From NCBI RefSeq assembly GCF_013387485.1, contig NZ_JABBXB010000002.1, forward strand, positions 382,405 through 446,404: a stretch of 64,000 nucleotides of DNA. The letters run 5' to 3'. The position numbers and the translations under genes are program-made. The stretch's first letter is position 1; each line of letters opens with the position of its first letter. This stretch comes from Stenotrophomonas sp. SAM-B (GTDB lineage: Bacteria; Pseudomonadota; Gammaproteobacteria; Xanthomonadales; Xanthomonadaceae). Under the pieces are notes generated by a model. That model searched no databases. It saw only the letters and a program-made list of their open reading frames with translations, and was not told the DNA's origin. Positions 1 to 64,000 of the stretch are shown here, piece by piece.

Positions 1-1018
1 CGACCCGAACGCGCCGGGCTGCGTGATCACCCTGCCGGAGCAGTGCCTGATTGATCCGAGCCTGCCGCAGTGCCTGCCGCCGGTACCGGTGCTTCGCCCG
101 GAGCCGGGTGCCTACCTGGCCAACCAGAGCGCCGCGGTGCAGATGTTCGGGACTCGCTTCCATGATCGCAATGGCGGTACCGCCCGTGGACTCGCTGAGC
201 GCGGAGCATGGGCGCGCGTGTCCCGCAATCAGGCCGACTATGGCGTCATCGGCGACCAGCTCACTGTCAATGGCGATACCGATGTGCTGCAGGTAGGCAC
301 TGATGTGTTCACCTGGGGTGCGGAGCGCGGCCAGCTCGGCGTGATGCTGGGCAGTGGCCGTGCCAACAATACGGTCACCTCGCGACTGACGGGCTATTCG
401 GCCAAGGGCAAGGTGGACGGGCAGGCGATCGGCGTCTATGGCAGCTGGCTGCAGGACCCCGCCGAAACCACTGGTCTCTACGTGGATGCCTGGGCCAACC
501 ACGCACAATTCAAGAACAGTGTGCAGGGCGATGGCCTGAACAAGGAACGCTACGACAGCAAGGCCAACAGTGCCTCGGTCGAGGCCGGTTATGGCTTCCA
601 GGTCGCCAAGGGCGAGCGCGTTGCGATGTTCGTCGAGCCGCAGCTGCAGCTGAGCTACACCCGTTTTACCGCTGACACCCATACCGAATCCAACGGCACG
701 GTGATCGACGGTAGCGATGCGGATGGGCTCACCAGTCGCGCCGGCGTGCGCTTCTTCGGCCATGCCAATACCGAGGCGGGCAATCGCGTTCAGCCGTTCG
801 TGTCGGTCAACTGGATCCGCGAGTCGAACGAAAACAGCCTGCGCTTCGATGGCGAACAGCTCAGCGGCGGGCTGCCGCAGAATCGCTACGAAGCCAAGGC
901 CGGTGCCTCGCTGCAGCTGGGCGGTCGTTGGACGGCGTGGGGTGATCTGGGTCTGCAGCGCGGTGATGGGGGTTACAGGAATGCGAGCGCGCAGGTCGCC
1001 CTGCGGGCGAGCTGGTAA
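1..1018 (+). CDS. Autotransporter, C-terminal part only (5' end outside window)
   Basis: The reading frame is open from base 2 to the TAA at 1016-1018, so this is the 3' end of a gene that begins upstream. What remains is a proline/cysteine linker (PGC, then EQC and PQC) followed by about 300 residues of autotransporter beta-barrel, ending in the sequence RASW. A terminal aromatic residue is the usual signal for insertion by the BAM complex. The barrel would sit in the outer membrane and export an N-terminal passenger that is not visible here. The sequence is very close, also at base level, to 2741-3777 in the next gene, so the two are recent tandem paralogues or are kept alike by gene conversion. 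The next gene starts only 5 bases downstream, which suggests co-transcription. The passenger function cannot be stated. Confidence 0.9.
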   Translation, partial: DPNAPGCVITLPEQCLIDPSLPQCLPPVPVLRPEPGAYLANQSAAVQMFGTRFHDRNGGTARGLAERGAWARVSRNQADYGVIGDQLTVNGDTDVLQVGTDVFTWGAERGQLGVMLGSGRANNTVTSRLTGYSAKGKVDGQAIGVYGSWLQDPAETTGLYVDAWANHAQFKNSVQGDGLNKERYDSKANSASVEAGYGFQVAKGERVAMFVEPQLQLSYTRFTADTHTESNGTVIDGSDADGLTSRAGVRFFGHANTEAGNRVQPFVSVNWIRESNENSLRFDGEQLSGGLPQNRYEAKAGASLQLGGRWTAWGDLGLQRGDGGYRNASAQVALRASW

Positions 1019-1023
1019 GCGCT

Positions 1024-3777
1024 ATGACTGGCAGGACCACCATCGGCTTGAGGGCGGGACGCGCGAGCTGCCAGCTGCTCAGCCTGCGCGGATTGCCCTT
1101 TGCTATCGCCGCGGCGCTCACGGTAGCTGCCCCCTTACGGGCCGCGCAGGTAGTCGCTGACGGTACGGCGATCCGCGTGCCGTCTGGCGATTACACCACC
1201 CAGGAACCTGTCGACGACGCTGGCACGGCTGGATACGCCTTCTACGCCGTCAACGATGGAGTTCTGGAAACGGATGGTCCTGTCAATCTGGCTACGTCCG
1301 GAGACGGGGCAGCGGGTGCTCACGCACAGGGAGCGCTCAGTTTGATTGTCATCGCGGGCGGCTCAATCAGCACAAGTGGTCGCAGTGCTGCTGGATTCTC
1401 CGCCAGCGACGAGGGCTACCTCGTCGGCAGCGGAGATGAGGGTGGGAATCGCCTCGATGTGCTTACCACGGGCGCCGCCAGCTATGGTGCGGTGGCCATA
1501 CAGAACAGCATCATTTCGCTTCACGAAGTCGACGTCACGACGTTCGGCGCCGCTGCACACGGCCTTGTCTCCCGCGATCACGGCCTGGTCACGCTGGACC
1601 GTGGCGCGCTTCAGCTCAAGGGCGACGGATCGCATGGCGTGGTGGCTGACGCGGGAACGGCATTGTTGCGATCGATCGACATCCGTATCGCAAGCGGCGA
1701 TGGCTTGGTCGCAACCAAGGGTGGGCGGATTGAGGGAACGCAACTACGACTGTCCGTCGATGGTCCTGCGCAATACGGTGCACGGCTGGAGAACACCGGC
1801 GAGCTGCTCCTCAACAGCAGCCGAGTGGATGTAGTCGGTGACCGGGGCGTTGGGATTGGCGTAGGCGGGGACGCCGTGCTGAAAGGAACGGACGTGGCGG
1901 TGTACGGGAGTGAGGCCTGGGCTGCGGTGCTGTCAGAGGCAGGGAGCCTCAGCATGGAGGGTGGCTCGCTGGCGAGTGAACGTCATGGGGCGATCCTGGC
2001 ACGCAGCGGTGGGCGACTGAACTTTACCGATGGCGCCCGTGTCACGGGCGGCAACGGCACGCTGCTGGCGATCGATGCATCAGCAGTAGGCACGTTGCAG
2101 CTGGTACTGGATCGCGCCTCCTACGCCGAAGGCGACATAGTGCTTTCCACGACTGGCGCTACTGGAAAGAGCATCGACAGCATCGATGTGCAGCTGGACA
2201 ACGCGGCTGCCTGGCGTGGCGCAACTGACGTGGTCGATGTAGTGGCCATCAGTGGCGAGAGCATGTGGCATATGACCAGCGATTCGACGGTGCAAACGCT
2301 GCGGCTGGACAAGGGCGGGATAACCTTGTCGTCAGGAGTGGGCAGCTTCAATACACTGACCGTTGCAGGCGACCTGGATAGCAATGCAGGACGAATCGTC
2401 TTCAACGCCGCACTTGCTGGGGACCGCTCGCCTTCGGACATTCTTCACGTGACGGGTGACACGCGAGGCACTGCTGATGTGCTGGTCAACAACCTGGGGG
2501 GAGCCGGGGGATACACGGTGGAGGGAATCCAGTTGATCCGTGTGGATGGCGCCTCCAACGCGGTGTTTTCGCTATCCGGACGTGCTGTCGCCGGCCAGAA
2601 TGAGTACTTCCTGTTCAAAGGCGGCAAGGCCAATCCGGGCGATGGCGATTGGTACCTGCGCTCTGAGCTGCCGACCACGCCGGACCCGTGCGATGCCGAT
2701 CCGAGCCTGCCGGGCTGCACACCCGTCATCCCGCCGGATCCGGATCCCTGCCTGGCCGATCCCAGCGCCCCGGGCTGCGTGATCACTCTGCCGGAGCAGT
2801 GCCTGATCGATCCGAGCCTGCCGCAGTGCCTGCCGCCGGTGCCGGTGCTGCGCCCGGAGCCGGGTGCGTACCTGGCCAACCAGTCCGCTGCCACGCAGAT
2901 GTTCGGCATGCGGATGCATGACCGCAACGGCGGAACGGCTCGCGGCCTCTCCGAGCGTGGTGCCTGGGCACGCGTGTCCCGCAGCCAGGCCGACTACGGC
3001 GTCATTGGCGATCAGCTGAGCGTCAACGGCGATACCGATGTACTGCAGGTGGGTACCGACGTGTTCACCTGGGGCGAGGGCAGTCGGGGCCAGTTGGGGG
3101 TGATGCTGGGCAGTGGCCGTGCGAACAACACTGTGACCTCCCGTCTGACTGGCTACTCGGCCAAGGGCAAGGTCGAAGGGCAGGCGATCGGTGTCTATGG
3201 CAGCTGGCTGCAGGACCCGGCGCAGACGACCGGGCTATATGTCGATGCTTGGGCCCAGCGTGCGCAATTCAAGAACAGTGTTCAGGGCGATGGCCTGAGC
3301 AAGGAGCGTTATGACAGCACCGCCAACAGCGCCTCCGTCGAGGCCGGTTACGGCGTCCAGGTCGCCAATGGCGAGCGCGTCGCGATGTTCGTCGAGCCGC
3401 AGCTGCAATTGAGCTATACCCGTTCCACCGCTGACAGTCACACCGAATCCAACGGCACGGTGATCAACGGTAGCGACGCCGATGGCCTGACCAGCAGGGT
3501 CGGTGTGCGCTTCTTCGGCCATGCCAATGCGGAGGTAGGCAATCGCGTGCAGCCGTTCGTCTCAATCAACTGGATTCACGAATCCAGCGACAACAGCCTG
3601 CGCTTCGATGGCGAGCGCGTGGCTGGCGGCCTGCCGCAGAATCGTTACGAAGCCAAGGCCGGCGCGTCGCTGCAGCTCGGCGACCGCTGGACGGCGTGGG
3701 GCGACCTGGGCCTGCAACGAGGCGACGATGGCTACAAGGATGTAAGCGGCCAGATCGGTCTGCGTAGCAGCTGGTAA
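1024..3777 (+). CDS. Classical (type Va) autotransporter adhesin, 917 aa
   Basis: An N-terminal signal peptide (about residues 1-41, ending LRAAQ) directs Sec export. The passenger (about 42-545) is rich in short Gly/Asp/Ser/Thr repeats typical of a pectin-lyase-like beta-helix. It ends in a pertactin-like autochaperone region containing NTLTVAGDL and EYFLFKGG. A linker at about 548-612 carries three spaced cysteine pairs of the DPC-x6-PGC kind and then VPVLRPEPG. The rest is the outer-membrane barrel, ending RSSW. Autotransporters usually have few cysteines, so the cysteine-rich linker is unusual. The ATG at 1024 follows the upstream stop by 5 bases with no clear Shine-Dalgarno sequence, so translational coupling is likely. 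An adhesin role is inferred from family and neighbours; no enzymatic motif was seen. Confidence 0.9.
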   Translation: MTGRTTIGLRAGRASCQLLSLRGLPFAIAAALTVAAPLRAAQVVADGTAIRVPSGDYTTQEPVDDAGTAGYAFYAVNDGVLETDGPVNLATSGDGAAGAHAQGALSLIVIAGGSISTSGRSAAGFSASDEGYLVGSGDEGGNRLDVLTTGAASYGAVAIQNSIISLHEVDVTTFGAAAHGLVSRDHGLVTLDRGALQLKGDGSHGVVADAGTALLRSIDIRIASGDGLVATKGGRIEGTQLRLSVDGPAQYGARLENTGELLLNSSRVDVVGDRGVGIGVGGDAVLKGTDVAVYGSEAWAAVLSEAGSLSMEGGSLASERHGAILARSGGRLNFTDGARVTGGNGTLLAIDASAVGTLQLVLDRASYAEGDIVLSTTGATGKSIDSIDVQLDNAAAWRGATDVVDVVAISGESMWHMTSDSTVQTLRLDKGGITLSSGVGSFNTLTVAGDLDSNAGRIVFNAALAGDRSPSDILHVTGDTRGTADVLVNNLGGAGGYTVEGIQLIRVDGASNAVFSLSGRAVAGQNEYFLFKGGKANPGDGDWYLRSELPTTPDPCDADPSLPGCTPVIPPDPDPCLADPSAPGCVITLPEQCLIDPSLPQCLPPVPVLRPEPGAYLANQSAATQMFGMRMHDRNGGTARGLSERGAWARVSRSQADYGVIGDQLSVNGDTDVLQVGTDVFTWGEGSRGQLGVMLGSGRANNTVTSRLTGYSAKGKVEGQAIGVYGSWLQDPAQTTGLYVDAWAQRAQFKNSVQGDGLSKERYDSTANSASVEAGYGVQVANGERVAMFVEPQLQLSYTRSTADSHTESNGTVINGSDADGLTSRVGVRFFGHANAEVGNRVQPFVSINWIHESSDNSLRFDGERVAGGLPQNRYEAKAGASLQLGDRWTAWGDLGLQRGDDGYKDVSGQIGLRSSW

Positions 3778-3870
3778 CAGCGACTAGAGTCAAGGCTCTG
3801 CCGGGCCGGTGCGATCCGTCGCACCGGCCTTCAGCGTGGGAAATGCAGGATACAAATCAGCAGCACGAGA

Positions 3871-3889
3871 TTTGAAACTAATTGCATGG
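3871..3889 (+). promoter_or_regulatory. Copy A of the 19-base shared upstream motif
   Basis: TTTGAAACTAATTGCATGG matches the window-wide pattern TTTNCNANTTSTTGCATGG at all but three defined positions. It ends 98 bases before the chosen ATG of the third autotransporter and points towards it. The same pattern occurs before six other genes in this window. Whether it is an operator or part of a promoter is not known. Confidence 0.5.
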
Positions 3890-3987
3890 GAACTCTCGAT
3901 TGATGCGGTCAGCATCTTCGAGCCCCTGCATTGGCGCACCATATGGTTGCGGATGCGGGGCGGCTTACCCATTCCAGGAACTCCCCC

Positions 3988-6900
3988 ATGTTGTCCCCCC
4001 AGTCGCGCATTGCGCCGCACGCCTTGGCCATCGCCATAGCCTCAGCCCTCCTGTTCCCCCATCCCGTCCTCGCGCAGCAGGTCGTCGCTGACGGCGACAC
4101 CCAGAACCCTGCCGCCGGCGATTACGTGACCACCGAGCCGGTGGATGCCGGCGGTACGGCCGGTTATGCCTTCCATGCATTGAACGGCGGCACCATCTCG
4201 CCATTGGGTGCCGTCAACCTCGTGACCAGCGGCAATGGCGCTGCGGCCGCGCATGCCACGGGTATCGGCAGCCAGATCGATCTGGTTAGCGCCACCGTCC
4301 GCACGACCGGCAACGGTGCCGCCGGGCTGTCCGCAACCGATGGCGGTGTCATCCGGGCGGCGGTCGGTGGCCTGGCCGTGCGCACAGAAGGCAGCAACAG
4401 CGATGCGGTGAAAGCCACGCAGAACGCGCGGATTGAGCTGGTCGATGCCGTGCTGGAAACCCACGGCAACTTCTCCAACGGCCTGACCGTCCTGTCCGGC
4501 GCGCACGTTGCGATGACCGGTGGCAGTATTACCAACCACCAGTCGGGCACGTACGGCGTGCAGGCCGACGGGGGTAGCGTGAGCCTGGATAAGGTCCAGA
4601 TCCACGCGACGGGGGGTGAGGGCATCCTGGCGCGTAATGGCGGCAGGATAGACGGCGATGGCGTCACCATCATTACCGAGGGCTACCTGGGTGCCGGCGC
4701 GCGGGCACAGGCCGATGCCGAGCTGCACCTGTCCAACAGCAGGATCGAAACCCGCGGCGCCTCCAGCATCGGTGTCGGCGTGGGTGGCCTGGCCGTGCTC
4801 GACAACGTGGACATCATCAGTACCGGGCACGGGGTGCGGGTGGACGGCAGCGTCAGCCATGCGGATATTCGAGGCTCGCGCGTTTCCACCACACAGGCAG
4901 GCGCGGACGGTGTCTATCTGGCCAACAATGCCAAGGCGACGATCACCAATACCCGCATCGACAGCGCCGGCCTCGGCGTAAACGTCAACGGCTACGGCGG
5001 TACTGCAGTGCTGGACCGTGTGGAGATCTATGCCACCGGCCGCACCGCGCTGTGGGCGCCGAGTGCCTCCTCGGTGCAGGTCAGCCACAGCCATCTGCAG
5101 ACCTCGGCGGACAACGCGGTGGCGCTGGACAACCGCGCCAGCCAGGTCACCCTCAATGACACCCGCCTGGTGACGGCCGGTGCTTCGTCGCACGGACTGT
5201 ATGCCTCGCAGGATACCGGCAGTGGACGTCCGGTCATCACCGGTCACAACGTGGACGTCCACACCACCGGCTTCGGCGGGATCGGTGCAGTGGCGCGTCT
5301 GGGCGGCATCATCAACCTGGACGGCGGGCAGATTCTGACTACCGGCGACAAGGCCTATGGTGTGCTGAGCGGAGGCGCCGGTGGCCTGACCCTCAAGGGC
5401 ACCCATGTGCGCACCGAAGGTGCGGAGGCATGGGGCGCGGTGATCAACGACAAGGGCCGCCTGGAGATCGACGGTGGCTCGCTGGTGAGCGCCCAGCATG
5501 GCGCGATCTGGGTGCGCAGCCTGCGCGAGCTGCGCATCGCCAAGGGCGCGCAGCTGATCGGCGGCAACGGCACGTTGATCGCGTTCGACAACACGGTGAC
5601 CGGTCCCGTATCGCTGGCCTTCGACCAGGACGTGCAGGCCCGCGGCGACATCGTGGTGCTTCCGCCGGAAGGTGACGCCGGCCCGATGGCCCTGCCGACA
5701 ATCCAGCTTGCCCTGAGCAATGGCTCCGCGTGGACGGGCAGCAGCATCGCGCTGGATACCCTCTCGCTGACCGGCAACAGCCAGTGGACCCTGACCGGCG
5801 ATGCCAGCGTCAACGCACTGACCGTGCATGACAGCGTGGTGGCGCTGTCCGAAGTGGGGGCGGGCGGTTTCAATACGCTGACCGTCACCGGTGATCTGGA
5901 CACGCAGAACGCCCGGATCCTGTTCAACGGCGCACTGGCGGATGACGGATCGGCCATCGACCGCCTGCACGTGCAGGGCGATACCCGCGGCAATGCAGAG
6001 CTGTGGGTGAACAACGTGGGCGGGCAGGGCGCGCAGACCGTCAACGGGATCCAGGTGGTCCAGGTCGATGGCGCCTCCAACGGTGAATTCAATCTGGCCG
6101 GCCGCGCGGTGGGTGGGCAGTACGAGTACTTCCTGTTCAAGGGCGGCGTGGCCGATCCTGCCGATGGCGACTGGTACCTGCGTTCGGAATGGCAGGAACC
6201 GACCAGCCCCTGCAACGATGCGGCACGCGGCGCCCGCTGCACGATCACACTGCCGGAGCAGTGCGAAATCGATCCTGCCCTGCCACAGTGCGGGTCGACC
6301 CCGCCGCCGCCACCACCGCCGCCGGTGCCGGTGCTGCGTCCGGAAGTCGGTGCCTACCTTGCCAACCAGGTGGCCGCGACCGGCATGTTCGGCATGCGTC
6401 TGCACGACCGCACCGGCGGCACCGCCCGTGGGCAGGGTGAGCCCGGCGCCTGGGTGCGCGCATCCCGAAACCAGGCCGACTATGGCGTCGTCGGCGGCCA
6501 GCTGGAGGTCAGCGGTGATGGCAACGTGCTGCAGCTGGGCACCGATCTGTTTGCGTTCGGCCCGGAAGGCCGCGCACACCTGGGGCTGATGGCAGGCAAG
6601 GGGCGCACCGACAGCTCGGTGACCTCGAGGCTGACCGGTTACACCGCGCGCGGCACGGTGCAGGGTCGCGCGCTCGGCGTGTACGGCAGCTGGTTGCAGG
6701 ATCCGGTTGAGACGAGCGGCCTCTATCTGGATGGCTGGGTGCAGTACGCACGCTTCACCAATACGGTGCACGGCGACGCGCTGGCCAAAGAGCGCTACGA
6801 CAGCCGCGCCGCCTCGGCCTCGCTGGAAGCCGGCTATACCGTGAAGATGGTTGACGGCCCACGCACCACGGTGTTCATCGAGCCGCAGCTGCAGGTGGGC

Positions 6901-7263
6901 TACACCCGCTTCAGTGCCGGTGACCACACAGAGGCCAACGGCACGGTGGTGAACGGGAGTGATGCCGGTGGGATGGGCAACCGCGTCGGCGTGCGCGTGT
7001 TCGGCCATGCCGCGACTGACGCCGGCAATCGCGTGCAGCCTTTCGTGGCGGTGAACTGGCTGCGGGAGCCGCACGTGAACAGCCTGCGCCTGGATGGCGA
7101 GCGCGTGTCGGGCGGCCTGCCGCAGGACCGTTATGAAGCGAAGGCAGGTGCCGCGCTGCAACTGGGTTCACGCTGGACGGCCTGGGCTGACCTGGGCCTG
7201 CAGGGTGGCGACGGCGGATACCGCGACATGACGGGTCAGGTGGGCTTGCGTAGTACCTGGTAA
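3988..7263 (+). CDS. Classical autotransporter adhesin, 1091 aa
   Basis: This is a paralogue of the two upstream genes. The ATG at 3988 is preferred over the in-frame ATG at 3931 because AGGA lies a short distance upstream and it places a clean signal peptide (residues 1-30, ending PVLAQ) at the N-terminus. The passenger (about 31-730) is a long beta-helix of roughly 20-25-residue repeats with many N-G and T-G turns, followed by the same autochaperone region. The linker (about 734-785) carries cysteines in SPC, ARC, EQC and PQC and an eight-proline run. The barrel ends in RSTW. Its nucleotide sequence has diverged more than that of genes one and two from each other. It has its own upstream region with copy A of the shared motif and is followed by a strong terminator, so it is a separate transcription unit. 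Confidence 0.92.
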   Translation: MLSPQSRIAPHALAIAIASALLFPHPVLAQQVVADGDTQNPAAGDYVTTEPVDAGGTAGYAFHALNGGTISPLGAVNLVTSGNGAAAAHATGIGSQIDLVSATVRTTGNGAAGLSATDGGVIRAAVGGLAVRTEGSNSDAVKATQNARIELVDAVLETHGNFSNGLTVLSGAHVAMTGGSITNHQSGTYGVQADGGSVSLDKVQIHATGGEGILARNGGRIDGDGVTIITEGYLGAGARAQADAELHLSNSRIETRGASSIGVGVGGLAVLDNVDIISTGHGVRVDGSVSHADIRGSRVSTTQAGADGVYLANNAKATITNTRIDSAGLGVNVNGYGGTAVLDRVEIYATGRTALWAPSASSVQVSHSHLQTSADNAVALDNRASQVTLNDTRLVTAGASSHGLYASQDTGSGRPVITGHNVDVHTTGFGGIGAVARLGGIINLDGGQILTTGDKAYGVLSGGAGGLTLKGTHVRTEGAEAWGAVINDKGRLEIDGGSLVSAQHGAIWVRSLRELRIAKGAQLIGGNGTLIAFDNTVTGPVSLAFDQDVQARGDIVVLPPEGDAGPMALPTIQLALSNGSAWTGSSIALDTLSLTGNSQWTLTGDASVNALTVHDSVVALSEVGAGGFNTLTVTGDLDTQNARILFNGALADDGSAIDRLHVQGDTRGNAELWVNNVGGQGAQTVNGIQVVQVDGASNGEFNLAGRAVGGQYEYFLFKGGVADPADGDWYLRSEWQEPTSPCNDAARGARCTITLPEQCEIDPALPQCGSTPPPPPPPPVPVLRPEVGAYLANQVAATGMFGMRLHDRTGGTARGQGEPGAWVRASRNQADYGVVGGQLEVSGDGNVLQLGTDLFAFGPEGRAHLGLMAGKGRTDSSVTSRLTGYTARGTVQGRALGVYGSWLQDPVETSGLYLDGWVQYARFTNTVHGDALAKERYDSRAASASLEAGYTVKMVDGPRTTVFIEPQLQVGYTRFSAGDHTEANGTVVNGSDAGGMGNRVGVRVFGHAATDAGNRVQPFVAVNWLREPHVNSLRLDGERVSGGLPQDRYEAKAGAALQLGSRWTAWADLGLQGGDGGYRDMTGQVGLRSTW

Positions 7264-7269
7264 CGGAAC

Positions 7270-7340
7270 GCGCGGCGATTCGAGCCGCGCCATTGCATCA
7301 CCCGACGCCCCGGAGTCCATCGCGACTCCGGGGCGTTTTT
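7270..7340 (+). terminator. Rho-independent terminator after the autotransporter cluster
   Basis: A first hairpin has 7-base arms GCGCGGC (7270-7276) and GCCGCGC (7284-7290). A second, stronger hairpin has perfect 12-base arms (7305-7316 and 7325-7336) around an 8-base loop and runs straight into five T residues at 7336-7340. This is a textbook intrinsic terminator for the gene ending at 7263. Confidence 0.9.
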
Positions 7341-7382
7341 CGTTTCAGCGAGCAGGCAAAGCGCTGCTGCTGAGCAGACAGT

Positions 7383-7398
7383 GCCTATCGCGATAGGC
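7383..7398. promoter_or_regulatory. Perfect 16-base palindrome, possible operator
   Basis: GCCTATCGCGATAGGC is a perfect dyad lying between the terminator at 7340 and the response regulator gene at 7643. A second perfect dyad, ACAGAATTCTGT, lies at 7436-7447, immediately before copy B of the shared motif. Two perfect dyads within 65 bases upstream of a regulator gene suggest binding sites for dimeric repressors or activators. No known consensus was recognised with confidence. Confidence 0.4.
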
Positions 7399-7448
7399 CA
7401 AGCATGACGGAAACAGCGCGTCTGCGACCGACAGCACAGAATTCTGTT

Positions 7449-7467
7449 TACTCAAGTTGATGCATGG
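7449..7467 (+). promoter_or_regulatory. Copy B of the 19-base shared upstream motif
   Basis: TACTCAAGTTGATGCATGG departs from the consensus at three positions (second, third and twelfth). It lies 175 bases before the response regulator ATG at 7643, in the same orientation, and adjoins the 12-base palindrome at 7436-7447. Confidence 0.45.
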
Positions 7468-7642
7468 CGAGCCCGTGGGAACGCGCCTAGCGTGGTGCCT
7501 CACCACGTGAGATAAGCGGGCGCTGAATGCAGGTGGCCCGGTCACTGTGAGTGTTCATGGACGAATACGCCGTCGATGCACATGCAGCCGCATGCGCCGG
7601 TCCGATTCGTCGCGTCCGTGTGTACCACTTCGAGGCCCTGCC

Positions 7643-8275
7643 ATGAAACGAATTCTGATTGCAGATGACCACCCGGTCATCCGCATTGGCCTGCATGCCA
7701 TCCTGAGCCGCGACGCTCGCTACGCCGTGGTGGGTGAGGCCACCGATGCCGAGCAGCTGGAAGTACTGCTGTCACAACGCCTGTGTGACTTGGTCATCAC
7801 CGATCTCTCCATGCCGCGCGGCAGGCGACCCGATGGTGTCCGCATGGTGGCAGGGATCCGGCGTGAGTTTCCGGACGTCCGTGTACTGGTGGTGACGTCC
7901 TTCAGCAACCCGGAAGTGCTGCGTGCGATCGCCAAACTGGGCGTTGGCGGCATCCTGGAAAAAACCAGTGCATTGAGTGTCCTGATCGAAGCGGTCCAAA
8001 CGATTCTCGCAGGCGGCAACTACTACTCCGCCGATATCGCGCGCCGCCTTCAGACGTCTGCCCATTGCGCGAACCGCCTCACCGCACGCGAAAGTGAAGT
8101 GGTGCGCTTGCTGGCGCATGGCATGGAGATCAATGAGATCGCCCAGTTCCATCGCCGAACTGTGAGCACTATCAGCCGTCAGAAGTGCGCCGCCATGAAG
8201 CGGCTTGGGTTCATGACCGAGTTCGAACTGATGGATTACGCACGGCGCGTTGGACTATCGCCGACGTGTGGATGA
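7643..8275 (+). CDS. LuxR/RcsB-type response regulator, 210 aa
   Basis: A two-domain transcription regulator. The receiver domain (1-120) has the acidic pocket ADDH near residues 8-10, the phospho-acceptor Asp54 in ITDLSMP and a conserved lysine in LEKTSA. The C-terminal LuxR-type helix-turn-helix (about 145-205) contains LTARESEVVRLLAHG and the recognition stretch TVSTISRQ. The ATG at 7643 begins the canonical KRILIADDHP; an upstream in-frame start would add 32 residues of no recognisable kind. It stands alone between the autotransporters and the CS1 fimbrial operon, so control of one or both is a fair inference. The same TVSTISRQ stretch occurs in the regulator at 37792-38538, suggesting related DNA targets. 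No kinase lies beside it. Confidence 0.9.
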   Translation: MKRILIADDHPVIRIGLHAILSRDARYAVVGEATDAEQLEVLLSQRLCDLVITDLSMPRGRRPDGVRMVAGIRREFPDVRVLVVTSFSNPEVLRAIAKLGVGGILEKTSALSVLIEAVQTILAGGNYYSADIARRLQTSAHCANRLTARESEVVRLLAHGMEINEIAQFHRRTVSTISRQKCAAMKRLGFMTEFELMDYARRVGLSPTCG

Positions 8276-8341
8276 GACAGCACGTGGGAGAGAAAGCAAT
8301 GAACTGTGACTGCGATCCCCGTTCACGTCGACAGTGAAATT

Positions 8342-8360
8342 TTGTCGAGTTGTTGCATGG
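8342..8360 (+). promoter_or_regulatory. Copy C of the 19-base shared upstream motif
   Basis: TTGTCGAGTTGTTGCATGG differs from the consensus at one defined position. It lies 109 bases before the fimbrial major subunit. It overlaps the right arm of a small dyad (CGACA at 8329-8333, TGTCG at 8343-8347), and a further TTGCAT occurs about 15 bases downstream. Confidence 0.55.
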
Positions 8361-8469
8361 TGCACCGCAGCTTGCATCTCTACTTTGAGCATCCTGATCG
8401 GGTGGGGCATTCAACGCCTCCCACGCCGCCCGGTCAGTCCCTCTGAACATCCCACAAAGGAAATACCGA

Positions 8470-8985
8470 ATGAACAACATGGCAAAACTGTGCCTGGCCG
8501 TTGGCTTGTGCGCTGCATCCGTCTCCGTCCATGCCGCCGAGGCGCACATCATCGTGTGGGCGGACGTGGATCCGACGTTGTCGCTGCTCAAGGCCGATGG
8601 CACCGCGCTGGATGACTCGGTAGAGCTGGCGTACATGCCCGGTTCCGGTCTGCGCCCGTGGAGCGAGCAGGTCCGCATCTACACCAACGATCGTCTCAAA
8701 GACGTGGAAGTTCGCCTGGGTCAGGTAGTCGAGCTGCTGCCGTCGACGCCTGGCGGTGCCGCCAAGGCGATCCCGATGACGGTCAAGCTCAACGGCCGCG
8801 AGCTGAAGACCACCGTCACCGACTTCACCGCTGCCGAGCTGTTCCCGGGTTCGGACGCGGGCGATGGTGGCTCGATCGCAATGCCGCTGGTCGTCAGCCA
8901 GACCACGTCTGAGGCCATTACTGTCGCCGGCCACTATGAAGGCCTGGTCAGCATCGCTCTGAACCAGAAGGCCACTGCACCGTAA
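8470..8985 (+). CDS. CS1-type (alpha) fimbrial major subunit, 171 aa
   Basis: First gene of a CS1/CFA-type operon. It has a signal peptide (about 1-22, ending VHAAEA) followed by a single immunoglobulin-like domain. The mature start (AHIIVWADVDPTLSLL) and the later ELAYMPGSG are characteristic of the CS1 major-pilin family (CooA, CblA and relatives). Like that family it has no conserved cysteine pair in the mature protein. AAAGGAA lies 6-7 bases before the ATG. It would be carried by the chaperone (12971-13687), pass through the usher (9079-11790) and polymerise by donor-strand exchange into the fimbrial shaft. Confidence 0.85.
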   Translation: MNNMAKLCLAVGLCAASVSVHAAEAHIIVWADVDPTLSLLKADGTALDDSVELAYMPGSGLRPWSEQVRIYTNDRLKDVEVRLGQVVELLPSTPGGAAKAIPMTVKLNGRELKTTVTDFTAAELFPGSDAGDGGSIAMPLVVSQTTSEAITVAGHYEGLVSIALNQKATAP

Positions 8986-9078
8986 CTGTTGCTCGCAGCG
9001 CCACTGCCACGCTCACACGTGGCGGTGGCACTGCGCATTGCTGTGAATCGCCCTGTTTCGCCCTGGATTCCCCTGCCC

Positions 9079-11790
9079 ATGCTCCGTCTCCCCGCTACCC
9101 GACTGGCTTTGGCTATCGGCATCTGCATCGCTGCACCGTCACTTCATGCGCGTCCAGCTCCGGCCGGCTTCGAAGACGTGGTGGATGGCCAGCAGGAGCA
9201 GTTGGACGTGCGGCTGATGGGCCGCTCGGGCGGCATGGCCTCGGCCTTGGTCACAGCAGACAGCGTTCTGTTCGACAACCCGGAAAAAGTACTCGCCGGA
9301 TTGCCATTGAGCGATGACGCACGCGCGGCATTGCTGCCGGCGCTGCGCAGCCCGTTGGCCCGCAACACCCAGCTGGCGTGCCGCTATGGCGCGCCATCCA
9401 CCGGCTGCGGCTACCTGCCGCCCCCGGAGGCACCGGACCAGGTCCGGTTGATCTACGACGAAGGCGAGGGCGCTGTGCACCTGTTCGTGGCCCAGCAGTG
9501 GCTGCCCACCGAACGCGATGGCAGAACCCCGTATCACCAGATCAGCGACAACGCGCAGAACGCGTTGATCCACCAGCATTCCATGAACCTCAGTGGCAGC
9601 AGCGACTACCAGAACCTCACCGTGAACGGCAACGGCATGCTCGGCGTGATGCGCCAGGGGCATGTCGCGGTCGATTGGACCTTCGTGCGCCAGGACAGCC
9701 GCTATCGCAGCGCCGACCAGCGGCTGAGCGTCAACGATCTTTACTATCGCCATGACCTCGGCCAGCGCCACTACCTGCAGGCCGGGCGCATGGACCGCCG
9801 CAACCTCTCCAGCGCGCAGGGCGGCAACTTCGGCTTCGGGATGCTGCCGCTGGACCGCTTCGAAGGCGCGCGCATCGGCACCACCCAGGCCTACCTGGAC
9901 CAACAGCAGCTGGGGCAGGGCAGCCCGCTGACCGTACTGCTCAGCCGCAACGCGCGGGTGGATGCGCTGGATGGCGACCGCCTGCTGCAGAGCTATTACC
10001 TCGATGCCGGCATCAACGAGCTGGATACCACCCGTTTCCCCGGCGGCAGCTACCTGGTCACCCTGCGCATCTATGAGGATGGCGTGCTGGCACGCACCGA
10101 GGACGCGCCGTTCAACAAGAATGGCCAGCCCTTGGGCGATGGCACCCTGCAGTGGTTCGCACAAGGCGGGCGCCGCGCCGCGCGCAGCTTCGACCGCGAT
10201 GGCGACGAGAGCCTGTTCCAGGCGGGTCTGCGGGTTCCACTGCATGAGCAGGTAGCGATGACCCTGGGCGTGGCCACGGTCGATGGCGTGCGTTATGCGG
10301 AAGGACGGCTGGACGCGCGTCATGCCAAGGGGCCCAACGAGGTCAACGGCACGCTCGCGTGGCTCGGCGGCTCGGACGGCAGCCACGGCGTGCAGCAGCA
10401 GGTCAGCTATCGCCGCTACCTGTCCTGGAACTTCTACAACCAGCGCATGCGAGGCAGTGCCTGCCGCGTGGAGTATGGCGATACCCGCGACAGCCTCGGC
10501 TGCCAGGACTCGCTCAGCGCCTCGGTGGCGATGCCGCTGGCAGGCGGCAATCTGTACTTCGGCTACACCCGTCGCGTCGGCTTCAACTGGCAGCGCGATC
10601 CCGACCTGCCGCCCGGCCCGGATCTGCCGTGGCTGCCGCCGCCGGGCCAGCCACTGCCGTCGAACCTGCAGTCGCAGGTGTCGCGCACCCTGCAGGCCAG
10701 CTTCAACCGCACCACCCATTGGCAGGGGCTGAGCATCTCCACCCGTGCGGGTCTGTACCGGCAGAAGCGCAGCGACGTGGCCGACGACAACGGCATCTAC
10801 CTGAACCTGTCCATTTCGCGCCTGGCCCGCAGCAGCGGCCGCAGCCGCCAGGACCGTGTCTCGCTGGACCTGCAGCGCGGCGACGTGCGCGGGCAGGAAC
10901 TGGGCTGGCGTGCCGGCCAGGTCCGCCGCTGGGATACCGGCAGTGGGTACAAGGAGCTGGGCGCGGAGCTCAACGGGCGTGACACCGATCGTTACGGTGC
11001 GCTGGTCAGCGGCCGCCTGCAGAACGAACTCGGCGCCAGCGCGGCCACCGTGTCCGGCTATCGCACGGAGGGCCGCTCGGAGATGTCCTACAGCGCCACC
11101 TACACGTCCGGCCTGGCGGTCTCGCGTGCCGGCTGGTTCGTCGGCAGCGGCTTCAGTGGCGGTGCCGGCGTGGCGGTGCAGGTGGACGATGCCGAAGACC
11201 TCGCCCTGTTGGGGCCAGCGGCGGAAGTAAACGTCAGCGGTTCGCGCCGGCAGGTACTGCATTTCGGCCAGCGCCGCCTCCTGCCAATGGCCGCGTACAC
11301 AGCGGGCCGCGCCGAGGTGCAGGACGTCAGCGCGCACGACAGCGCCGCGGCGGTGCGCGTCTCCGGCATGGGCGCCGGTCACCGCCTGTTCCTGCCGCCG
11401 GGCAAGGTGCTGCACATGCCGGTGGCGCTGGATGTCACCTACACCTTCGTTGGTAGCGCGCGTGACATCGACGGGCAACCGCTGGAAGGCGCACGCGTGC
11501 TCAACGCCCCGGTGCCTGCGTTGAGCCGGGGCGGCGGCTTCGTTGCCGACTTCCCGCAGCGCGAACAGATGCTCTACCTGCTGCAGGGCGACCGTCTCCT
11601 GCAGTGCCCGCTCACCGTGCGCGAGCGCCGCAGCGTGCTGCTGCTGGTGGGCCAGGTGCAGTGCGAGCCGCTTGCCCTCGATCGGCTACCCGCACCCATC
11701 CACCAGCAGGCCCGCGTGCAGCGGCTGCTGCAGGAACATGCCTTGACCAACGGCACCGCCTCGTCGGCCGCCGTGGAGAACCGTAAATGA
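9079..11790 (+). CDS. CS1-type fimbrial outer-membrane usher, 903 aa
   Basis: Outer-membrane assembly platform of the alpha-fimbrial class (CooC/TcfC-like). The frame is open from a TTG at 8989, but the ATG at 9079 gives a clean signal peptide (residues 1-25, ending SLHARP) and is preferred. After an N-terminal periplasmic domain the protein has a long 24-stranded-barrel region and a C-terminal region with carboxypeptidase-D-like beta structure (VALDVTYTF, then GQPLEGARV), as is common in this usher class. The length is normal for CooC/TcfC relatives. The stop codon overlaps the next start as ATGA at 11787-11790, which indicates translational coupling to the tip adhesin gene. Confidence 0.88.
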   Translation: MLRLPATRLALAIGICIAAPSLHARPAPAGFEDVVDGQQEQLDVRLMGRSGGMASALVTADSVLFDNPEKVLAGLPLSDDARAALLPALRSPLARNTQLACRYGAPSTGCGYLPPPEAPDQVRLIYDEGEGAVHLFVAQQWLPTERDGRTPYHQISDNAQNALIHQHSMNLSGSSDYQNLTVNGNGMLGVMRQGHVAVDWTFVRQDSRYRSADQRLSVNDLYYRHDLGQRHYLQAGRMDRRNLSSAQGGNFGFGMLPLDRFEGARIGTTQAYLDQQQLGQGSPLTVLLSRNARVDALDGDRLLQSYYLDAGINELDTTRFPGGSYLVTLRIYEDGVLARTEDAPFNKNGQPLGDGTLQWFAQGGRRAARSFDRDGDESLFQAGLRVPLHEQVAMTLGVATVDGVRYAEGRLDARHAKGPNEVNGTLAWLGGSDGSHGVQQQVSYRRYLSWNFYNQRMRGSACRVEYGDTRDSLGCQDSLSASVAMPLAGGNLYFGYTRRVGFNWQRDPDLPPGPDLPWLPPPGQPLPSNLQSQVSRTLQASFNRTTHWQGLSISTRAGLYRQKRSDVADDNGIYLNLSISRLARSSGRSRQDRVSLDLQRGDVRGQELGWRAGQVRRWDTGSGYKELGAELNGRDTDRYGALVSGRLQNELGASAATVSGYRTEGRSEMSYSATYTSGLAVSRAGWFVGSGFSGGAGVAVQVDDAEDLALLGPAAEVNVSGSRRQVLHFGQRRLLPMAAYTAGRAEVQDVSAHDSAAAVRVSGMGAGHRLFLPPGKVLHMPVALDVTYTFVGSARDIDGQPLEGARVLNAPVPALSRGGGFVADFPQREQMLYLLQGDRLLQCPLTVRERRSVLLLVGQVQCEPLALDRLPAPIHQQARVQRLLQEHALTNGTASSAAVENRK

Positions 11791-12923
11791 GCCGTTTCAC
11801 TTTCTCTTGTGCATGGCTGTGGCCGGCGCTGTTGATGGTTGGTGCGGCACATGCGCAGCAGCCGCCTGAGACGCATCCAGCCAGTGAACAGCGCAACGTC
11901 GAGTTGACCTATGACCGAGGGTCCTTGCCGGGGGATCAGGTGCTGTGGGCGGAGCGGACTGTGTTGGGGTACAGCACTGACGCGGGTCTCAAGTACGGAC
12001 TGATCCATCTAACCTGCGGCTCTGATAGTGACTCCGATCGAGGTAGATGCCCGGTCGTCGACACAGGGGAGAACGGACTCGGTAGAAGTACCGTGAATCT
12101 TCGGTTCACTGAACGCCGCAGTGGCCTACGTACAGAGCTTGCACTTGGTGGATTCTTGGAGCGGGCAGATTCAGATCGGACCTGTGTCAATTACTGGCAC
12201 ACGGGAACATATCCTCTGTCAACCTCTTGGGGTGATAAGTGCTTTGGCCGTGTTCCCGCAGGCACGGGTGCGGCTCTGTCACTCCCGCAGCGCGAACTCG
12301 AAAAGCTCGTCGCAGGCCGCTGGGACGCCACCCTCGAACTGTTCCTGCGCGCCGATCCCGCAGGCCCGGTCCTCGCGAAGTACACCTTCACTTTCGACCT
12401 CACGATCACCGACCGCGATGCGATGTCGATCTACTTCCCCGAGTTCGACCAGGTGTCGCCCCGGGTCGGTTTGAACATCGACTACAACCCGATCGGCCAG
12501 CCCAGCATCGGCGGCCGCGCCAACCTGGACATGTGCCTCTACGACGGCCTGGGCTCACAAGCCGAATACTTCGAGGTGACCCTGCGGGATGACGGCCGCA
12601 GTGCACCGGGACGGCCGCCTGGCATGTTCTCGGTATGGCACCACACCGGTGGCACCGAAGACCGGCACCGGCTCGATTATGAGGTGGTGATGGATCACAA
12701 CGGCAGCCGGCTGCCGCTGCACAACGATCGCGTCGAGATCCTGCGCGGCATCGATACCGCCCGCCTACGGCTGGTGCTGCTGCCCGGCATGACCCACCCG
12801 GTGTACTGCGTGCCTACGCCCTTGTCGCTGATCACCCCGCGCGTGCCGGCATCCGGCAAGGCGGAGGGGTATTACCAGGGCGACCTGCACATTGAGTTCA
12901 CCCTGCCGACGGCCGGGCCCTGA
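11787..12923 (+). CDS. CS1-type fimbrial tip adhesin/initiator (CfaE/CblD family), 378 aa
   Basis: Minor subunit that starts pilus assembly and carries the receptor-binding domain at the tip. A signal peptide (1-23, ending HAQQ) is followed by two domains. The N-terminal half has cysteines at about 78, 88, 133 and 152. The C-terminal pilin-like half contains the family-typical FDLTITDRDAMSIYFPEF and GGRANLDMCLYDG stretches. Overlap with the usher gene (ATGA) and with the downstream TGATG at 12921 makes this one tightly coupled operon. The N-terminal half is expected to decide host or surface specificity and usually diverges most; its ligand cannot be predicted from sequence. Bases 11900-12300 look less GC-biased than the flanking genes, as is common in adhesin domains. 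Confidence 0.85.
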   Translation: MSRFTFSCAWLWPALLMVGAAHAQQPPETHPASEQRNVELTYDRGSLPGDQVLWAERTVLGYSTDAGLKYGLIHLTCGSDSDSDRGRCPVVDTGENGLGRSTVNLRFTERRSGLRTELALGGFLERADSDRTCVNYWHTGTYPLSTSWGDKCFGRVPAGTGAALSLPQRELEKLVAGRWDATLELFLRADPAGPVLAKYTFTFDLTITDRDAMSIYFPEFDQVSPRVGLNIDYNPIGQPSIGGRANLDMCLYDGLGSQAEYFEVTLRDDGRSAPGRPPGMFSVWHHTGGTEDRHRLDYEVVMDHNGSRLPLHNDRVEILRGIDTARLRLVLLPGMTHPVYCVPTPLSLITPRVPASGKAEGYYQGDLHIEFTLPTAGP

Positions 12924-12970
12924 TGGCCGTTGTCTGTCGTGCGTTCCTTTTCGTGACCGAGAAACCCGTG

Positions 12971-13687
12971 ATGAAACCAACTGTCTGCCTTTACGCCGCC
13001 TTGGCAGCGCTGGCCCTGCTGATGGCTACCCCCGCTGCACACGCCAACCTGACCGTGCACCCCATGCGCGTGGCGGTCGAGCACCAGCGCGGTGCACAGG
13101 TACGCGTGTACTCGCAATCCGCGCAGACCCAGTATGTCCAGGCCACCATCAAGCGCATCGTCGATCCCGCTACCGACGATGAAGCAGAAGTCGACATCGA
13201 GCCGGGCCAGTTGGATGCCATCGCGGTCACCCCGGGAAAGTTCGCGCTGGCTGGCGGCGGCAACCGCCTGGTACGCGTCATTCCGCTGAGCACGGTGACG
13301 CAGGAAACCGCGTATCGGGTCTATTTCGAAGGTGTCCGCGGTGATGCGGATGAGACCAGCACGCCCATCGAAGAAGGCCCAGCAGCGCAGGTGGGGCTGA
13401 GCCTGATCTGGGGCACGCTGGTGCATGTACTGCCTGCCGATCCGGTGCCGGACATGCGCCTCGACGGCGCCACCCTGCACAACACCGGCAATCTCCGCCT
13501 CGGCGTGACAACGGTGGAGCGCTGCGTAGCGAAGAATCAATGCGAGTTGCACGACATCCAGCACAGCATCTACCCAGGCCAGCAGCTCCAGCTGCCGTTC
13601 ACCGCCGCGAGCGGCGATCGCGTCCGCGTGCACTACCGGCTGAGCCATGCCGGCTATCGCTCACACGAACGTGAGCTGCAGCCCTGA
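12971..13687 (+). CDS. CS1-type fimbrial periplasmic chaperone, 238 aa
   Basis: Last gene of the fimbrial operon (CooB-like). The frame also opens at an ATG at 12923 that overlaps the previous stop, but the ATG at 12971 places a normal signal peptide (1-24, ending AAHAN) at the N-terminus. The mature protein has two immunoglobulin-like lobes, with the alternating hydrophobic strand expected for donor-strand complementation (YVQATIKRIVDP) and the family stretch NRLVRVIPL. It should fold and deliver the major subunit and the tip protein to the usher. Having the chaperone last rather than first differs from enteric CS1 operons but does not affect the assignment. Confidence 0.85.
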   Translation: MKPTVCLYAALAALALLMATPAAHANLTVHPMRVAVEHQRGAQVRVYSQSAQTQYVQATIKRIVDPATDDEAEVDIEPGQLDAIAVTPGKFALAGGGNRLVRVIPLSTVTQETAYRVYFEGVRGDADETSTPIEEGPAAQVGLSLIWGTLVHVLPADPVPDMRLDGATLHNTGNLRLGVTTVERCVAKNQCELHDIQHSIYPGQQLQLPFTAASGDRVRVHYRLSHAGYRSHERELQP

Positions 13688-13765
13688 CCAAGGCCTAGCT
13701 GCATCCATTGACGTCGTCACCCAGCCGCGCCCACCGCAGCGCGGCACGGCCCCCGCATGCCCGCG

Positions 13766-13788
13766 GTAGTGCCGGCCGCTGGCCGGCT
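13766..13788 (+). repeat. SMAG-type extragenic palindrome
   Basis: GTAG (13766-13769) is followed by a perfect 7-base stem GCCGGCC (13771-13777), a GCT loop and GGCCGGC (13781-13787). This is the layout of the SMAG family of short repeats described from Stenotrophomonas maltophilia, where a terminal GTAG precedes a stem-loop. It sits between the fimbrial operon and the adhesin gene and could also shape mRNA ends. It supports assignment of the window to Stenotrophomonas or a close relative. Confidence 0.75.
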
Positions 13789-13845
13789 CGCCTGTCTCTC
13801 CACCTGTTTCCTTCTCTGTTTATCCACTCCTAAGGAGTTCTTGCC

Positions 13846-16800
13846 GTGAATCACATCTATCGTCTGATCTGGAACACCACACTGGCCTGCTGGGTCGTGG
13901 CCAGCGAACACACCCGCAGCCGCGGCAAGCGCACCCGCACCGTGCGCGCCGCAGCAGCGGCCTTCGCCTTGGCGCTGCCGTTGGCGGCATTGGCCGCTGA
14001 TGAGGATCGGACAACCGAGGAGGACACGGTATCTGCCAGTGACTTCACTACGGCGCTGTTGCGCCACAACAACGATGCGCTGCTCCGCACCGCCGGAGCT
14101 GACATCGCCCCCTTGGCGCTCAACCGGGCCCTTCAGGCGACGGTGAACGACACCTATTTCGCCAACGCGACGTTGAGCGGTGAGAACTCGCTGGTACTGG
14201 GCTCGCGTGCCAGCGTGACCGGCAACCGCAGCACCGGTATCGGCAACGAGGTGGTGATCAGTGGCGGTGGCCACACGGTGCTGGGCTCCAAGGCGAGTGC
14301 GATCGGTGGCCGGGACGCCGTGGCCATCGGCATCAATGCCACCGCAGCGGGTACCGGCAACGTGGCCATTGGCGAGGCCGCCAGAGCCGATACGGTCGAG
14401 GGCGGTTCTGCGGGTATCCATGCCGTTGCCATCGGCGCCCTTGCCCGGGCTGGCAGCCCTGGTTGGACGGGCGCCGTGGCGATGGGAGGAAGCGCGGATG
14501 CCACCCATGACGGCGTTGCGCTGGGCTACAGTGCCAATGCCCTGAACGTCGGTGCCATGGCGTTGGGCCGTAACGCATCGGGAACCGCCGCCGGGGCAAT
14601 CGCCGTCGGTCGCTATACGCAGGCCAAAGGAGATGGCGCGATCGCCATTGGCGAAGGTGCTCTGGCAAGTTACGCGAATGGCATTGCCTTTGGCCGCCAG
14701 GCAGATGCGAACAATTCCTGGGCCAACGCGTTTGGCTTCCAGGCCAAGGCGCGGGGTGCCGGTGCGACGGCGATTGGCTATCAGGCAGAATCCAACAGCG
14801 CGGCCACCGTGGCGATCGGCTGGCAGACCAAGGCAAACGGCAGCCACTCGGTGGCCATCGGCGCCTTCTCAGACGTCGACACCAATGCAACGGACAGCGT
14901 CGCCTTGGGGCGGCAGGCCAAGGTCGGCGCCACCGCCGCCAGCTCAGTTGCCCTCGGGTCAAACTCGGTGGCCACTGCCGTCAATACAGTCTCGGTAGGC
15001 TCGGCCAGTTTGAAGCGCAGGATCGTTAATGTGGCCGATGGTGACGTCACCGCGACCAGCACCGATGCGGTGAACGGTCGCCAGTTGCACGCGGTCGGCG
15101 CGCGGCTCACCGGGCAGGAGCTCTCGCTGGGTCAAAGTTCCAGCATCAATGGCCCTGGAGGTATCGCGATCGGCAACGCAGCAGCGGTGGTTACTGCCGG
15201 CGGTGTTGGGGGCCCAGCAATCGGTTCCAATGCGCGGGCGGGTACGAGCGGTTGGTCCGGCGGCACCGCCGTCGGCAGCTATTCCACCGCCGATTACGAT
15301 GGCCTTGCACTGGGGCATGACGCCCATGCTCGCGCCAGCCAGTCGGTGGCGCTGGGCCGCGGCTCGGTGGCGACGGAAGGCCGCACGGTCTCGGTGGGCA
15401 GCGACACCATCAAGCGCAGGATCGTCAATGTTGCCGACGGCACGCTGGGGGCCACCAGCACGGATGCGGTGACCGGCAAGCAGCTGTTCGCTACCAACCA
15501 GAACGTCACCACGGCAACCAACACGGCTAATACTGCCAAGACCACCGCGGATGCGGCACTGGACAAGGCCACCGTTGTCTCCGGCCTGATCGGTCAGGTC
15601 TCTCCCACCGGTAGTGTGCGTGTCGGCGGCGAGAACACCGGCGCCGTGCTGGATGTGCGCAGCAAGAGCAATGCCAACCGCGCCATCACTGGCGTGGCCG
15701 ACGGAGCCTTGTCGGCCGCAAGCACCGAAGCGGTGACGGGCAAGCAGCTGTTTGCCACCGACCAGAAGGTTACGGCAGTTACCACTACCGCCAACACGGC
15801 AAAGGCCACCGCTGACGCGGCACAGCTCAATGCCGTGGACGCGCTGGGCAAGGCCAATCACCTCAATGGCTTGGTCAGCCAGGCCAACCCCAATGGCGTC
15901 ATGCGACTGGGGGGAGAGAATGCGGGCTTCGTGATGGACGTGCGCAACAGCAACGGGGGCAGCCGCACGCTGAGCGGTGTTGCAGCCGGCGCGCTGCATG
16001 CCAGCAGCAGCGAGGCCGTCAACGGCGCGCAGCTGGGCGCCGTAAATGACAGGGTCGAGCTGCATTCCGTCGCCATCGCTGTAAACCGCCTGGAGATCGG
16101 CGTGAACCGCGACGGCCTGGATGAACTGCGCGAGGCATTCGACAACTTCGAGCCGGACCTGAGTGGGGTGGTGAGGTACAACGCAGATCGCAGTCTGGTG
16201 GATCTGGACGGCGCAGGGCTGTCCGGCCTGACCGCCGGCGAGATCAGCGCGAGTAGTCGCGAGGCGATCAATGGCAGCCAGTTGTTCGGTACCAATGAGC
16301 GAGTGGGGTCTTTGGAGGCGAAGCAGCGTTACGTGATGGTTGGGGCTGATGAGCTCAGTGGTCCTGCACGGGCCGGTGACCTCGGCGTGGCAGTTGGCAG
16401 TGATGCTGTCGCGCTGGCGGAAGGGGCCACGGCTCTCGGCTCGTTCTCCAACGCAGGTGCAGTCAACTCGGTGGCAATAGGGCGCGGCTCTTACGTGGCC
16501 GAGACCGGCGTGGAGGGATTCGCGCTTGGCTCGCGTACGCAGGTGCTTGCAGCCGCCGGTCTCGCAGTAGGTGCATCAAGTGTTGTAATGGCGGATGCAA
16601 GGAACTCCGTGGCGCTGGGCAATGCCTCCGTAGCTACCGAAGCGGACTCGGTGTCGGTAGGCAACGACAACCTGAAGCGACGTATTGTTAATGTCGGCCG
16701 AGGGACTGCCGGAGCTGATGCCACCACCGTCTCCCAGCTTACTGAAACTCTCTCGGCACTGGGCGGCGGCGCTGGTCTCGATGCCACGGGGCACCTGATC

Positions 16801-18471
16801 GCGCCGAACTACGTACTATCCGGAGATGGGTATACAAACGTCGGAGATGCGTTGACCTTCCTCGACACTAAACTGCTCAGCCACCAGGATGAGCTGGACG
16901 CGCTCGACACCCAGTACAAGGCCTTTGCGCAGAACGATCGTTCGATCCGCTACAACGATGACCGTAGCGTGGTGGACTTTGGGGGCGCGCGTCTGACCGG
17001 CCTTGCGGCTGGCAGCATCAAGGCCGACAGCAGCGACGCAGTCAATGGTGCGCAGCTGTTCGCGACCAATGAGCGGGTAGGTTATGTGGAGCAACAACAG
17101 CGCTATGTGATGGTGGGGACAGATGAGCTCAGTGGAGCGGCCCAAGCCGGCATCTTTGGCGTCGCGGTAGGCGGGGACGCAACTGCTCGTGAAGAGGGTG
17201 CAACCGCGGTTGGCAGCTTTGCGTCGGCGCTTGGAAGAAATTCGGTGGCGTTGGGTCGCGGGTCATACGTCGCCCTTGGTGCTACGAATGGTTTTGCGCT
17301 TGGGACGCGCAGCAACGTCGAATCTGCGGGAGGGATGGCGATCGGCTCAGACAGTTACGTAATGACGGGCGCCGAAAAATCGATCGCGCTGGGTAATGCT
17401 TCTGTCGCCACCGAGGCGAACACAGTGTCGCTGGGAAATGATGGTCTCAAGCGCCGCATCGTAAATGTCGCCCAAGGCATCAAGTCCGACGACGCCACCA
17501 CCGTCTCTCAGCTCCGCGGTGCCCTCTCGGCACTCGGTGGCGGCGCCGATCTGGATGCCAACGGCAACGTGATCGGCCCGCGCTATGCAGTACAGGGCAG
17601 CGAGTACGGCTCCTTCGGCGATGCCATCACGGCTCTGGATGGCAGCGTCGGCGACAACAAGCGCAACCTGGATACGCTGGACAGCCGCTTCCAGCGCCTG
17701 TTCCAGGAGTCGCCCTCCGCCAACGCGGACGGCGCGGGTCGCCTGAACTTCGGCGGCGCGCAGGGCATGGTGCTGGGCAATGTGGCCAACGGTCTGATCG
17801 GGCAGGGCAGCCGCGATGCAGTCAACGGTGGTCAGCTGTGGGCGGTCAAGGAGGATCTGCAGGGCCAGATCGATGCGCTGGACCCGGCTAAGGGCGAGGT
17901 CAGCGGGTCGCCGCTGGCCATGAACGCCCGCAGCGGCTCGATCACCCCGTCAGCGGACGGCGGCAGCCAGCTTGCTCCGCCGGAAGCCACCCCGCCGGCC
18001 GCCGATCCGGGCACTGTCGCCGCGCAGGATCAGCTGGTCAAAGCCGAGGGTGACAATGCGGTCGCCGTCGGCAGCGAGGGGAAGGAACGTCAGGTGAAGC
18101 ACGTGGCCGAAGGCCGCGCCGACACCGATGCCGCCAACGTGCGTCAGGTCAACGATGCGCTGGACCGTGCCAACGCCTACACGGACAGCGCGGTGGCCAG
18201 CGTCAACCAGCGTCTGGACCAGGTGGACAAGCGCATCAACCGCATGGCCGCGATCAGCAGTGCGCAGAGTGCCATGGCGATGAACACCGCGGGCTTGGCC
18301 ACCGCCAACCGGTTGGGTGCTGGCGTGGGCTACTCCGAAGGCGAATCGGCGATGGCGGTGGGCTACCAGCGCGTGTTGACGGAGCGTGGCTCGGCCACCT
18401 TCAGCCTCAATGGCGCGTTCACCAACAGCGGCGAGAAGAGTGTCGGCGTGGGTGTGGGTATCGGCTGGTAA
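13846..18471 (+). CDS. Trimeric autotransporter adhesin (YadA-like), 1541 aa
   Basis: Type Vc adhesin. It starts at a GTG at 13846 with TAAGGAG eight bases upstream. Residues 1-50 form an extended signal peptide (MNHIYRLIWN... then ALALPLAALA), typical of very large secreted proteins. The head has many 14-residue YadA-head repeats (SVALG/VAIG type). There are several neck motifs of the KRRIVNVADG...TDAVNGRQL kind and coiled-coil stalk segments. A C-terminal membrane anchor of about 75 residues contains SSAQSAMAMN and ends VGVGIGW. The protein should trimerise, with each chain giving four strands to one barrel. About 258 residues are duplicated in tandem (see repeat at 16288). It follows the fimbrial operon by 158 bases but has its own ribosome site and is followed by a terminator. 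Confidence 0.93.
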   Translation: MNHIYRLIWNTTLACWVVASEHTRSRGKRTRTVRAAAAAFALALPLAALAADEDRTTEEDTVSASDFTTALLRHNNDALLRTAGADIAPLALNRALQATVNDTYFANATLSGENSLVLGSRASVTGNRSTGIGNEVVISGGGHTVLGSKASAIGGRDAVAIGINATAAGTGNVAIGEAARADTVEGGSAGIHAVAIGALARAGSPGWTGAVAMGGSADATHDGVALGYSANALNVGAMALGRNASGTAAGAIAVGRYTQAKGDGAIAIGEGALASYANGIAFGRQADANNSWANAFGFQAKARGAGATAIGYQAESNSAATVAIGWQTKANGSHSVAIGAFSDVDTNATDSVALGRQAKVGATAASSVALGSNSVATAVNTVSVGSASLKRRIVNVADGDVTATSTDAVNGRQLHAVGARLTGQELSLGQSSSINGPGGIAIGNAAAVVTAGGVGGPAIGSNARAGTSGWSGGTAVGSYSTADYDGLALGHDAHARASQSVALGRGSVATEGRTVSVGSDTIKRRIVNVADGTLGATSTDAVTGKQLFATNQNVTTATNTANTAKTTADAALDKATVVSGLIGQVSPTGSVRVGGENTGAVLDVRSKSNANRAITGVADGALSAASTEAVTGKQLFATDQKVTAVTTTANTAKATADAAQLNAVDALGKANHLNGLVSQANPNGVMRLGGENAGFVMDVRNSNGGSRTLSGVAAGALHASSSEAVNGAQLGAVNDRVELHSVAIAVNRLEIGVNRDGLDELREAFDNFEPDLSGVVRYNADRSLVDLDGAGLSGLTAGEISASSREAINGSQLFGTNERVGSLEAKQRYVMVGADELSGPARAGDLGVAVGSDAVALAEGATALGSFSNAGAVNSVAIGRGSYVAETGVEGFALGSRTQVLAAAGLAVGASSVVMADARNSVALGNASVATEADSVSVGNDNLKRRIVNVGRGTAGADATTVSQLTETLSALGGGAGLDATGHLIAPNYVLSGDGYTNVGDALTFLDTKLLSHQDELDALDTQYKAFAQNDRSIRYNDDRSVVDFGGARLTGLAAGSIKADSSDAVNGAQLFATNERVGYVEQQQRYVMVGTDELSGAAQAGIFGVAVGGDATAREEGATAVGSFASALGRNSVALGRGSYVALGATNGFALGTRSNVESAGGMAIGSDSYVMTGAEKSIALGNASVATEANTVSLGNDGLKRRIVNVAQGIKSDDATTVSQLRGALSALGGGADLDANGNVIGPRYAVQGSEYGSFGDAITALDGSVGDNKRNLDTLDSRFQRLFQESPSANADGAGRLNFGGAQGMVLGNVANGLIGQGSRDAVNGGQLWAVKEDLQGQIDALDPAKGEVSGSPLAMNARSGSITPSADGGSQLAPPEATPPAADPGTVAAQDQLVKAEGDNAVAVGSEGKERQVKHVAEGRADTDAANVRQVNDALDRANAYTDSAVASVNQRLDQVDKRINRMAAISSAQSAMAMNTAGLATANRLGAGVGYSEGESAMAVGYQRVLTERGSATFSLNGAFTNSGEKSVGVGVGIGW
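16288..17650 (+). repeat. Tandem internal duplication in the trimeric adhesin
   Basis: A unit of about 774 bases (258 codons) occurs twice: from the TNERVG at about 16290 and again from the TNERVG at about 17064. Both copies carry, in order, QRYVMVG(A/T)DELSG, a run of head repeats, NASVATEA, LKRRIVNV, a DATTVSQL neck and LSALGGGA. Some head repeats between the two copies differ clearly, so the duplication is not very recent. Such units can expand or contract and change fibre length. Confidence 0.75.
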
Positions 18472-18501
18472 CCCTCGTGGGCTAGCAACGACTGTGTCAT
18501 C

Positions 18502-18534
18502 AGGCCGGCAGCGCAACAGCGCTGCCGGCCTTTT
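18502..18534. terminator. Terminator between the adhesin and the kinase gene
   Basis: Perfect 11-base arms at 18503-18513 and 18520-18530 enclose a 6-base loop and are followed by TTTT at 18531. It lies 31 bases after the adhesin stop and 29 bases before the 3' end of the oppositely oriented kinase gene, so it could serve both directions. Confidence 0.85.
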
Positions 18535-18562
18535 CTGTTGCTCTTCGCAGAGCGCCGGCCTC

Positions 18563-19909
18563 TCAGGCGGGCGGCAGCAGCAGCCGAAAGCATGCGCCGC
18601 CAAGGACCGAGTCGCACACGTCCGCCCTGCCACCATGCTTGGTGGCGATGATATGGACCAGGGCGAGCCCGAGTCCGAAACCGTCGGGATGGCCCTGCAA
18701 CTGCACATAGGGCTGGAAGATGCGCTCGCGATCAGCGGGCGCCACACCTGGCCCGTCGTCGTCCACGGCGATAACCAGCGACGACTCCGCGAGATGCTGG
18801 CTCACGACCACTTGGCTGGCCGCATGGCGACGTGCGTTGCCGATAAGATTGCCCAGCGCGAGCATCAATGCATCGCGGTTGGCGACCAGGGTGCGCTGAT
18901 GAGGGGGCTGGAAGCATAGCCTCGGGCCGCTTTCGCCGGCGGCTGCAAAGCGCTGATCGAGCGCCTCGAACAGCCTGGGAATGTCCTGCAGGTGCTTAGT
19001 GATCCGGCGGCTGCGGCCGAACTGCGCGTAGGTCACGCCGGCAGAGGCCAGCTGCTCCAATCGCGCTACATCGATCTTTAGTCCGGCTAGCAGCTCCGTC
19101 TCTTCAGGGTCCTCGTTTCCGTCCTGCAACATGGCCAAGGCAAAGCGCATCCGTGCCAATGGGGTGCGGGTTTCGTGGGCCACTGCCTGGGAGAGTATCC
19201 GCTGTCCCTCCATCACGTCTTGCAGTTGCGTTGCCATGCTGGACAACGCCTCACGCAACGGCCGCACAAGATGGGTGCTGACGTGCGGGGAGGCTGCTGC
19301 CACGTCGCCCTGCTGGATCGCCAGCGCCATGTGCCCTAGCGCATAGACATCGCGCCACAGGCGGTAAACCAGGAAGTACAAGGGTAGCGCGATGGCGATG
19401 ACGAAGATGCTGACCATCACCGCAGTATCCACGTTCGCGCTGTCGTACCAGGAAACAGCGGCATGCTCAGGTTCGGAGAAGTCGCCCAGCACCAGCACGT
19501 CGATCGAGCCCGGCAGCCGCTGATAGCTGAAGTTCGCATCCGATGACAGGACCAGGCCACCCTGGTCGAGATGACGCAGTGAGTCGGCGTCCAGAACATG
19601 CCGAGCCTCGGCCAGGGACATCACCTGCAACGGGTAGGCGAACTGCATCTGCAGGTGCCGGGTCAGCTGCGGCCAGTCTGTCTGCGGCGTGTCGGCATAG
19701 CGCGCGTGCAGGAGATGGTGGGTGCCTTGCAACTGCGTGCGGATCTGTTGGTCTTCGCCCTGTGCGGTCAGTGTTGCCCACAGGTAGAGGCCGGCGGCGA
19801 TCAGCACCAGATAGGCAAGCACGAAGCCGAAGCAATAGCGCAGAAACAGGCGGAAGTGCCCACCGTGAAGCGGAGCGGTATCGGCCGCACCCATCGCGTT
19901 CAGCCCCAT
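18563..19909 (-). CDS. Sensor histidine kinase, RstB-like, 448 aa
   Basis: Inner-membrane sensor kinase. A transmembrane helix at about 20-46 and a second at about 165-187 enclose a periplasmic sensor loop of about 115 residues. A HAMP-like segment follows. The dimerisation helix holds the phospho-accepting His in AVAHETRTPL. The ATPase domain shows the N-box NLIGNARRH, DDGPGVAP and GFGLGLALV. The start overlaps the upstream regulator gene by 10 bases (19900-19909), so the two are co-translated; an alternative Met five residues in would remove the overlap. The partner regulator and overall layout match RstA/RstB of gammaproteobacteria. The stimulus is not evident. Confidence 0.88.
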   Translation of the reverse strand: MGLNAMGAADTAPLHGGHFRLFLRYCFGFVLAYLVLIAAGLYLWATLTAQGEDQQIRTQLQGTHHLLHARYADTPQTDWPQLTRHLQMQFAYPLQVMSLAEARHVLDADSLRHLDQGGLVLSSDANFSYQRLPGSIDVLVLGDFSEPEHAAVSWYDSANVDTAVMVSIFVIAIALPLYFLVYRLWRDVYALGHMALAIQQGDVAAASPHVSTHLVRPLREALSSMATQLQDVMEGQRILSQAVAHETRTPLARMRFALAMLQDGNEDPEETELLAGLKIDVARLEQLASAGVTYAQFGRSRRITKHLQDIPRLFEALDQRFAAAGESGPRLCFQPPHQRTLVANRDALMLALGNLIGNARRHAASQVVVSQHLAESSLVIAVDDDGPGVAPADRERIFQPYVQLQGHPDGFGLGLALVHIIATKHGGRADVCDSVLGGACFRLLLPPA

Positions 19910-20589
19910 CCGGCGCGATTGAACAGATAGCCCTTGCCGCGGATGGTCTTGATCCGGCCGGGCACTTCCCCCAGGTCACCGAGCTTGCGACGCAGTCGTG
20001 AGATACGGGCATCGATCGAGCGGTCCAGGCCATCAAAACCGATCCCGCGCAGATCGCGCATCAGATCATCGCGGCTGAGGATCGTGCCTGCGCTGTCAGC
20101 CAAGCACAGCAACAGATCGAACTCAGCCGTGGTCAATTCGATCCGTTCACCCTGCAGCGTCACCTCGCGGGTATCGCGTTCGATGCGAAGCCGCCCGAAG
20201 CACAGTGTCGGACGTGTCTGTCGCTGGTTGCTGTCGCGACGCAGGTGCGCGCGTACGCGCGCCAGCAGTACCCGCGGCTCGATCGGCTTGCCAATGTAAT
20301 CATCCGCGCCCAGCTCCAGCCCGAGCACCTGATCGATATCATCGGTGCGTGCGCTCAACATGCAGATCACCCCACTGAAGCGCGGTCGGATTGCGGCACA
20401 GACAGCAAAGCCGTCGATACCGGGCAGGGTGACATCCAGCAGCACCACGGCCGGGTCCAGACCGGGAATGCGCTCCACCGCGCTTTCGCCGCTGAGCTCG
20501 TGTTCCACGTCGTAGCCATGGCGCGAGAGATAGCCGCTGACCAGAGCGCCGAGACGCTCGTCATCCTCCACAAGCACGATGTCGACCAT
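19900..20589 (-). CDS. OmpR-family response regulator, RstA-like, 229 aa
   Basis: The receiver domain (1-120) has VEDDE at the N-terminus, the phospho-acceptor Asp in LLDVTLPGIDG (about residue 52) and the lysine in IGKPIEP. The C-terminal winged helix (about 130-225) contains ELTTAEFDLLLCL and RGKGYLF. It is cognate to the kinase gene that overlaps its 3' end. It is transcribed divergently from the small outer-membrane barrel gene at 20928, which is a plausible target because RstA-type regulators commonly control envelope genes. Confidence 0.9.
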   Translation of the reverse strand: MVDIVLVEDDERLGALVSGYLSRHGYDVEHELSGESAVERIPGLDPAVVLLDVTLPGIDGFAVCAAIRPRFSGVICMLSARTDDIDQVLGLELGADDYIGKPIEPRVLLARVRAHLRRDSNQRQTRPTLCFGRLRIERDTREVTLQGERIELTTAEFDLLLCLADSAGTILSRDDLMRDLRGIGFDGLDRSIDARISRLRRKLGDLGEVPGRIKTIRGKGYLFNRAGWG

Positions 20590-20927
20590 CGCTACCCTGC
20601 CTTGTCTTCCTGACCTGGCGCGATCCTAAGGCAGCACGTCGGGGCAGCGAGGCGTGCGCTGAACGTGCCCGTCAGACTGTTCATCCGGGGGGCACCTGTG
20701 GGGACAGGTGCGGCGAATCTGCGGTGCAACACGTCGAACGGTGTCGTCATCGGACGGTCTAATAGTGTCCCCGCGAAGGCACGAAACACTTGCCTGATTG
20801 TCGCGTTCAACCCGCTGTCACGAACCGTTACACACGGTCTAGAACGGTTGCGCGGGTCACACGTGCGCTGCACTGACAGCGCCCCGCCGACAGCCCACGG
20901 TGTGCACTCCCAACCACGGAGTCATCC
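20590..20927. promoter_or_regulatory. Divergent promoter region of the RstA-like regulator and barrel gene
   Basis: This 338-base gap holds an inverted repeat AACCGTT (20823-20829) / AACGGTT (20843-20849). The left arm continues as GTTACA, the most conserved half of the published RstA box (TACATNTNGTTACA); the other half matches poorly. A second, shorter dyad, ACCGT-TACAC-ACGGT, overlaps it. It lies about 80-105 bases before the barrel gene. Autoregulation and control of the barrel gene are inferences. Confidence 0.35.
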
Positions 20928-21539
20928 ATGTACATCAAACGTTCCCTGATCGCCCTCTCGTTGGCCCTGGTCGCCACCACGGCCCAAGCCTCTCCCGCGG
21001 ATCGCGAAGGTGTCTACGTGTACGGTGGCCTCGGCAAGACGCACGCCAACTGGAAGGTCCCCGCTGCCGATGCCGCACCGGGTACCAAGCGCAAGCAGCG
21101 CAGCTCCGGCACCAGCTACAGCGTCGGTGCCGGGTACCGATTCAATCCGTTCCTGGCGGCCGAAGGCTCCTTCGACAACACCGTCGGCAACCGTCGCAGC
21201 AAGGATCCGGGCACGGCGAACTTCTCCAGCCGTTCGCTCAACCTGGGTGGCCTGGCCCTGATGCCGATCGGTGATCACGTGGAGCTGTTCGGCAAGGTGG
21301 CCGTCGGCAGCCGCCAGCAGAGTTTCCTGCCGCCCAAGGGCACGGATATCAAGACGACTCGGCAGAGCAAATTTGCCACCACGCCCAGCGTCGGCGCCAA
21401 CGTGTATCTGACCGACGCGCTCGCGTTGCGCGCTGAGTACACGATCCCGATGTCGGCCAACAAGAAGGTCCAACAGGCGGCCGGCGTGGAAAAGATGCGC
21501 CTCAACAATTGGAACGTGGGTATGTCCTACGCCTTCTGA
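20928..21539 (+). CDS. Small outer-membrane beta-barrel protein, 203 aa
   Basis: A signal peptide (1-21, ending TAQAS) is followed by a mature domain with alternating amphipathic strands (VYVYGGLGK, YSVGAGYRF, LALMPIGDHVELFGKVAVG) and the C-terminal aromatic SYAF recognised by the BAM machinery. Size and strand pattern match eight-stranded OmpA-like or OmpW-like barrels without a peptidoglycan-binding domain. CGGAG lies about 7 bases before the ATG. It is divergent from the RstAB-like pair, so envelope-stress or ion-responsive expression is plausible. Relationship to the Ax21 family of xanthomonads was considered but cannot be shown here. Confidence 0.75.
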   Translation: MYIKRSLIALSLALVATTAQASPADREGVYVYGGLGKTHANWKVPAADAAPGTKRKQRSSGTSYSVGAGYRFNPFLAAEGSFDNTVGNRRSKDPGTANFSSRSLNLGGLALMPIGDHVELFGKVAVGSRQQSFLPPKGTDIKTTRQSKFATTPSVGANVYLTDALALRAEYTIPMSANKKVQQAAGVEKMRLNNWNVGMSYAF

Positions 21540-21553
21540 TCGGCACCGCCATC

Positions 21554-21588
21554 GCCACCCCCGAACCGCTGCGGTCGGGGGTGGCCTT
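21554..21588 (+). terminator. Hairpin terminator after the barrel gene
   Basis: Arms 21554-21564 and 21575-21585 pair perfectly over 11 bases, with an inner ACCGC/GCGGT extension that leaves one bulge. They are followed by the short T stretch CTTTC. It lies 15 bases after the stop. Confidence 0.65.
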
Positions 21589-21617
21589 TCCGCTATCTTG
21601 GCAGGAGAAACCTCTGT

Positions 21618-23537
21618 ATGAGTGGTATCTGTGGCGTCGTCGTGCGCCCTGGAAAATGTTCCGCTGGCTTGCCGCAACGCTTGGACGCCATGAGTGCGAC
21701 GTTGCGCCACGGCGGCCGCGCTCCGTCGACCTGGTACGACGAGAGCCACGGCGTGGCGCTGGCGCGATTGCACAGCGTGGGTGGGACCCAACTGCCGCCG
21801 CAGCGGTCCGCGTGTGGGCGCTATGTGTTGTGTCTGGACGGTACGCTGCATACCCGTACGACCCTGCAGCGCGGGTTCGCGACGTCGGTAGGGGCCGCCG
21901 AGGACGATGCGACGCTGCTGCTGCTCTCGATTGCTGCCCGTGGACTGCAGCGCACGTTGAATGAGTGCGACGGGGACTTCGCGCTGGCCGTATGGGATCG
22001 CGAGGAGCACGTACTATGGCTGGCCCGCGATCGGGTCGGCGCGCGGCCGCTTTACTACGGCTGGTGCCACGGCGATCTGCTGTTCGGCATGGGGCTGGCC
22101 TCGCTGCACGGCTATCCCGGCTTCCAGGCGCCGATCAATCGCGATGCGCTGACGCTGCTGCTGCGTTTTGGCTACATTCCCGCGCCGCACAGCATCCAGC
22201 AGGGCATCTTCAAAGTGGCCGCCGGGTGCGTGGTCCGGCTCACCTTGGCCGTGCGCGAGGCGGGGGCGCTGGCACACAACGACCACGCGGGTGGTCGCCG
22301 TTATTGGGACGCCCGCGAGGAAATGCGCACGACGATTGAAGAGCGCGCGCACATGCCGTTGTCCACCAGTGACGACGCGGTGCAGCGGCTGGAACTGGTG
22401 TTGCACCAGGCGGTCGCGCGGCGGACGCCACAGGACGGCAAAGCGGCGGCATTCCTGTCCGGGGGGACCGATTCCTCGTTGGTCACCGCCGTCCTGCAGT
22501 CGCAGTCCATGCTGCCGGTCGACACCTTCACGGTCGGCTTCGACGATCCACGCCACGACGAAGCCGACTGGGCAGATCAGGTCGCCGCCCGGCTCGGGAC
22601 CCGGCACACCCGTCACATCCTGCGCCGTAGCGAGGCAGAAACCCTCGTGGCGGCGCTGCCGGACATCTGGTGCGAGCCGTTTGCCGATGCGTCGCAGGTG
22701 CCGACACTGCTGGCCAGCATGCTGGTCGCCGGCCATCATCGTGTGGTGATGACCGGCGATGGCGGGGATGAGTTGTTCCATGGACATGGCGCTTACCAGC
22801 GCGCCATCCGCAATGCAGCCTGGAACGAACGTGTGCCGGCGCCGTTGCGCAGCTTGTTGCGGCGATGGCCTGCGGCCGACCCGGAACGGGCGCGACTGGG
22901 CGGCTGGCCCGCGCTGCGTTCGGAACTGGGCGCCGACAGCGTGGAAGCGCATTATCTGTTGCGGGTGTCGCGCTGGCGCGATCCCGCGCGCGTGGTGTTG
23001 CGCGCACGTGAGCCAACGACAGTATTCACTGATCGCGGGCGCTGGCTGGAAGCGGGCGATCCGGCAGACCGGGTGCAATACCTGGATTTCCTGATGGACC
23101 TGGGCAACGGCATCCTGACCAAGATCGACCGCGCCGGTGCGGCCCATGGGTTGGATACCCGCTCGCCGTTGCTGGACCAGGCCGTGGCACGCTTCGCCTG
23201 GGCGCTGCCTGGGGACCTTACGTTCGCAGAAGGCGAACACAAATGGATCCTCAAGCAACTGTTGTCGCGGCATCTTCCCGAACGGCTGGTGTATCGGCCG
23301 AAGATGGGCTTCGGGCCCCCGGTCGCCGCGTGGCTGGCAGGCCCGCTGTTTCCGTGGGCCAACGCCTTGCTGGATGAGCAGCGGCTGCGCCGCGAGGGCT
23401 ACTTCGATGCGGCCAAGGTCGCGCGGATATGGACGGAGTTCTGTGAGGGCAGGCGCAAGTGGCATACCCACCTGTGGCCGATCCTCATGTTCCAGGCGTG
23501 GCTGGAACGGCACCGGCAGGCGATTGCCGATGGCTGA
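21618..23537 (+). CDS. Asparagine synthetase-like ATP-dependent amidotransferase lacking the catalytic Cys, 639 aa
   Basis: AsnB-family architecture: an N-terminal class-II glutaminase fold (about 1-215) and a C-terminal ATP-pyrophosphatase synthetase domain. The synthetase P-loop LSGGTDSSL is at about residue 280 and TGDGGDELFHGH is further on, so adenylation chemistry looks intact. The glutaminase domain does not. The protein begins MSGICGV where active enzymes begin MCGI, so the N-terminal nucleophile is Ser. The NGEIYN signature reads LDGTLHT, and HRGPD is degenerate. AGGAG lies 11 bases before the ATG and there is no in-frame upstream alternative, so the start is not the cause. Known Cys-less relatives include beta-lactam synthetase and lasso-peptide cyclases, which use no glutamine. 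No biosynthetic partner genes are adjacent. The product is unknown. Confidence 0.8.
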   Translation: MSGICGVVVRPGKCSAGLPQRLDAMSATLRHGGRAPSTWYDESHGVALARLHSVGGTQLPPQRSACGRYVLCLDGTLHTRTTLQRGFATSVGAAEDDATLLLLSIAARGLQRTLNECDGDFALAVWDREEHVLWLARDRVGARPLYYGWCHGDLLFGMGLASLHGYPGFQAPINRDALTLLLRFGYIPAPHSIQQGIFKVAAGCVVRLTLAVREAGALAHNDHAGGRRYWDAREEMRTTIEERAHMPLSTSDDAVQRLELVLHQAVARRTPQDGKAAAFLSGGTDSSLVTAVLQSQSMLPVDTFTVGFDDPRHDEADWADQVAARLGTRHTRHILRRSEAETLVAALPDIWCEPFADASQVPTLLASMLVAGHHRVVMTGDGGDELFHGHGAYQRAIRNAAWNERVPAPLRSLLRRWPAADPERARLGGWPALRSELGADSVEAHYLLRVSRWRDPARVVLRAREPTTVFTDRGRWLEAGDPADRVQYLDFLMDLGNGILTKIDRAGAAHGLDTRSPLLDQAVARFAWALPGDLTFAEGEHKWILKQLLSRHLPERLVYRPKMGFGPPVAAWLAGPLFPWANALLDEQRLRREGYFDAAKVARIWTEFCEGRRKWHTHLWPILMFQAWLERHRQAIADG

Positions 23538-23551
23538 AAGCTGACCAAGAA

Positions 23552-23602
23552 GCGGCTCTCATTCCATCTCGGGGATGGAGCCGCACTTGTTCGCACAAGT
23601 TT
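23552..23602 (+). terminator. Possible terminator, two stacked hairpins
   Basis: An imperfect hairpin (GCGGCT...AGCCGC with inner CCATC/GATGG, 23552-23584) is followed directly by a perfect 6-base hairpin ACTTGT-TCGC-ACAAGT (23585-23600) and TT. The T tract is short, so strength is uncertain. It may serve the synthetase gene above or the minus-strand gene ending at 23631. Confidence 0.35.
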
Positions 23603-23630
23603 GCAGGACCAATCACGGCGAGACTCCAAC

Positions 23631-23964
23631 TCAGTCAAACACCACCGGCGGCTGATCGACCGACGCATCACCGGACGGCGTACAGGCGCTGGATGCTTTG
23701 CGCGCCTCGCCGACCGACGCGTACTGCGCCTCGTTGGGCGACAGCCAGCCCATCATCGACATTCCATCGGGTAATGCTGCTTCCTGCGGTGCGCTGGAGA
23801 TCACCATAAGGGCTCGCCTCTCCATCAGCGTGCCCCTGTCTGAGCTCGATTCCGGCAGGAGCCCTCATCAGCTCTTCAAGTGAAACAGGTGCTGCCGCAG
23901 CAGCAGCCGTTGCTGTCGTGCACAGGAAGATCGCAAGTAACGAATCAGTCAGCAAAGTGCGCAT
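23631..23964 (-). pseudogene. Small secreted protein, probably frameshifted
   Basis: The start at 23964 (MRTLLTDSLLAIFLCTTATA) gives a good signal peptide followed by SLEELMRAPAGIE. In that frame the protein continues to 23668 with unremarkable sequence. In the overlapping frame that begins near 23870 and ends at 23631, the sequence is much more protein-like: ESSSDRGTLMERRALMVISS, then ALPDGMSMMGWLSP. The best reading is one gene of about 110 codons in which one extra base between about 23842 and 23870 shifts the frame. The family was not recognised. If the sequence is correct, the gene makes a truncated or altered exported peptide. Confidence 0.45.
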
Positions 23965-24250
23965 GATCGCGGAGCCAGGGTAAAGCATGCAGTCTGCGGG
24001 CTCTTGCGACGCCTGGATATGCAAACTGTTGCAGAGTCTACCGAAAAGGCTGAACGCTTCCGCACACGCAACATCGCGTTGGCCTCAATGTGCAGGCAAC
24101 GCCGGATCCAGACGTATCCGGCACGTCTTTACGTCACTTGCACATTGTTGCTTGACCCACGTTGCGATGCATCCGCACTGTCGCGCAGCCAGGGCCCCGG
24201 CCCCCGGGAGGGTTGCCCTTGTTCCTGTTCGACGAAGGCGGTGGTGTTCC

Positions 24251-25153
24251 ATGCATTCTGTTCAATGGGTCGATCGTGGCCTGCAGCTCAACGTCCCGCT
24301 GGTGGGCGAGGGCACCAGCAGTATCGGTATCTCACGGATGTCCTCGGTGCAGTTACCCGGCGGGATATCCACACTTTGGATGCAGGTGCGCGGCTCCACG
24401 GTCGTCCGCGCGCGGGAGGGGCAGTTCCGCCTGCGGCGTGGCGACTGGATGGTGCTGGAGCGTGACTCGCACCCTGCGTTGCAGGCTGACCGCGCGGGGA
24501 TCTGTGTGGGCCTGTGTCTGAGCAGCGAAACACTCGTTGCATTGGGCAACGGCGACGTTCCCTTGTTTCCCGGCCGCGGGCGAATGTCGGGCAGCGACCT
24601 GCAGATCGCCGTGCGGCTCTGGCGGCAGATTGGCCATGCCGCAGAAAGCAGCTCGGGCATGAGGGGGGATCTGCGCCCATTGCTGTTGCATATGGCTGAC
24701 CTGCAGCGTGGGATCACTGCACAGGTGCGTCTCTGCCCCGGTCGCTCGCTGGGCCGGAAGCGTCATGTTCTCGCACGGTTGCAACGCGCCCGGCTGTTCC
24801 TGGAAGGGCATACCGACCGCGTGGTACGCATCGGCGAACTGGCGGACCTCGCGAGCCTGTCCTACTGGTACTTCTCCAAGGCATTCCAGGCGGTGTATGG
24901 CGAGTCGCCCCAGGCATGCGGTGCGCGCCTGAGGCTGGAACAGGCGGCGCGGCTTCTGCGCGACAGCGACATGATCGTCGGTGAGGTCGCTGCGGCCAGC
25001 GGGTTTGAGAACGCTGGCAGCTTCGCGCGTGCGTTCCGCGCGCACTTCGGTGCCTGTGCCACCGATTACCGCGAGAGCGTCTGCGACTGCACAGCAAATT
25101 CGGCACATATTCCGCGCGCATCGCGCGCAGCGCATCCGCATGCCGTCCCGTAA
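24251..25153 (+). CDS. AraC-family transcriptional regulator, 300 aa
   Basis: A C-terminal AraC helix-turn-helix pair covers about residues 190-280: IGELADLASLSYWYFSKAF in the first helix pair and VGEVAAASGFENAGSFARAF in the second. The N-terminal effector domain has the stretch STLWMQVRGS...LRRGDWMVL and PGRGRM...LQIAVRLWR. The ATG at 24251 is chosen over the long upstream extension, which is arginine-rich and unlike a protein domain. A paralogue with the same N-terminal features is at 41992-42801. It lies 49 bases before the TonB-dependent receptor gene in the same direction and probably controls or is co-transcribed with it. A degenerate copy of the shared 19-base motif is at 24018-24036. 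Confidence 0.85.
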   Translation: MHSVQWVDRGLQLNVPLVGEGTSSIGISRMSSVQLPGGISTLWMQVRGSTVVRAREGQFRLRRGDWMVLERDSHPALQADRAGICVGLCLSSETLVALGNGDVPLFPGRGRMSGSDLQIAVRLWRQIGHAAESSSGMRGDLRPLLLHMADLQRGITAQVRLCPGRSLGRKRHVLARLQRARLFLEGHTDRVVRIGELADLASLSYWYFSKAFQAVYGESPQACGARLRLEQAARLLRDSDMIVGEVAAASGFENAGSFARAFRAHFGACATDYRESVCDCTANSAHIPRASRAAHPHAVP

Positions 25154-25202
25154 GTTCAGCTCTGCGCTTTTTCGCGCAACGTTAACAACTGGAGAGAGTT
25201 GT

Positions 25203-27989
25203 ATGTCTGACCTGAGCCTGCCGCGCGCACTGCCGGTACATCTACTTCCACTGGCCATTGCTGCCGCCCTTGCACCGCTTACCGCCGTGGCCCAGGAGGC
25301 CACGACGCTGGATCGGATCGAAGTCACCGGCTCGCGCATCCGCGCCGCCCATGCCGAGACCCGCCAACCGATCCTCACCATCACCCGCGACGATATCGCC
25401 AAGCAGGGTCATACCAGCGTCGCCGATATCCTGCAGAACCTGAGTTCGGCCGGTTCACCGGCGATCTCGCGCGCCGATGCGCTGGCCTCGGGCGAGTCGG
25501 TCGGCGGTTACTACATCGACATCCGCAACCTCGGGGCGACCCGCACCCTGGTGCTGCTCAATGGCCGGCGCCTGGGGGCCACCACCAGTGGCATGCAGGA
25601 TCTGGGCCAGATCCCGCTCGCCGTCATCCAGCGCATCGAAGTACTCAAGGATGGCGCCTCGTCCATCTACGGCTCCGATGCGATTGCCGCCGTGGTCAAC
25701 ATCATCACCGACACCCAGTTCGATGGGGCCGAGTTCAACACGCGGGTCGGCCAGTTCAGCCAAGGCGACGGCCGCACCCAGGAGTTCTCGCTGAAGGTGG
25801 GCACGCAGGGCGAGCGCAGCGGCATGATGCTGGCCGCGGAGTACAGCAAGGAAGATCCGGTCTGGGCCAAGGACCGCTGGTTCAGCCGCGACGGCAATGC
25901 CGGCCCGGACTATCCCGGCTCGGGCTGGAGCCCGATCAGCAACAAGGGCTCACATTGCAATCCCTGCGCCGGTAAGGGGGTGGACCCCAAGGATGTGCGT
26001 TGGTGGACGCTCAAAGACGGCGGCGATCCGGGCAACCGGAACGACTACCGCCTGTTCACCGCCGACGACAACGTCAATTCCAATGAGCAGATGATGGTGC
26101 AGACGGGGCTGGAGCGCCGCTCCCTGTTTGCAAGCGCGTACCACGACATCAACGACACCCTGCGCCTGCAGGGCGAGGCGCTGTACAACCAGCGCATCAC
26201 CGACCAGCAGGTCGCCGGCTACCCGTTGCAGTACAAGCTGCCCGCCAACAGCCCATTCAATCCGTACGGCGTGGAAACCGACATCCGCCGCCGCCTGTGG
26301 GAGATGCCGCGCACCACCCGAAGTGAACTGCAGACCTACCGCCTGAGCGGTGGGCTGGTGGGTAGCTTCGAGATGGGCGGGCGCGCCTTTGACTGGGATG
26401 TGGGCGCATTGGTCAACCGCAATCGCCTGACCAAGACCGCCCGCGGCGACGGCAGCCGCTTCGCGCTGGACCGCTCGCTCAAACCCGAGTGCGGCACCGC
26501 GGCCGATCCGAACTGCAAGCCGTGGAATCCGCTGCTGCCTTACGGCGTGGGTGGGCCGGGCTCGCTGTCCGATCCCGAGCTGCAGAAGTTCCTGTTCCCG
26601 ACGTTCCTGGATACCGGCGAGACCACCACGACTACCTACAGCGCCAACCTCTCCGGTTCGCTGTTCGATCTCCCGGCCGGCGAGCTTGGCTTTGCGGTGG
26701 GGTATGAGCACCGCCGCGAGCAGGGCCGCTTCGTTCCGGACGCGTTCTCCCAGTCCGGGCAGAGCACCGGCCTGGAAGCGGTGACCACTGAGGGGGCGTA
26801 CTCGCTGGATGAGGTCTATACCGAGCTCAGCATCCCGATCCTCAAGGACATGCCGTTCGCCCGCGAGCTGACCCTGAGCACCTCGGGGCGCTATTCCAAG
26901 TACAGCAACTTCGGCAACACCTTGAACAGCAAGTTCGGGCTGAGCTGGCGTCCAGTGGATGAGTTGCTGGTGCGGGGCACGGTGGCCACGGGCTTCCGCG
27001 CGCCCACCATCAGCGATCTCTACGGTGGCACGTCGTCCAGCTTCGAGTCCTACATCGACCCCTGCGGCACCGGCCACACCAACAGCGTGAACGGCAATGC
27101 GGCATGCACGGCGGCGGGCGTTCCGCTGGGCTATGAGCAGCTGGGGCAGGGGCTGGTGCCATGCACGGGCTACCCGTGCCAGACCCCGGAGCAGTTCTTC
27201 AACGAGTCCAACCCGAATCTCAAGCCGGAGCGCTCCACCAGTGCCACCATCGGCCTGGTCTGGAGCCCGCGCTGGGTGGAAGGGCTGGATGTGTCGCTGG
27301 ATTGGTACAGCTACACGATCAAGGACATGATCATCAAGGACAGCGTCGAGCGTATCCTGCGCGACTGTTACATCCTGGGTAACGCGGAGCGCTGTGCCGG
27401 TGTCGTGCGTGCAGCGGATGGGCACATCTCCAGCCTCCACTATGGCAAGGCGAACCTGGGCCTGGCCAAGACCCAGGGCTACGATCTGGGCGTGCGCTAC
27501 CGGCTGCCGGAAATGGCGATCGGCCAGTTCAAACTGGATTGGCAGAGCAGCTATACCACCAAGTTCGACGAGGAAGGCGTCAACAACGCCGGCGACAAGA
27601 TCATGATCGGTCTGGTCGGTGACCCGGGTTACTTCCGTCTGCGCTCCAACATCGGCCTGGACTGGGAGAAGGGCAGCTGGGGCGCCAACTACGGGTTGCG
27701 CTACTACTCCGGCATGCGCGAAGACTGCGTGCCGAAACGGCCGTGCACGGATCCGGACCGCATGGCACACGGCGAGGGTGCCGCAGTGCGCAAGGTCGGC
27801 AGCAACACCTTCCACGATCTGCAGGTGCGCTGGACCGCGCCGTGGGATGCCACGGTTTCGGTGGGGGCGAAAAACCTGTTCAACCACCAGGGCCCGATCA
27901 TGTTCTCGCAGCCTGATAGTACGTTTGCGTACTACGGCGGCTTCGACATCGGCCGGTCGATCTACATGAAGTACCAGCAGCGCTTCTGA
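25203..27989 (+). CDS. TonB-dependent outer-membrane receptor, 928 aa
   Basis: A signal peptide (about 1-31, ending TAVAQE) precedes a TonB-box-like start (TTLDRIEVTGSRI). A plug domain follows (about 45-180, with DILQNLSSAG, RTLVLLNGRR and IEVLKDGASSIYG). The 22-stranded barrel ends in KYQQRF. This is the large-substrate TBDT type abundant in xanthomonads. The substrate cannot be read from the sequence; no GH, PL or siderophore genes are adjacent. GGAGAG lies about 7 bases before the ATG at 25203. Upstream AraC control is likely. A clear terminator follows at 28016. Confidence 0.92.
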   Translation: MSDLSLPRALPVHLLPLAIAAALAPLTAVAQEATTLDRIEVTGSRIRAAHAETRQPILTITRDDIAKQGHTSVADILQNLSSAGSPAISRADALASGESVGGYYIDIRNLGATRTLVLLNGRRLGATTSGMQDLGQIPLAVIQRIEVLKDGASSIYGSDAIAAVVNIITDTQFDGAEFNTRVGQFSQGDGRTQEFSLKVGTQGERSGMMLAAEYSKEDPVWAKDRWFSRDGNAGPDYPGSGWSPISNKGSHCNPCAGKGVDPKDVRWWTLKDGGDPGNRNDYRLFTADDNVNSNEQMMVQTGLERRSLFASAYHDINDTLRLQGEALYNQRITDQQVAGYPLQYKLPANSPFNPYGVETDIRRRLWEMPRTTRSELQTYRLSGGLVGSFEMGGRAFDWDVGALVNRNRLTKTARGDGSRFALDRSLKPECGTAADPNCKPWNPLLPYGVGGPGSLSDPELQKFLFPTFLDTGETTTTTYSANLSGSLFDLPAGELGFAVGYEHRREQGRFVPDAFSQSGQSTGLEAVTTEGAYSLDEVYTELSIPILKDMPFARELTLSTSGRYSKYSNFGNTLNSKFGLSWRPVDELLVRGTVATGFRAPTISDLYGGTSSSFESYIDPCGTGHTNSVNGNAACTAAGVPLGYEQLGQGLVPCTGYPCQTPEQFFNESNPNLKPERSTSATIGLVWSPRWVEGLDVSLDWYSYTIKDMIIKDSVERILRDCYILGNAERCAGVVRAADGHISSLHYGKANLGLAKTQGYDLGVRYRLPEMAIGQFKLDWQSSYTTKFDEEGVNNAGDKIMIGLVGDPGYFRLRSNIGLDWEKGSWGANYGLRYYSGMREDCVPKRPCTDPDRMAHGEGAAVRKVGSNTFHDLQVRWTAPWDATVSVGAKNLFNHQGPIMFSQPDSTFAYYGGFDIGRSIYMKYQQRF

Positions 27990-28015
27990 TCGGGGCGCCG
28001 AGGGAAAGCAGCAGG

Positions 28016-28039
28016 AGGGCCGGCGCAAGCCGGCCCTTT
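28016..28039 (+). terminator. Terminator after the TonB-dependent receptor
   Basis: Perfect 9-base arms AGGGCCGGC (28016-28024) and GCCGGCCCT (28029-28037) close a GCAA tetraloop and are followed by TTT. It lies 26 bases after the receptor stop. Confidence 0.8.
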
Positions 28040-28144
28040 CAATGACGGCGCAGAGGCGTTCTTTCCCGCGTATGACCTGACGGACGCCGCTCGTGCCCGG
28101 GTAACGGAAGCCAGGCCAGTCAAGTAACTCCTCGCGTGCGGCCG

Positions 28145-28651
28145 CTACGCGCTGCCAAAGGGCACCTTGTCCGCGTTGAAGCGCGCGGAGCGCCGCATGA
28201 CTCTTACCTGGAAGCCACGTTCATGGAGGATGGACTCGAGCGGCAGCCAGCCCAGGCGTCGATACAACCCTCCGTCGTCGACTTTCGTCTGCAGGTACAC
28301 ATCGCAGATGCCAAGTTCAACGGCACGCGACATCAGTTCGTTGACCAGCAGGCCTGCCAGGCCCTGTCCACGATGGGACGGCGCAACATACACGCTGCCC
28401 AGCCAGAATTCGCGTTCTGGGCGCTCCCGGCGCTCATGCCGCTTTACACGCGCGGTGGCTACGGGACGGCCCGCCTCAAGTGCAATCAGCACCATGGGCA
28501 GGTCCTCGCCGTGATCGCTGGCCTCCAAATGCTGCCGTTCGACGGCCAGCGAGTGCCCGGGAACTGAGGTACCCCATTCGTCGAAGTACCACTCGGCGAC
28601 AACCGGCAGCAGCTCAGGGCGATCTCGCAACAGGGTGAATTCGATGGTCAT
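28145..28651 (-). CDS. GNAT-family N-acetyltransferase, 168 aa
   Basis: A single acetyl-CoA-dependent acyltransferase domain. Motif A is VAPSHRGQGLAGLLV, which holds the R/Q-x-x-G-x-G/A pyrophosphate-binding loop, preceded by the beta-4 strand WLGSVY. The C-terminal DGGLYRRLGW is the usual beta-5 and tyrosine segment. The substrate is not predictable. It lies 75 bases downstream of the acyltransferase gene in the same direction and might share its transcript. Confidence 0.85.
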   Translation of the reverse strand: MTIEFTLLRDRPELLPVVAEWYFDEWGTSVPGHSLAVERQHLEASDHGEDLPMVLIALEAGRPVATARVKRHERRERPEREFWLGSVYVAPSHRGQGLAGLLVNELMSRAVELGICDVYLQTKVDDGGLYRRLGWLPLESILHERGFQVRVMRRSARFNADKVPFGSA

Positions 28652-28726
28652 GACAGTTCAATCTTGCTCGGGGCGCTGCGGGCGCTGCGGGCGAATGGGT
28701 CGCGGTGCAGCGTCGGGGTTGGTCGA

Positions 28727-30769
28727 TCATTCTCGCCCAAGTGTGCGCGGACGGGGAGGGGCGGATACGTCACGCTCCGTGGCATCGCGCCCCCAGACCC
28801 GGAGCAGCATCTCGATGAAATCCCCCGCCAGTACGCGGTTGCCGTGGCCGCTGAGGTGATCGGCATCGAAGTACAGCGGCAAGCCCTCGGCGTCGAACGC
28901 CGAGCAGGTCTCACCGGGACACAGCAGAAAGAACGGATCCCAGACGGTGAGCATCGGGTACTGCCGTCGCAACTGCGCCAGCTGAGACAGTTGTCCTGCG
29001 CGCAACGTCTGCAACTGTGCCCGCCGCACATTCAGGCCCGGCGCGCAGATCGGGTTGATTCGGTTGAACCAGTCCGAGCAGCGGTTGGCCGGGGCCTTGA
29101 ACACGGGCTTTGGCGCATCGATCACCACCTGCAGGCCGGCCGCCTGCAACCTCGCCAAGACCGCATGGGCCGAAGCCATCGCTGCAGCCTGACGGTCCTT
29201 GTCCAGTTCGGCGAATACCGCCGCCCAGGTCGCCTCCGGGTCAGTAGCCCAGTCGCGGCCGGCAAGTTCCGGCATTCGCAGTGACGCGAGAAACACCATG
29301 TCGCCCGGCTTCGCCGCCGCTTCGATAGCCCGCAGCGCGGCCTCGCGACTGTCCGCGCACTCTGGCGGGTCGGCGTCGATCAGCCGCACCACGCCGCAGC
29401 CGCCGCGTTCGTGCTCGATCACGGTGACGCCCAGTTGCACCGACACCTGCTTCAGCAGGGTGCGGTAGGCCGCTGTGTGCGAGTCGCCCAGCACGAACAA
29501 CTGGCGGCCCTGGAGGTGTGGCGCGTGGATGGGCTGCGCCGAGGCCGGCGGGGCATGCCGATAGGCCATCCAGTTATAGGTATCCGCAGTACGGCTGAGC
29601 GACACACGATCAGGGTTCTCGCTCACCCAGCGTGCGCCCATCATCGCCACTGCCACCGTGGCAACCGCTGCACCGGCGGTGACCCAGTTACGCATCTGCA
29701 GCACGCCGCGACCAGCGCGGATCGGGCTTTCGATCCAATGATAGGAGGCTGCTGCCAGACCCAGCACCAGCAGCGGATAGGCAAGCTGCACTGTCAACAG
29801 CTCGAAGCCGACCGTCCAACGGATGAACACCGCCACCGGCCAATGCCACAGATACAGCGAATAGGACAGCCTGCCTACATAGCGGGCTGGCTGGCTCTGC
29901 AGCAGATGGTGCGGAATCGGCAGGGCACCGGTGTGGGGAAGCACCAGCGCGGTGATCATCAACAGCGTGCCGGCTACTGTCGCCAGCGCCCACGGCATCG
30001 GAAACTGAGTCGCATCGGCTTGCAGGAAGCCAGCAATCAGCAGGCTCAGCCCTGCAAGCATCAGCAGGGCCAGGGCACCACTCGAGCGTGCCTGCAAGGG
30101 CCCGCGTCGCAGCAGCTGGTACAGCAGTGCGCCGGCGGCCAATTCCCAGAAGCGCGACGGCAATAGATAGAAGGCGGCCAGGGGACTGCGCCCGGTCTGC
30201 AACGCACTGATCGCCAACGACGCCAAGGCAAGCAACGGCAGCAGCGCCCATAGTGCTGGCACGCGCTCCCTGTGGCGCAGCCACAGGTACCAGATCCCCG
30301 GGAACAGCAGATAGAACTGCTCCTCCACGCCCAGCGACCAGGTATGCAGATAGGGGTTGAGATCGACGCTGGGCGAGAAGTATGTATCGCTGTTGAAGGC
30401 CAGCACGAAGTTGCTCAATCCCAGGAACGCCGCCATGCCGGTGCGGTTGTTCTGCTCGCTGAGCCAGACTTGGGGCAGCAGCATGGCGGACAGCAGGAAG
30501 CTGACCGCAAGCACCACCACCAGAGCGGGCAGAAGGCGCAGCACCCTGCGGCGGTAGAAGGTGAGCAGGTAGTCGGCAAAGCCCGTGGTGGTGCGTTCGG
30601 ACAGCGATTGGCTGATCACGAAACCGGAGATGACAAAGAACATGTCCACGCCGGTGAAGCCGCCGGGCAGCCACGGCAGGTAATCGGCGTGGTAGACGAG
30701 CACCGCCAGTACTGCGATGGCGCGCAGGCCGTCGATACCGGGGATGTAGCCGTGAGTGGGTTTGATCAT
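28727..30769 (-). CDS. OafA/YrhL-type membrane acyltransferase with SGNH domain, 680 aa
   Basis: The N-terminal AT3 domain (about 1-350) has roughly ten membrane helices and begins with the family signature YIPGIDGLRAIAVLAVL and FFVISGF. It is followed by a linker helix and a periplasmic SGNH hydrolase-type domain (about 430-680) with the nucleophile motif FVLGDSHTAAYRTL and the distal DADHLSGHG containing the Asp-x-x-His pair. Fused AT3-SGNH proteins O-acetylate lipopolysaccharide O-antigen, capsule or peptidoglycan, moving acetyl across the inner membrane. The target glycan here is unknown, as no glycan locus is adjacent. Confidence 0.9.
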   Translation of the reverse strand: MIKPTHGYIPGIDGLRAIAVLAVLVYHADYLPWLPGGFTGVDMFFVISGFVISQSLSERTTTGFADYLLTFYRRRVLRLLPALVVVLAVSFLLSAMLLPQVWLSEQNNRTGMAAFLGLSNFVLAFNSDTYFSPSVDLNPYLHTWSLGVEEQFYLLFPGIWYLWLRHRERVPALWALLPLLALASLAISALQTGRSPLAAFYLLPSRFWELAAGALLYQLLRRGPLQARSSGALALLMLAGLSLLIAGFLQADATQFPMPWALATVAGTLLMITALVLPHTGALPIPHHLLQSQPARYVGRLSYSLYLWHWPVAVFIRWTVGFELLTVQLAYPLLVLGLAAASYHWIESPIRAGRGVLQMRNWVTAGAAVATVAVAMMGARWVSENPDRVSLSRTADTYNWMAYRHAPPASAQPIHAPHLQGRQLFVLGDSHTAAYRTLLKQVSVQLGVTVIEHERGGCGVVRLIDADPPECADSREAALRAIEAAAKPGDMVFLASLRMPELAGRDWATDPEATWAAVFAELDKDRQAAAMASAHAVLARLQAAGLQVVIDAPKPVFKAPANRCSDWFNRINPICAPGLNVRRAQLQTLRAGQLSQLAQLRRQYPMLTVWDPFFLLCPGETCSAFDAEGLPLYFDADHLSGHGNRVLAGDFIEMLLRVWGRDATERDVSAPPRPRTLGRE

Positions 30770-31518
30770 GTGTACGGACTCTCTGGCGTTGACACGGCCG
30801 CACGGTACAGGACGCGTGGAGGGCGACGTGGTCAGGCGCCTTGCCCTGCGTGCGCATGCAGTCGTGACAGCAGAGCCTATGCCTTGAACGCCGATGCAGG
30901 AAGCAAGCCACGCAACCTCTGTTGTGGGCCGGTAAAGGTGTCGAGCGCGAACGCGATCCGCTGCAGGGGTTCAATTGGTGTTGAACGCGACATGCCTTCG
31001 CGTGTGTCGCACGGGTGAGGTCGTTGCCGTGCGTCGTTGTGCCCGGATTGAAAGGCACTCTGGCGCAATCGCGCGCGAAGTGCCCGGTTGCGGCGGAGCT
31101 CTAGATTGCGGTGCACGTCTATTTGAGTTTGAGAGTTCGATCGCAAAGACGATTCGAACATTGAATCAGCATTTTTGTCAGTTGGTGATCCGCTGGTCCG
31201 TCTGCGCAGTGGGGCACCCAGCCACTGCGATGGTCGAGCGTGTCTGCGGCGCTACCTCCGCGAACTTTCGCGGGCAGTTCGTGGCTGCAACATCTTGCAA
31301 AATCCATCTGTTTCACGCTCTTTACCATTTCTTGCATGGTGCCCGCGCTGGCTGCGTGATTTCCTGTTCCCAGCAACAGCGCAGCCAAGATGCACTGCAT
31401 ATATCTCGCTGCCTCTCCTCTCCAGGCCCTGCGTCGCGCATCCGCGCACGCTCGCCACAGCTGCTGCCGCAGTACGGCCGGAGCTGATACGCCCGGGCAG
31501 AACACGAATGAGTAAACC
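30770..31518. other. 750-base intergenic region upstream of the pilin pair
   Basis: No convincing gene is present: the open frames on either strand show no domain and no ribosome site. The part nearest the acyltransferase holds that gene's promoter on the minus strand. The part nearest the pilin holds copy D of the shared motif at 31321-31339, preceded by another TTGCAA at about 31295. Confidence 0.6.
31321..31339 (+). promoter_or_regulatory. Copy D of the 19-base shared upstream motif (exact consensus)
   Basis: TTTACCATTTCTTGCATGG agrees with TTTNCNANTTSTTGCATGG at every defined position. It lies 179 bases before the first pilin gene and points towards it. Confidence 0.6.
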
Positions 31519-31986
31519 ATGAAAACACCAAACATGCCCCGGACGGGAAACGGCAGCACGAATGTTCGAGGCTTCACCCTCGTGGAGTTGATGGTGGTCG
31601 TGGCGATTATCTCGATTCTTGCTGCCATCGCTCTTCCGCAGTGGAGTAACTACACAGAACGTGCCCGAACCACCGCGATGCTCGCGGAACTCTCTGGCGG
31701 CAAAGCAGGCGTGGAAACACTGCTGATGGAAGGTCATTCGGCGGCGACAATCACTCCTGCAGACGTCGGCCTTCAGGGCGCAACAGAGTTGTGTCCCACG
31801 GTCATCGTCGCCTTCGTCGAGATGTTCGGCGAGCGCATGGTCAAGCTGCAATGTGACGGCTTGGACCACAGGAGCGTTCAGCTGTGGCGTTCAAGCACCA
31901 CAGGCTGGTCGTGCAATGCAGTTTCGCGCACAAGTACCGCGTGGGCGCCGGCCAACTGCTACCCGCAGGTCATCATTCATCCCTGA
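31519..31986 (+). CDS. Type IV pilin-like protein, 155 aa
   Basis: Class III (type IV) prepilin signature: an 18-residue basic leader ending in Arg-Gly, then F-T-L-V-E with the invariant Glu at +5, and the hydrophobic helix VVVAIISILAAIAL. PilD-type peptidase should cleave at RG/FTL and N-methylate the Phe. The globular part has four cysteines (two near ELC and LQC, two near WSC and ANC), able to form a disulfide-bounded D-region. The protein shares TERAR-TAMLAELSGGKAGVE and LLMEG with the next gene, so the two are tandem duplicates. Whether they form the main pilus shaft or minor/pseudopilin subunits is not clear. Confidence 0.85.
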   Translation: MKTPNMPRTGNGSTNVRGFTLVELMVVVAIISILAAIALPQWSNYTERARTTAMLAELSGGKAGVETLLMEGHSAATITPADVGLQGATELCPTVIVAFVEMFGERMVKLQCDGLDHRSVQLWRSSTTGWSCNAVSRTSTAWAPANCYPQVIIHP

Positions 31987-32045
31987 GTATGCTGAAAAGA
32001 ACTTTGAGCGCGGGGCATCAATCCCCCTATATACGAATGGAGAAC

Positions 32046-32519
32046 ATGAACGTACCTGACAGGCCCTGGGTGAAGAGCCCTGCACGCGTACGCGGCTTCA
32101 CCTTGATCGAACTTATGGTGACCGTTGCCATCATCTCCATCCTGGCCGCGATCGCCATCCCGAACTACAGGAACTACACCGAGCGCGCCCGCGTCACTGC
32201 GATGCTTGCGGAGCTCTCGGGGGGCAAAGCCGGCGTGGAGTCGCTGCTGATGGAAGGGGATCTCGGCCCGGTCATTACGCCCGAGGAGGTCGGACTGAAC
32301 AGCCAGACGACGCTATGCCCGACGGTAACGCTTACCACCTACATCCGACCCGGGCAGCGACGGGTGAAGATGTACTGCGGCGGAATACGATTCAGAAGTG
32401 CGGCAGTCGAGCTGTGGTACTCCACCGCCGACGGTTGGTCATGCAACGTCAACACGCTGGTGAACCCCTACACGTGGGCACCCGCAAACTGCAGTCCCTT
32501 TTTTCACGATCATCCGTGA
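32046..32519 (+). CDS. Type IV pilin-like protein, tandem paralogue, 157 aa
   Basis: Same architecture as the gene before it: basic leader ending VRG, mature start FTLIELMVTVAIISILAAIAI with Glu at +5, then a cysteine-containing globular domain ending in CSPFFHDHP. The ATG at 32046 gives a leader of the same length as the paralogue; an ATG at 32037 is also possible, and neither has an ideally spaced Shine-Dalgarno sequence. The gap to the upstream stop is 59 bases and no terminator is seen, so the two pilins are probably co-transcribed from the promoter region containing motif copy D. Confidence 0.85.
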   Translation: MNVPDRPWVKSPARVRGFTLIELMVTVAIISILAAIAIPNYRNYTERARVTAMLAELSGGKAGVESLLMEGDLGPVITPEEVGLNSQTTLCPTVTLTTYIRPGQRRVKMYCGGIRFRSAAVELWYSTADGWSCNVNTLVNPYTWAPANCSPFFHDHP

Positions 32520-32705
32520 GCAAGCGCGTTTGAGCGGCGCGCAGTGGGGGCGTACGACGAACGAGACGTCGTCCTCGGGTCCCGCAGTTGCACGGCAGAC
32601 AGCTACGCTATGTCGATCAACAATCGCCCAGGCATCTGGTTTTCGAATTGGCCTGGACCTTGGGGCGCTGCTATCAAGTAGCACTGACCATGCGGATTAC
32701 CACTG

Positions 32706-34070
32706 TTGAAATCGAACCATCACTCTGCCACGCCCAGGCTGATTCCGGAGATCCGCTCGACCGCCGCGTTGGCGCTCCCCTTGGTGGTGGGACACGTGTC
32801 GACGGGATTGATCGCCTTCGCCGACAACCTCATCGCCGGGCACCACGGCACCTTGACGCTGGCCTCGGTCACGATCGGCACGGCCCTGTTGTGGCTGCCG
32901 ATGCTGGTGCCGATCGGCACGCTGATCGCGCTGACGGCGGCCGTTGCCCAGTTGTGCGGTGCGGGCCGGCATGGCGAGGTGGGCGCGGTGTTCCGCCAGG
33001 CGACGTGGCTCGCACTTGTCTTGGGCCTGGCGATGTTCGTGTTCCTGAGCACCATGGCAAAGGCGCTGCCGCTGCTGGGTATCGCCCCGGAAGTGATTCC
33101 CGGGGCCACCGCATTCCTGCTCGCCGTGCGTTGGGGTGGGCCGGCGCTGACGCTGTTCTACTGCTTTCGCTATCTGTGCGAAGGCACCCATTGGACGCGC
33201 CCGACCATGGTGTTCGGTTTCGGCGGTCTGTTCCTGCTGGTCCCGCTGGGTTGGGCACTGACCAACGGTCGGCTGGGATTGCCTGCACTGGGGGCCCAAG
33301 GGCTGGGGATCGCTTCGGCCACCATGATGTGGGCGCAGGCCCTGACCTTCGCGGTATACCTCTGGCGATCACCACGCTTTGCGCCATTGCGTTTGTTCGA
33401 GCGCGCAGAGGGGCCACAATGGAGCGTCATTTCAGGGTTGCTCAAGGCCGGCCTGCCGATCGGGCTGTCGATCCTGATGCAGGGTGGGCTGTTCATCGCC
33501 ACCGCGCTACTGATCGGCCGTCTGGGAGCGCAGACGCTGGCTGCGCACCAGATCGCCGTCAACGTGTCGCAGCTGTGCTTCATGATCCCCGTTGCCGTGG
33601 CCGAGGCCACCACCGTACGCGTGGGCCACGCGCTGGGCGCCGGCCACGGACCGGTTCAGGTCCGGCTGGCAGCGCGGGCAGGTTACGTGATCGTGCTGGC
33701 GACCCAACTCTGCGCAGTGCTGGTGCTGCTCATCGCGCGCGACGAGGTGGCCGGGCTGTACACCGCCGATGCGGGAGTCGCTTTGCTGGCCTCTACCTTG
33801 CTCGTGTACACGGCTGTGCTCCAGGTTCCTGATGGACTGCAGATGGTGTCCTCTGGCGTGCTGCGTGGGCTCAACGACACCAGGGTGCCGATGCTCATGG
33901 CGGTGGGGTGCTATTGGGGCATCGGCATGCCGTTGGGTGCCGGCTTGGGGCTTGGGCTCGGCATGGGCGCGCCAGGCATGTGGACGGGGCTGATCACGGC
34001 GCTGGTGGCGGCCGCATTTGTGATGGCCTGGCGGGTGCGGCGGAGCGCGGCAGCCATCCCCGTGCATTAG
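32706..34070 (+). CDS. MATE-family multidrug/toxin efflux transporter, 454 aa
   Basis: Twelve predicted membrane helices in two six-helix halves. Family features include IRSTAALALPLVVGHVSTGLIAFADNL at the start, the AAHQIA-like LAAHQIAVNVSQLCFM in the second half, and EATTVRVGHALGAG. NorM-type members exchange Na+ or H+ for cationic drugs; the substrate here is not known. The start is taken as TTG at 32706 because no ATG or GTG gives a complete first helix; no strong ribosome site is visible, so the start is uncertain by a few codons. Confidence 0.88.
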   Translation: MKSNHHSATPRLIPEIRSTAALALPLVVGHVSTGLIAFADNLIAGHHGTLTLASVTIGTALLWLPMLVPIGTLIALTAAVAQLCGAGRHGEVGAVFRQATWLALVLGLAMFVFLSTMAKALPLLGIAPEVIPGATAFLLAVRWGGPALTLFYCFRYLCEGTHWTRPTMVFGFGGLFLLVPLGWALTNGRLGLPALGAQGLGIASATMMWAQALTFAVYLWRSPRFAPLRLFERAEGPQWSVISGLLKAGLPIGLSILMQGGLFIATALLIGRLGAQTLAAHQIAVNVSQLCFMIPVAVAEATTVRVGHALGAGHGPVQVRLAARAGYVIVLATQLCAVLVLLIARDEVAGLYTADAGVALLASTLLVYTAVLQVPDGLQMVSSGVLRGLNDTRVPMLMAVGCYWGIGMPLGAGLGLGLGMGAPGMWTGLITALVAAAFVMAWRVRRSAAAIPVH

Positions 34071-34181
34071 CGGGGTGCGCGTTGCCGCGGCGCGGCCTCA
34101 CGCTACACTGGTGATTGCCGGGACGGGTGCAGCTGCCCATCCCATACCGCTTGGTGGGCGTCATACCGGGGAAGCGACATC

Positions 34182-37100
34182 ATGTTCGGCGCCAGGCTGA
34201 TACGCATAGTGATGTTGTGGTTGCTACTGGTCCCGCTGGGGGTGTTCGCCTCCCCCAAGGCGCCGGCTGCGCCGCCGCTGGCATTGGAAACGCAGGAACG
34301 CGCCTGGCTGCAGGCACATCCGCGGATCGTGCTGGGTACCGCCGGGCTGAGTTGGGCGCCGTTCGAGTACCAGGAGGGCGGCCAGCTGAAAGGCCTGGGC
34401 ATCGACTACCTGCAGGCGCTGGCACCGAGCCTGGGGGTGGAGGTCACGGTCAAGGTCTATCCAGACCTGGCCACGCTGATCAAGGCGACCTGCGCCGGCG
34501 AGGTCGATGTGATCATGAATGTCGCGCTGACCGCCGCGCGCACCCGCTGCATGGTGTTCACCGATCCCTACGCCGAGGTTCCGGTGGCGCTGGTCGGGCG
34601 CAGGCACGACCAGCGGGTGGTGCAGGACCCCGACATGAAGCACCTGCGCCTGGTCACGGAGCAGGATTTCCCGACCGCTGCGATGGCGCGCGTGCGCTAC
34701 GTCGATGCCCAGCATGTGGTCGCAGCCACGACCGACGAAGCGCTGGGCATGGTGGCCGACGGCCGTGCCGACGCGTACCTGGGCAACCCGTATGTGGCGT
34801 CCGCGTTCATGGATGCGCATCGCCAGTACGGATTGAGCCTGGTCCGCCAAAGCGATCTGCCGTTGGACAGCCTGCATTTTGCGGTGCCCAACGCGAAGCA
34901 GCCGCTAGCCGAGGCGCTGGACCGGGCCTTGGCACAGCTCCCCGAGAGCGAACGTCTCGCGATCCGCACCCGCTGGCTGCCGGCATTGGACTGGGGACGG
35001 CAGGGCCGTCCGTTGCTGAGTGCGCGCGAGACCGCGGCCCTGGCCCAACCGGTACGGATGGGATTCGCCCCGAATGCCGCCCCGATTTCGTTCCTGGATG
35101 CGGCTGGCTCGCCCAGTGGTCTGGCCGAGGACTATCTGGCGCGCTTCCGTGCCTTGGGCGCCACCTTGAACATGGTGCCGGTGGCGGACTGGCGTGATAT
35201 CCGCGACAAGATGCGCGATGGCGAGGTCGATGCGGTCATGGGCGTTCCCGACGACAGCATCGCCGCGGGCAAGGGATGGGTGTTCAGCCGTCCGTTCCTG
35301 ACGGTTGCCAATGTGATCGTGACCCGTCGCGACGGCGAAGTCGTGCTGGAGATGCGCGATCTGAACGATCTGCGGGTGGTCCTGAGTGACCGTGAGCGCC
35401 TGGAGCCCCACCTGCTGGCGCAGGCCCCGCGCGCGCGCGTCCTGGGGGCACGCGGTGCCGAGCAGGCGATGGAGATGGTGCAGGCTGGCACGGTCGATGC
35501 CTACATCGGCAATCTGGCGATCATCGACCGGTGGCTGCGGGAACGCCACAGCGGCGACCTCCAGATCGCGGCGCCGACCGGCCTGGAAGACCGGCTGGCG
35601 CTGGCCGTGCGTGAAAAGTACGCTCCCTTGGTGAGCAGCTTTGATCGCATGCTGATGGCCATGCCGCCGCGTGATCGTGAGGCCATCCGCAGTGACTGGC
35701 TCGCGGTGGAGTACCGCAGTGGGCTGGACTGGCGCCGGCTGCTGCGGTGGCTCGCGCCTCTGCTGATGGTGCTGGTCACGGCCGTGGTGGTGCATGGGGT
35801 GGGGCACTGGCGCCTGCGCCGCGAAGTACGCGAGCGCCGCCGGGTGGAGCAGCGCCTGGACGAGGTGACCGACAACCTTCCGGCCGTGGTCTATCAGTTC
35901 CAGCAGGATGCGAAGGGGGAGCTCTCGTTCCCCTTCATCGTCGGCGACATGAGGGCGCTGTTCGGCATTGACGCGGCGCAGGCCATGCGTGACGAGCGCG
36001 ATCTGTTCGCCCGCGTGCATCCGGAGGACCAGGCTGCGCTGCAGGCGTTGCTGGCGGACGCGGCCCGTGACTTCCTGCCCATCGACACGCAGTTCCGCAC
36101 GCAGGGGCTCGCCGGTTGGCGCTGGGTCCGCTCGCGCGGCACGCCGTACCGTGCCGATGATGGCAGCACCCGCTGGAGCGGTTACTGGATTGACATCACC
36201 GAGGCGCAGGCACAATCCCAGGCACTGGCGCAGGCCACGGCCACCGCCGAGCGCGCCACCGCAGCCAAGGCCGAGTTCCTGGCCACCATGAGCCACGAGA
36301 TCCGCACGCCGATGAGCGCGGTGCTGGGCATGCTGGAGGTGCTGGAGAGCGCCGGGCTGACCCCGCCACAGCGGGAGGTGCTGACGGTGATCGAGGGGTC
36401 GGCCAGCATGCTGCGGCAGATCCTGGACGACATCCTCGATCTTTCCAGGATCGAGGCGGGGGGGCTGCAGCTTGCCCCGGTGCCAACCGACCTTCGCGCC
36501 ACCGTGCGTAATGTGCATGCGTTGCTGGCGCCGCAGGCGCAGGCCAAGGGACTGCAGTTCCAGTGCGAGATCGACCCGGGCGTTGCAGGGTGTGTCCTCG
36601 TGGATGGGTTGCGCCTGCGGCAGGTGCTGTTCAACCTGCTGAGCAATGCGATCAAGTTCACCGCGCAGGGTGCGGTGCACGCCCGCGTGGCGTTGCTCCG
36701 CGGGGACGCGGGGCAGCAGGAGCTGCGGATTTCCATTGCAGATACCGGGATCGGTATCTCACCGGAGGCGCAGCAGCACCTGTTCCGTCCGTTCAATCAG
36801 GCCGACCCCCACATCAGTCAACGCTATGGCGGGACGGGGCTGGGGTTGGCCATCACGCGCCGTTTGGTGGAGGCGATGCAGGGCAGTGTGCAGTTGGAGA
36901 GCACACCGGGGAGGGGTACGCAGGTGCATGTGCAGCTGGTGGTGCCGGTGGTGGCGTCGCCGGATGAGCCTGCGGTCGGCGCTGCACAGCATGCTGCGGC
37001 CGAGACCCGGTTCTCGGCAGGCCAACGCGTGCTGGTGGTCGAAGACCATCCCACCAACCAGGCGCTGATGCGCTGGCGGCTGCAGCAGCTGGGGTTGGAT

Positions 37101-37790
37101 TTCGTGATCGCCGCTGAAGGGGAGGCTGCGTTGCATGCACTGGAGTCCCAGGCGTTCGACGTGGTGATCACCGACTGCCGCATGCCTGGCATGGATGGCT
37201 ATGCCTTCAGCGAAGCGCTGCGGGAACGCGAGCGTGCACGCGGCAGTGCGCGGTTGCCGGTCATCGCACTGACCGCCAATGCCAGTGCGGAAGAGAGCGA
37301 ACGCTGCTACCGCGCCGGCATGGACGACGTGTTGACCAAGCCGGTATCGCTGGATCAATTGTGCGTGGCACTCCAGCGTTGGCTTGTCGTGGCGGCTGGC
37401 GCCGACGATGGTCCTGGCCCAGGAGATCCGACACCCGTAAGCGCCCCGTTGGACTGGGCCAGCGACCTGCCGACGACCGAGGCATTGCAGGCGCGATTCG
37501 GCACCGCGGACCTCGCCGCACGGATCGCCGCGACCCTGGATGAAGCGCTGGGCGTCGATCTGCATAATCTCGAGTCAGCGCTGGCCAGCGGCGACGCGCA
37601 GATGGCGTGCGACGCGCTGCATCGCATGGCGGGGGGCACGGGTGCGGCGGACACGCCGGCGATCGCACTTCACCTGCGCGACCTGAGTGTCGCCGTGGAA
37701 CGGGAGGGGATCGCGCCCCATCAAGGGGCCATCGAACAGGTGCAGCGCGTGATGACGGCCTATCGCCGGGCCGTCGCGGCCATACGCTGA
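34182..37790 (+). CDS. BvgS/EvgS-type hybrid sensor kinase, 1202 aa
   Basis: Unorthodox multi-step phosphorelay kinase. A signal peptide (1-24) is followed by two periplasmic Venus-flytrap (SBP_bac_3) domains at about 40-265 and 285-510 and a transmembrane helix at about 521-545. Next come a PAS domain (about 570-675), a dimerisation domain with His705 in ATMSHEIRTPM, and an ATPase domain with NLLSNAIKF, DTGIGISPE and GGTGLGLAI. A receiver domain carries Asp998 in ITDCRMPGMDG, and a C-terminal HPt domain carries His1147 in ALHRMAGG. The gene is convergent with the LuxR-type regulator at 37792-38538, with only one base between the stops; that regulator is the likely final acceptor. Two flytrap domains suggest sensing of small periplasmic solutes or pH/redox, as in BvgS. 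Confidence 0.92.
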   Translation: MFGARLIRIVMLWLLLVPLGVFASPKAPAAPPLALETQERAWLQAHPRIVLGTAGLSWAPFEYQEGGQLKGLGIDYLQALAPSLGVEVTVKVYPDLATLIKATCAGEVDVIMNVALTAARTRCMVFTDPYAEVPVALVGRRHDQRVVQDPDMKHLRLVTEQDFPTAAMARVRYVDAQHVVAATTDEALGMVADGRADAYLGNPYVASAFMDAHRQYGLSLVRQSDLPLDSLHFAVPNAKQPLAEALDRALAQLPESERLAIRTRWLPALDWGRQGRPLLSARETAALAQPVRMGFAPNAAPISFLDAAGSPSGLAEDYLARFRALGATLNMVPVADWRDIRDKMRDGEVDAVMGVPDDSIAAGKGWVFSRPFLTVANVIVTRRDGEVVLEMRDLNDLRVVLSDRERLEPHLLAQAPRARVLGARGAEQAMEMVQAGTVDAYIGNLAIIDRWLRERHSGDLQIAAPTGLEDRLALAVREKYAPLVSSFDRMLMAMPPRDREAIRSDWLAVEYRSGLDWRRLLRWLAPLLMVLVTAVVVHGVGHWRLRREVRERRRVEQRLDEVTDNLPAVVYQFQQDAKGELSFPFIVGDMRALFGIDAAQAMRDERDLFARVHPEDQAALQALLADAARDFLPIDTQFRTQGLAGWRWVRSRGTPYRADDGSTRWSGYWIDITEAQAQSQALAQATATAERATAAKAEFLATMSHEIRTPMSAVLGMLEVLESAGLTPPQREVLTVIEGSASMLRQILDDILDLSRIEAGGLQLAPVPTDLRATVRNVHALLAPQAQAKGLQFQCEIDPGVAGCVLVDGLRLRQVLFNLLSNAIKFTAQGAVHARVALLRGDAGQQELRISIADTGIGISPEAQQHLFRPFNQADPHISQRYGGTGLGLAITRRLVEAMQGSVQLESTPGRGTQVHVQLVVPVVASPDEPAVGAAQHAAAETRFSAGQRVLVVEDHPTNQALMRWRLQQLGLDFVIAAEGEAALHALESQAFDVVITDCRMPGMDGYAFSEALRERERARGSARLPVIALTANASAEESERCYRAGMDDVLTKPVSLDQLCVALQRWLVVAAGADDGPGPGDPTPVSAPLDWASDLPTTEALQARFGTADLAARIAATLDEALGVDLHNLESALASGDAQMACDALHRMAGGTGAADTPAIALHLRDLSVAVEREGIAPHQGAIEQVQRVMTAYRRAVAAIR

Positions 37791-37791
37791 A

Positions 37792-38538
37792 TCAAGCGTC
37801 CAGGTTGAGTTCGCACGCGCTGCAGAAGGTCACATTTTCCACGTGCACATGCGCAGGCAGCCGCAGGTGGGTGACCTCGGTGGTCATCGGCAGACGGGGT
37901 GCGGGAACCAGGCCGTGCTCGTAGGCATAGGCGAACAGTTCTGCTTCCGTGGAAAGGCCGAGTTTGTCCATCGCCATGCTGCGCTGGCGGCTGATCGTGC
38001 TGACGGTTCGCCCAAGCTGCGCCGCGATCTGCGTCACCGATGATCCGGACACATACAGACGCAGCACTTCCATTTCCTTGGGTGACAGCGCAACACCCGA
38101 GCACGGCAGGCCGGGAACATCCATTTCCATGGCATGGCGCAGGCTCTGGCTGACGTAGGTCATTCCGGCCCGCACGTCCCGCAGTGCATCGGGGATCAGA
38201 TCCATGGGCGCACTCTTGTCGATGATGGCGCGAATGCCCAGCTGCATCGCGATGCGCAGCGAGGGAATGTTGTTGAACATCGTAAAAAGCGCGACAGGCA
38301 GCGCGGGGTATCTGCGTCGGATCATCGACAGCATCGCGTGGCCGTCGGGCGAGGTCGTGCAGGGCATGGCGAAATCCGTGATCAACAGGTCCACCGGTGT
38401 CCGTTCCAGAGCGAACGCAAGGGATTCGGGGCTGTCGACCTCTGCCACGATTCGATAGTCGCCTTGCCGTTCCAGGATGGCGCGCAGGCCAAGGCGGACC
38501 ACGGGGTGGTCATCCGCAATGATGAGGCGGGTATTCAT
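37792..38538 (-). CDS. LuxR/RcsB-type response regulator, 248 aa
   Basis: The receiver domain has ADDHP at 8-12 and Asp55 in LITDFAMP, with DKSAP as the lysine loop. The C-terminal LuxR helix-turn-helix has LSPKEMEVLRLYVSG and TVSTISRQ, the same recognition stretch as in the regulator at 7643. A C-terminal extension of about 40 residues after the helix-turn-helix holds two cysteines (FCSACEL). The ATG at 38538 begins MNTRLIIADDHP; an in-frame ATG five codons upstream (38553) is possible. It faces the BvgS-type kinase tail to tail, an arrangement that still suggests a cognate pair. Confidence 0.88.
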   Translation of the reverse strand: MNTRLIIADDHPVVRLGLRAILERQGDYRIVAEVDSPESLAFALERTPVDLLITDFAMPCTTSPDGHAMLSMIRRRYPALPVALFTMFNNIPSLRIAMQLGIRAIIDKSAPMDLIPDALRDVRAGMTYVSQSLRHAMEMDVPGLPCSGVALSPKEMEVLRLYVSGSSVTQIAAQLGRTVSTISRQRSMAMDKLGLSTEAELFAYAYEHGLVPAPRLPMTTEVTHLRLPAHVHVENVTFCSACELNLDA

Positions 38539-39065
38539 GATGTCGAAGTCCATTTGAAGTAGCGCGGCGCGCATCTGGGAGGACGCCGCGCAGGGCGTCA
38601 TGAAAACGTTTCCATACAGTGTGGGCCGTCATCCATCAGCCTCCAAGGCAATGTTCTGGATTGCCACCGCGGCACTGATTGGATAGTGGTTGATCGCGTC
38701 AATAGGGTCATGACCGCGTACGGGAGGCGCATCTGCCCCATTCCCGTGCGGCGCTACTGCCACTAGCGCCCCCGTTGATGCGTGCCTGCCTTTGCTGGAT
38801 CAGCGCTACATCAGCCGGTGTGAAGGTCGCGTCATCTCTTGGTTGCCTGCCATTCAGGTGTCGCGCGGACTTCGCCGCGTTGCAGCAGAGTCCGCGCTTT
38901 CCGCTCCTGCAACACCATGTGGTTACAGTTGCAAGGAATTGCAAAGTGCTGTTTTGAAAGGAGTTTTGCAAATTCTTGCATGGCTCGGGCCGGAGCCCGG
39001 TGGTCTCATGTTCGGCACGTGGACAGCGCCAATAGTCCACCTCTCCTGAACTTCAAGGACCTCTC
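38539..39065. other. Divergent intergenic region between a regulator and a pilin gene
   Basis: About 530 bases without a supported gene. The last 140 bases are unusually A/T-rich for this genome and contain four TTGCA boxes between 38929 and 38983, the last two forming the dyad TGCAA-ATTC-TTGCA inside motif copy E. Promoters for the minus-strand regulator and the plus-strand pilin operon should lie here. Confidence 0.5.
38965..38983 (+). promoter_or_regulatory. Copy E of the 19-base shared upstream motif (exact consensus)
   Basis: TTTGCAAATTCTTGCATGG matches the consensus at all defined positions and contains the dyad TGCAA-N4-TTGCA. It lies 82 bases before the pilin ATG. Two further TTGCAA boxes lie upstream at about 38929 and 38938. 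Confidence 0.62.
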
Positions 39066-39506
39066 ATGAAACGCTCGATCCAACCGCGTCACCTGTCCAC
39101 CCGCCAAGGCGGCTTCAGCCTCATCGAACTGATGATCGTCGTCGCGATCATCGCCATTCTCGCTGCGATCGCGATGCCGCAATATCAGAACTACGTCGCC
39201 AAATCGCAGACCGCGGCAGCACTGGCGGAGATCACCCCGGGGAAGGTCGGCGTGGAAACCATCTATGCCGAGGGCGGCGCACTCGCCACGACCCCGGCCG
39301 CCCTCGGTCTGCCAGCGACCACACCTCGCTGCACCAACATCACCCCGACGATGGCAGCAAACGGCGCGGCGACGCTGACCTGCGCGATGCGGGTTGCCGG
39401 CTTGGTTGAAGGCAATCTGGTGTGGTCGCGCAACGACGATGGTGTGTGGACCTGCAGCACCACCATGGCGCGAACGGATTTGGTGCCCGCCATCTGCCGC
39501 GCCTGA
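39066..39506 (+). CDS. Type IV pilin-like protein, 146 aa
   Basis: The prepilin leader is 16 residues ending QGG, then [21 protein letters not shown] with Glu at +5. The globular part has four cysteines (PRC, LTC, WTC and the C-terminal AICRA). It resembles the pilins at 31519 and 32046 in size and in the GK-x-GVET segment after the helix, but with a different tail. It is the first gene of a cluster in one direction that includes an MglA-like GTPase and two roadblock proteins, so it may be a pilin dedicated to or controlled by that module. The gap to the next gene is 111 bases. Confidence 0.85.
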
Positions 39507-39617
39507 TCCGCCTGGCGCACCCGGGTCCGGTGCCGAGCTCGCCTTGTGCGTGTCGGAGGTGCCGGGCTCGCCCTCCTGCACCGCGTTCCGGTGCCGCATC
39601 GACCCAGCCAGGCAACC

Positions 39618-40301
39618 ATGACCCGCTTTCGCCGCCTTCCTTTCAGCCTTGCTGAGCCTGTTGCGCCTGCCCCGGCGCCAACCGGCTTCGTGGAGCAGTT
39701 GAATCATCGCCTGAGCGTGGGTGCGCTGCTGCACCAGCGGTTGCAGTACGCGGCGGTCAGCCTGGGCGGGGAAACGCTGTGCTGGTTGGACCTGCAAAAC
39801 GGTCGCGTGCTGGTGGCTGAGCCGGCAGAGACGATGATGGTGCGGCTGCAGGTGGCGATGTCTGCGCAGCTATCCAGCCTGGCCTTCTCGGCGCTGGATC
39901 CGGATGCGTTCGAGCGACAGGCGCAGTACACCCGCGCCGCGCCGTTGCGACCGACGCTGTGGCAGGCAGGGTTGAACGCCTGCACGGCCAACGCGCCGCT
40001 GCCGCCGCTGACTGCCCAGAGCAGCCTGCAGCTGCGCCGCTGGCCGGACTTCCGGGTGCTCGCACATCGCCACGGCGACTTCCGCATCTGCGCATTGTTG
40101 ATCAAGCGTGCCATGGACGTGGAAGCCTGCAGCCTGGCCTTGAGCCTGCCGCGCGCAGAAGTGCAGTCGTTCTTCAATGCCGCCTACCTCAGCGGCTATG
40201 CCTACCTGGTGCAGACCCAGACCCAGCCGGTGCTGCGCCAGAGCAGCGGGCGCGGACTGGTCCAACTGTGGCGGGACGTTCGCGCCCGCTGGAGTGCTTG
40301 A
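39618..40301 (+). CDS. Unknown protein of the GTPase-roadblock operon, 227 aa
   Basis: Cytoplasmic by appearance, with no signal peptide or membrane helix. A proline-rich start (residues 10-25) is followed by a mixed alpha/beta region and a C-terminal part rich in Leu, Arg and Gln. I recognise no family. The ATG at 39618 has AGG a few bases upstream; an in-frame start at 39546 would add 24 residues of low quality. Its stop overlaps the start of the GTPase gene (TGATG around 40299-40303), which implies tightly coupled production. A role as effector, scaffold or regulator of the GTPase is inferred only from position. AlphaFold-type modelling would be informative because homology is not evident by eye. 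Confidence 0.7.
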   Translation: MTRFRRLPFSLAEPVAPAPAPTGFVEQLNHRLSVGALLHQRLQYAAVSLGGETLCWLDLQNGRVLVAEPAETMMVRLQVAMSAQLSSLAFSALDPDAFERQAQYTRAAPLRPTLWQAGLNACTANAPLPPLTAQSSLQLRRWPDFRVLAHRHGDFRICALLIKRAMDVEACSLALSLPRAEVQSFFNAAYLSGYAYLVQTQTQPVLRQSSGRGLVQLWRDVRARWSA

Positions 40302-40849
40302 TGATGCGTGAGTACAAGATTGTCGTGCTGGGGCCGATGGGCGCAGGCAAATCGACCCTGGTGCAGGCCCTGGCCCAAGGCCGTGCGGTAAGCACCGAGG
40401 TCTGCAACACCGACCCGGACATCGACAAGCCGCTGACGACGGTCGCGATGGATTACGGCGATATCGATCTGCCCGGTGGCAGCCGGCTGCGCCTGTATGG
40501 CACACCGGGCCAGATCCGCTTCGCCTTCCTGTGGCCGATCCTGCTGGAAGGGGCGAGCGGGGCGATCCTGCTGGTGAACGCCAGCGAGGGTGAGCCGGCG
40601 GCACAGGTCAGTGCGCATCTGGAAGCACTGGAGCACTACAGCGCGCACCTGCCGGTGGTGATCTGCCTGACCCGGCTGGACTCGGCCTCGGCGGAACATG
40701 TCGCGGCGTGCGAGGCGTGGCTGCACGCCTACCCGGAGCCGCTACCGGCGCTGGCGCTGGATCCGCGCGATCCACAGCAGGTGCTGACCGTAATGGATGT
40801 ACTGATGAGCCAGATCGAATGCCTGGCCTTGGTGGAAGACGATGCATAG
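40301..40849 (+). CDS. MglA-like small GTPase, 182 aa
   Basis: Ras-like bacterial GTPase. The Walker A/G1 is GPMGAGKST near residues 10-18. The G2 threonine may be in DKPLTTVAMDYG. The G3 equivalent is LYGTPGQIRF, where the usual Asp is absent, as in MglA-type and COG2229 proteins. The G4 box is CLTRLD instead of N/TKxD, so the Lys is replaced by Arg. MglA-family GTPases mark a cell pole and control type IV pilus motility together with roadblock proteins such as MglB, which act as activators. Two such proteins follow directly. Two consecutive ATGs (40301 and 40304) are possible starts. The gene overlaps both neighbours by a few bases. Confidence 0.85.
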   Translation: MMREYKIVVLGPMGAGKSTLVQALAQGRAVSTEVCNTDPDIDKPLTTVAMDYGDIDLPGGSRLRLYGTPGQIRFAFLWPILLEGASGAILLVNASEGEPAAQVSAHLEALEHYSAHLPVVICLTRLDSASAEHVAACEAWLHAYPEPLPALALDPRDPQQVLTVMDVLMSQIECLALVEDDA

Positions 40850-41261
40850 CGCCGCGGTGATTCCCTTGCGTAACCCGCCCAACCCGCTACTGGAGCAGCA
40901 TCTGAACAGCCTGGTGGCTGCGGTGGACGGCCTGTCCGGCGTCGTGGTGGCCAGTCTCGATGGCTTCGCACTTGCCCAGGTGGGGCGTGCCGACGGTGCT
41001 GCCGAACGGCTGGCGGCCATGACCAGCTCGATGCTGGGCCTGGCCAACGCCCTCGGCCGTGATCTGGATATCGGGGTGCTGGACACGCTGATGCTCGATG
41101 CCGAACACGGCAAGGTGCTGATGCTGACCATTCCCTCGCAGCCCATGCGCGTGCTGATGGCGGCCTGCAACCAGGACTGCGTGATGGGCCAGATTCTGTG
41201 GCATGCAAAACAGACCGTACCTGCCATCGCCATTGCGATGGATACACCTCCCAATTCCTGA
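40842..41261 (+). CDS. Roadblock/LC7-domain protein, 139 aa
   Basis: A single roadblock/LC7 fold: LNSLVAAVDGLSGVVVASLDGFALAQ is the helix-strand-strand start, AAMTSSMLGLANAL the central helix, and VLMLTIPSQPMRVLMAAC the last strands. Roadblock proteins dimerise and bind or activate small GTPases (MglB in Myxococcus and Thermus). The ATG overlaps the GTPase stop by eight bases (40842-40849), so the two are made together and probably form a complex. Confidence 0.85.
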   Translation: MHSAAVIPLRNPPNPLLEQHLNSLVAAVDGLSGVVVASLDGFALAQVGRADGAAERLAAMTSSMLGLANALGRDLDIGVLDTLMLDAEHGKVLMLTIPSQPMRVLMAACNQDCVMGQILWHAKQTVPAIAIAMDTPPNS

Positions 41262-41270
41262 AGACACCCA

Positions 41271-41633
41271 ATGAACAATACGATCGAAAAATCGCTGGCC
41301 ACGCTGATGCAGATCAACGGCGCCCAAGCCGTTGCCCTGGTTGACTATGAAAGCGGCATGCTGCTCGGCGAAGCCGGTTCCGGCGTGGACATGGAACTCG
41401 CCGCTGCCGGCAACACCGAAGTGCTGCGCGCCAAGATGAAGACGGCCGAGGCACTGAACCTCAACGACACCATTGAAGACGTGCTGATCACGCTCGGCCG
41501 CGCGTATCACGTACTGCGACCGGTGGCGGCACGCAAGGGCCTGTTCTTCTACGTCGTGCTCGACCGCCAGAAGGCCAATCTCGCCCTCGCACGCCGCATG
41601 GTGCTGGACGTGGAAGGCGCACTCTCGATCTGA
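41271..41633 (+). CDS. Second roadblock-like protein, 120 aa
   Basis: Short alpha/beta protein with the roadblock-like order: N-terminal helix, strands AQAVALVDYESGMLLGEAG, central helix with LRAKMKTAEAL, and final strands DVLITLGRAYHVLRPV and LFFYVVLDR. It is more diverged than the preceding gene. It begins 9 bases after it and ends the operon. Two different roadblock proteins could form a heterodimer, giving an asymmetric GTPase regulator, as reported for some archaeal and bacterial systems. Function is inferred from context. Confidence 0.72.
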   Translation: MNNTIEKSLATLMQINGAQAVALVDYESGMLLGEAGSGVDMELAAAGNTEVLRAKMKTAEALNLNDTIEDVLITLGRAYHVLRPVAARKGLFFYVVLDRQKANLALARRMVLDVEGALSI

Positions 41634-41746
41634 CAACGGGGCGCACGCGCCCTGCAACGCCTGGGGATGGGGTAGCCGTGGTCGCCGGGGAAGGGCGGTC
41701 ACGGCGTTTTGCTGCGCGGCGCGTGGTGGTTGCCTGACAGGAAGGT

Positions 41747-41995
41747 ATGAACATGAAGCACTCCGGAGCTGCACGGCCAATGGGCGGCGCTCGCCCAATC
41801 GGTGGTATCACCCTGGTGGGACTGATCGCCGTATTGGGCACCTTGGCTGTGAGTCTGGCCATCGCCATTGCGTACTATCAGAATCATGCAACCCGGGCGC
41901 CGGCCAGCGCGGTGTTCACCGAGGTACCCGGTGCCATGAGCGGCGCCGACACGTCACCTCTTGCGCGGCCCTGCAGGCCGCCTCTCTCGCCGTGA
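41747..41995 (+). pseudogene. Pilin remnant joined to the AraC gene
   Basis: The start (ATG at 41747 or 41753, with AGGAAGG just upstream) encodes a prepilin-like leader ending IGG. It is followed by ITLVGLIAVLGTLAVSLAIA and AYYQNHATRA, which mirror the mature N-terminus of pilins, but the invariant Glu at +5 is Gly. The frame ends at 41995. In the next frame, open into the AraC gene, NPTMASPNFDAAGC resembles the [14 protein letters not shown] of the pilin at 39066. The region therefore looks like a pilin gene broken by a frameshift, with its 3' part now leading into the AraC reading frame. Confidence 0.55.
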
Positions 41996-42801
41996 ATCCG
42001 ACAATGGCGTCGCCCAACTTTGACGCGGCAGGGTGTGTTCGCCTTCCCGCGCCCGGTGCCGCTCGCGTCCCCAAGGGCGTCACCACCGCCTGGATGCAGC
42101 TGCGCGGCACGTCGACCGTGCAGTGCCAGGAGGGAACCTTCCTGCTCAGGCGAGGTGACTGGATCCTGCTCGATGGTGCTTCCCAGCCGCGCCTCCAGAC
42201 AGATCATCTCGCAATCTGCATGGGTCTGTGTCTTCCGTCAAGCCACGCCTTTTACCCCGGCCGCGGTCGCATGTGGCGGGACGAGATGCAGATCGCGGTG
42301 CGCCTTTGGCGCCGCACTCGGGTGGTCCCGGATGGCAAGGTCATGGCGCGGGAGGATTTGCGCCCGCTATTCCTCCTGATGGAAGATCTCCAGCGTGATA
42401 TCGGCATCGCAGCGAACCGCTGCCCAGGGCGATCCATCAAGCAGCGGGCCCCACTGATGGCAACGTTGCAGCGGACCCGCCTGTACCTGGAAGGTCACAC
42501 GCTGCTCGACCACAGGGTTGACGATCTGGCCGCGTTCGCGGGACTTCCGGCGCGCTACCTCTCCAGGGTGTTTCATGCCGTCTATGGACTGTCCCCGCTA
42601 TCGTTCGCCGGGTGCGTGCGGTTGGATCACGCTGTGCGCCTGCTTCGCGAGGGAGAGATGACGGTGGACCAGATTGCCGTGACCGTTGGGTACAAGCATC
42701 GTGGGACGCTTCTGTCGGCGCTGCGCGCGCATCTGGGGTTGGGGCGGATGGACAGGATTGAGGATCATGTTCAGCCCATGCAGAGTGCTGGAAAACCATG
42801 A
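41992..42801 (+). CDS. AraC-family transcriptional regulator, 269 aa
   Basis: Paralogue of the regulator at 24251: it shares AWMQLRG, LLRRGDWILL, ICMGLCLPSS, YPGRGRM and MQIAVRLWRR in the N-terminal domain. The C-terminal AraC helix-turn-helix has VDDLAAFAGLPARYLSRVF and VDQIAVTVGYKHRGTLLSAL. The start is uncertain: GTG at 41992 or ATG at 42004, neither with a good ribosome site. The first 25 residues look derived from the broken pilin upstream rather than from the AraC family, whose paralogue has a longer, different N-terminus. The regulator may thus be N-terminally altered but still able to bind DNA. Its targets are unknown; the adjacent pilin and GTPase operon is the obvious suggestion. 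Confidence 0.78.
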   Translation: MNPTMASPNFDAAGCVRLPAPGAARVPKGVTTAWMQLRGTSTVQCQEGTFLLRRGDWILLDGASQPRLQTDHLAICMGLCLPSSHAFYPGRGRMWRDEMQIAVRLWRRTRVVPDGKVMAREDLRPLFLLMEDLQRDIGIAANRCPGRSIKQRAPLMATLQRTRLYLEGHTLLDHRVDDLAAFAGLPARYLSRVFHAVYGLSPLSFAGCVRLDHAVRLLREGEMTVDQIAVTVGYKHRGTLLSALRAHLGLGRMDRIEDHVQPMQSAGKP

Positions 42802-42823
42802 GAGCGTGGGTCGTGAGGCGGCG

Positions 42824-43585
42824 CTATTCTTTCCCCGCGCCTTGCTGGTCAGCGTCCTCCTCGTCCACACCATCTGCGAAAGAATTGATGTACTTTGCCG
42901 TACCCCCGGGCAGCGATCGGGGCGACGACGCCAACGAGGCAGCCATGAAGTTTGCCTCGAAGACGAACGGATAGGGCCTCCATCCGGGCACGCCAGTGCT
43001 CGGGTCGCGCAACAGGGTCCATGTGAAGTAGATGGGTATGTTGGCAGGTCCGCGGAGGTCTTCCAGGTAGCTCTTCCAGCTGCGGTTGGTGTCCGGCACC
43101 AGCTCTCCCTCGGTTATGTCGGCAAGTGTGCCGTCCTCGATATGACGGATCTCGGGAATCATGCAGCGAATGCGCACGCTGACTGACTCGATCCCGTCCT
43201 GATTCCGTTCCACCGGCTGGCTTGGCAGTACGGGAGCGCAGTTGATCCGACGCTGCGCGTCGGCCATTACTTGATACAGGGCATGGCCACCGTGGGCGTC
43301 TTCTACTGCTTGAGCGATGGCATAGTCCAATCCTTCGCGTGTCTCGCCGATATAGTTGGAACGCACATCTTCTTCAGTGCTACCCGTCGTGACGGCGTGG
43401 AATTTAATGAACGATTCGTCGTCGAGCTGAAGGATCAGACGCATGCCGAGCATGGCGAGATCCTCAGGACTGACCTCGCTGCTGTTCTGCATTGCCATGC
43501 TGCCGTTGTTCTCGGCGGCGCTGGGAAACGCCCATGGAAGGAAAGCGGCCGAAGTGAGCATCGCGAAGCGGTTCAGGCTGATCAT
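42824..43585 (-). CDS. Secreted protein of unknown function, 253 aa
   Basis: A signal peptide (1-24, ending FPSAAEN) is followed by a soluble, acidic mature protein with two cysteines (INCAP, IRCMIP), probably a disulfide. The C-terminal tail is highly charged (DGVDEEDADQQ). No membrane helix or known domain was recognised. It faces the AraC gene tail to tail, 22 bases apart. Base composition is slightly less GC-biased than neighbours, which is compatible with an accessory gene. Confidence 0.65.
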   Translation of the reverse strand: MISLNRFAMLTSAAFLPWAFPSAAENNGSMAMQNSSEVSPEDLAMLGMRLILQLDDESFIKFHAVTTGSTEEDVRSNYIGETREGLDYAIAQAVEDAHGGHALYQVMADAQRRINCAPVLPSQPVERNQDGIESVSVRIRCMIPEIRHIEDGTLADITEGELVPDTNRSWKSYLEDLRGPANIPIYFTWTLLRDPSTGVPGWRPYPFVFEANFMAASLASSPRSLPGGTAKYINSFADGVDEEDADQQGAGKE

Positions 43586-43698
43586 TCAGATTCCGAGGTT
43601 ATGAGGGTTGACCCAGATGAGTGTCGGTGGCAGCGCGCACATCTGCGCCGTGAGTGCCGTCCAGAATGAGTCCGGGCAGAGAGCTTGAAGCGACGCCA

Positions 43699-44274
43699 TC
43701 ACCTCGAAAGACTGACAGACCAGGCACGCAGCCCGATCCAGGCAGGAGAGAGGGTCAGCGCCATCACCCGGTGCCATCGTCGTACAGCGCCTCGGCACAC
43801 CAGCACCATGGCGGTGTACACGGGAAGCATCAGCCCCAGTTCGATGACCAGGTTCCTCCAGAGATAGTAGTTGCCGATCTTCAACGCTCCCGCACTCGGA
43901 AGTACGCCGATCGGCATCTGGATCTCTGCAGGGAGCGGCCATAGCAGCGGCACGGCGTGCGCACCCACCAGCAGATCGAGCATTCCGTGCGAGGCGGCCG
44001 CGGCAATGAGCCAGATGGCCGGGAATCTGGCCGTCCTGCTGCTACGCGTGGCGGCGTACACAGCCACGACGGCAACCAGCGCGAAAAGCAGGCTATGCGT
44101 GAATCGCGGATGGGGGACGTAGTCGAACCACCAGACGGCCACGTAGTCGAGGTCCGGGCAGATCGCCAGGAACACGAAGGGCGTCAGTGCCCACCGGGAC
44201 CGTTTATCCGCCCATGTGTTGCTGCACAGGTAGGCGGTGATGCCGGCGGCCGCGTGAGCCAGGACGGAGGACAT
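43699..44274 (-). CDS. YdjM-like inner-membrane protein (DUF457, metal-dependent hydrolase family), 191 aa
   Basis: The start at 44274 (MSSVLAHAAAGITAYL) places the family-typical first helix with its conserved His at the N-terminus. FLAICPDLDYV and PHPRFTHSLLFAL provide the conserved Asp and His residues thought to bind metal, and SHGMLDLLVG is a third conserved segment. Four to five membrane helices are predicted. Members (YdjM and relatives) are inner-membrane proteins with poorly known function, in some species under LexA control. No LexA box was seen here. Confidence 0.8.
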   Translation of the reverse strand: MSSVLAHAAAGITAYLCSNTWADKRSRWALTPFVFLAICPDLDYVAVWWFDYVPHPRFTHSLLFALVAVVAVYAATRSSRTARFPAIWLIAAAASHGMLDLLVGAHAVPLLWPLPAEIQMPIGVLPSAGALKIGNYYLWRNLVIELGLMLPVYTAMVLVCRGAVRRWHRVMALTLSPAWIGLRAWSVSLSR

Positions 44275-44383
44275 GGGAGTGGCCCAGAGCGTGTCGAACG
44301 CAGAGCATGGGTCCGGCCCATGGGGCGAACGTGGTGCGACTGTGTCGCGAACGTGAAGCGGCCCGCGTGCTGCGCGAGTGCCA

Positions 44384-46750
44384 TCATCCGCCCGCTGCAC
44401 TCACGTTGCCGATCCCGTCCCGATTCAGCGCTTCCACCAATGCCCAGATTCTCGCATCGGCGGGATTGCCGTTGATGGCGTGCGCCTTCAGACATAGCTG
44501 CAGCTCACACAGCACCGCCACCGCCTCCGCATCGGCAACCATGGAAGCCGCCCCCTGCATGCGATGCGCCATCGCCAGGGCGCCGCGCCAGTTCTGCACG
44601 CGTAGCGACACCTCCAGTCCGGCCTGGTCCAGACGCATCTGCTGGCGATAGGTCTCCATCATGGTCAATCCTTCCTCCATCGCCGTGGCAGGGGGTGGCG
44701 CGTCGCGCCTGGTCCCACCACTCGCCGCGTCGAAGGCAGCCCAGTCGATTGGCTTCCCCAGGTAGATATCCACGCCGGCGCGCGCATAGGCGTTCCGGTC
44801 GATACTGTCCGGGGAGGCTGAGATGGACAGAATGCGTGCCGGAGGCCAGTCCCGGCGGCGCTCGATGGCCCGGATTTCCAGTGCGACGTCGCTTCCGTCG
44901 GCATCCAGGAGGTCACCGTCCACGGTGATGATGCCAAACGGGCCGTGCTGGTTCATGGTCCGCACGGCTGCAGCGCCCGAGCTGGCGATCAGGGCATCCA
45001 GACCGAGGCCACAGAGACGGCGGACCATGACCCGCGCGATGGTCGGCTGATCCTCGATCACCAGCGCGTGCGCGACGGATGGAGCAGCGGCCGGTTCAGC
45101 CGGTGAACCGCTGCCGGTCTCGGCTCCGGCGAGCTCGGCACGCAGGACAGCCACGAACGTAGCGCCCATCCGCGGCGTGCTGGTGACCGTGACATCCCCG
45201 CCATGGGCACGGGCGATCCGCCGGCACAGCGACAGCCCGATCCCCGCGCCGTGCTTGAGGCGGCCGATGCGGGTCGCGCTGAACGGCTCGAAGATGTGGG
45301 CGAGGTCCTCTTGCGGAATACCCGGCCCGACGTCGGTGACGCTGAGCAGGAGGGAGCCGGCCTGGCCCACGCCGGTGATGAAGCGCAGGGTGATGGTCAC
45401 GTCGCCATGGTCGCTGAACTTGATCGCGTTCGAGATCAGGTTGCTCGCAATGTGATGCAGGGCGCGCGCATCACAGAACGCCTGCGCGGTCCGCGGGCCC
45501 TCTGTGTGCAGCAGCAGGCGCAATCCCTTGCATTGCGCCAGCGGACGCATCGCCGACAGGCATTCCTCCACGACCTCACTGGCGTTCTTGAGGAACGCGG
45601 CATCGGCCTGGTCCGGTTTGTTGCGGAACATGAACTCCAGGGCATTGGTGAGGGTGTGCTTCAGCGCATCGGCAGCCGAGCGGGCCGAGCGCAGCAGCCG
45701 CTCGCGCTCGGCCGCGTCCGCTTCGGCCTCGAGCAGGTCGATGGCGGAAATGACCGACGCCGCGCCGTTGCGGACCTCATGGTTGACCAGCGTGAGAATC
45801 CGCGCCGAACTGGCCTGGCGAGCGGCCAGTGCCCGTGCCCTGCGCTGGGCACGTGCCACGGCAAGCAGGAACACAAGCAGGGCGAGGCAGAGGACCGTGA
45901 CGTGCACGCGGTAATGGCTCAGCACCGCACGCAGGGTAGGGGGAGAGCGGTACAGGGCATTCAACCAGCGCTCGAGAATGTCCTGCCGGGTATCCAGTGG
46001 CAGCGACAGGAACGTCTGGTGGGCGAGATCGATGTCGGCCGCGCGATGCGGCAACGACGCAACGCGCATCTCCACCGGGGGCGCGTCGGGCGCGGCCTGC
46101 ACGGCCAATCGCGCGTCGAAGCGCTTGCGCGTCAAGGGGGCCAGCACGGCGTCCACCCCCAGCGCGGCATCGATCGCTCCCCGGTCCACGGCGTCCAGCA
46201 TCTCGTCCACATTGGCGATCTGGTAGACGTCGATGGCTGGGAAGTTCCGGGCCAGGAAGGCCCGGTACTCGCCATTGCCGATCACCCCGACCCGCATGCC
46301 GCCCATCGACGAGAGCGCCCGTGGCCCCACCGTCCGGCGCGTGACCATCACGGTGCTTCCACTGTAGAACGAGGGCGACAGGGTTGCCGTGGCAGGCAGC
46401 ATCGTTGCCGTGGAGGGCAGGGAGAAGGCAAGGCCATCCACCTCTTCGTTCTTGAGCAGCAGTGCGGCGCGCTCGATGGATGGGGCGCGCACCAGTTTCA
46501 GCTTGAGCCCTGACAGGGCCTGCACCGCCTCCAGATAGGCGCTGGCGCCGCCTTTGGCGGGATCCCCGGCCAGCCCGTGCTGCGTGGCCAGCTGGGGGCC
46601 GATCGCCAGCGTGAACGGCACGCGCTGCGGGGTGGTCGGCGCCAGTACAAGCCAAAGCAGGGTGCCGCTGATCGCAAGCATGGCAGCAAGCCACGCCATG
46701 CGCCGCACACGCTGTCGTCCTTCAATAGCAGAGCTCACGATGTCATCCAT
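44384..46750 (-). CDS. Hybrid sensor kinase with SBP-like sensor, receiver and HPt, 788 aa
   Basis: A membrane helix at 17-38, a periplasmic SBP_bac_3-like domain (about 45-270) and a second helix (283-300) are followed by a kinase core. The phospho-acceptor His324 lies in LTLVNHEVRNGAAS, where the usual H-E-x-R-T-P reads H-E-V-R-N-G. The ATPase motifs are NLISNAIKF, DVGPGIPQE and GAGIGLSL. A receiver domain has IEDQP, its acceptor Asp in ITVDGDLLDADG and the Lys in GKPID. The HPt has His in MAHRMQGAAS. The start at 46750 is chosen because it precedes the first helix by a short basic segment. Motif copy H lies 87 bases upstream in the same orientation. No response regulator is adjacent, so the HPt may feed the regulators at 7643 or 37792. 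Confidence 0.85.
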   Translation of the reverse strand: MDDIVSSAIEGRQRVRRMAWLAAMLAISGTLLWLVLAPTTPQRVPFTLAIGPQLATQHGLAGDPAKGGASAYLEAVQALSGLKLKLVRAPSIERAALLLKNEEVDGLAFSLPSTATMLPATATLSPSFYSGSTVMVTRRTVGPRALSSMGGMRVGVIGNGEYRAFLARNFPAIDVYQIANVDEMLDAVDRGAIDAALGVDAVLAPLTRKRFDARLAVQAAPDAPPVEMRVASLPHRAADIDLAHQTFLSLPLDTRQDILERWLNALYRSPPTLRAVLSHYRVHVTVLCLALLVFLLAVARAQRRARALAARQASSARILTLVNHEVRNGAASVISAIDLLEAEADAAERERLLRSARSAADALKHTLTNALEFMFRNKPDQADAAFLKNASEVVEECLSAMRPLAQCKGLRLLLHTEGPRTAQAFCDARALHHIASNLISNAIKFSDHGDVTITLRFITGVGQAGSLLLSVTDVGPGIPQEDLAHIFEPFSATRIGRLKHGAGIGLSLCRRIARAHGGDVTVTSTPRMGATFVAVLRAELAGAETGSGSPAEPAAAPSVAHALVIEDQPTIARVMVRRLCGLGLDALIASSGAAAVRTMNQHGPFGIITVDGDLLDADGSDVALEIRAIERRRDWPPARILSISASPDSIDRNAYARAGVDIYLGKPIDWAAFDAASGGTRRDAPPPATAMEEGLTMMETYRQQMRLDQAGLEVSLRVQNWRGALAMAHRMQGAASMVADAEAVAVLCELQLCLKAHAINGNPADARIWALVEALNRDGIGNVSAAGG

Positions 46751-46837
46751 GATGGTGGGGCGGGGCCGACGGCGGTCATTCGGTCGGGGAGTGATAGGAA
46801 CATGCGCGACAGAAGTACACGCGCCAGCGCAAGTGCG

Positions 46838-46856
46838 GTATGCAACAAGTACGAAA
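46838..46856 (-). promoter_or_regulatory. Copy H of the shared motif, minus strand
   Basis: Read on the minus strand this is TTTCGTACTTGTTGCATAC: three departures from the consensus (position 5 and the last two). It shares its first 14 bases exactly with copy F at 47328. It lies 87 bases before the hybrid kinase start and points towards it. Its correct orientation on the opposite strand supports the motif being functional. Confidence 0.55.
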
Positions 46857-47039
46857 TCCGCCGCGGCGATCGCGAATTGAGGCATGGGACTGGTCCCATC
46901 CCATGGTGTCGCGAGACACCAGCGCGTCAGGAGCAACTGTCCCAGCGCGTCGTACTCGCACGGTCGTCACGACGATTCCACGCCTTGCTGCTTCGGCGAT
47001 CCCTAACCTGAGACTCCCGTCGCGACGTTCTTCTTTCCC

Positions 47040-47285
47040 ATGACCACAGCACTGCATGATCTCGACGCACTTGAGCCCATCGATATCGACGGACTGAAAG
47101 CGCAGGGCGTGCCTCCGGTCGCCCAGTATCTCGTCGACCAGGAAAAGTTCGTCCTGCTCGGGGGCAAGCGCGGCATCTATCGCCTGGCAGGGACGGATAC
47201 CGTGTGCTACTTCACCAGCCTGGACCAGATCCGGTTGCATCTGCTGGGGCAATCTTTGACCCGGCTGACGGTCGAGTTGGCGTAA
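47040..47285 (+). CDS. Small protein of unknown function, 81 aa
   Basis: A soluble 81-residue protein with no signal peptide or membrane helix: an acidic start (LDALEPIDIDGL), then QYLVDQEKFVLLGG, IYRLAGTDTVCYFTSLDQIRLHLLGQ. The alternating pattern suggests a small alpha/beta fold. The ATG at 47040 lacks an obvious Shine-Dalgarno sequence. The gene lies between inverted copies H and F of the shared motif and divergent from the hybrid kinase. I do not recognise a family. Codon use and length support a real gene, but this is not certain. Confidence 0.6.
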   Translation: MTTALHDLDALEPIDIDGLKAQGVPPVAQYLVDQEKFVLLGGKRGIYRLAGTDTVCYFTSLDQIRLHLLGQSLTRLTVELA

Positions 47286-47327
47286 GACACGCGCTGCTGA
47301 TCGTTGTTGATGAAATCCGTACGCGAT

Positions 47328-47346
47328 TTTCGTACTTGTTGTATGG
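47328..47346 (+). promoter_or_regulatory. Copy F of the 19-base shared upstream motif
   Basis: TTTCGTACTTGTTGTATGG differs from the consensus at position 5 and in the core (TGTATGG for TGCATGG). It lies 95 bases before the DsbD-like gene start at 47442. Confidence 0.55.
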
Positions 47347-47441
47347 CCCTGCCGGGGCGACCTGCATAGGTTGGACGGTCGGCACCTGCGGCGATCACCA
47401 TGATCCCGTACCTGCCGCTCCTTATCTGGCAGGACATCGCG

Positions 47442-48767
47442 ATGCATCTGGCAAGACGTTTTTCCCGTGGAATGATCGGCGTGGGTGCGCTCGTCTGCAG
47501 TGCTTCCGCCCAGGCGGCTTCGGCGGCTGCCACCACGCCGATGGTGCCCGATGGGCTTGCGTGGGTACTGGTCATGGCATTGCTGGGCGGGGTCGTGCTG
47601 AACCTGATGCCCTGCGTTCTTCCGGTTTTGTCGTTGAAGGTGCTGTCCGTGCTGGGCACGGGCGCGGACCCGGTGCAGTTGCGGCGGCACGCGCTGTCCT
47701 ACACCGCAGGCGTCCTACTCTCGTTCCTCGCCATCGGCGCGTTGATTCTGGTGCTGCGCTCCACCGGCAGCGTGCTGGGGTGGGGCTTTCAGCTGCAGCA
47801 GCCCGCGTTCGTCGCGGTGCTGGCCTGGGTGATGGTGCTGGTCGGCCTGAGCCTGGCAGGCATGTTCACGCTGGGCGGCGCGGTAGGCAGCACGGGCCAG
47901 AAGCTGCTGGGCAGGCAGGGCTACGCCGGTGACTTCTGGGCCGGTGTGCTGGCCTGCGTGGTGGCGAGCCCCTGCGTAGCCCCTTTCATGGGGCCTGCAT
48001 TGGCGTATGCATTCAGCGCCTCATGGGTGGCTGCGTTGCTGGTCTTCGTGATGCTGGGGCTTGGCCTGGCATTGCCCTTCCTGCTGATCGGTTTCTTTCC
48101 GGTACTGGGACGCTGGCTGCCCCGGCCCGGCGCGTGGATGGAGACGCTGAAGATCCTGCTGGCGTTCCCGATGCTGCTGACCGCTGTCTGGCTCGTGTGG
48201 TTGCTGGGGAACCAGAAGGGCATGAACGCCGTCGCCCTCATCCTGTCCGCCTGCGTCGTGCTGGCGCTGGGCCTGTGGTTGTTCGAGCAGGGCCGCTGGC
48301 GCAGCCAGACCTGGCGCAAGGTGTTGGGTGGGTTGGTGATCGTTGCCAGTCTTGCGTTGGTGGGCGCCATCCACCGTTTGCCCAATACCGATGGCAATGC
48401 GACGCGTCCCTCGAAGATGATCGGCGCGACGTCTTATTCTGCGCGTGACCTGGCCCATGCCCGCAACGAAGGCCGCCAGGTCCTGCTGACGGTGACCGCC
48501 GACTGGTGCATCACCTGCATCGCCAACGAGCAGACGGTGCTGGCCACGGACCGCTTCCAGTCCCTGTTGCTGAGCACGGAAACGCTGTACATGAAAGCGG
48601 ACTGGACCCACAGCGATCCGCTGGTCGGCGCGTTGTTGAAGGAGCAGGGCGCCCCCGGTGTGCCGCTGTATGTGCTCTATCGACCGAATCAGGAGGGTGA
48701 AGTGCTGCCGCAGGTTCTCACCCAGGAGACAATGCGCGAGGCGCTGAGTCCGGTACGGCCTGAGTAG
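47442..48767 (+). CDS. DsbD/ScsB-like thiol:disulfide interchange protein, 441 aa
   Basis: Carries reducing power from cytoplasmic thioredoxin to the periplasm. A signal-like N-terminus (1-28, ending AQAA) is followed by an eight-helix CcdA/DsbD-beta domain with the paired membrane cysteines in LMPCVLPVLSLK and VASPCVAPFMG. A C-terminal thioredoxin-like gamma domain has the CITC active site in TADWCITCIANE. The N-terminal periplasmic alpha domain of classical DsbD (about 120 residues) is absent, so another protein must relay electrons to the substrate. The ATG at 47442 has AGGA at 47430. Motif copy F upstream places the gene with the pilins and fimbriae, whose cysteines could be its clients. 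Confidence 0.85.
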   Translation: MHLARRFSRGMIGVGALVCSASAQAASAAATTPMVPDGLAWVLVMALLGGVVLNLMPCVLPVLSLKVLSVLGTGADPVQLRRHALSYTAGVLLSFLAIGALILVLRSTGSVLGWGFQLQQPAFVAVLAWVMVLVGLSLAGMFTLGGAVGSTGQKLLGRQGYAGDFWAGVLACVVASPCVAPFMGPALAYAFSASWVAALLVFVMLGLGLALPFLLIGFFPVLGRWLPRPGAWMETLKILLAFPMLLTAVWLVWLLGNQKGMNAVALILSACVVLALGLWLFEQGRWRSQTWRKVLGGLVIVASLALVGAIHRLPNTDGNATRPSKMIGATSYSARDLAHARNEGRQVLLTVTADWCITCIANEQTVLATDRFQSLLLSTETLYMKADWTHSDPLVGALLKEQGAPGVPLYVLYRPNQEGEVLPQVLTQETMREALSPVRPE

Positions 48768-49105
48768 TCAGATGCCGCCGTGCCGCGGCAATGGCGCGGG
48801 CACGTTCAACTGCCCGCCCGCCGCCACGTAGGCGGCCAAGGCTTCGCCCTGGCTGAGCAGATGCCGGTTCATCATCTGCTCGGCGGCTTCGGCATCGCGG
48901 TTGCGGATGCACTCCATCAGGGCGCGATGCTCGGCCAGTGACTGCGCCATGCGGCCCGGGGTCAGCAGCTGACGGCCGCGATGCATTTTCAGGATGCGGT
49001 GCAGATCGTGGGTGACGCGGATCAGCCACGGGTTGCCGGCATGCGTCTGCAGACTCTCGTGGATCAGGTAGTTGTTGCGGTAGTACTCTGCGGGATATCG
49101 GAGCT
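48768..49105 (-). pseudogene. Truncated GntR-type regulator (FCD domain only)
   Basis: The last 110 residues read as the C-terminal ligand-binding FCD domain of a GntR/FadR-type regulator: LIHESLQTHAGNPWLIRVTH, LTPGRMAQSLAEHRALMECI and RDAEAAEQMMNRHLL, with the His residues that bind metal in this family. Upstream of about 49105 the frame stays open to 49451 but the sequence is no longer GntR-like, and the N-terminal winged helix is missing. Instead, toxin-antitoxin remnants on the other strand occupy the space. The gene was probably cut by insertion or deletion and cannot encode a DNA-binding regulator. Confidence 0.75.
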
Positions 49106-49196
49106 TCCGATCGAGGTTTGCCCTGGGTGCCGCGTGCATTACACGCAACGTGGAGGCGAAGTGGTAAAGACAATAGCCCTGAATGGCTCGGAGTAA
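49105..49196 (+). pseudogene. 3' fragment of a HigB/HI1419-type toxin
   Basis: About 30 codons, in frame to the TAA at 49194, read CPGCRVHYTQRGGEVV. This matches the conserved GPGYRVYYTQRG segment near the C-terminus of phage-derived Gp49-like toxins, but the following GGDKSTQ is lost (KTIALNGSE) and the N-terminal two-thirds are absent. The start of the fragment coincides with the point where the GntR-type sequence on the other strand ends. Confidence 0.6.
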
Positions 49197-49203
49197 AGGT
49201 GCC

Positions 49204-49504
49204 ATGGGAATGAACAAGAAAACGCGCTTGGAGACGTTCGATGTGGCCGAGCACCTGCGTACACCGCACGAGATGGCGGCGTATCTCCATGCTTGCCTCA
49301 TTGAAAGCGACGGCGATGCGGCTTTCATCGCCAAGGCGCTGGGCGATATCGTGCGCGCAGGGCATGAGTAGAGTCGCGCGTGATGCGGGTCTGTCGCGCG
49401 TAAGCTTGTGCGGGGCATTGTCCGGTGAACGCAGCCCGGACTTTGCCACAATCCTCAAAGTCACCCGTGCACAGGGCGTGACCCTGCATGCCAGCGCGGC
49501 GTGA
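49204..49504 (+). pseudogene. Frameshifted HI1420/HigA-type antitoxin
   Basis: The first frame (ATG at 49204 or 49210) encodes ETFDVAEHLRTPHEMAAYL and DGDAAFIAKALGDIVRAGHE, then stops at 49371. In the next frame the expected continuation appears at once: GMSRVARDAGLSRVSL, SPDFATILKVTRAQGVTLHA, ending at 49504. Joined, they make a complete addiction-module antidote of about 98 residues with its Cro-like helix-turn-helix. One missing base near 49357 explains the break. The helix-turn-helix also has an odd Cys (SLCGAL for the usual SLYRAL), a sign of decay. Confidence 0.7.
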
Positions 49505-49664
49505 TGCTGAATCCATGAGACTTACGGTCGCCAGCGTGGAGACGATCAGCTGGCCGCCTTCCCGTCAGGCGAGGAGGGCTCTGGGCCAGTGCCCGGGAGT
49601 TATCGCTGGGCAGACGTATTCAGGTAGAGTGGCGCGAGAACGGGATGAACGGGGGTTTCAATCC

Positions 49665-49910
49665 ATGTGGCGACAACTTGGGGCTTTGCATCTGGTGCTG
49701 GCACTGGTATTCGGGGCCGCGTACTTCCTGGGCATCTCAGTAGTGGCTCGAAGTAAGTTTGCATTCGACACGAGCGACGTGCTGTCCTCGGCTGCCGGCA
49801 TGTGGTTCGCGCCGAACATCGTGGTCTCTGTCCTGAGTGGCATGGCGGGCGCATGCGTTGGCGTGTTTGTTCGACGTGGTCAACGTCGCTCTGAAGCAAG
49901 CGCCGCTTAG
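49665..49910 (+). CDS. Small membrane protein, 81 aa
   Basis: Two predicted membrane helices (about 5-27, LGALHLVLALVFGAAYFLG, and 48-70, APNIVVSVLSGMAGACVGVFV) with a short loop and a basic C-terminus (RRGQRRSEASAA). The ATG at 49665 is preferred over upstream in-frame codons because the preceding sequence is unlike a protein. No family was recognised. It is the first of three small same-strand genes (to 50772) encoding membrane proteins and a lipoprotein. Confidence 0.55.
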   Translation: MWRQLGALHLVLALVFGAAYFLGISVVARSKFAFDTSDVLSSAAGMWFAPNIVVSVLSGMAGACVGVFVRRGQRRSEASAA

Positions 49911-49942
49911 CGTTGATCGTTCGACGGACAAAAACCCCACAT

Positions 49943-50416
49943 ATGCCAATGTACGCAGAATTGATCATTGCGCGATCTCTGAAGCTTGCAGCGATTGCGG
50001 CAGCGTTTGTTGCCTGCTTCGTACTTGCGTGCAACCTGGTTAGCATGAGTTGCCCGCTCGACGCCTACCCGCCGAGCGTACTGGCGGCGATGTATGTGGC
50101 TGTATTGATGCTGATGGTGTACTCGAGGTTCAAGTTTGCATCGAGGGGCCTGGTGAAGCTGCCTGCATCATGGGTTGGACGCGTGCTCGGTGCGGTGGTC
50201 GCGGTTGAACTGGTCGGTGTCGGCGTGCTGCTTGCGTGGAACCGTGACTGTGGGAGCATCGTTCGCGCACTCCCGGTCCCGGCAGCGCTTCTGATCTTCT
50301 ATACGACGGTAGGATTCTCGTTGCTCTTTGGTGATGCCCATCTGGGCATACTGAGGAACGTGATTCGCCTGGGCGTCAAACCGAAGGACTTCCTCCGGGA
50401 CGGTGATTTGAGATGA
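49943..50416 (+). CDS. Membrane protein of unknown function, 157 aa
   Basis: Four predicted membrane helices (near residues 10-32, 45-60, 78-98 and 110-130) with cysteines in FVLACNL, SMSCPLD and NRDCGS. The C-terminal tail is cytoplasmic and charged. In-frame start codons are TTG 49913, ATG 49943 and ATG 49949; 49943 is chosen as the first ATG. The stop overlaps the next gene's start (ATGA at 50413-50416). The family was not recognised. Confidence 0.6.
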   Translation: MPMYAELIIARSLKLAAIAAAFVACFVLACNLVSMSCPLDAYPPSVLAAMYVAVLMLMVYSRFKFASRGLVKLPASWVGRVLGAVVAVELVGVGVLLAWNRDCGSIVRALPVPAALLIFYTTVGFSLLFGDAHLGILRNVIRLGVKPKDFLRDGDLR

Positions 50417-50772
50417 TTGCACTCAGGTACGTGGTGTTGGTTGCAGGAGCGTTGTTGGCAGCGTGTGGCGAAGATAATGCGCTGACACTGAAGCTCGAGG
50501 ACGTCCAGTTCTTCAAGGCCCAACAGAGCCGACCAGGGGAGCTGTTGCTGTCGGGCCTTGCCTTTCATAGCGCGCTCGCCGTTGAGCGGATCGATAGCGT
50601 GCGTCAGGGGGACGCGATTCAAATCAACGTGATGCTGGTGCCCGCGAAAGCGGGCATGTCGGGCAGTTTCACTTACGCGCTCCCCCTGGATGACAAGGTG
50701 GATCGGGTTACATTCGGCGACGCGAAGGCGATTGTCTGGCGTCGCGACGGCGGCGTGGTTCGACGACCATGA
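50413..50772 (+). CDS. Small lipoprotein, 119 aa
   Basis: A lipoprotein signal peptide with lipobox LLAAC (Cys18) is followed by GEDN, so no inner-membrane retention Asp at +2. The mature part is a small beta-rich domain (LTLKLEDVQFFKAQ, DAIQINVMLVPAK, GSFTYALPL). It is translationally coupled to the preceding membrane protein gene (ATGA overlap), which suggests a joint envelope function. No family was recognised. Confidence 0.7.
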   Translation: MIALRYVVLVAGALLAACGEDNALTLKLEDVQFFKAQQSRPGELLLSGLAFHSALAVERIDSVRQGDAIQINVMLVPAKAGMSGSFTYALPLDDKVDRVTFGDAKAIVWRRDGGVVRRP

Positions 50773-50863
50773 GCTGGAGGGACAGCTGTCCATGCAGTAG
50801 CGCTGACCCTTTCCCGTCGCGCATGGAGGCGTAGACGTACATAGGGCGTTCTCGACGCTTCGA

Positions 50864-51469
50864 TCAGCCCGGCGCCTTGCCCGCACGCGGCCGCCGCGGC
50901 TTCGCCCCCCGCGGCACAACCTTCGGCGTCGCCACCAGCACGCCCCACTGATGCAGGTGCTCCATGCCCGACAGCGCATCCAGGTACGCCATGAAATGCG
51001 TCAGGTAACCGGGTGAGGTCTCTTTCATCAGCGTCAGGGCGCGATGGACCAGTACACCGGAGTTCAACGGCCCACCATTGGTGGGCATCTGGGCCAGTGA
51101 TTCCTTGAGCTGGCTGGCATTGCGAAGCCTGGCCCACGTCGCCCGGACCTCGCCCAGCACCGGCAATTCCGGATACGCAGCACTGTGCTGCCGGGTCAAT
51201 TCCGTGACCAGCGCCTGCAGGCCGATGCGACCCGATGACAGGCCCGGCTCGGATGTCAGCGATGCCGACGCATCGGCAACCCGCTCAGCGTAACCCGCGA
51301 CCAACGCGTCCAGCTTCCGTTGCAACAGCGCCCGCACCTCCCCGTCATGCGCCTGCATGCGGGCATGCAACGCCTCGATCATCGCAAAACGCGTGCGGTC
51401 CAGCCCGTCGAGCTTGTCCGCTCGCCAGTTCTCGAGAATCTCAGCGGTTGCAACAGGGTTACGGGGCAT
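50864..51469 (-). CDS. DUF2894-type protein of the motor-like cluster, 201 aa
   Basis: Helical cytoplasmic protein, last gene of a four-gene minus-strand cluster. It has a coiled-coil N-terminal half (TAEILENWRADKLDGLDR, HARMQAHDGEVRALLQRKLD), a central segment SQLKESLAQMPTNGGPLNSG that I associate with the DUF2894 family, and a basic C-terminus (RGAKPRRPRAGKAPG). The start at 51469 overlaps the OmpA-like gene by 11 bases. Its presence next to DUF802 and OmpA proteins is a recurring arrangement in beta- and gammaproteobacteria as far as I know. Its function is unknown. Confidence 0.75.
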   Translation of the reverse strand: MPRNPVATAEILENWRADKLDGLDRTRFAMIEALHARMQAHDGEVRALLQRKLDALVAGYAERVADASASLTSEPGLSSGRIGLQALVTELTRQHSAAYPELPVLGEVRATWARLRNASQLKESLAQMPTNGGPLNSGVLVHRALTLMKETSPGYLTHFMAYLDALSGMEHLHQWGVLVATPKVVPRGAKPRRPRAGKAPG

Positions 51470-52106
51470 CCGCGGCCTTGCTCGCCTTGGGTTTCGGGAT
51501 CGGGGCGATTTCGACGCGGCGGTTCTTGGCGCGGCCATCCTCGTCGGCGTTGGAACTCACCGGCTGCTCCGAGCCAAACGCTGCGGCAAACACCGCATCC
51601 GACGGCACGCCTTCGGCGATCAGGGTGCGGGTCACGGTCAATGCACGCTCGGCGGACAGCTCCCAGTTGTCGGCGAAGCGCCAGTTGCCATCGCGCACCT
51701 GCTGGTCGTCGGTGAAGCCGCTGACCATGAGGATTTCCTCGCGCGAGGCCAGGTAGCCTTTCAGCGGCCCGGCCAGGCTCTTGAGGACGTCGACGCCCTC
51801 GGGCTGCAGCGTGTCGGAGTTCAAGGCAAACAGCACATTGCCGCGGATGCCGATGCGGCCATCCACCAGCGTCACGCGCCCGGCCGCGAGCGGGCCGGCC
51901 AGTGCCTGCTCCAGCGTCTGGCGACGCTGCACTTCGGCCTGGCGCTGCTTGACCTCCTCATCCAGCCGGTTGGTCAGCTCCAACTGCAGCGCGACGACGC
52001 CGACCAGGATCAGTACGAACGCACCGAGCAGCACCGACATCAGGTCGCCGAAGGCGGCCCAGATCGGCGCGCCTCCGTCGGCCTCGACTTCGATCTCGTC
52101 GCTCAT
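51459..52106 (-). CDS. MotB/ZorB-like OmpA-family protein, 215 aa
   Basis: A short cytoplasmic start is followed by one membrane helix (about 16-42, WAAFGDLMSVLLGAFVLILV). Asp21 at the base of this helix is in the position of the proton-carrying Asp of MotB, TolR, ExbD and ZorB. A coiled-coil plug-like segment follows (43-72, EEVKQRQAEVQRRQTLEQAL). The C-terminal OmpA-like peptidoglycan-binding domain has LMVSGFTDDQQV, NWELSAERALTVTRTLI and the NRRVEI ending. It would anchor a stator complex to the cell wall. It is coupled to the DUF802 gene by a 4-base overlap (52103-52106). Confidence 0.85.
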   Translation of the reverse strand: MSDEIEVEADGGAPIWAAFGDLMSVLLGAFVLILVGVVALQLELTNRLDEEVKQRQAEVQRRQTLEQALAGPLAAGRVTLVDGRIGIRGNVLFALNSDTLQPEGVDVLKSLAGPLKGYLASREEILMVSGFTDDQQVRDGNWRFADNWELSAERALTVTRTLIAEGVPSDAVFAAAFGSEQPVSSNADEDGRAKNRRVEIAPIPKPKASKAADAP

Positions 52107-54355
52107 GCCGAGGCGGCTCCGGCCTTGCTGCTGCGGCGGCCGGCCAGCTGCTGCAGCTCATCGATGATCTGCTTCTGCGAAAGCACGCTGAGGTCGATGA
52201 CCTCGCGCGCCTGGGCCACGTAGTAAGCAAGCTGCTCGTCACTGCGGGCCAGCGAGCCGTCCAGCGAGGCGGCGATCTGGGCCAGCCGCTCGTTGAGGCC
52301 ATCGCTGGCCGTCCCGAACGACTGCACGGCGCTGCCGAGCGCATCGGCCAGGCTCGCTACTTCCACCGCGCTGCCGGTGACCTGCGCGGCCACGCTGCCC
52401 AGCTTGCCGGTCTCGGCTTCGATGTGATCGGTGAAGCGGGTGCCGACCCGGTCCAGCAGCTCGGCCGAGGTCGATACCAGCGCATCGACGGCGACGCGCT
52501 GTTCGTTGGCGGCGTGGTTGACCGCATCCAGCAGAGTCTCCACGGTCGCCAGCAGACGGCTGCGTTCTTCCAGCGTGGCGGTGTCGCGGACCAGGCTGTC
52601 GGACAGTTTGCTGCGCAGCTCGGCAACGACATCGGCCGCGGCCTTGGGCGCTTCCGACGCCGCCTGGACCAGGCGCGAGATCTCGCTGATCGTCTCGCTG
52701 GCGTGGGCCTGTGCCTGCTGGGTGATGTCGTTGGCGGTGCGGGCGAGGGTGTCGCAGATGTCCTGCTGGCGGCGGGCCACGCTGTCGCCGGTCTGCTCCC
52801 AGCGCTCGCCGAGGCTGGCACTCATACCGGTGAAGGCCTCGGTCCACGCGCTCAGACGTTGCTGATCGCGTGCTTCCAGCGCGTCCTGCAGCTGGGCATG
52901 GGACTGCTGCATCGCATCGCCGAGTGACACCGCCTGTGCCTGCAGCGTCGCGGCGGCGGCGTCCAGCGCCTGTTGGTGACGCTCGCTCAGTGCCGTTGCG
53001 GCCGCATCCTGGCGGGCCAGGGCCTGCTGCCATGCCTCGGCGATCTGGGCGGTGGTGGCGTCCAGGCGGCTGCCGACCGAGTCGATCAGACCGGTGGCCC
53101 GGGCCTCGTGCGTTTCGGTGAAGCTGGACAGTGCGCTGCGCAGATCGGCAGTCAGCGCGGCATGGGTCTGCTGCTGAGCGGACTGGGCCGCCTGCCAACC
53201 GTCAGCGGTGCTGACCAGCTTCGCGGAAACCGCGTCGAGCAGGCCAAGCGCGCGTTGATCGTGCTGTGCGGCGAATCCGTCCAGCGCGGCGCGCAGGTCG
53301 GCGGTCAATGCGGTATTGGTCTGCTGCTGGCTGTCCAGCGCGGCCTGCCAGGACGCGGCGGTGGCGACGCGGCTGGCGTCGAAGCCCTCGGTCAGACCGG
53401 TCAGCTGGCGCTGTACAGCCTCGGTCACCGTCTCGTGCATGGCGGCGTTGGCGCGGGCGATGCCGGCCAGGGTGGTGTCCATCACCGGTTGCAAGGCCGC
53501 GCCAACCGCGCGTGCGCTTTCGGCGACGCTGTCCTTGAGTGACTGCTCGATCGCGGCGGTCAGGCGCGCGTATTCTTCGTCGGCCTTGGCATGGAAGTTC
53601 TGCTGGTTGGCCAGCAGCCGCTCGCCCGAGGCGCTGCTCTGCTGCTCGATCGCGGCCGTCATGGCCTGCAGCCGATCCACCAGCGCGGGCATGAGCTCGG
53701 CCTGCTGCTGCAGCAGCCGGAAGGCTTCATTGCGCTGCCAGGACTGCGAGTGGGTGTGCAGGGTGGTCGCGATCTCCATGTCCAGCCGCTGCACCGCCTC
53801 CAGGCGCTCACGCCGGCACAGGGCCGAGAGCAGGCCGAGCATGGCGGAGGTGGCGACACCGGCGATCGAGGTGCCGAACGCCACCGCGAGACCTTCCACC
53901 GGCGCACCCAGCGAACCACGGATGGCCTGCAGGTCGGTCGCGCTCTCCAGTGCCAGGCCGGTGCCACGCAGGGTGGCCATCATGCCGAGCAACGTGCCGA
54001 GCATGCCGAGCAGCACCAGCAGGCCGACCAGGTACGGCGTCAGCACCGGACCGGGCAGGGCGACCCGTTCGCCTTCCACGCGCAGCCGCACCGCGTTGCG
54101 CAGGCTGGGATGCAGCTGGCCGAGCCAGGCGGCGAGCCCTGCGCCTGCCGTGCCCGCACTGGCGCTGGCCGACGCAAGCGAGGCGGTCGCCTGCCGGTAG
54201 CGATACAGCTCCAGGCCACCGGCGAGGTAGCAGACGGCGATCAGCAGAGCGACCGCGAAGCCGACCGGATTGGTGCTGGCATAGCCCGCCCCGATCCAGC
54301 ACACCGCCACAAGGCCAAGCAGGAAAACAACGTAGTGAAGACTGGTTCTGAACAT
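52103..54355 (-). CDS. DUF802 protein: MotA/TolQ/ZorA-like membrane part with a very long coiled-coil tail, 750 aa
   Basis: Four membrane helices: two near the N-terminus (about 5-25 and 30-50), then VLTPYLVGLLVLLGMLGTLLGMMATL (about 105-130) and LAVAFGTSIAGVATSAMLGLLSAL (about 150-175). The latter two correspond to the pore helices of MotA/ExbB/TolQ-type stator subunits. About 550 helical residues follow. They include near-repeats of about 50 residues (WQAALDSQQQTNTALTADLR, then WQAAQSAQQQTHAALTADLR, then WQQALARQDAAATALSERHQ) and end in SSKAGAASA. A long intracellular tail on a MotA-like subunit is the layout of ZorA. The partner subunit is encoded immediately downstream. The start at 54355 precedes the first helix. 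Confidence 0.85.
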   Translation of the reverse strand: MFRTSLHYVVFLLGLVAVCWIGAGYASTNPVGFAVALLIAVCYLAGGLELYRYRQATASLASASASAGTAGAGLAAWLGQLHPSLRNAVRLRVEGERVALPGPVLTPYLVGLLVLLGMLGTLLGMMATLRGTGLALESATDLQAIRGSLGAPVEGLAVAFGTSIAGVATSAMLGLLSALCRRERLEAVQRLDMEIATTLHTHSQSWQRNEAFRLLQQQAELMPALVDRLQAMTAAIEQQSSASGERLLANQQNFHAKADEEYARLTAAIEQSLKDSVAESARAVGAALQPVMDTTLAGIARANAAMHETVTEAVQRQLTGLTEGFDASRVATAASWQAALDSQQQTNTALTADLRAALDGFAAQHDQRALGLLDAVSAKLVSTADGWQAAQSAQQQTHAALTADLRSALSSFTETHEARATGLIDSVGSRLDATTAQIAEAWQQALARQDAAATALSERHQQALDAAAATLQAQAVSLGDAMQQSHAQLQDALEARDQQRLSAWTEAFTGMSASLGERWEQTGDSVARRQQDICDTLARTANDITQQAQAHASETISEISRLVQAASEAPKAAADVVAELRSKLSDSLVRDTATLEERSRLLATVETLLDAVNHAANEQRVAVDALVSTSAELLDRVGTRFTDHIEAETGKLGSVAAQVTGSAVEVASLADALGSAVQSFGTASDGLNERLAQIAASLDGSLARSDEQLAYYVAQAREVIDLSVLSQKQIIDELQQLAGRRSSKAGAASA

Positions 54356-54365
54356 GACGTCCCGG

Positions 54366-55043
54366 TTAGTGGGTGCGAAGCGCTGCAAGCAGGCCTTCGA
54401 TCGGTTGAAAACGGATATCCAGCTCGGCCAGCAGCAGGCTCTGCATGTCGCGGCGGAACACCTCGCGCCAGGCATCGTCGCTGCTGGCCTCGCGCAGGCG
54501 TTCGAAATGCACCCCGAGCAGCACCGGCACCTTGGCCAGCAGGCCGTGCTCGCGCGCGCTCAGGGTCTGCTCCATCAGCGCATCGACCTCGGCGAGCCTG
54601 GCCATCTCGGGCGAGGTGCGGGTCAGCATGTCGCGCAGACGGCCACGCAGACGGCTGGTGGCACTGAGCATCGAGCGTTGCAGGGTGATATAGCGCTCGC
54701 GGAACACGGTGTAGTCGCTGGACGCTTCGGCACCGCCGGCGTCAACGACCCGGCGAGGGGGCCTGGCAGGCTCAGGTTCCTGAACAATGCTGGCCTCCAG
54801 CGCCGCGCGGATGCGCTGGCACTCGGCGTCCTCGTCGGCGTCGAAATCCGGGCCTTCAACCGCAGGCGGGAGCCGCCCATCGAGCGCCTTGGACAAGGTA
54901 ACCGCCCGCGTCCAGTCCACCCACTCGCTGAGCCGGTCGGACAGGGCAGGGCCCGTCGAGGACAGGTTGCTTTCGGCGAGGCGGGCCAGCAGCCGGATGA
55001 AGGCCGGGCCCGGGACAGGCGTCCGTTGCGCGGTTTTGGCCAT
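54366..55043 (-). CDS. DUF3348-type protein of the motor-like cluster, 225 aa
   Basis: First gene of the cluster, 10 bases before the DUF802 gene. It is a predicted soluble helical protein: FIRLLARLAESNLSSTGPAL, LSEWVDWTRAVTLSKAL, then FRERYITLQRSMLSATSRLR and a C-terminal EVFRRDMQSLLLAELDIRFQPIEGLLAAL. I associate it with DUF3348, found beside DUF802 and OmpA genes. The sequence suggests an adaptor or regulator of the stator-like complex; this is inference from position only. The start is taken at the Met of MAKTAQRTP, near 55043. Confidence 0.75.
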   Translation of the reverse strand: MAKTAQRTPVPGPAFIRLLARLAESNLSSTGPALSDRLSEWVDWTRAVTLSKALDGRLPPAVEGPDFDADEDAECQRIRAALEASIVQEPEPARPPRRVVDAGGAEASSDYTVFRERYITLQRSMLSATSRLRGRLRDMLTRTSPEMARLAEVDALMEQTLSAREHGLLAKVPVLLGVHFERLREASSDDAWREVFRRDMQSLLLAELDIRFQPIEGLLAALRTH

Positions 55044-55104
55044 TGTTCCGGTTAAAACGACGAATTTTACACCGTAATGACCGCCCACCGCCCGGGCGCC
55101 GGGT

Positions 55105-56109
55105 TCAGCCTCCGTCGATCGGCAACGGGGCGCGCGCAGAGACCAGGCCCTGTTCGCGCAACGCACTCCAGAACGCCGGCGGAATCGCGACCTCGGCCAG
55201 GGCCAGGTTCTCCGCGATGCGGCTGGGCTGGCTGGCGCCCGGGATCACGGCCGCCACGGCCGGGTGTGCCAGCGAGAACTGCAACGCCGCGGCACGGATG
55301 TCGACACCGAACTGCGCGGCGACCTGCTGCAGGCGGGCCACCTGACCGAGCACGTCGGCACCGGCTTTCTGGTACTCGTAATGCGCACCGCCCGCCAGGA
55401 TGCCGGAGTTGTAAGGGCCGCCGACCACGATGCGGGCGCCCCGCGCTTCGCTGGCCGGCATCAGGCTGGCCAGGGCGTCGTCGTGATCCAGCAACGTGTA
55501 CCGCCCGGCGATCAGGAAGCCATCCGGGTCGGCCTGCTGCAGCGCCATCACGCAGGGCTCGACCCGGTTGACGCCCAGGCCCCAACCCTTGATGACCCCT
55601 TCCTCGCGCAGCCGGGTCAGCGCGGTCGCGGCGCCGGACATGGCCTGGTGGAACACGGCACGCCAGTCATCGCCATGGAAATCCTTGGCCGGGTCATGGA
55701 TCCAGACGATGTCGAGGCGGTCGGTCTTCAGGCGCTTCAGGCTCTCTTCGATCGCGCGCAGCGTGCCGTCGGCGCTGTAGTCGTAGACGATTCTGTTGGG
55801 CAGCCCGTGCTCGAACAGGCCGCCTTTCTCACCCAGATCACGCTGGGCGGTGTCTTCGGTTTCATCCAGCAGGCGACGGCCGACCTTGGTGCTGAGCACA
55901 TAGGCATCGCGCGGATACTGCTGCAGCGCTTCGCCGAGGCGCAGTTCGGCCAGGCCGGCGCCGTACATGGGGGCGGCGTCGAAGTAGCGGATGCCGTGGT
56001 CCCAGGCGGCGTGGACGGTGTCCAGTGCCTCCTGTTCGGGGATGGCGCGGTACATGTTGCCCAGAGGGGCGGTGCCGAAGCCGACGCGGCCGGGGAGATC
56101 AATGCGCAT
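55105..56109 (-). CDS. Aldo/keto reductase, D-threo-aldose 1-dehydrogenase-like, 334 aa
   Basis: NAD(P)-dependent TIM-barrel oxidoreductase. The catalytic tetrad is visible: Asp and Tyr in YFDAAPMYGAG, Lys in LSTKVGR and His in IVWIHDPAKD. The C-terminal cofactor region has VIPGASQPSRIAEN. The start at 56109 (MRIDLPGRVGFGTAPLG) fits the family. This subfamily oxidises sugars such as L-fucose or D-threo-aldoses to lactones, or pyridoxal. It is divergent from the esterase gene at 56284. Confidence 0.87.
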   Translation of the reverse strand: MRIDLPGRVGFGTAPLGNMYRAIPEQEALDTVHAAWDHGIRYFDAAPMYGAGLAELRLGEALQQYPRDAYVLSTKVGRRLLDETEDTAQRDLGEKGGLFEHGLPNRIVYDYSADGTLRAIEESLKRLKTDRLDIVWIHDPAKDFHGDDWRAVFHQAMSGAATALTRLREEGVIKGWGLGVNRVEPCVMALQQADPDGFLIAGRYTLLDHDDALASLMPASEARGARIVVGGPYNSGILAGGAHYEYQKAGADVLGQVARLQQVAAQFGVDIRAAALQFSLAHPAVAAVIPGASQPSRIAENLALAEVAIPPAFWSALREQGLVSARAPLPIDGG

Positions 56110-56283
56110 GGGGTGGGGTCCGAGGTTGCAGGTCAGGCAGTCTGCGCGCGGCGTTGGTCCGCAAACACCCGTCCAGCGGCGAAAGACAGTTGCCCTGGGC
56201 GCAAGGATCCCGGCCCGGCTGCGTAGCGTCTGCGGTGAGGCAACGATTATTCTGTGACCCGATCTCACAGGGGAGTGCAGAAG

Positions 56284-57396
56284 ATGGGGTGGACCGGGAA
56301 GATCGCGCCGATGGCGCTGTGGTTGGCCGCCAGCGGGACCGTCATGGCGGCCACGCCCGCACCTTCAGCCACGGAGGGCGTGCGGAACGTCCCCGGGTTT
56401 GCCTTACCGCTCTCGCCCTATCTAAGCCCTGAAGCACAGGCGGCGATGCGCAACGCGGTGGTCAACGGTGATCCCGTCGCAAAGATGGACAACGCCACCG
56501 TGCTCAGGGAGTTGGCAGCGATCCGTAAGGGCGCGGACGCGTGGGCCTACGGAGAAATCCAGGCGCTGCGCGAGCGCTATCCGGTGGAGCTGCACCATGA
56601 ACGCTGGAACGGCGTGCCGGTGGTGCGGGTCGAGCCGCACAGTGCACCCGCCGATCCGGCGCAGCGGCGGCTGCTGATCGAGCTGCATGGCGGCGCCTTC
56701 GTCTTCGGGCGTGCCGACAGTATTGGCCTGCTCGAGGCGATCCCGGTGGCGGCAATGACCGGTGCCACGGTGGTGGCGGTGGACTATCGACAGGGGCCGG
56801 AGCACCACTTTCCGGCCGCCAGCGAGGATGTCGCGGCGGTGTATCGCGCCGCGTTGGAGAAAATGCCCGCGCAGCACATCGGCCTGTTCGGCTGCTCGGC
56901 CGGCGGTGTGCTGACCGGTGAATCGCTGGCGTGGTTCGACAAGGAGAAACTGCCGATGCCGGCCGCAGCCGGGTTGTTCTGCGCCGGCGGCGATGCCCGT
57001 TACGGCGGCGACTCGCGCTATGTGGCCGCGGCGGTGACCGATGCCCTGCTGCCGCATGCCGATGGCACGCTGCCGATCATGGAAGACCTGTACTACGGCA
57101 AGGTCGATTTCCGGGATCCACTGGTGTCGCCGGTGTTTTCCGATGCGGTACTGGCCCGGTTTCCGCCCACGCTGTTCATCACCGCCACCCGCGCGGCCGA
57201 AATGAGCAACGTCGCCTACACCCATTCGCGGCTGGTGGACCTCGGTCGCGAGTCGGACCTGCACGTCTGGGACGGCCTGGGCCACGCCTTCCACCTGGAC
57301 GCGCGCTTGCCGGAAAGCCAGCAGGCCTACCGGGTGATGGCGCGTTTCTTCGCCAGGCACCTGCGGATGCCGCTGCCGGCATCCCCGGGAGAGTAG
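56284..57396 (+). CDS. Exported alpha/beta hydrolase of the HSL esterase family, 370 aa
   Basis: A signal peptide (1-22, ending TVMAAT) is followed by a hormone-sensitive-lipase-type hydrolase: oxyanion-hole HGGAFVFG, nucleophile elbow GCSAGG (G-x-S-x-G) and catalytic His in GLGHAFHLD. At the place of the acidic residue, relatives usually read TRD followed by M-x-L-S; here it is TRAAEMSN, so the Asp is replaced by Ala with a Glu two residues later. The enzyme may use that Glu or be of low activity. AGGGGAG lies 8 bases before the ATG; an upstream in-frame GTG is less likely. The substrate is unknown. Confidence 0.85.
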   Translation: MGWTGKIAPMALWLAASGTVMAATPAPSATEGVRNVPGFALPLSPYLSPEAQAAMRNAVVNGDPVAKMDNATVLRELAAIRKGADAWAYGEIQALRERYPVELHHERWNGVPVVRVEPHSAPADPAQRRLLIELHGGAFVFGRADSIGLLEAIPVAAMTGATVVAVDYRQGPEHHFPAASEDVAAVYRAALEKMPAQHIGLFGCSAGGVLTGESLAWFDKEKLPMPAAAGLFCAGGDARYGGDSRYVAAAVTDALLPHADGTLPIMEDLYYGKVDFRDPLVSPVFSDAVLARFPPTLFITATRAAEMSNVAYTHSRLVDLGRESDLHVWDGLGHAFHLDARLPESQQAYRVMARFFARHLRMPLPASPGE

Positions 57397-57419
57397 GGCG
57401 CACAGGGCCTGCATACGCT

Positions 57420-57439
57420 GTGCATACATCCGTATGCAC
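57420..57439. promoter_or_regulatory. Palindrome upstream of the host-attachment-type gene
   Basis: GTGCATAC (57420-57427) and GTATGCAC (57432-57439) form a perfect dyad with 8-base arms around ATCC. A further direct GCATAC lies 10 bases upstream. It is 73 bases before the ATG at 57513 and could be an operator. Confidence 0.4.
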
Positions 57440-57512
57440 GGTGCTTACATGCCGTTGCCTACGGTGGAACCCGAGTGCACCCGCGCTCGGTTTTCCCCAT
57501 AAGGAGTAGATG

Positions 57513-57926
57513 ATGAGTCAGCAGATTCCCGAAGGTACCCTGGTCGTTGTAGCCGATGGCGGCTCGGCCCGCGTGTTCACCAACGTCGGCACCGCGCACA
57601 AGCTGCAACTCAAGCAGGAGGGGGAACTGCAGCTGCAGGCCGTCAGCGATATCGGCGCGTCCGGGCAGGGGCCGTCCGGCTCGGTGCCGCAGGAGATGAG
57701 CATCTCCCAGCTCAACGAGGCGACGTTCGCCAAACAGGTGGCCGCCCAGTTGAACGAAGATGCGCTGAAGAACCGCTACGCACACCTGATACTGATCGCC
57801 GATCCGCAGACCCTGGGCCGCATCCGTCCGCTGCTGCACAAGGAAACCCAGGAGCGCCTGATCAAGGATCTGGCCAAGGACTTCACCAACGCGCCGCTGG
57901 AGGACATCCAGCGCGCCCTGTCCTGA
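57513..57926 (+). CDS. Host attachment protein family (PF10116-type), 137 aa
   Basis: Small cytoplasmic protein beginning IPEGTLVVVADGGSARVFTN, the strand and Asp-Gly loop typical of the family annotated as required for attachment to host cells. HLILIADPQTLGRIRPLL and DLAKDFTNAPLEDIQRAL complete the pattern; the fold resembles eRF1 domain 2/baeRF proteins. AAGGAG at 57501-57506 favours the second of two adjacent ATGs (57513). The biochemical role is unknown in the family, and the attachment name rests on old genetic data. It precedes a thioredoxin-like gene by 11 bases and is probably co-transcribed with it. Confidence 0.8.
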   Translation: MSQQIPEGTLVVVADGGSARVFTNVGTAHKLQLKQEGELQLQAVSDIGASGQGPSGSVPQEMSISQLNEATFAKQVAAQLNEDALKNRYAHLILIADPQTLGRIRPLLHKETQERLIKDLAKDFTNAPLEDIQRALS

Positions 57927-57937
57927 GAACACTGCCC

Positions 57938-58267
57938 ATGGCCTTCGTTCGTGAGTACAGCCCTGCCGACATCACCCGCGCCGAGCTCGATGCAGGAAGC
58001 GGCTGGGTGCTGCTTGAATTCGGCACGGGCTGGTGTGGCCACTGCAGTGCCGCGCAGCCGCTGCTACAGAAGTTCCTCGGTGGCTACGACACCACGCATC
58101 TGAAGGTGGAAGACGGGAAGGGGCGGCCACTCGGCCGCTCCTTCGCGGTGAAGCTGTGGCCGACCGTGATTCTGCTGCGGGACGGCGAGGAAATCGCGCG
58201 GGCCGTACGGCCGCAGGAGAGGGAAGATCTTGCCCCCTTGATCGATGCGCTGGAGCGCGATCCGTAA
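57938..58267 (+). CDS. Thioredoxin-family protein, 109 aa
   Basis: Compact thioredoxin fold without signal peptide: active site GWCGHC in place of the usual WCGPC, then AQPLLQKFL, the cis-proline segment LWPTVILLRDGEEI and a final helix. A Gly-His pair between the cysteines is typical of protein disulfide isomerase-like, more oxidising members. It is likely cytoplasmic. It shares a transcript with the gene 11 bases upstream. Confidence 0.85.
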   Translation: MAFVREYSPADITRAELDAGSGWVLLEFGTGWCGHCSAAQPLLQKFLGGYDTTHLKVEDGKGRPLGRSFAVKLWPTVILLRDGEEIARAVRPQEREDLAPLIDALERDP

Positions 58268-58555
58268 GGCATTGCATGTATTGAAACAGCTTGAAACACG
58301 CTGTTCCATGCCGTCCGCGGGCAAGGTGGGAGGACCGACAGCGCCGTTTGTAGTAACATGGCTCGCTTGATCACCCCCGGGCCATTGCCCGCTTCCTGGT
58401 CATCCATCCCGCAGCGTCGCTGAGTCCACGCGGCCGTCCGGGATCGTCTGTTGCAACCCCTCGTCGCGCATCGCGCTGTGTCATCAGAGGCGGTATTTCC
58501 TGTGCCGTGCGCGGGACCTCGGGCGCCGCGATGGCCTGCTTCCAGGAGAAAGCAG

Positions 58556-60040
58556 ATGCAGGACCTGCATGCCGCACATGCCCATTTCGGCTGGTTCAAA
58601 CGCCGCCGCCAGATGCACGTCGACGAAGTCACCGTCGTTGACCGTCCGATGTTGAAGAAGGCCGTCGGCGCCGCCGCGCTCGGCAACGCGATGGAATGGT
58701 TCGATTTCGGTGTCTACGGTTACCTGGCCGTGACCCTCGGTCAGGTGTTCTTCCCCGACAGCAGCCCGACCGCGCAGCTGATCGCGACCTTCGCGACCTT
58801 CACCGTCGCCTTCCTGGTGCGCCCGCTGGGCGGCCTGGTATTCGGGCCGCTGGGTGACAAGTACGGGCGCCAGAAAGTGCTGGCCTTCACCATGATCCTG
58901 ATGGCCGCCGGCACCTTCAGCATCGGGCTGATCCCTTCCTATGACCGGATCGGGATATGGGCGCCGGCACTGCTGCTGCTCGCCCGCATCGTGCAGGGCT
59001 TCTCCACCGGCGGTGAATACGGCGGCGCGGCAACTTTCATCGCCGAGTACTCGACCGACCGCAATCGCGGCCTGATGGGCAGCTGGCTGGAGTTCGGCAC
59101 GCTGGGTGGCTACATCGCCGGTGCCGGCACCGTCACCGCGCTGCACATGGCGCTAGGCACCCAGATGCTGGACTGGGGCTGGCGCATTCCGTTCCTGGTG
59201 GCGGGCCCGCTGGGCCTGCTCGGCCTGTACATGCGCATGAAGCTGGAAGAAACCCCGGCCTTCCGCGCGTATGCCGAAGAAGCCGAAAAGCGCGACCACG
59301 AACGTCCCGGCCTGGGCGCATTGTTCCGCGTTCATTGGGCGCAGCTGCTGATCTGCGTCGGCCTGGTCCTCGTGTTCAACGTCACCGATTACATGCTGCT
59401 CACCTACATGCCCAGCTATCTGAGCGTCACGATGGGCTACGCCGAGAGCAAGGGCCTGCTGCTGATCATCATCGTGATGCTGGTGATGATGCCGCTCAAT
59501 GTACTGGGCGGGTTGTTCAGCGATCGCCTGGGCCGCCGCCCGATGATCATCGGTGCCTGCATCGCGCTGTTCCTGCTGGCGATCCCGTGCCTGAAGCTGG
59601 TTGGCAGTGGCAATGACTGGCTGATCTTCCTCGGGCTGATGCTGCTCGGCGTGGCGCTGGTGTGCTTCACCAGCTCGATGCCGTCCACGCTGCCGGCGCT
59701 GTTCTATACGCCGGTGCGCTACAGCGCGCTGTCGATTGCCTTCAATGTCTCGGTGTCGCTGTTCGGTGGCACCACGCCGCTGGTGACCGCCTGGCTGGTG
59801 GAGCGCACCGGCGATCCACTGGTGCCGGCGTACTACCTGATGGGCGCGGCGGTGATCGGCGTGATCACCATGCTGTTCGTGCGTGAGACGGCCGGGATGC
59901 CGCTGCGTGGTTCGCCGCCGGCGGTGGCCAGCGAAGCCGAAGCCCGTGCGCTGATGCGCAGCGACGAGCCGGTCACGGTGGATGCGACCCAGCCGACGCT
60001 GCCGGTGGCCGCCGTGCCGGAGGACGCGCGTCCGGCGTAA
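58556..60040 (+). CDS. MHS-family proton symporter, ProP-like, 494 aa
   Basis: Twelve-helix major-facilitator transporter of the metabolite:H+ symporter branch. It has the MHS signature GNAMEWFDFGVYGYLAVTLG in the first helix, LGDKYGRQKVLAFTM as the loop 2-3 motif and STGGEYGGAATFIAEY in helix 5. ProP-type members import proline, glycine betaine or ectoine under osmotic stress. The ATG at 58556 has AGGAG 8 bases upstream. The 50-residue tail after the last helix is loosely acidic and lacks the coiled coil of E. coli ProP, so osmosensing may differ. Confidence 0.87.
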   Translation: MQDLHAAHAHFGWFKRRRQMHVDEVTVVDRPMLKKAVGAAALGNAMEWFDFGVYGYLAVTLGQVFFPDSSPTAQLIATFATFTVAFLVRPLGGLVFGPLGDKYGRQKVLAFTMILMAAGTFSIGLIPSYDRIGIWAPALLLLARIVQGFSTGGEYGGAATFIAEYSTDRNRGLMGSWLEFGTLGGYIAGAGTVTALHMALGTQMLDWGWRIPFLVAGPLGLLGLYMRMKLEETPAFRAYAEEAEKRDHERPGLGALFRVHWAQLLICVGLVLVFNVTDYMLLTYMPSYLSVTMGYAESKGLLLIIIVMLVMMPLNVLGGLFSDRLGRRPMIIGACIALFLLAIPCLKLVGSGNDWLIFLGLMLLGVALVCFTSSMPSTLPALFYTPVRYSALSIAFNVSVSLFGGTTPLVTAWLVERTGDPLVPAYYLMGAAVIGVITMLFVRETAGMPLRGSPPAVASEAEARALMRSDEPVTVDATQPTLPVAAVPEDARPA

Positions 60041-60075
60041 CGCCGGTCCGCGTCCATCATCAACGGCGCACCAAT

Positions 60076-60100
60076 GGCGCCGGGCGATCGGCCCGGCGCC
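60076..60100 (+). terminator. GC-rich hairpin after the ProP-like gene
   Basis: Perfect 10-base arms GGCGCCGGGC (60076-60085) and GCCCGGCGCC (60091-60100) close a GATCG loop, 35 bases after the stop. No T run follows, so it may be a processing or Rho-related stem rather than an intrinsic terminator. Confidence 0.45.
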
Positions 60101-60182
60101 GGCAACACCCGCACCGCAACATGTCAGCCCGATCGGCCAGTGCTAGGATCAACCTCACCTGAATCGATCTAAATTCAACGCC

Positions 60183-62525
60183 ATGACAAAAACGGGGACG
60201 GTGCGGTGGTTGGGGCTCGCGGTAGGGGCGATGTTGGTGGCCGGCACGGCCACGGCGGCACCGGCGAAGCTCGGCGAACGCGCTTATGCGGCGGTCGATC
60301 CGTTCATCGGCACGGCCGGGGAGGGGCACACCTATCCCGGCGCGACCGTGCCGTTCGGGATGGTGCAGCTCAGCCCGGACACCCGCATCCAGCCACGCGA
60401 GAAGGCGTATGGCTGGGCGGCGGGCTACCGGCATGACGACACCAGCATCGTCGGCTTCTCGCACACGCACTTCTCCGGCAGCGGCCATTCCGATCTGGGC
60501 GATGTGCTGCTGATGCCGGTGCGCACCGATGCCAGCCTGGAGCGTGGCGATCCGGACAAACCCGGCAGCGGCTATACCTCGCGCTTCCGCCACGACGACG
60601 AGCGCGCCGAGCCAGGCTACTACGCCGTCACGCTGGATGATCCGAAGGTGCGCGCCGAGCTGACCACCAGCACCCGCGTCGGCGTGCATCGCTATACCTA
60701 TCCGGCCAACCAGCCCGCACGCGTGCTGCTGGACCTGCGCACCAGCCTCTACGACTACCCGGGCAAGATCATGTGGTCACGCCTGCGCGCCCGCGAGGAC
60801 GGCACCATCACCGGCTTCCGCGAGACCCGCGGCTGGGCACCGGGCCGGCAGCTGTATTTCGCGATGCGCTTCTCGCGGCCGCTGACCGGTCACGCATTCC
60901 ACAACACCGAGACCGACATCGCCTACAAGGGCTTCCCGCCGCCGGGTCACCAGAGCCCGGCCCAGCGTGCGCAGATTGAAGGGCGCCAGCTGGTCGGCAC
61001 CTTCGATTTCGGCACGCTGGACACGCCGCTGGTGGTAACCGTGGCGATTTCGTCGGTCAGCGAGGCCGGTGCGATCGCCAACCTGGAGAGTGAAGTACCG
61101 GGCTTCGATTTCGACCGTGTCCGTGCCGAGGCTAAAACGCAGTGGACGCAGGCGCTGTCGGTGCTGGATATCGACGGCCCCGAGCACGACCGTCGCAGCG
61201 CCTACACCGCGCTGTATCACAGCCTGCTCGGGCCGACCGTGTTCATGGACAGCGATGGCCAGTACCGCGGCTCGGACAATGCCGTGCACCGCGCCGAGGG
61301 CTATACCAACTACTCGACGTTCTCGCTGTGGGACACCTACCGCGCCCTGCATCCGCTGCTGACCCTGGTGCAGCCGGAGAAGCGCAACAGTGATTTCATC
61401 AATTCGCTGCTCGCGCACCAGCACAACAGCGCCTACGGGATGCTGCCGGTATGGGCATTCCACGGGCAGGAAACCTGGTGCATGATCGGCTACCACGCCG
61501 TGCCGGTGATCGCCGATGCCTACCTCAAGGGCATCCGCGGGTTCGATGAGAACAAGGCGTTGGCGGCGATGGTGGCCACCGCGAATTACGGCCCGTATGA
61601 CGGCATCGCGCAGTACCGCGAACTGGGCTGGGTGCCGATCGATGAAGAAGGCGAGGCCGCCAGCAAGACGCTGGAATACGCCTTCGACGACTGGACCATC
61701 GCGCGCATGGCCAAGGCGATGGGCAACACCCAGGTCGCCGGTGAGTTCGAGAAGCGCGCCACGAACTGGCGCAATGCCTATGACAAGGACACCGGTTTCA
61801 TGCGGGCGCGCAAGCGCGATGGCAGCTTCCGCACGCCGTTCGACCCGAGCGCCAGCGGCTACGGCACGGATTACACCGAAGGCAACGCCTGGCAGTACTC
61901 CTGGTATGTGCCGCACGACGTGGCCGGCCTGGCCGCTGCGCACGGGGGCAGCGACGCGTTGCTGGCCCGTCTGGACCAGGTGTTCGAGGCCAAGGTCGAC
62001 CCCTCGATCTTCGAGCACATGGAAGACATCACCGGCCTGATCGGCTGGTACGCGCACGGCAACGAGCCCAGCCACCACGTGGCCTACCTGTATGCCCACG
62101 CCGGCCAGCCGTGGCGCACCCAGGCCCGCCTGAAACAGATCATGGACACCCAGTACGCCGACCGTCCCGATGGCCTGGCCGGCAATGACGACCTGGGCCA
62201 GATGTCGGCGTGGTACGTGTTCACCGCGCTGGGCTTCTACCCGGTGGCACCAGGTAGTGGCGAATACATCATCGGCCGCCCGTTCCTGCCCAAGGCGGCG
62301 CTGCACCTGCCCAACGGCAAGACCTTCACCATCGTCACCGACGGGCTGGGCAAGGGCCACGACTACGTCGGCTCGGTGACGCTCAATGGCCAGCCGCTGC
62401 AGCGCACCTTCCTGCGCCACGAGGAAATCCTGGCCGGTGGCGAGCTGCGCTTCACCCTCCAGGCCGAGCCGAACAAGGCCTGGCCGGGGCAGGGCGCGGA
62501 ACAGCCGTACTCGATGTCCCGCTGA
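60183..62525 (+). CDS. GH92-family alpha-mannosidase, exported, 780 aa
   Basis: A signal peptide (1-26, ending ATAAPA) is followed by the N-terminal beta-sandwich of GH92 enzymes (VDPFIGTAGEGHTYPGATVP, GMVQLSPDTR) and a C-terminal (alpha/alpha)6 barrel. The barrel contains LWDTYRALHPLLTL, NSAYGMLPVWAFHGQETWCM and YTEGNAWQYSWYVPHD. These Ca2+-dependent inverting exo-mannosidases remove alpha-1,2 (some 1,3/1,4/1,6) mannose from N-glycans or yeast mannan in the periplasm. In xanthomonads GH92 genes are often part of N-glycan-use clusters, but no other glycosidase is next to this one. Confidence 0.92.
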   Translation: MTKTGTVRWLGLAVGAMLVAGTATAAPAKLGERAYAAVDPFIGTAGEGHTYPGATVPFGMVQLSPDTRIQPREKAYGWAAGYRHDDTSIVGFSHTHFSGSGHSDLGDVLLMPVRTDASLERGDPDKPGSGYTSRFRHDDERAEPGYYAVTLDDPKVRAELTTSTRVGVHRYTYPANQPARVLLDLRTSLYDYPGKIMWSRLRAREDGTITGFRETRGWAPGRQLYFAMRFSRPLTGHAFHNTETDIAYKGFPPPGHQSPAQRAQIEGRQLVGTFDFGTLDTPLVVTVAISSVSEAGAIANLESEVPGFDFDRVRAEAKTQWTQALSVLDIDGPEHDRRSAYTALYHSLLGPTVFMDSDGQYRGSDNAVHRAEGYTNYSTFSLWDTYRALHPLLTLVQPEKRNSDFINSLLAHQHNSAYGMLPVWAFHGQETWCMIGYHAVPVIADAYLKGIRGFDENKALAAMVATANYGPYDGIAQYRELGWVPIDEEGEAASKTLEYAFDDWTIARMAKAMGNTQVAGEFEKRATNWRNAYDKDTGFMRARKRDGSFRTPFDPSASGYGTDYTEGNAWQYSWYVPHDVAGLAAAHGGSDALLARLDQVFEAKVDPSIFEHMEDITGLIGWYAHGNEPSHHVAYLYAHAGQPWRTQARLKQIMDTQYADRPDGLAGNDDLGQMSAWYVFTALGFYPVAPGSGEYIIGRPFLPKAALHLPNGKTFTIVTDGLGKGHDYVGSVTLNGQPLQRTFLRHEEILAGGELRFTLQAEPNKAWPGQGAEQPYSMSR

Positions 62526-62544
62526 CCGGCTGCCGGGGCGCCCT

Positions 62545-62592
62545 TCTGGCCAAAATGGGATTTATGTCCAATTTGGCCAGAGGGGGTATAGT
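62545..62592 (+). promoter_or_regulatory. Autoregulatory operator/promoter of the toxin-antitoxin pair
   Basis: An inverted repeat of about 15 bases (TCTGGCCAAAATGGGA at 62545-62560 and TCCAATTTGGCCAGA at 62567-62581, one mismatch and one extra base) is followed at 62587 by TATAGT, a good -10 box. The operator overlaps where the -35 region must lie. This is the usual layout for repression by an antitoxin or toxin-antitoxin complex. The antitoxin ATG follows at 62619. Confidence 0.7.
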
Positions 62593-62618
62593 AGGGCCAT
62601 CCCGTCCTGGAGCGTGCC

Positions 62619-62960
62619 ATGACCCTGCCACTGGATCTGCCCGGCCTTGAAAAGGCCACGGCGTCGTCGGTGAAAACCCGCGGCTGGCCCAGCCTGATGC
62701 GGACCGTCCGCGAGAAACAGGCCCTGGTGATCACCAACCACAATCACCCCGAAGCGGTGATCGTGGACATCAAGACCTACCAGGAGCTGCTGGCCAAGGC
62801 TGCCGGTGGCGACGCCGACGAGCGGCTGGGCGAGCTGGAACGCCTGCGCGCCGCGTTCGATACCGCGCTGGCCAGCCTGGGCCGCGATGGCGGGCTGGGC
62901 AAGGTGCTGGGTCAGCCGATCCGCCGTGGCCGCAAGGTCGCCCTCGGCAGCCCCCTCTGA
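62619..62960 (+). CDS. Phd/YefM-type antitoxin, 113 aa
   Basis: The N-terminal half has the Phd/YefM DNA-binding fold: SSVKTRGWPSLMRTVREKQALVI and NHNHPEAVIVDIKTYQELL. The C-terminal half (GELERLRAAFDTALASL and the basic end RRGRKVALGSPL) should wrap the toxin. It is preceded by a strong palindromic operator and followed after 3 bases by the zeta-like kinase gene. Antitoxin function is inferred from fold and context. Pairing of a Phd-type protein with a zeta-like toxin is not the textbook epsilon-zeta arrangement. Confidence 0.82.
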   Translation: MTLPLDLPGLEKATASSVKTRGWPSLMRTVREKQALVITNHNHPEAVIVDIKTYQELLAKAAGGDADERLGELERLRAAFDTALASLGRDGGLGKVLGQPIRRGRKVALGSPL

Positions 62961-62963
62961 CCG

Positions 62964-63587
62964 ATGGGGCGCATTCTGGTACTGGCCGGTGTCAATGGCG
63001 CCGGCAAGAGTTCGCTGCTGGGCATGTGGCTGGAAGAAGAAGGCCTGACCTGGTTCAACCCGGATACGTTCACCCGCCGCCTGGTGGAGACGGGGTGGTC
63101 GTTGGGCGAGGCCAACGCTGCGGCCTGGAATGAAGGCGCGCGCCGGCTGCGGCAGGCGATCGACGAGGGTACCGACTTCGCGTTCGAAACCACGTTGGGC
63201 GGCAACACCATCCCGCGCCTGCTGCGCGAGGCGTGCGGGCAGCACGACGTGGCGATCTGGTTCTGCGGCCTGCAGAGCGTGGAGCTGCACATGCAACGCG
63301 TCGCCGCGCGGGTCAGTCGCGGTGGGCACGATATCCCCGCCGACAAAATCCGCGCCCGCTACGACTCCTCCCGCGAGAACCTGCTGGCCCTGTTGCCGCA
63401 TCTGGCGGAACTGCACGTCTACGACAACAGCGCCCCGGCCGACGCCCACGGCGCCGAACCGCTGCCGGTGCTGCAGCTGGATCGCAACGGGCTGCACTAT
63501 CCGGCCTCGGCGATCGAGTTGCTGCAGACCCCCGACTGGGCCAAGCCCATCGTGATGCGGGCCATGGAGCTGCATACCCCGGTGTAA
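62964..63587 (+). CDS. Zeta-toxin-like P-loop kinase, 207 aa
   Basis: The Walker A is GVNGAGKSS (residues 9-17). WFNPDTF holds an Asp (34) where zeta toxins have their catalytic Asp, and FAFETTLGG (Glu75) corresponds to the substrate-binding segment. RARYDSSRENL carries the arginines used for ATP binding in this group. Zeta toxins phosphorylate UDP-N-acetylglucosamine and block cell-wall synthesis; the short form here resembles chromosomal zeta-like/AAA proteins. Toxicity and substrate are inferred. The three-base gap to the antitoxin gene indicates one operon. Confidence 0.8.
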   Translation: MGRILVLAGVNGAGKSSLLGMWLEEEGLTWFNPDTFTRRLVETGWSLGEANAAAWNEGARRLRQAIDEGTDFAFETTLGGNTIPRLLREACGQHDVAIWFCGLQSVELHMQRVAARVSRGGHDIPADKIRARYDSSRENLLALLPHLAELHVYDNSAPADAHGAEPLPVLQLDRNGLHYPASAIELLQTPDWAKPIVMRAMELHTPV

Positions 63588-63590
63588 GCG

Positions 63591-64000
63591 TTACTGCAGG
63601 GGCCTGAGCAGCAACAGCACGCTCAGCGTCAGCATGAACACCGCGATGCCCGCGTCCAGCAAGCGCCACGCCTTGGCATGCGCGAACCACGGTTGCAGCC
63701 AGCGCGCCCCGACGCCCAGCAGGGTGAACCACGACACGCTGGCCAGGCACGCGCCTGCCGCGAACAGCCACCGGGCATCGCCCGGGTAGCGGGTCGAGAG
63801 GCTGCCGAGCAGCACCATCGTGTCCAGGTAGACGTGCGGATTGAGGAAGGTGAATGCCAGGCAGACCAGCAGCGTGCGCTGCCATCCCGCCTGGATGTCA
63901 GAAGCTGCATCGAGCCCGCCACCGCAGGACCACGCCCGGCGCGCGGCCATAAGGCCGTATACCGCGAGAAAGGCCGCCCCACCGAAGCGCAGGACCTCGA
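63591..64000 (-). CDS. LysE/ArgO-family exporter, C-terminal part (5' end outside window)
   Basis: The frame is open to the right edge of the window (FGGAAFLAVYGL just inside it), so the start lies beyond 64000. Visible are four hydrophobic segments, including LVCLAFTFLNPHVYLDTMVLLG. Its Asn-Pro-His-x-Tyr-x-Asp is the diagnostic LysE/ArgO motif for export of lysine or arginine. It converges with the zeta-like gene, with three bases between stops. Confidence 0.87.
   Translation of the reverse strand, partial: EVLRFGGAAFLAVYGLMAARRAWSCGGGLDAASDIQAGWQRTLLVCLAFTFLNPHVYLDTMVLLGSLSTRYPGDARWLFAAGACLASVSWFTLLGVGARWLQPWFAHAKAWRLLDAGIAVFMLTLSVLLLLRPLQ

What the first reader, a model, noticed from the sequence alone, without database searches (positions are those of the whole stretch)
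50864..55043. DUF3348-DUF802-OmpA-DUF2894 cluster resembles an ion-driven stator with a ZorA-like tail
The DUF802 protein has MotA/TolQ-like pore helices and then about 550 residues of repeated coiled coil. The coupled OmpA-family protein has the single membrane helix with a basal Asp21, a plug-like helix and a peptidoglycan-binding domain, exactly as MotB/ZorB. The Zorya defence system uses the same ZorA/ZorB logic, with a long intracellular tail that signals to effectors. Here the flanking proteins are DUF3348 and DUF2894 rather than nucleases or helicases. An undescribed envelope motor or sensor is a reasonable reading; motility, cell-envelope maintenance or phage sensing are all possible.
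Basis: partly seen in the sequence, partly recalled or inferred. Interest (0 to 1): 0.75.

Follow-up and report, generated by a model that had tools for sequence, protein, structure and literature searches.

The report
Zorya type III anti-phage motor operon
The four genes are a known bacterial anti-virus system, Zorya type III, built around a predicted membrane motor with a long internal tail; what is unusual is that nearly every species of this bacterial genus carries it and seems to pass it down like an ordinary resident gene set instead of swapping it on mobile DNA.

Summary
The four minus-strand genes match PADLOC's Zorya type III profiles: DUF3348, DUF802/ZorA3 (1117 bits), ZorB3, DUF2894. 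Payne et al. 2021 defined this type and showed phage protection in E. coli with the system of contig NZ_LDJG01000021.1, which I recovered as L075 (ZorB 77% identical). The only solved structure a ZorA3 profile finds below E=0.01 is Zorya I ZorA, 8VVN; basal Asp21 is invariant in 63 of 63 ZorB3.

Beyond the papers seen: (1) The locus is almost core in Stenotrophomonas: DUF3348 in 87 of 91 species, HsdR 47, Cas1 5. It follows rpoB (r=0.88, 78 species); it is on 27 of 72,556 plasmid records, each at least 366 kb, and DUF3348 on 0 of 50,697 phages. (2) ZorA tail length varies by repeat units; the window lacks one 51-residue unit that relatives have. (3) Neither accessory protein shows a recognisable nuclease. 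Whether its native job is defence or envelope upkeep is open.

The parts
54366..55043 (-). zorG3 in PADLOC-DB naming (DUF3348), 225 aa, first gene of the operon; predicted all-helical
   Evidence: Pfam DUF3348 1.7e-74; PADLOC ZorG3 1.5e-85; AF2 mean pLDDT 78, pTM 0.73, all helix
52103..54355 (-). zorA3 (DUF802), 750 aa: MotA/ExbB-type pore region then long cytoplasmic tail
   Evidence: PADLOC ZorA3 E=0, 1117 bits; NCBIfam ZorA_2 6.4e-6, 25.5 bits against a cut-off of 100; profile of its membrane region finds PDB 8VVN chain C, E=4.4e-5
53801..54355 (-). ZorA residues 1-185, membrane/pore part; T121, T162, S163 align with T158, T197, S198 of Zorya I ZorA
   Evidence: alignment A4, PDB profile alignment, hydropathy
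52106..53788 (-). ZorA residues about 190-750, coiled-coil-like tail
   Evidence: DUF802 stretches; best self-similarity at offsets 51, 18, 22, 33, 11
53072..53377 (-). two adjacent 51-residue tail units (residues 327-377 and 378-428), 29 of 50 identical in the best register
   Evidence: self-comparison; relatives differ by one such unit
51459..52106 (-). zorB3, 215 aa: one TM helix, OmpA/Pal peptidoglycan-binding domain; overlaps the zorA stop by 4 nt
   Evidence: PADLOC ZorB3 1.9e-114; OmpA 2.7e-17; NCBIfam PRK09040.1 'hypothetical protein' 4.4e-113; 8VVN chain B aligned 9-205 to 12-230
52044..52046 (-). codon of the basal Asp21, in register with Asp24 of Zorya I ZorB
   Evidence: invariant in 63 of 63 ZorB3; register inferred from the end points, whose letters I did not print
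50864..51469 (-). zorF3 in PADLOC-DB naming (DUF2894), 201 aa from ATG 51469 (the open frame begins at 51538)
   Evidence: Pfam DUF2894 1.4e-41; PADLOC ZorF3 5.8e-58; start inferred from overlaps; AF2 all-helical but low confidence, pLDDT 66, pTM 0.35

Best explanation
It is a Zorya type III system. ZorA3 and ZorB3 most likely form a 5:2 inner-membrane motor anchored to peptidoglycan through ZorB's OmpA domain. Ion flow past ZorB Asp21 would turn or rearrange ZorA and its long cytoplasmic tail. The two small helical proteins (DUF3348, DUF2894) most likely sit on the tail or motor base and pass the signal on; they take the place of the ZorC/D or ZorE effectors of types I and II. In this genus it is a resident, mostly vertically inherited locus, not a mobile island. 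Shown here: family identity, gene order, conservation, inheritance pattern, tail repeats. Published for a relative: phage protection in E. coli. Inferred: 5:2 assembly, rotation, ion type, how DUF3348 and DUF2894 act.
For: All four proteins match Zorya III profiles far better than any other PADLOC profile. A ZorA3 profile finds only 8VVN ZorA below E=0.01 among solved structures, and 8VVN ZorB aligns through the membrane helix in a register that puts Asp21 on Asp24. Asp21 is invariant in 63 of 63 ZorB3. The tested Zorya III lies on NZ_LDJG01000021.1 = L075. 84 of 85 loci keep the full order. zorA/zorB overlap by 4 nt in 71 of 76 pairs.
Against: No assembly or activity could be tested. The published test is heterologous expression in E. 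coli. DUF3348 and DUF2894 give no informative fold or profile match. Near-core, vertical inheritance is unusual for a defence system and leaves room for another native role.
Confidence: 0.8

Rival explanations
1. A core envelope machine whose main job is not phage defence: a peptidoglycan-coupled motor that senses or repairs the envelope, with phage protection as a by-product, seen most clearly on expression in E. coli.
For: DUF3348 in 87 of 91 Stenotrophomonas species; one further 'absence' (G174) is a contig break with zorA-zorF sequence present. 20 of 20 and 51 of 60 species in two other genera. Zor distances follow rpoB, r=0.877. Defence-profile matches among neighbours are rare in the rows shown. 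DUF3348 not found on phages; on plasmid records only at 366 kb or more. ZorB dN/dS 0.051, like rpoB 0.052.
Against: Cloned Zorya III significantly reduced plaquing by at least one phage. The closest structural homologue is a defence protein. Two species with small genomes (G163, G167) lack it, so it is dispensable. DUF2894 and DUF3348 have higher dN/dS than most genes measured (0.253 and 0.161).
Confidence: 0.25
2. A flagellar or gliding stator (motility).
For: MotA/MotB-like architecture; NCBIfam MotB-family matches, none over its cut-off.
Against: MotB_plug and MotA_ExbB below cut-off; seven other MotA/ExbB-family proteins in the genome; no solved MotA or PomA among the matches of the ZorA3 profile.
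Confidence: 0.03
3. A Tol/Ton-like energiser of an outer-membrane process.
For: Same superfamily; OmpA-type periplasmic domain.
Against: None of the four operon proteins matches TolB, Pal or TonB as its own family in the rows shown; the long tail is Zorya-like.
Confidence: 0.03

Closest known systems
Zorya type III (Payne et al. 2021, PMC8565338; PADLOC ZorA3/B3/F3/G3)
   Same: All four components and domain families; ZorB 77% identical to that on the experimentally tested contig
   Different: Nothing found that sets it apart. Note a naming clash: the papers' text calls DUF3348 ZorF and DUF2894 ZorG, PADLOC-DB 2.0 the reverse
Zorya type I (8VVN, Shewanella sp. ANA-3) and type II (8VVI, Sulfuricurvum), Mariano et al. 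2025, PMC11890865
   Same: ZorAB core, basal Asp, Thr/Ser residues of type I, peptidoglycan-binding ZorB, cytoplasmic tail
   Different: DUF3348 and DUF2894 instead of ZorC/ZorD or ZorE; ZorA length varies widely (625-1229 aa among named loci, one broken copy left out), whereas that paper, on types I and II, calls component size well conserved within each family
Flagellar MotAB/PomAB stators
   Same: Distant MotA/ExbB and MotB/OmpA architecture
   Different: No significant plug match, long coiled-coil-like tail, different operon partners

Membership tests
Zorya type III | ZorA with MotA/ExbB-type pore and long cytoplasmic tail | tested here: met
   ZorA3 profiles E=0; 8VVN match; tail repeats
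Zorya type III | ZorB with basal Asp in one TM helix and OmpA/Pal domain | tested here: met
Zorya type III | Flanking DUF3348 and DUF2894 genes in one operon | tested here: met
   full order in 84 of 85 loci
Zorya type III | Protects against phage | not testable with these tools
   Published for the system on the L075 contig (passages seen); not for this strain
Zorya type III | 5:2 ion-driven rotary complex | not testable with these tools
   Known for types I and II; only single chains can be modelled here
Mobile/patchy defence system (said to be typical, not a defining feature of type III) | Patchy presence, transfer on mobile elements, defence-island neighbours | tested here: not met
   Within Stenotrophomonas: 87 of 91 species, rpoB-like inheritance. 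27 of 72,556 plasmid records (7 of the 27 predicted mobilizable) and DUF3348 on 0 of 50,697 phages; defence-profile neighbours rare in the rows shown. Across the family (45 of 149) and phylum (20 of 398) presence is uneven; presence between strains of one species was not tested
Zorya type I or II | ZorC/ZorD or ZorE beside ZorAB | tested here: not met
   The four operon proteins match none of these; the upstream neighbour is an aldo/keto reductase and three nearby genes on the other side had no Pfam hit above cut-off. The rest of the genome was not searched for ZorC, ZorD or ZorE
Flagellar MotAB | MotA_ExbB and MotB_plug above curated cut-offs | tested here: not met
   16.2 against 22.9 bits; 12.1 against 24 bits

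The most novel reading that the evidence does not exclude
Zorya type III is not chiefly a mobile immune module. It is an ancient, mostly vertically inherited, peptidoglycan-anchored rotary machine of Lysobacterales and Burkholderiales. Its tail length is re-set by gain and loss of in-register coiled-coil units, and it works without a nuclease through two helical adaptors. Mobile types I and II would then be offshoots of, or siblings to, a resident envelope-sensing motor.
Probability: 0.3. Interest if true: 0.75.

Novelty: already known. Interest (0 to 1): 0.42.

Why it matters
The operon itself is a catalogued defence system. What would matter is its inheritance: a defence system present in nearly all species of a genus, tracking rpoB, is either a core innate immunity or a housekeeping machine mislabelled as defence. 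Both can be tested with one clean deletion. The natural series of tail lengths also gives ready-made variants for asking what the ZorA tail measures or touches.

Tried and rejected
Fold of the accessory proteins. DUF3348 is predicted all-helical (168 of 225 residues at pLDDT 70 or more), but Foldseek gave nothing at E<=0.001 (best 0.1, a designed bundle) and VIA-align a best Z of 7.1 with generic helical bundles, which its own notes call possibly just a common arrangement. The DUF2894 model is too weak to use (no hit at E<=0.001). Sequence-profile searches of solved structures gave 0 matches at E<=1 (DUF3348) and 12 weak ones (DUF2894, best E 0.09).

Motility stator, Tol/Ton energiser: rejected as above.

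First rpoB comparison (r=0.08) was an orientation error of mine; corrected. My first gene calling by longest ORF failed on antisense ORFs and was replaced by anchored tblastn and a home-made codon-score caller; neighbour labels rest on that caller.

Positive selection: not seen; all median dN/dS values are below 0.26. Medians can hide single sites.

'Absent' in G174: rejected; its contig C150 begins inside zorA. G214 is only 76% complete and cannot count as an absence.

Against my vertical-inheritance reading: the Stenotrophomonas clade itself has local support of only 0.327, and Dyella, Luteibacter and Cupriavidus are not single clades in that tree; the locus occupies several genomic sites within the genus; in the family sample only 45 of 149 genomes have it; 7 of the 27 plasmid records are predicted mobilizable. 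No other defence gene was put through the same tree test as a control.

Full report
What is there. On the minus strand lie, in order of transcription, DUF3348 (54366-55043), DUF802/ZorA (52103-54355), an OmpA-type ZorB (51459-52106) and DUF2894 (50864-51469, inferred start). Pfam confirms each family. The genes are tightly packed: in the named relatives, zorA and zorB overlap by 4 nt in 71 of 76 pairs and the DUF3348-to-zorA gap is 10 nt in 53 of 75.

What it is. PADLOC profiles give ZorG3 1.5e-85, ZorA3 E=0 (1117 bits), ZorB3 1.9e-114 and ZorF3 5.8e-58. NCBIfam is less informative: ZorB is an equivalog named only 'hypothetical protein', and ZorA reaches a ZorA model below its cut-off. These are the four parts of Zorya type III, defined by Payne et al. 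2021 (PMC8565338; passages seen), who counted 6,401 such clusters, cloned the system of Stenotrophomonas nitritireducens DSM 12575 (NZ_LDJG01000021.1) into E. [quoted passage not shown] That contig came back as my L075, with a ZorB 77% identical to the window's. The window's five nearest named relatives are Stenotrophomonas, with S. rhizophila and S. bentonitica among them, ZorB 97-99% identical. Mariano et al. 2025 (PMC11890865; outline with abstract, results section on ZorAB, discussion and passages seen) solved Zorya I and II ZorA5B2 and, in what I saw, mention type III for its components and its distribution (Burkholderia, Xanthomonas, Stenotrophomonas, Ralstonia, Paraburkholderia).

How it should work. 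A profile of 29 ZorA3 membrane regions finds a single solved structure below E=0.01: ZorA of Zorya I (8VVN chain C, E=4.4e-5), residues 109-193 on 146-228; the other two hits are at 0.21 and 0.30. In that alignment T121, T162 and S163 fall on T158, T197 and S198 (my count of positions), and all three are invariant in the 29. Since the type I structure holds sodium at conserved Ser/Thr residues, a sodium-driven type III is possible, but this is inference: I did not verify which residues of 8VVN bind the ion. ZorB aligns with 8VVN chain B from residue 9 to 205 in a register that puts Asp21 on Asp24, the residue reported crucial for Zorya I and II defence; Asp21 is invariant in 63 of 63 ZorB3. 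The 5:2 assembly, rotation and coupling are inferred from types I and II. DUF3348 is predicted all-helical (pLDDT 78, pTM 0.73) and DUF2894 as helices with low confidence; neither gives an informative match to a known fold. A nuclease is therefore not recognisable in this type, unlike ZorE; a remote one is not excluded.

Inheritance. Searching one genome per species of the window's genus, DUF3348 was found in 87 of 91. Controls in the same 91: rpoB detected in 85, which shows that the method misses some present genes; type I restriction HsdR_N in 47, 46 of them over the cut-off; Cas1 in 5. Of the four without DUF3348, G174 carries zorA-zorF sequence on a broken contig, G214 is 76% complete, and G163 and G167 (3.4 and 3.0 Mb, neighbours in the rpoB tree order) seem truly to lack it. 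I fetched 84 loci; with the window, 84 of 85 had all four genes in order, the other being cut by the contig end. Patristic distances of the Zor tree and the rpoB tree correlate at r=0.877 over 78 species, with 0 of 999 permutations reaching that (highest 0.236). The genomic site changes with the subclade: 41 share one pair of flanks, 14 a second, and smaller groups others, some sharing only one flank. Elsewhere: 20 of 20 species in one further genus of the family, 51 of 60 in one genus of another family, 45 of 149 in the family sample and 20 of 398 in the phylum sample. So it is near-core in some genera and absent from many.

Mobility. ZorB (E<=1e-40) and DUF3348 (E<=1e-5) hit the same 27 of 72,556 plasmid records; the smallest is 366 kb, 20 of 27 exceed 1 Mb, and 7 are predicted mobilizable. 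No phage record of 50,697 matched DUF3348; ZorB was not searched there. Neighbours: of the two nearest called genes of 80 aa or more on each side of the named loci (183 distinct), 181 were scanned. In the first 90, three PADLOC families matched one member each (mad2, mad3, mad8); in the other 91, 33 families matched, 25 of them shown, each with one member, 22 of the 25 being PD-T4-6 profiles; the output does not say whether these are the same member. Pfam names for the commonest neighbours are regulators, transporters and metabolic enzymes, though only the top 25 of 95 and of 97 families were shown. Mariano et al. describe the distribution of the three Zorya types across strains as typical of anti-phage systems; for type III within Stenotrophomonas my counts differ. 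My data hold one genome per species, so variation between strains of one species is untested.

Rates. In the 43 genomes sharing one left flank, median dN/dS was 0.051 for ZorB, 0.104 for the ZorA core, 0.141 for its tail, 0.161 for DUF3348 and 0.253 for DUF2894, against 0.052 for rpoB (40 genomes) and 0.046-0.166 for seven flanking genes. All four are kept by purifying selection; DUF2894 is the loosest.

Tail. Named-locus ZorA lengths run from 625 to 1229 aa (one broken 348-aa case, L097, left out) and from 595 to 853 in the genus, while ZorB stays at 209-224 among the named loci. The window's tail holds two adjacent 51-residue units (29 of 50 identical) and lacks one 51-residue unit that G190 and G155 have; G183, of the same length as the window, aligns with its gap elsewhere. 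L065 shows a 131-residue period (48% identical) and L109 an 87-residue one (38%); length differences of about 51, 62, 87 and 131 occur within Stenotrophomonas, Pandoraea, Cupriavidus and Achromobacter. These are all near whole numbers of helical turns at about 3.64 residues per turn, which would keep a coiled coil in register; that is my arithmetic, made after the fact. Mariano et al., writing of types I and II, call component size well conserved within each family; type III ZorA seems an exception.

Literature check. Full-text searches for DUF802/DUF3348/DUF2894, Zorya with type III, Stenotrophomonas, or core genome, ZorA/ZorB and ZorC/ZorD terms and Zorya III showed in their listings no study of type III mechanism or of its core status; that covers this open-access library only, most hits were seen as listings, and the Nature paper on Zorya structure was not held. 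One paper (PMC12584637, passages) reports that in Burkholderia cenocepacia K56-2 the first one or two genes of the Zorya I and Zorya III operons change during phage infection, but does not list Zorya III among the systems it calls transcriptionally active. Another (PMC11953036, passages) only lists it in a Variovorax strain. A stator phylogeny (PMC12505986, passages) left ZorAB out of its phylogenetic analyses, calling it a remote homologue.

Verdict. A known system, correctly spotted in architecture. The near-core, mostly vertical inheritance and the unit-wise tail variation are the parts worth following.

Noticed in passing
window 42800-50770: The gene block that follows zorF in five close relatives (clusters 61-65 and on, in L138, L139, L140, L143, L144) is missing beside zorF in the window, which has other genes there.
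   Followed up: partly
L156:7437-7945: The stretch upstream of zorG in L156 matches dozens of places in genome G174, mostly at about 70-90% identity, so it seems to hold a short interspersed (REP-like) repeat.
   Followed up: no
L097:6647-10648: zorA of this Cupriavidus contig is broken into separate open frames; decay or sequencing error.
   Followed up: no
window 50864-55043: Naming clash: the papers' text calls DUF3348 ZorF and DUF2894 ZorG, PADLOC-DB 2.0 the reverse.
   Followed up: yes
L041, L049, L052, L058, L060, L073 (Luteibacter), about 10340-10650: In these loci the extrapolated DUF2894 start falls well inside zorB, so zorF may start or overlap differently there; starts were extrapolated, not confirmed.
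   Followed up: no
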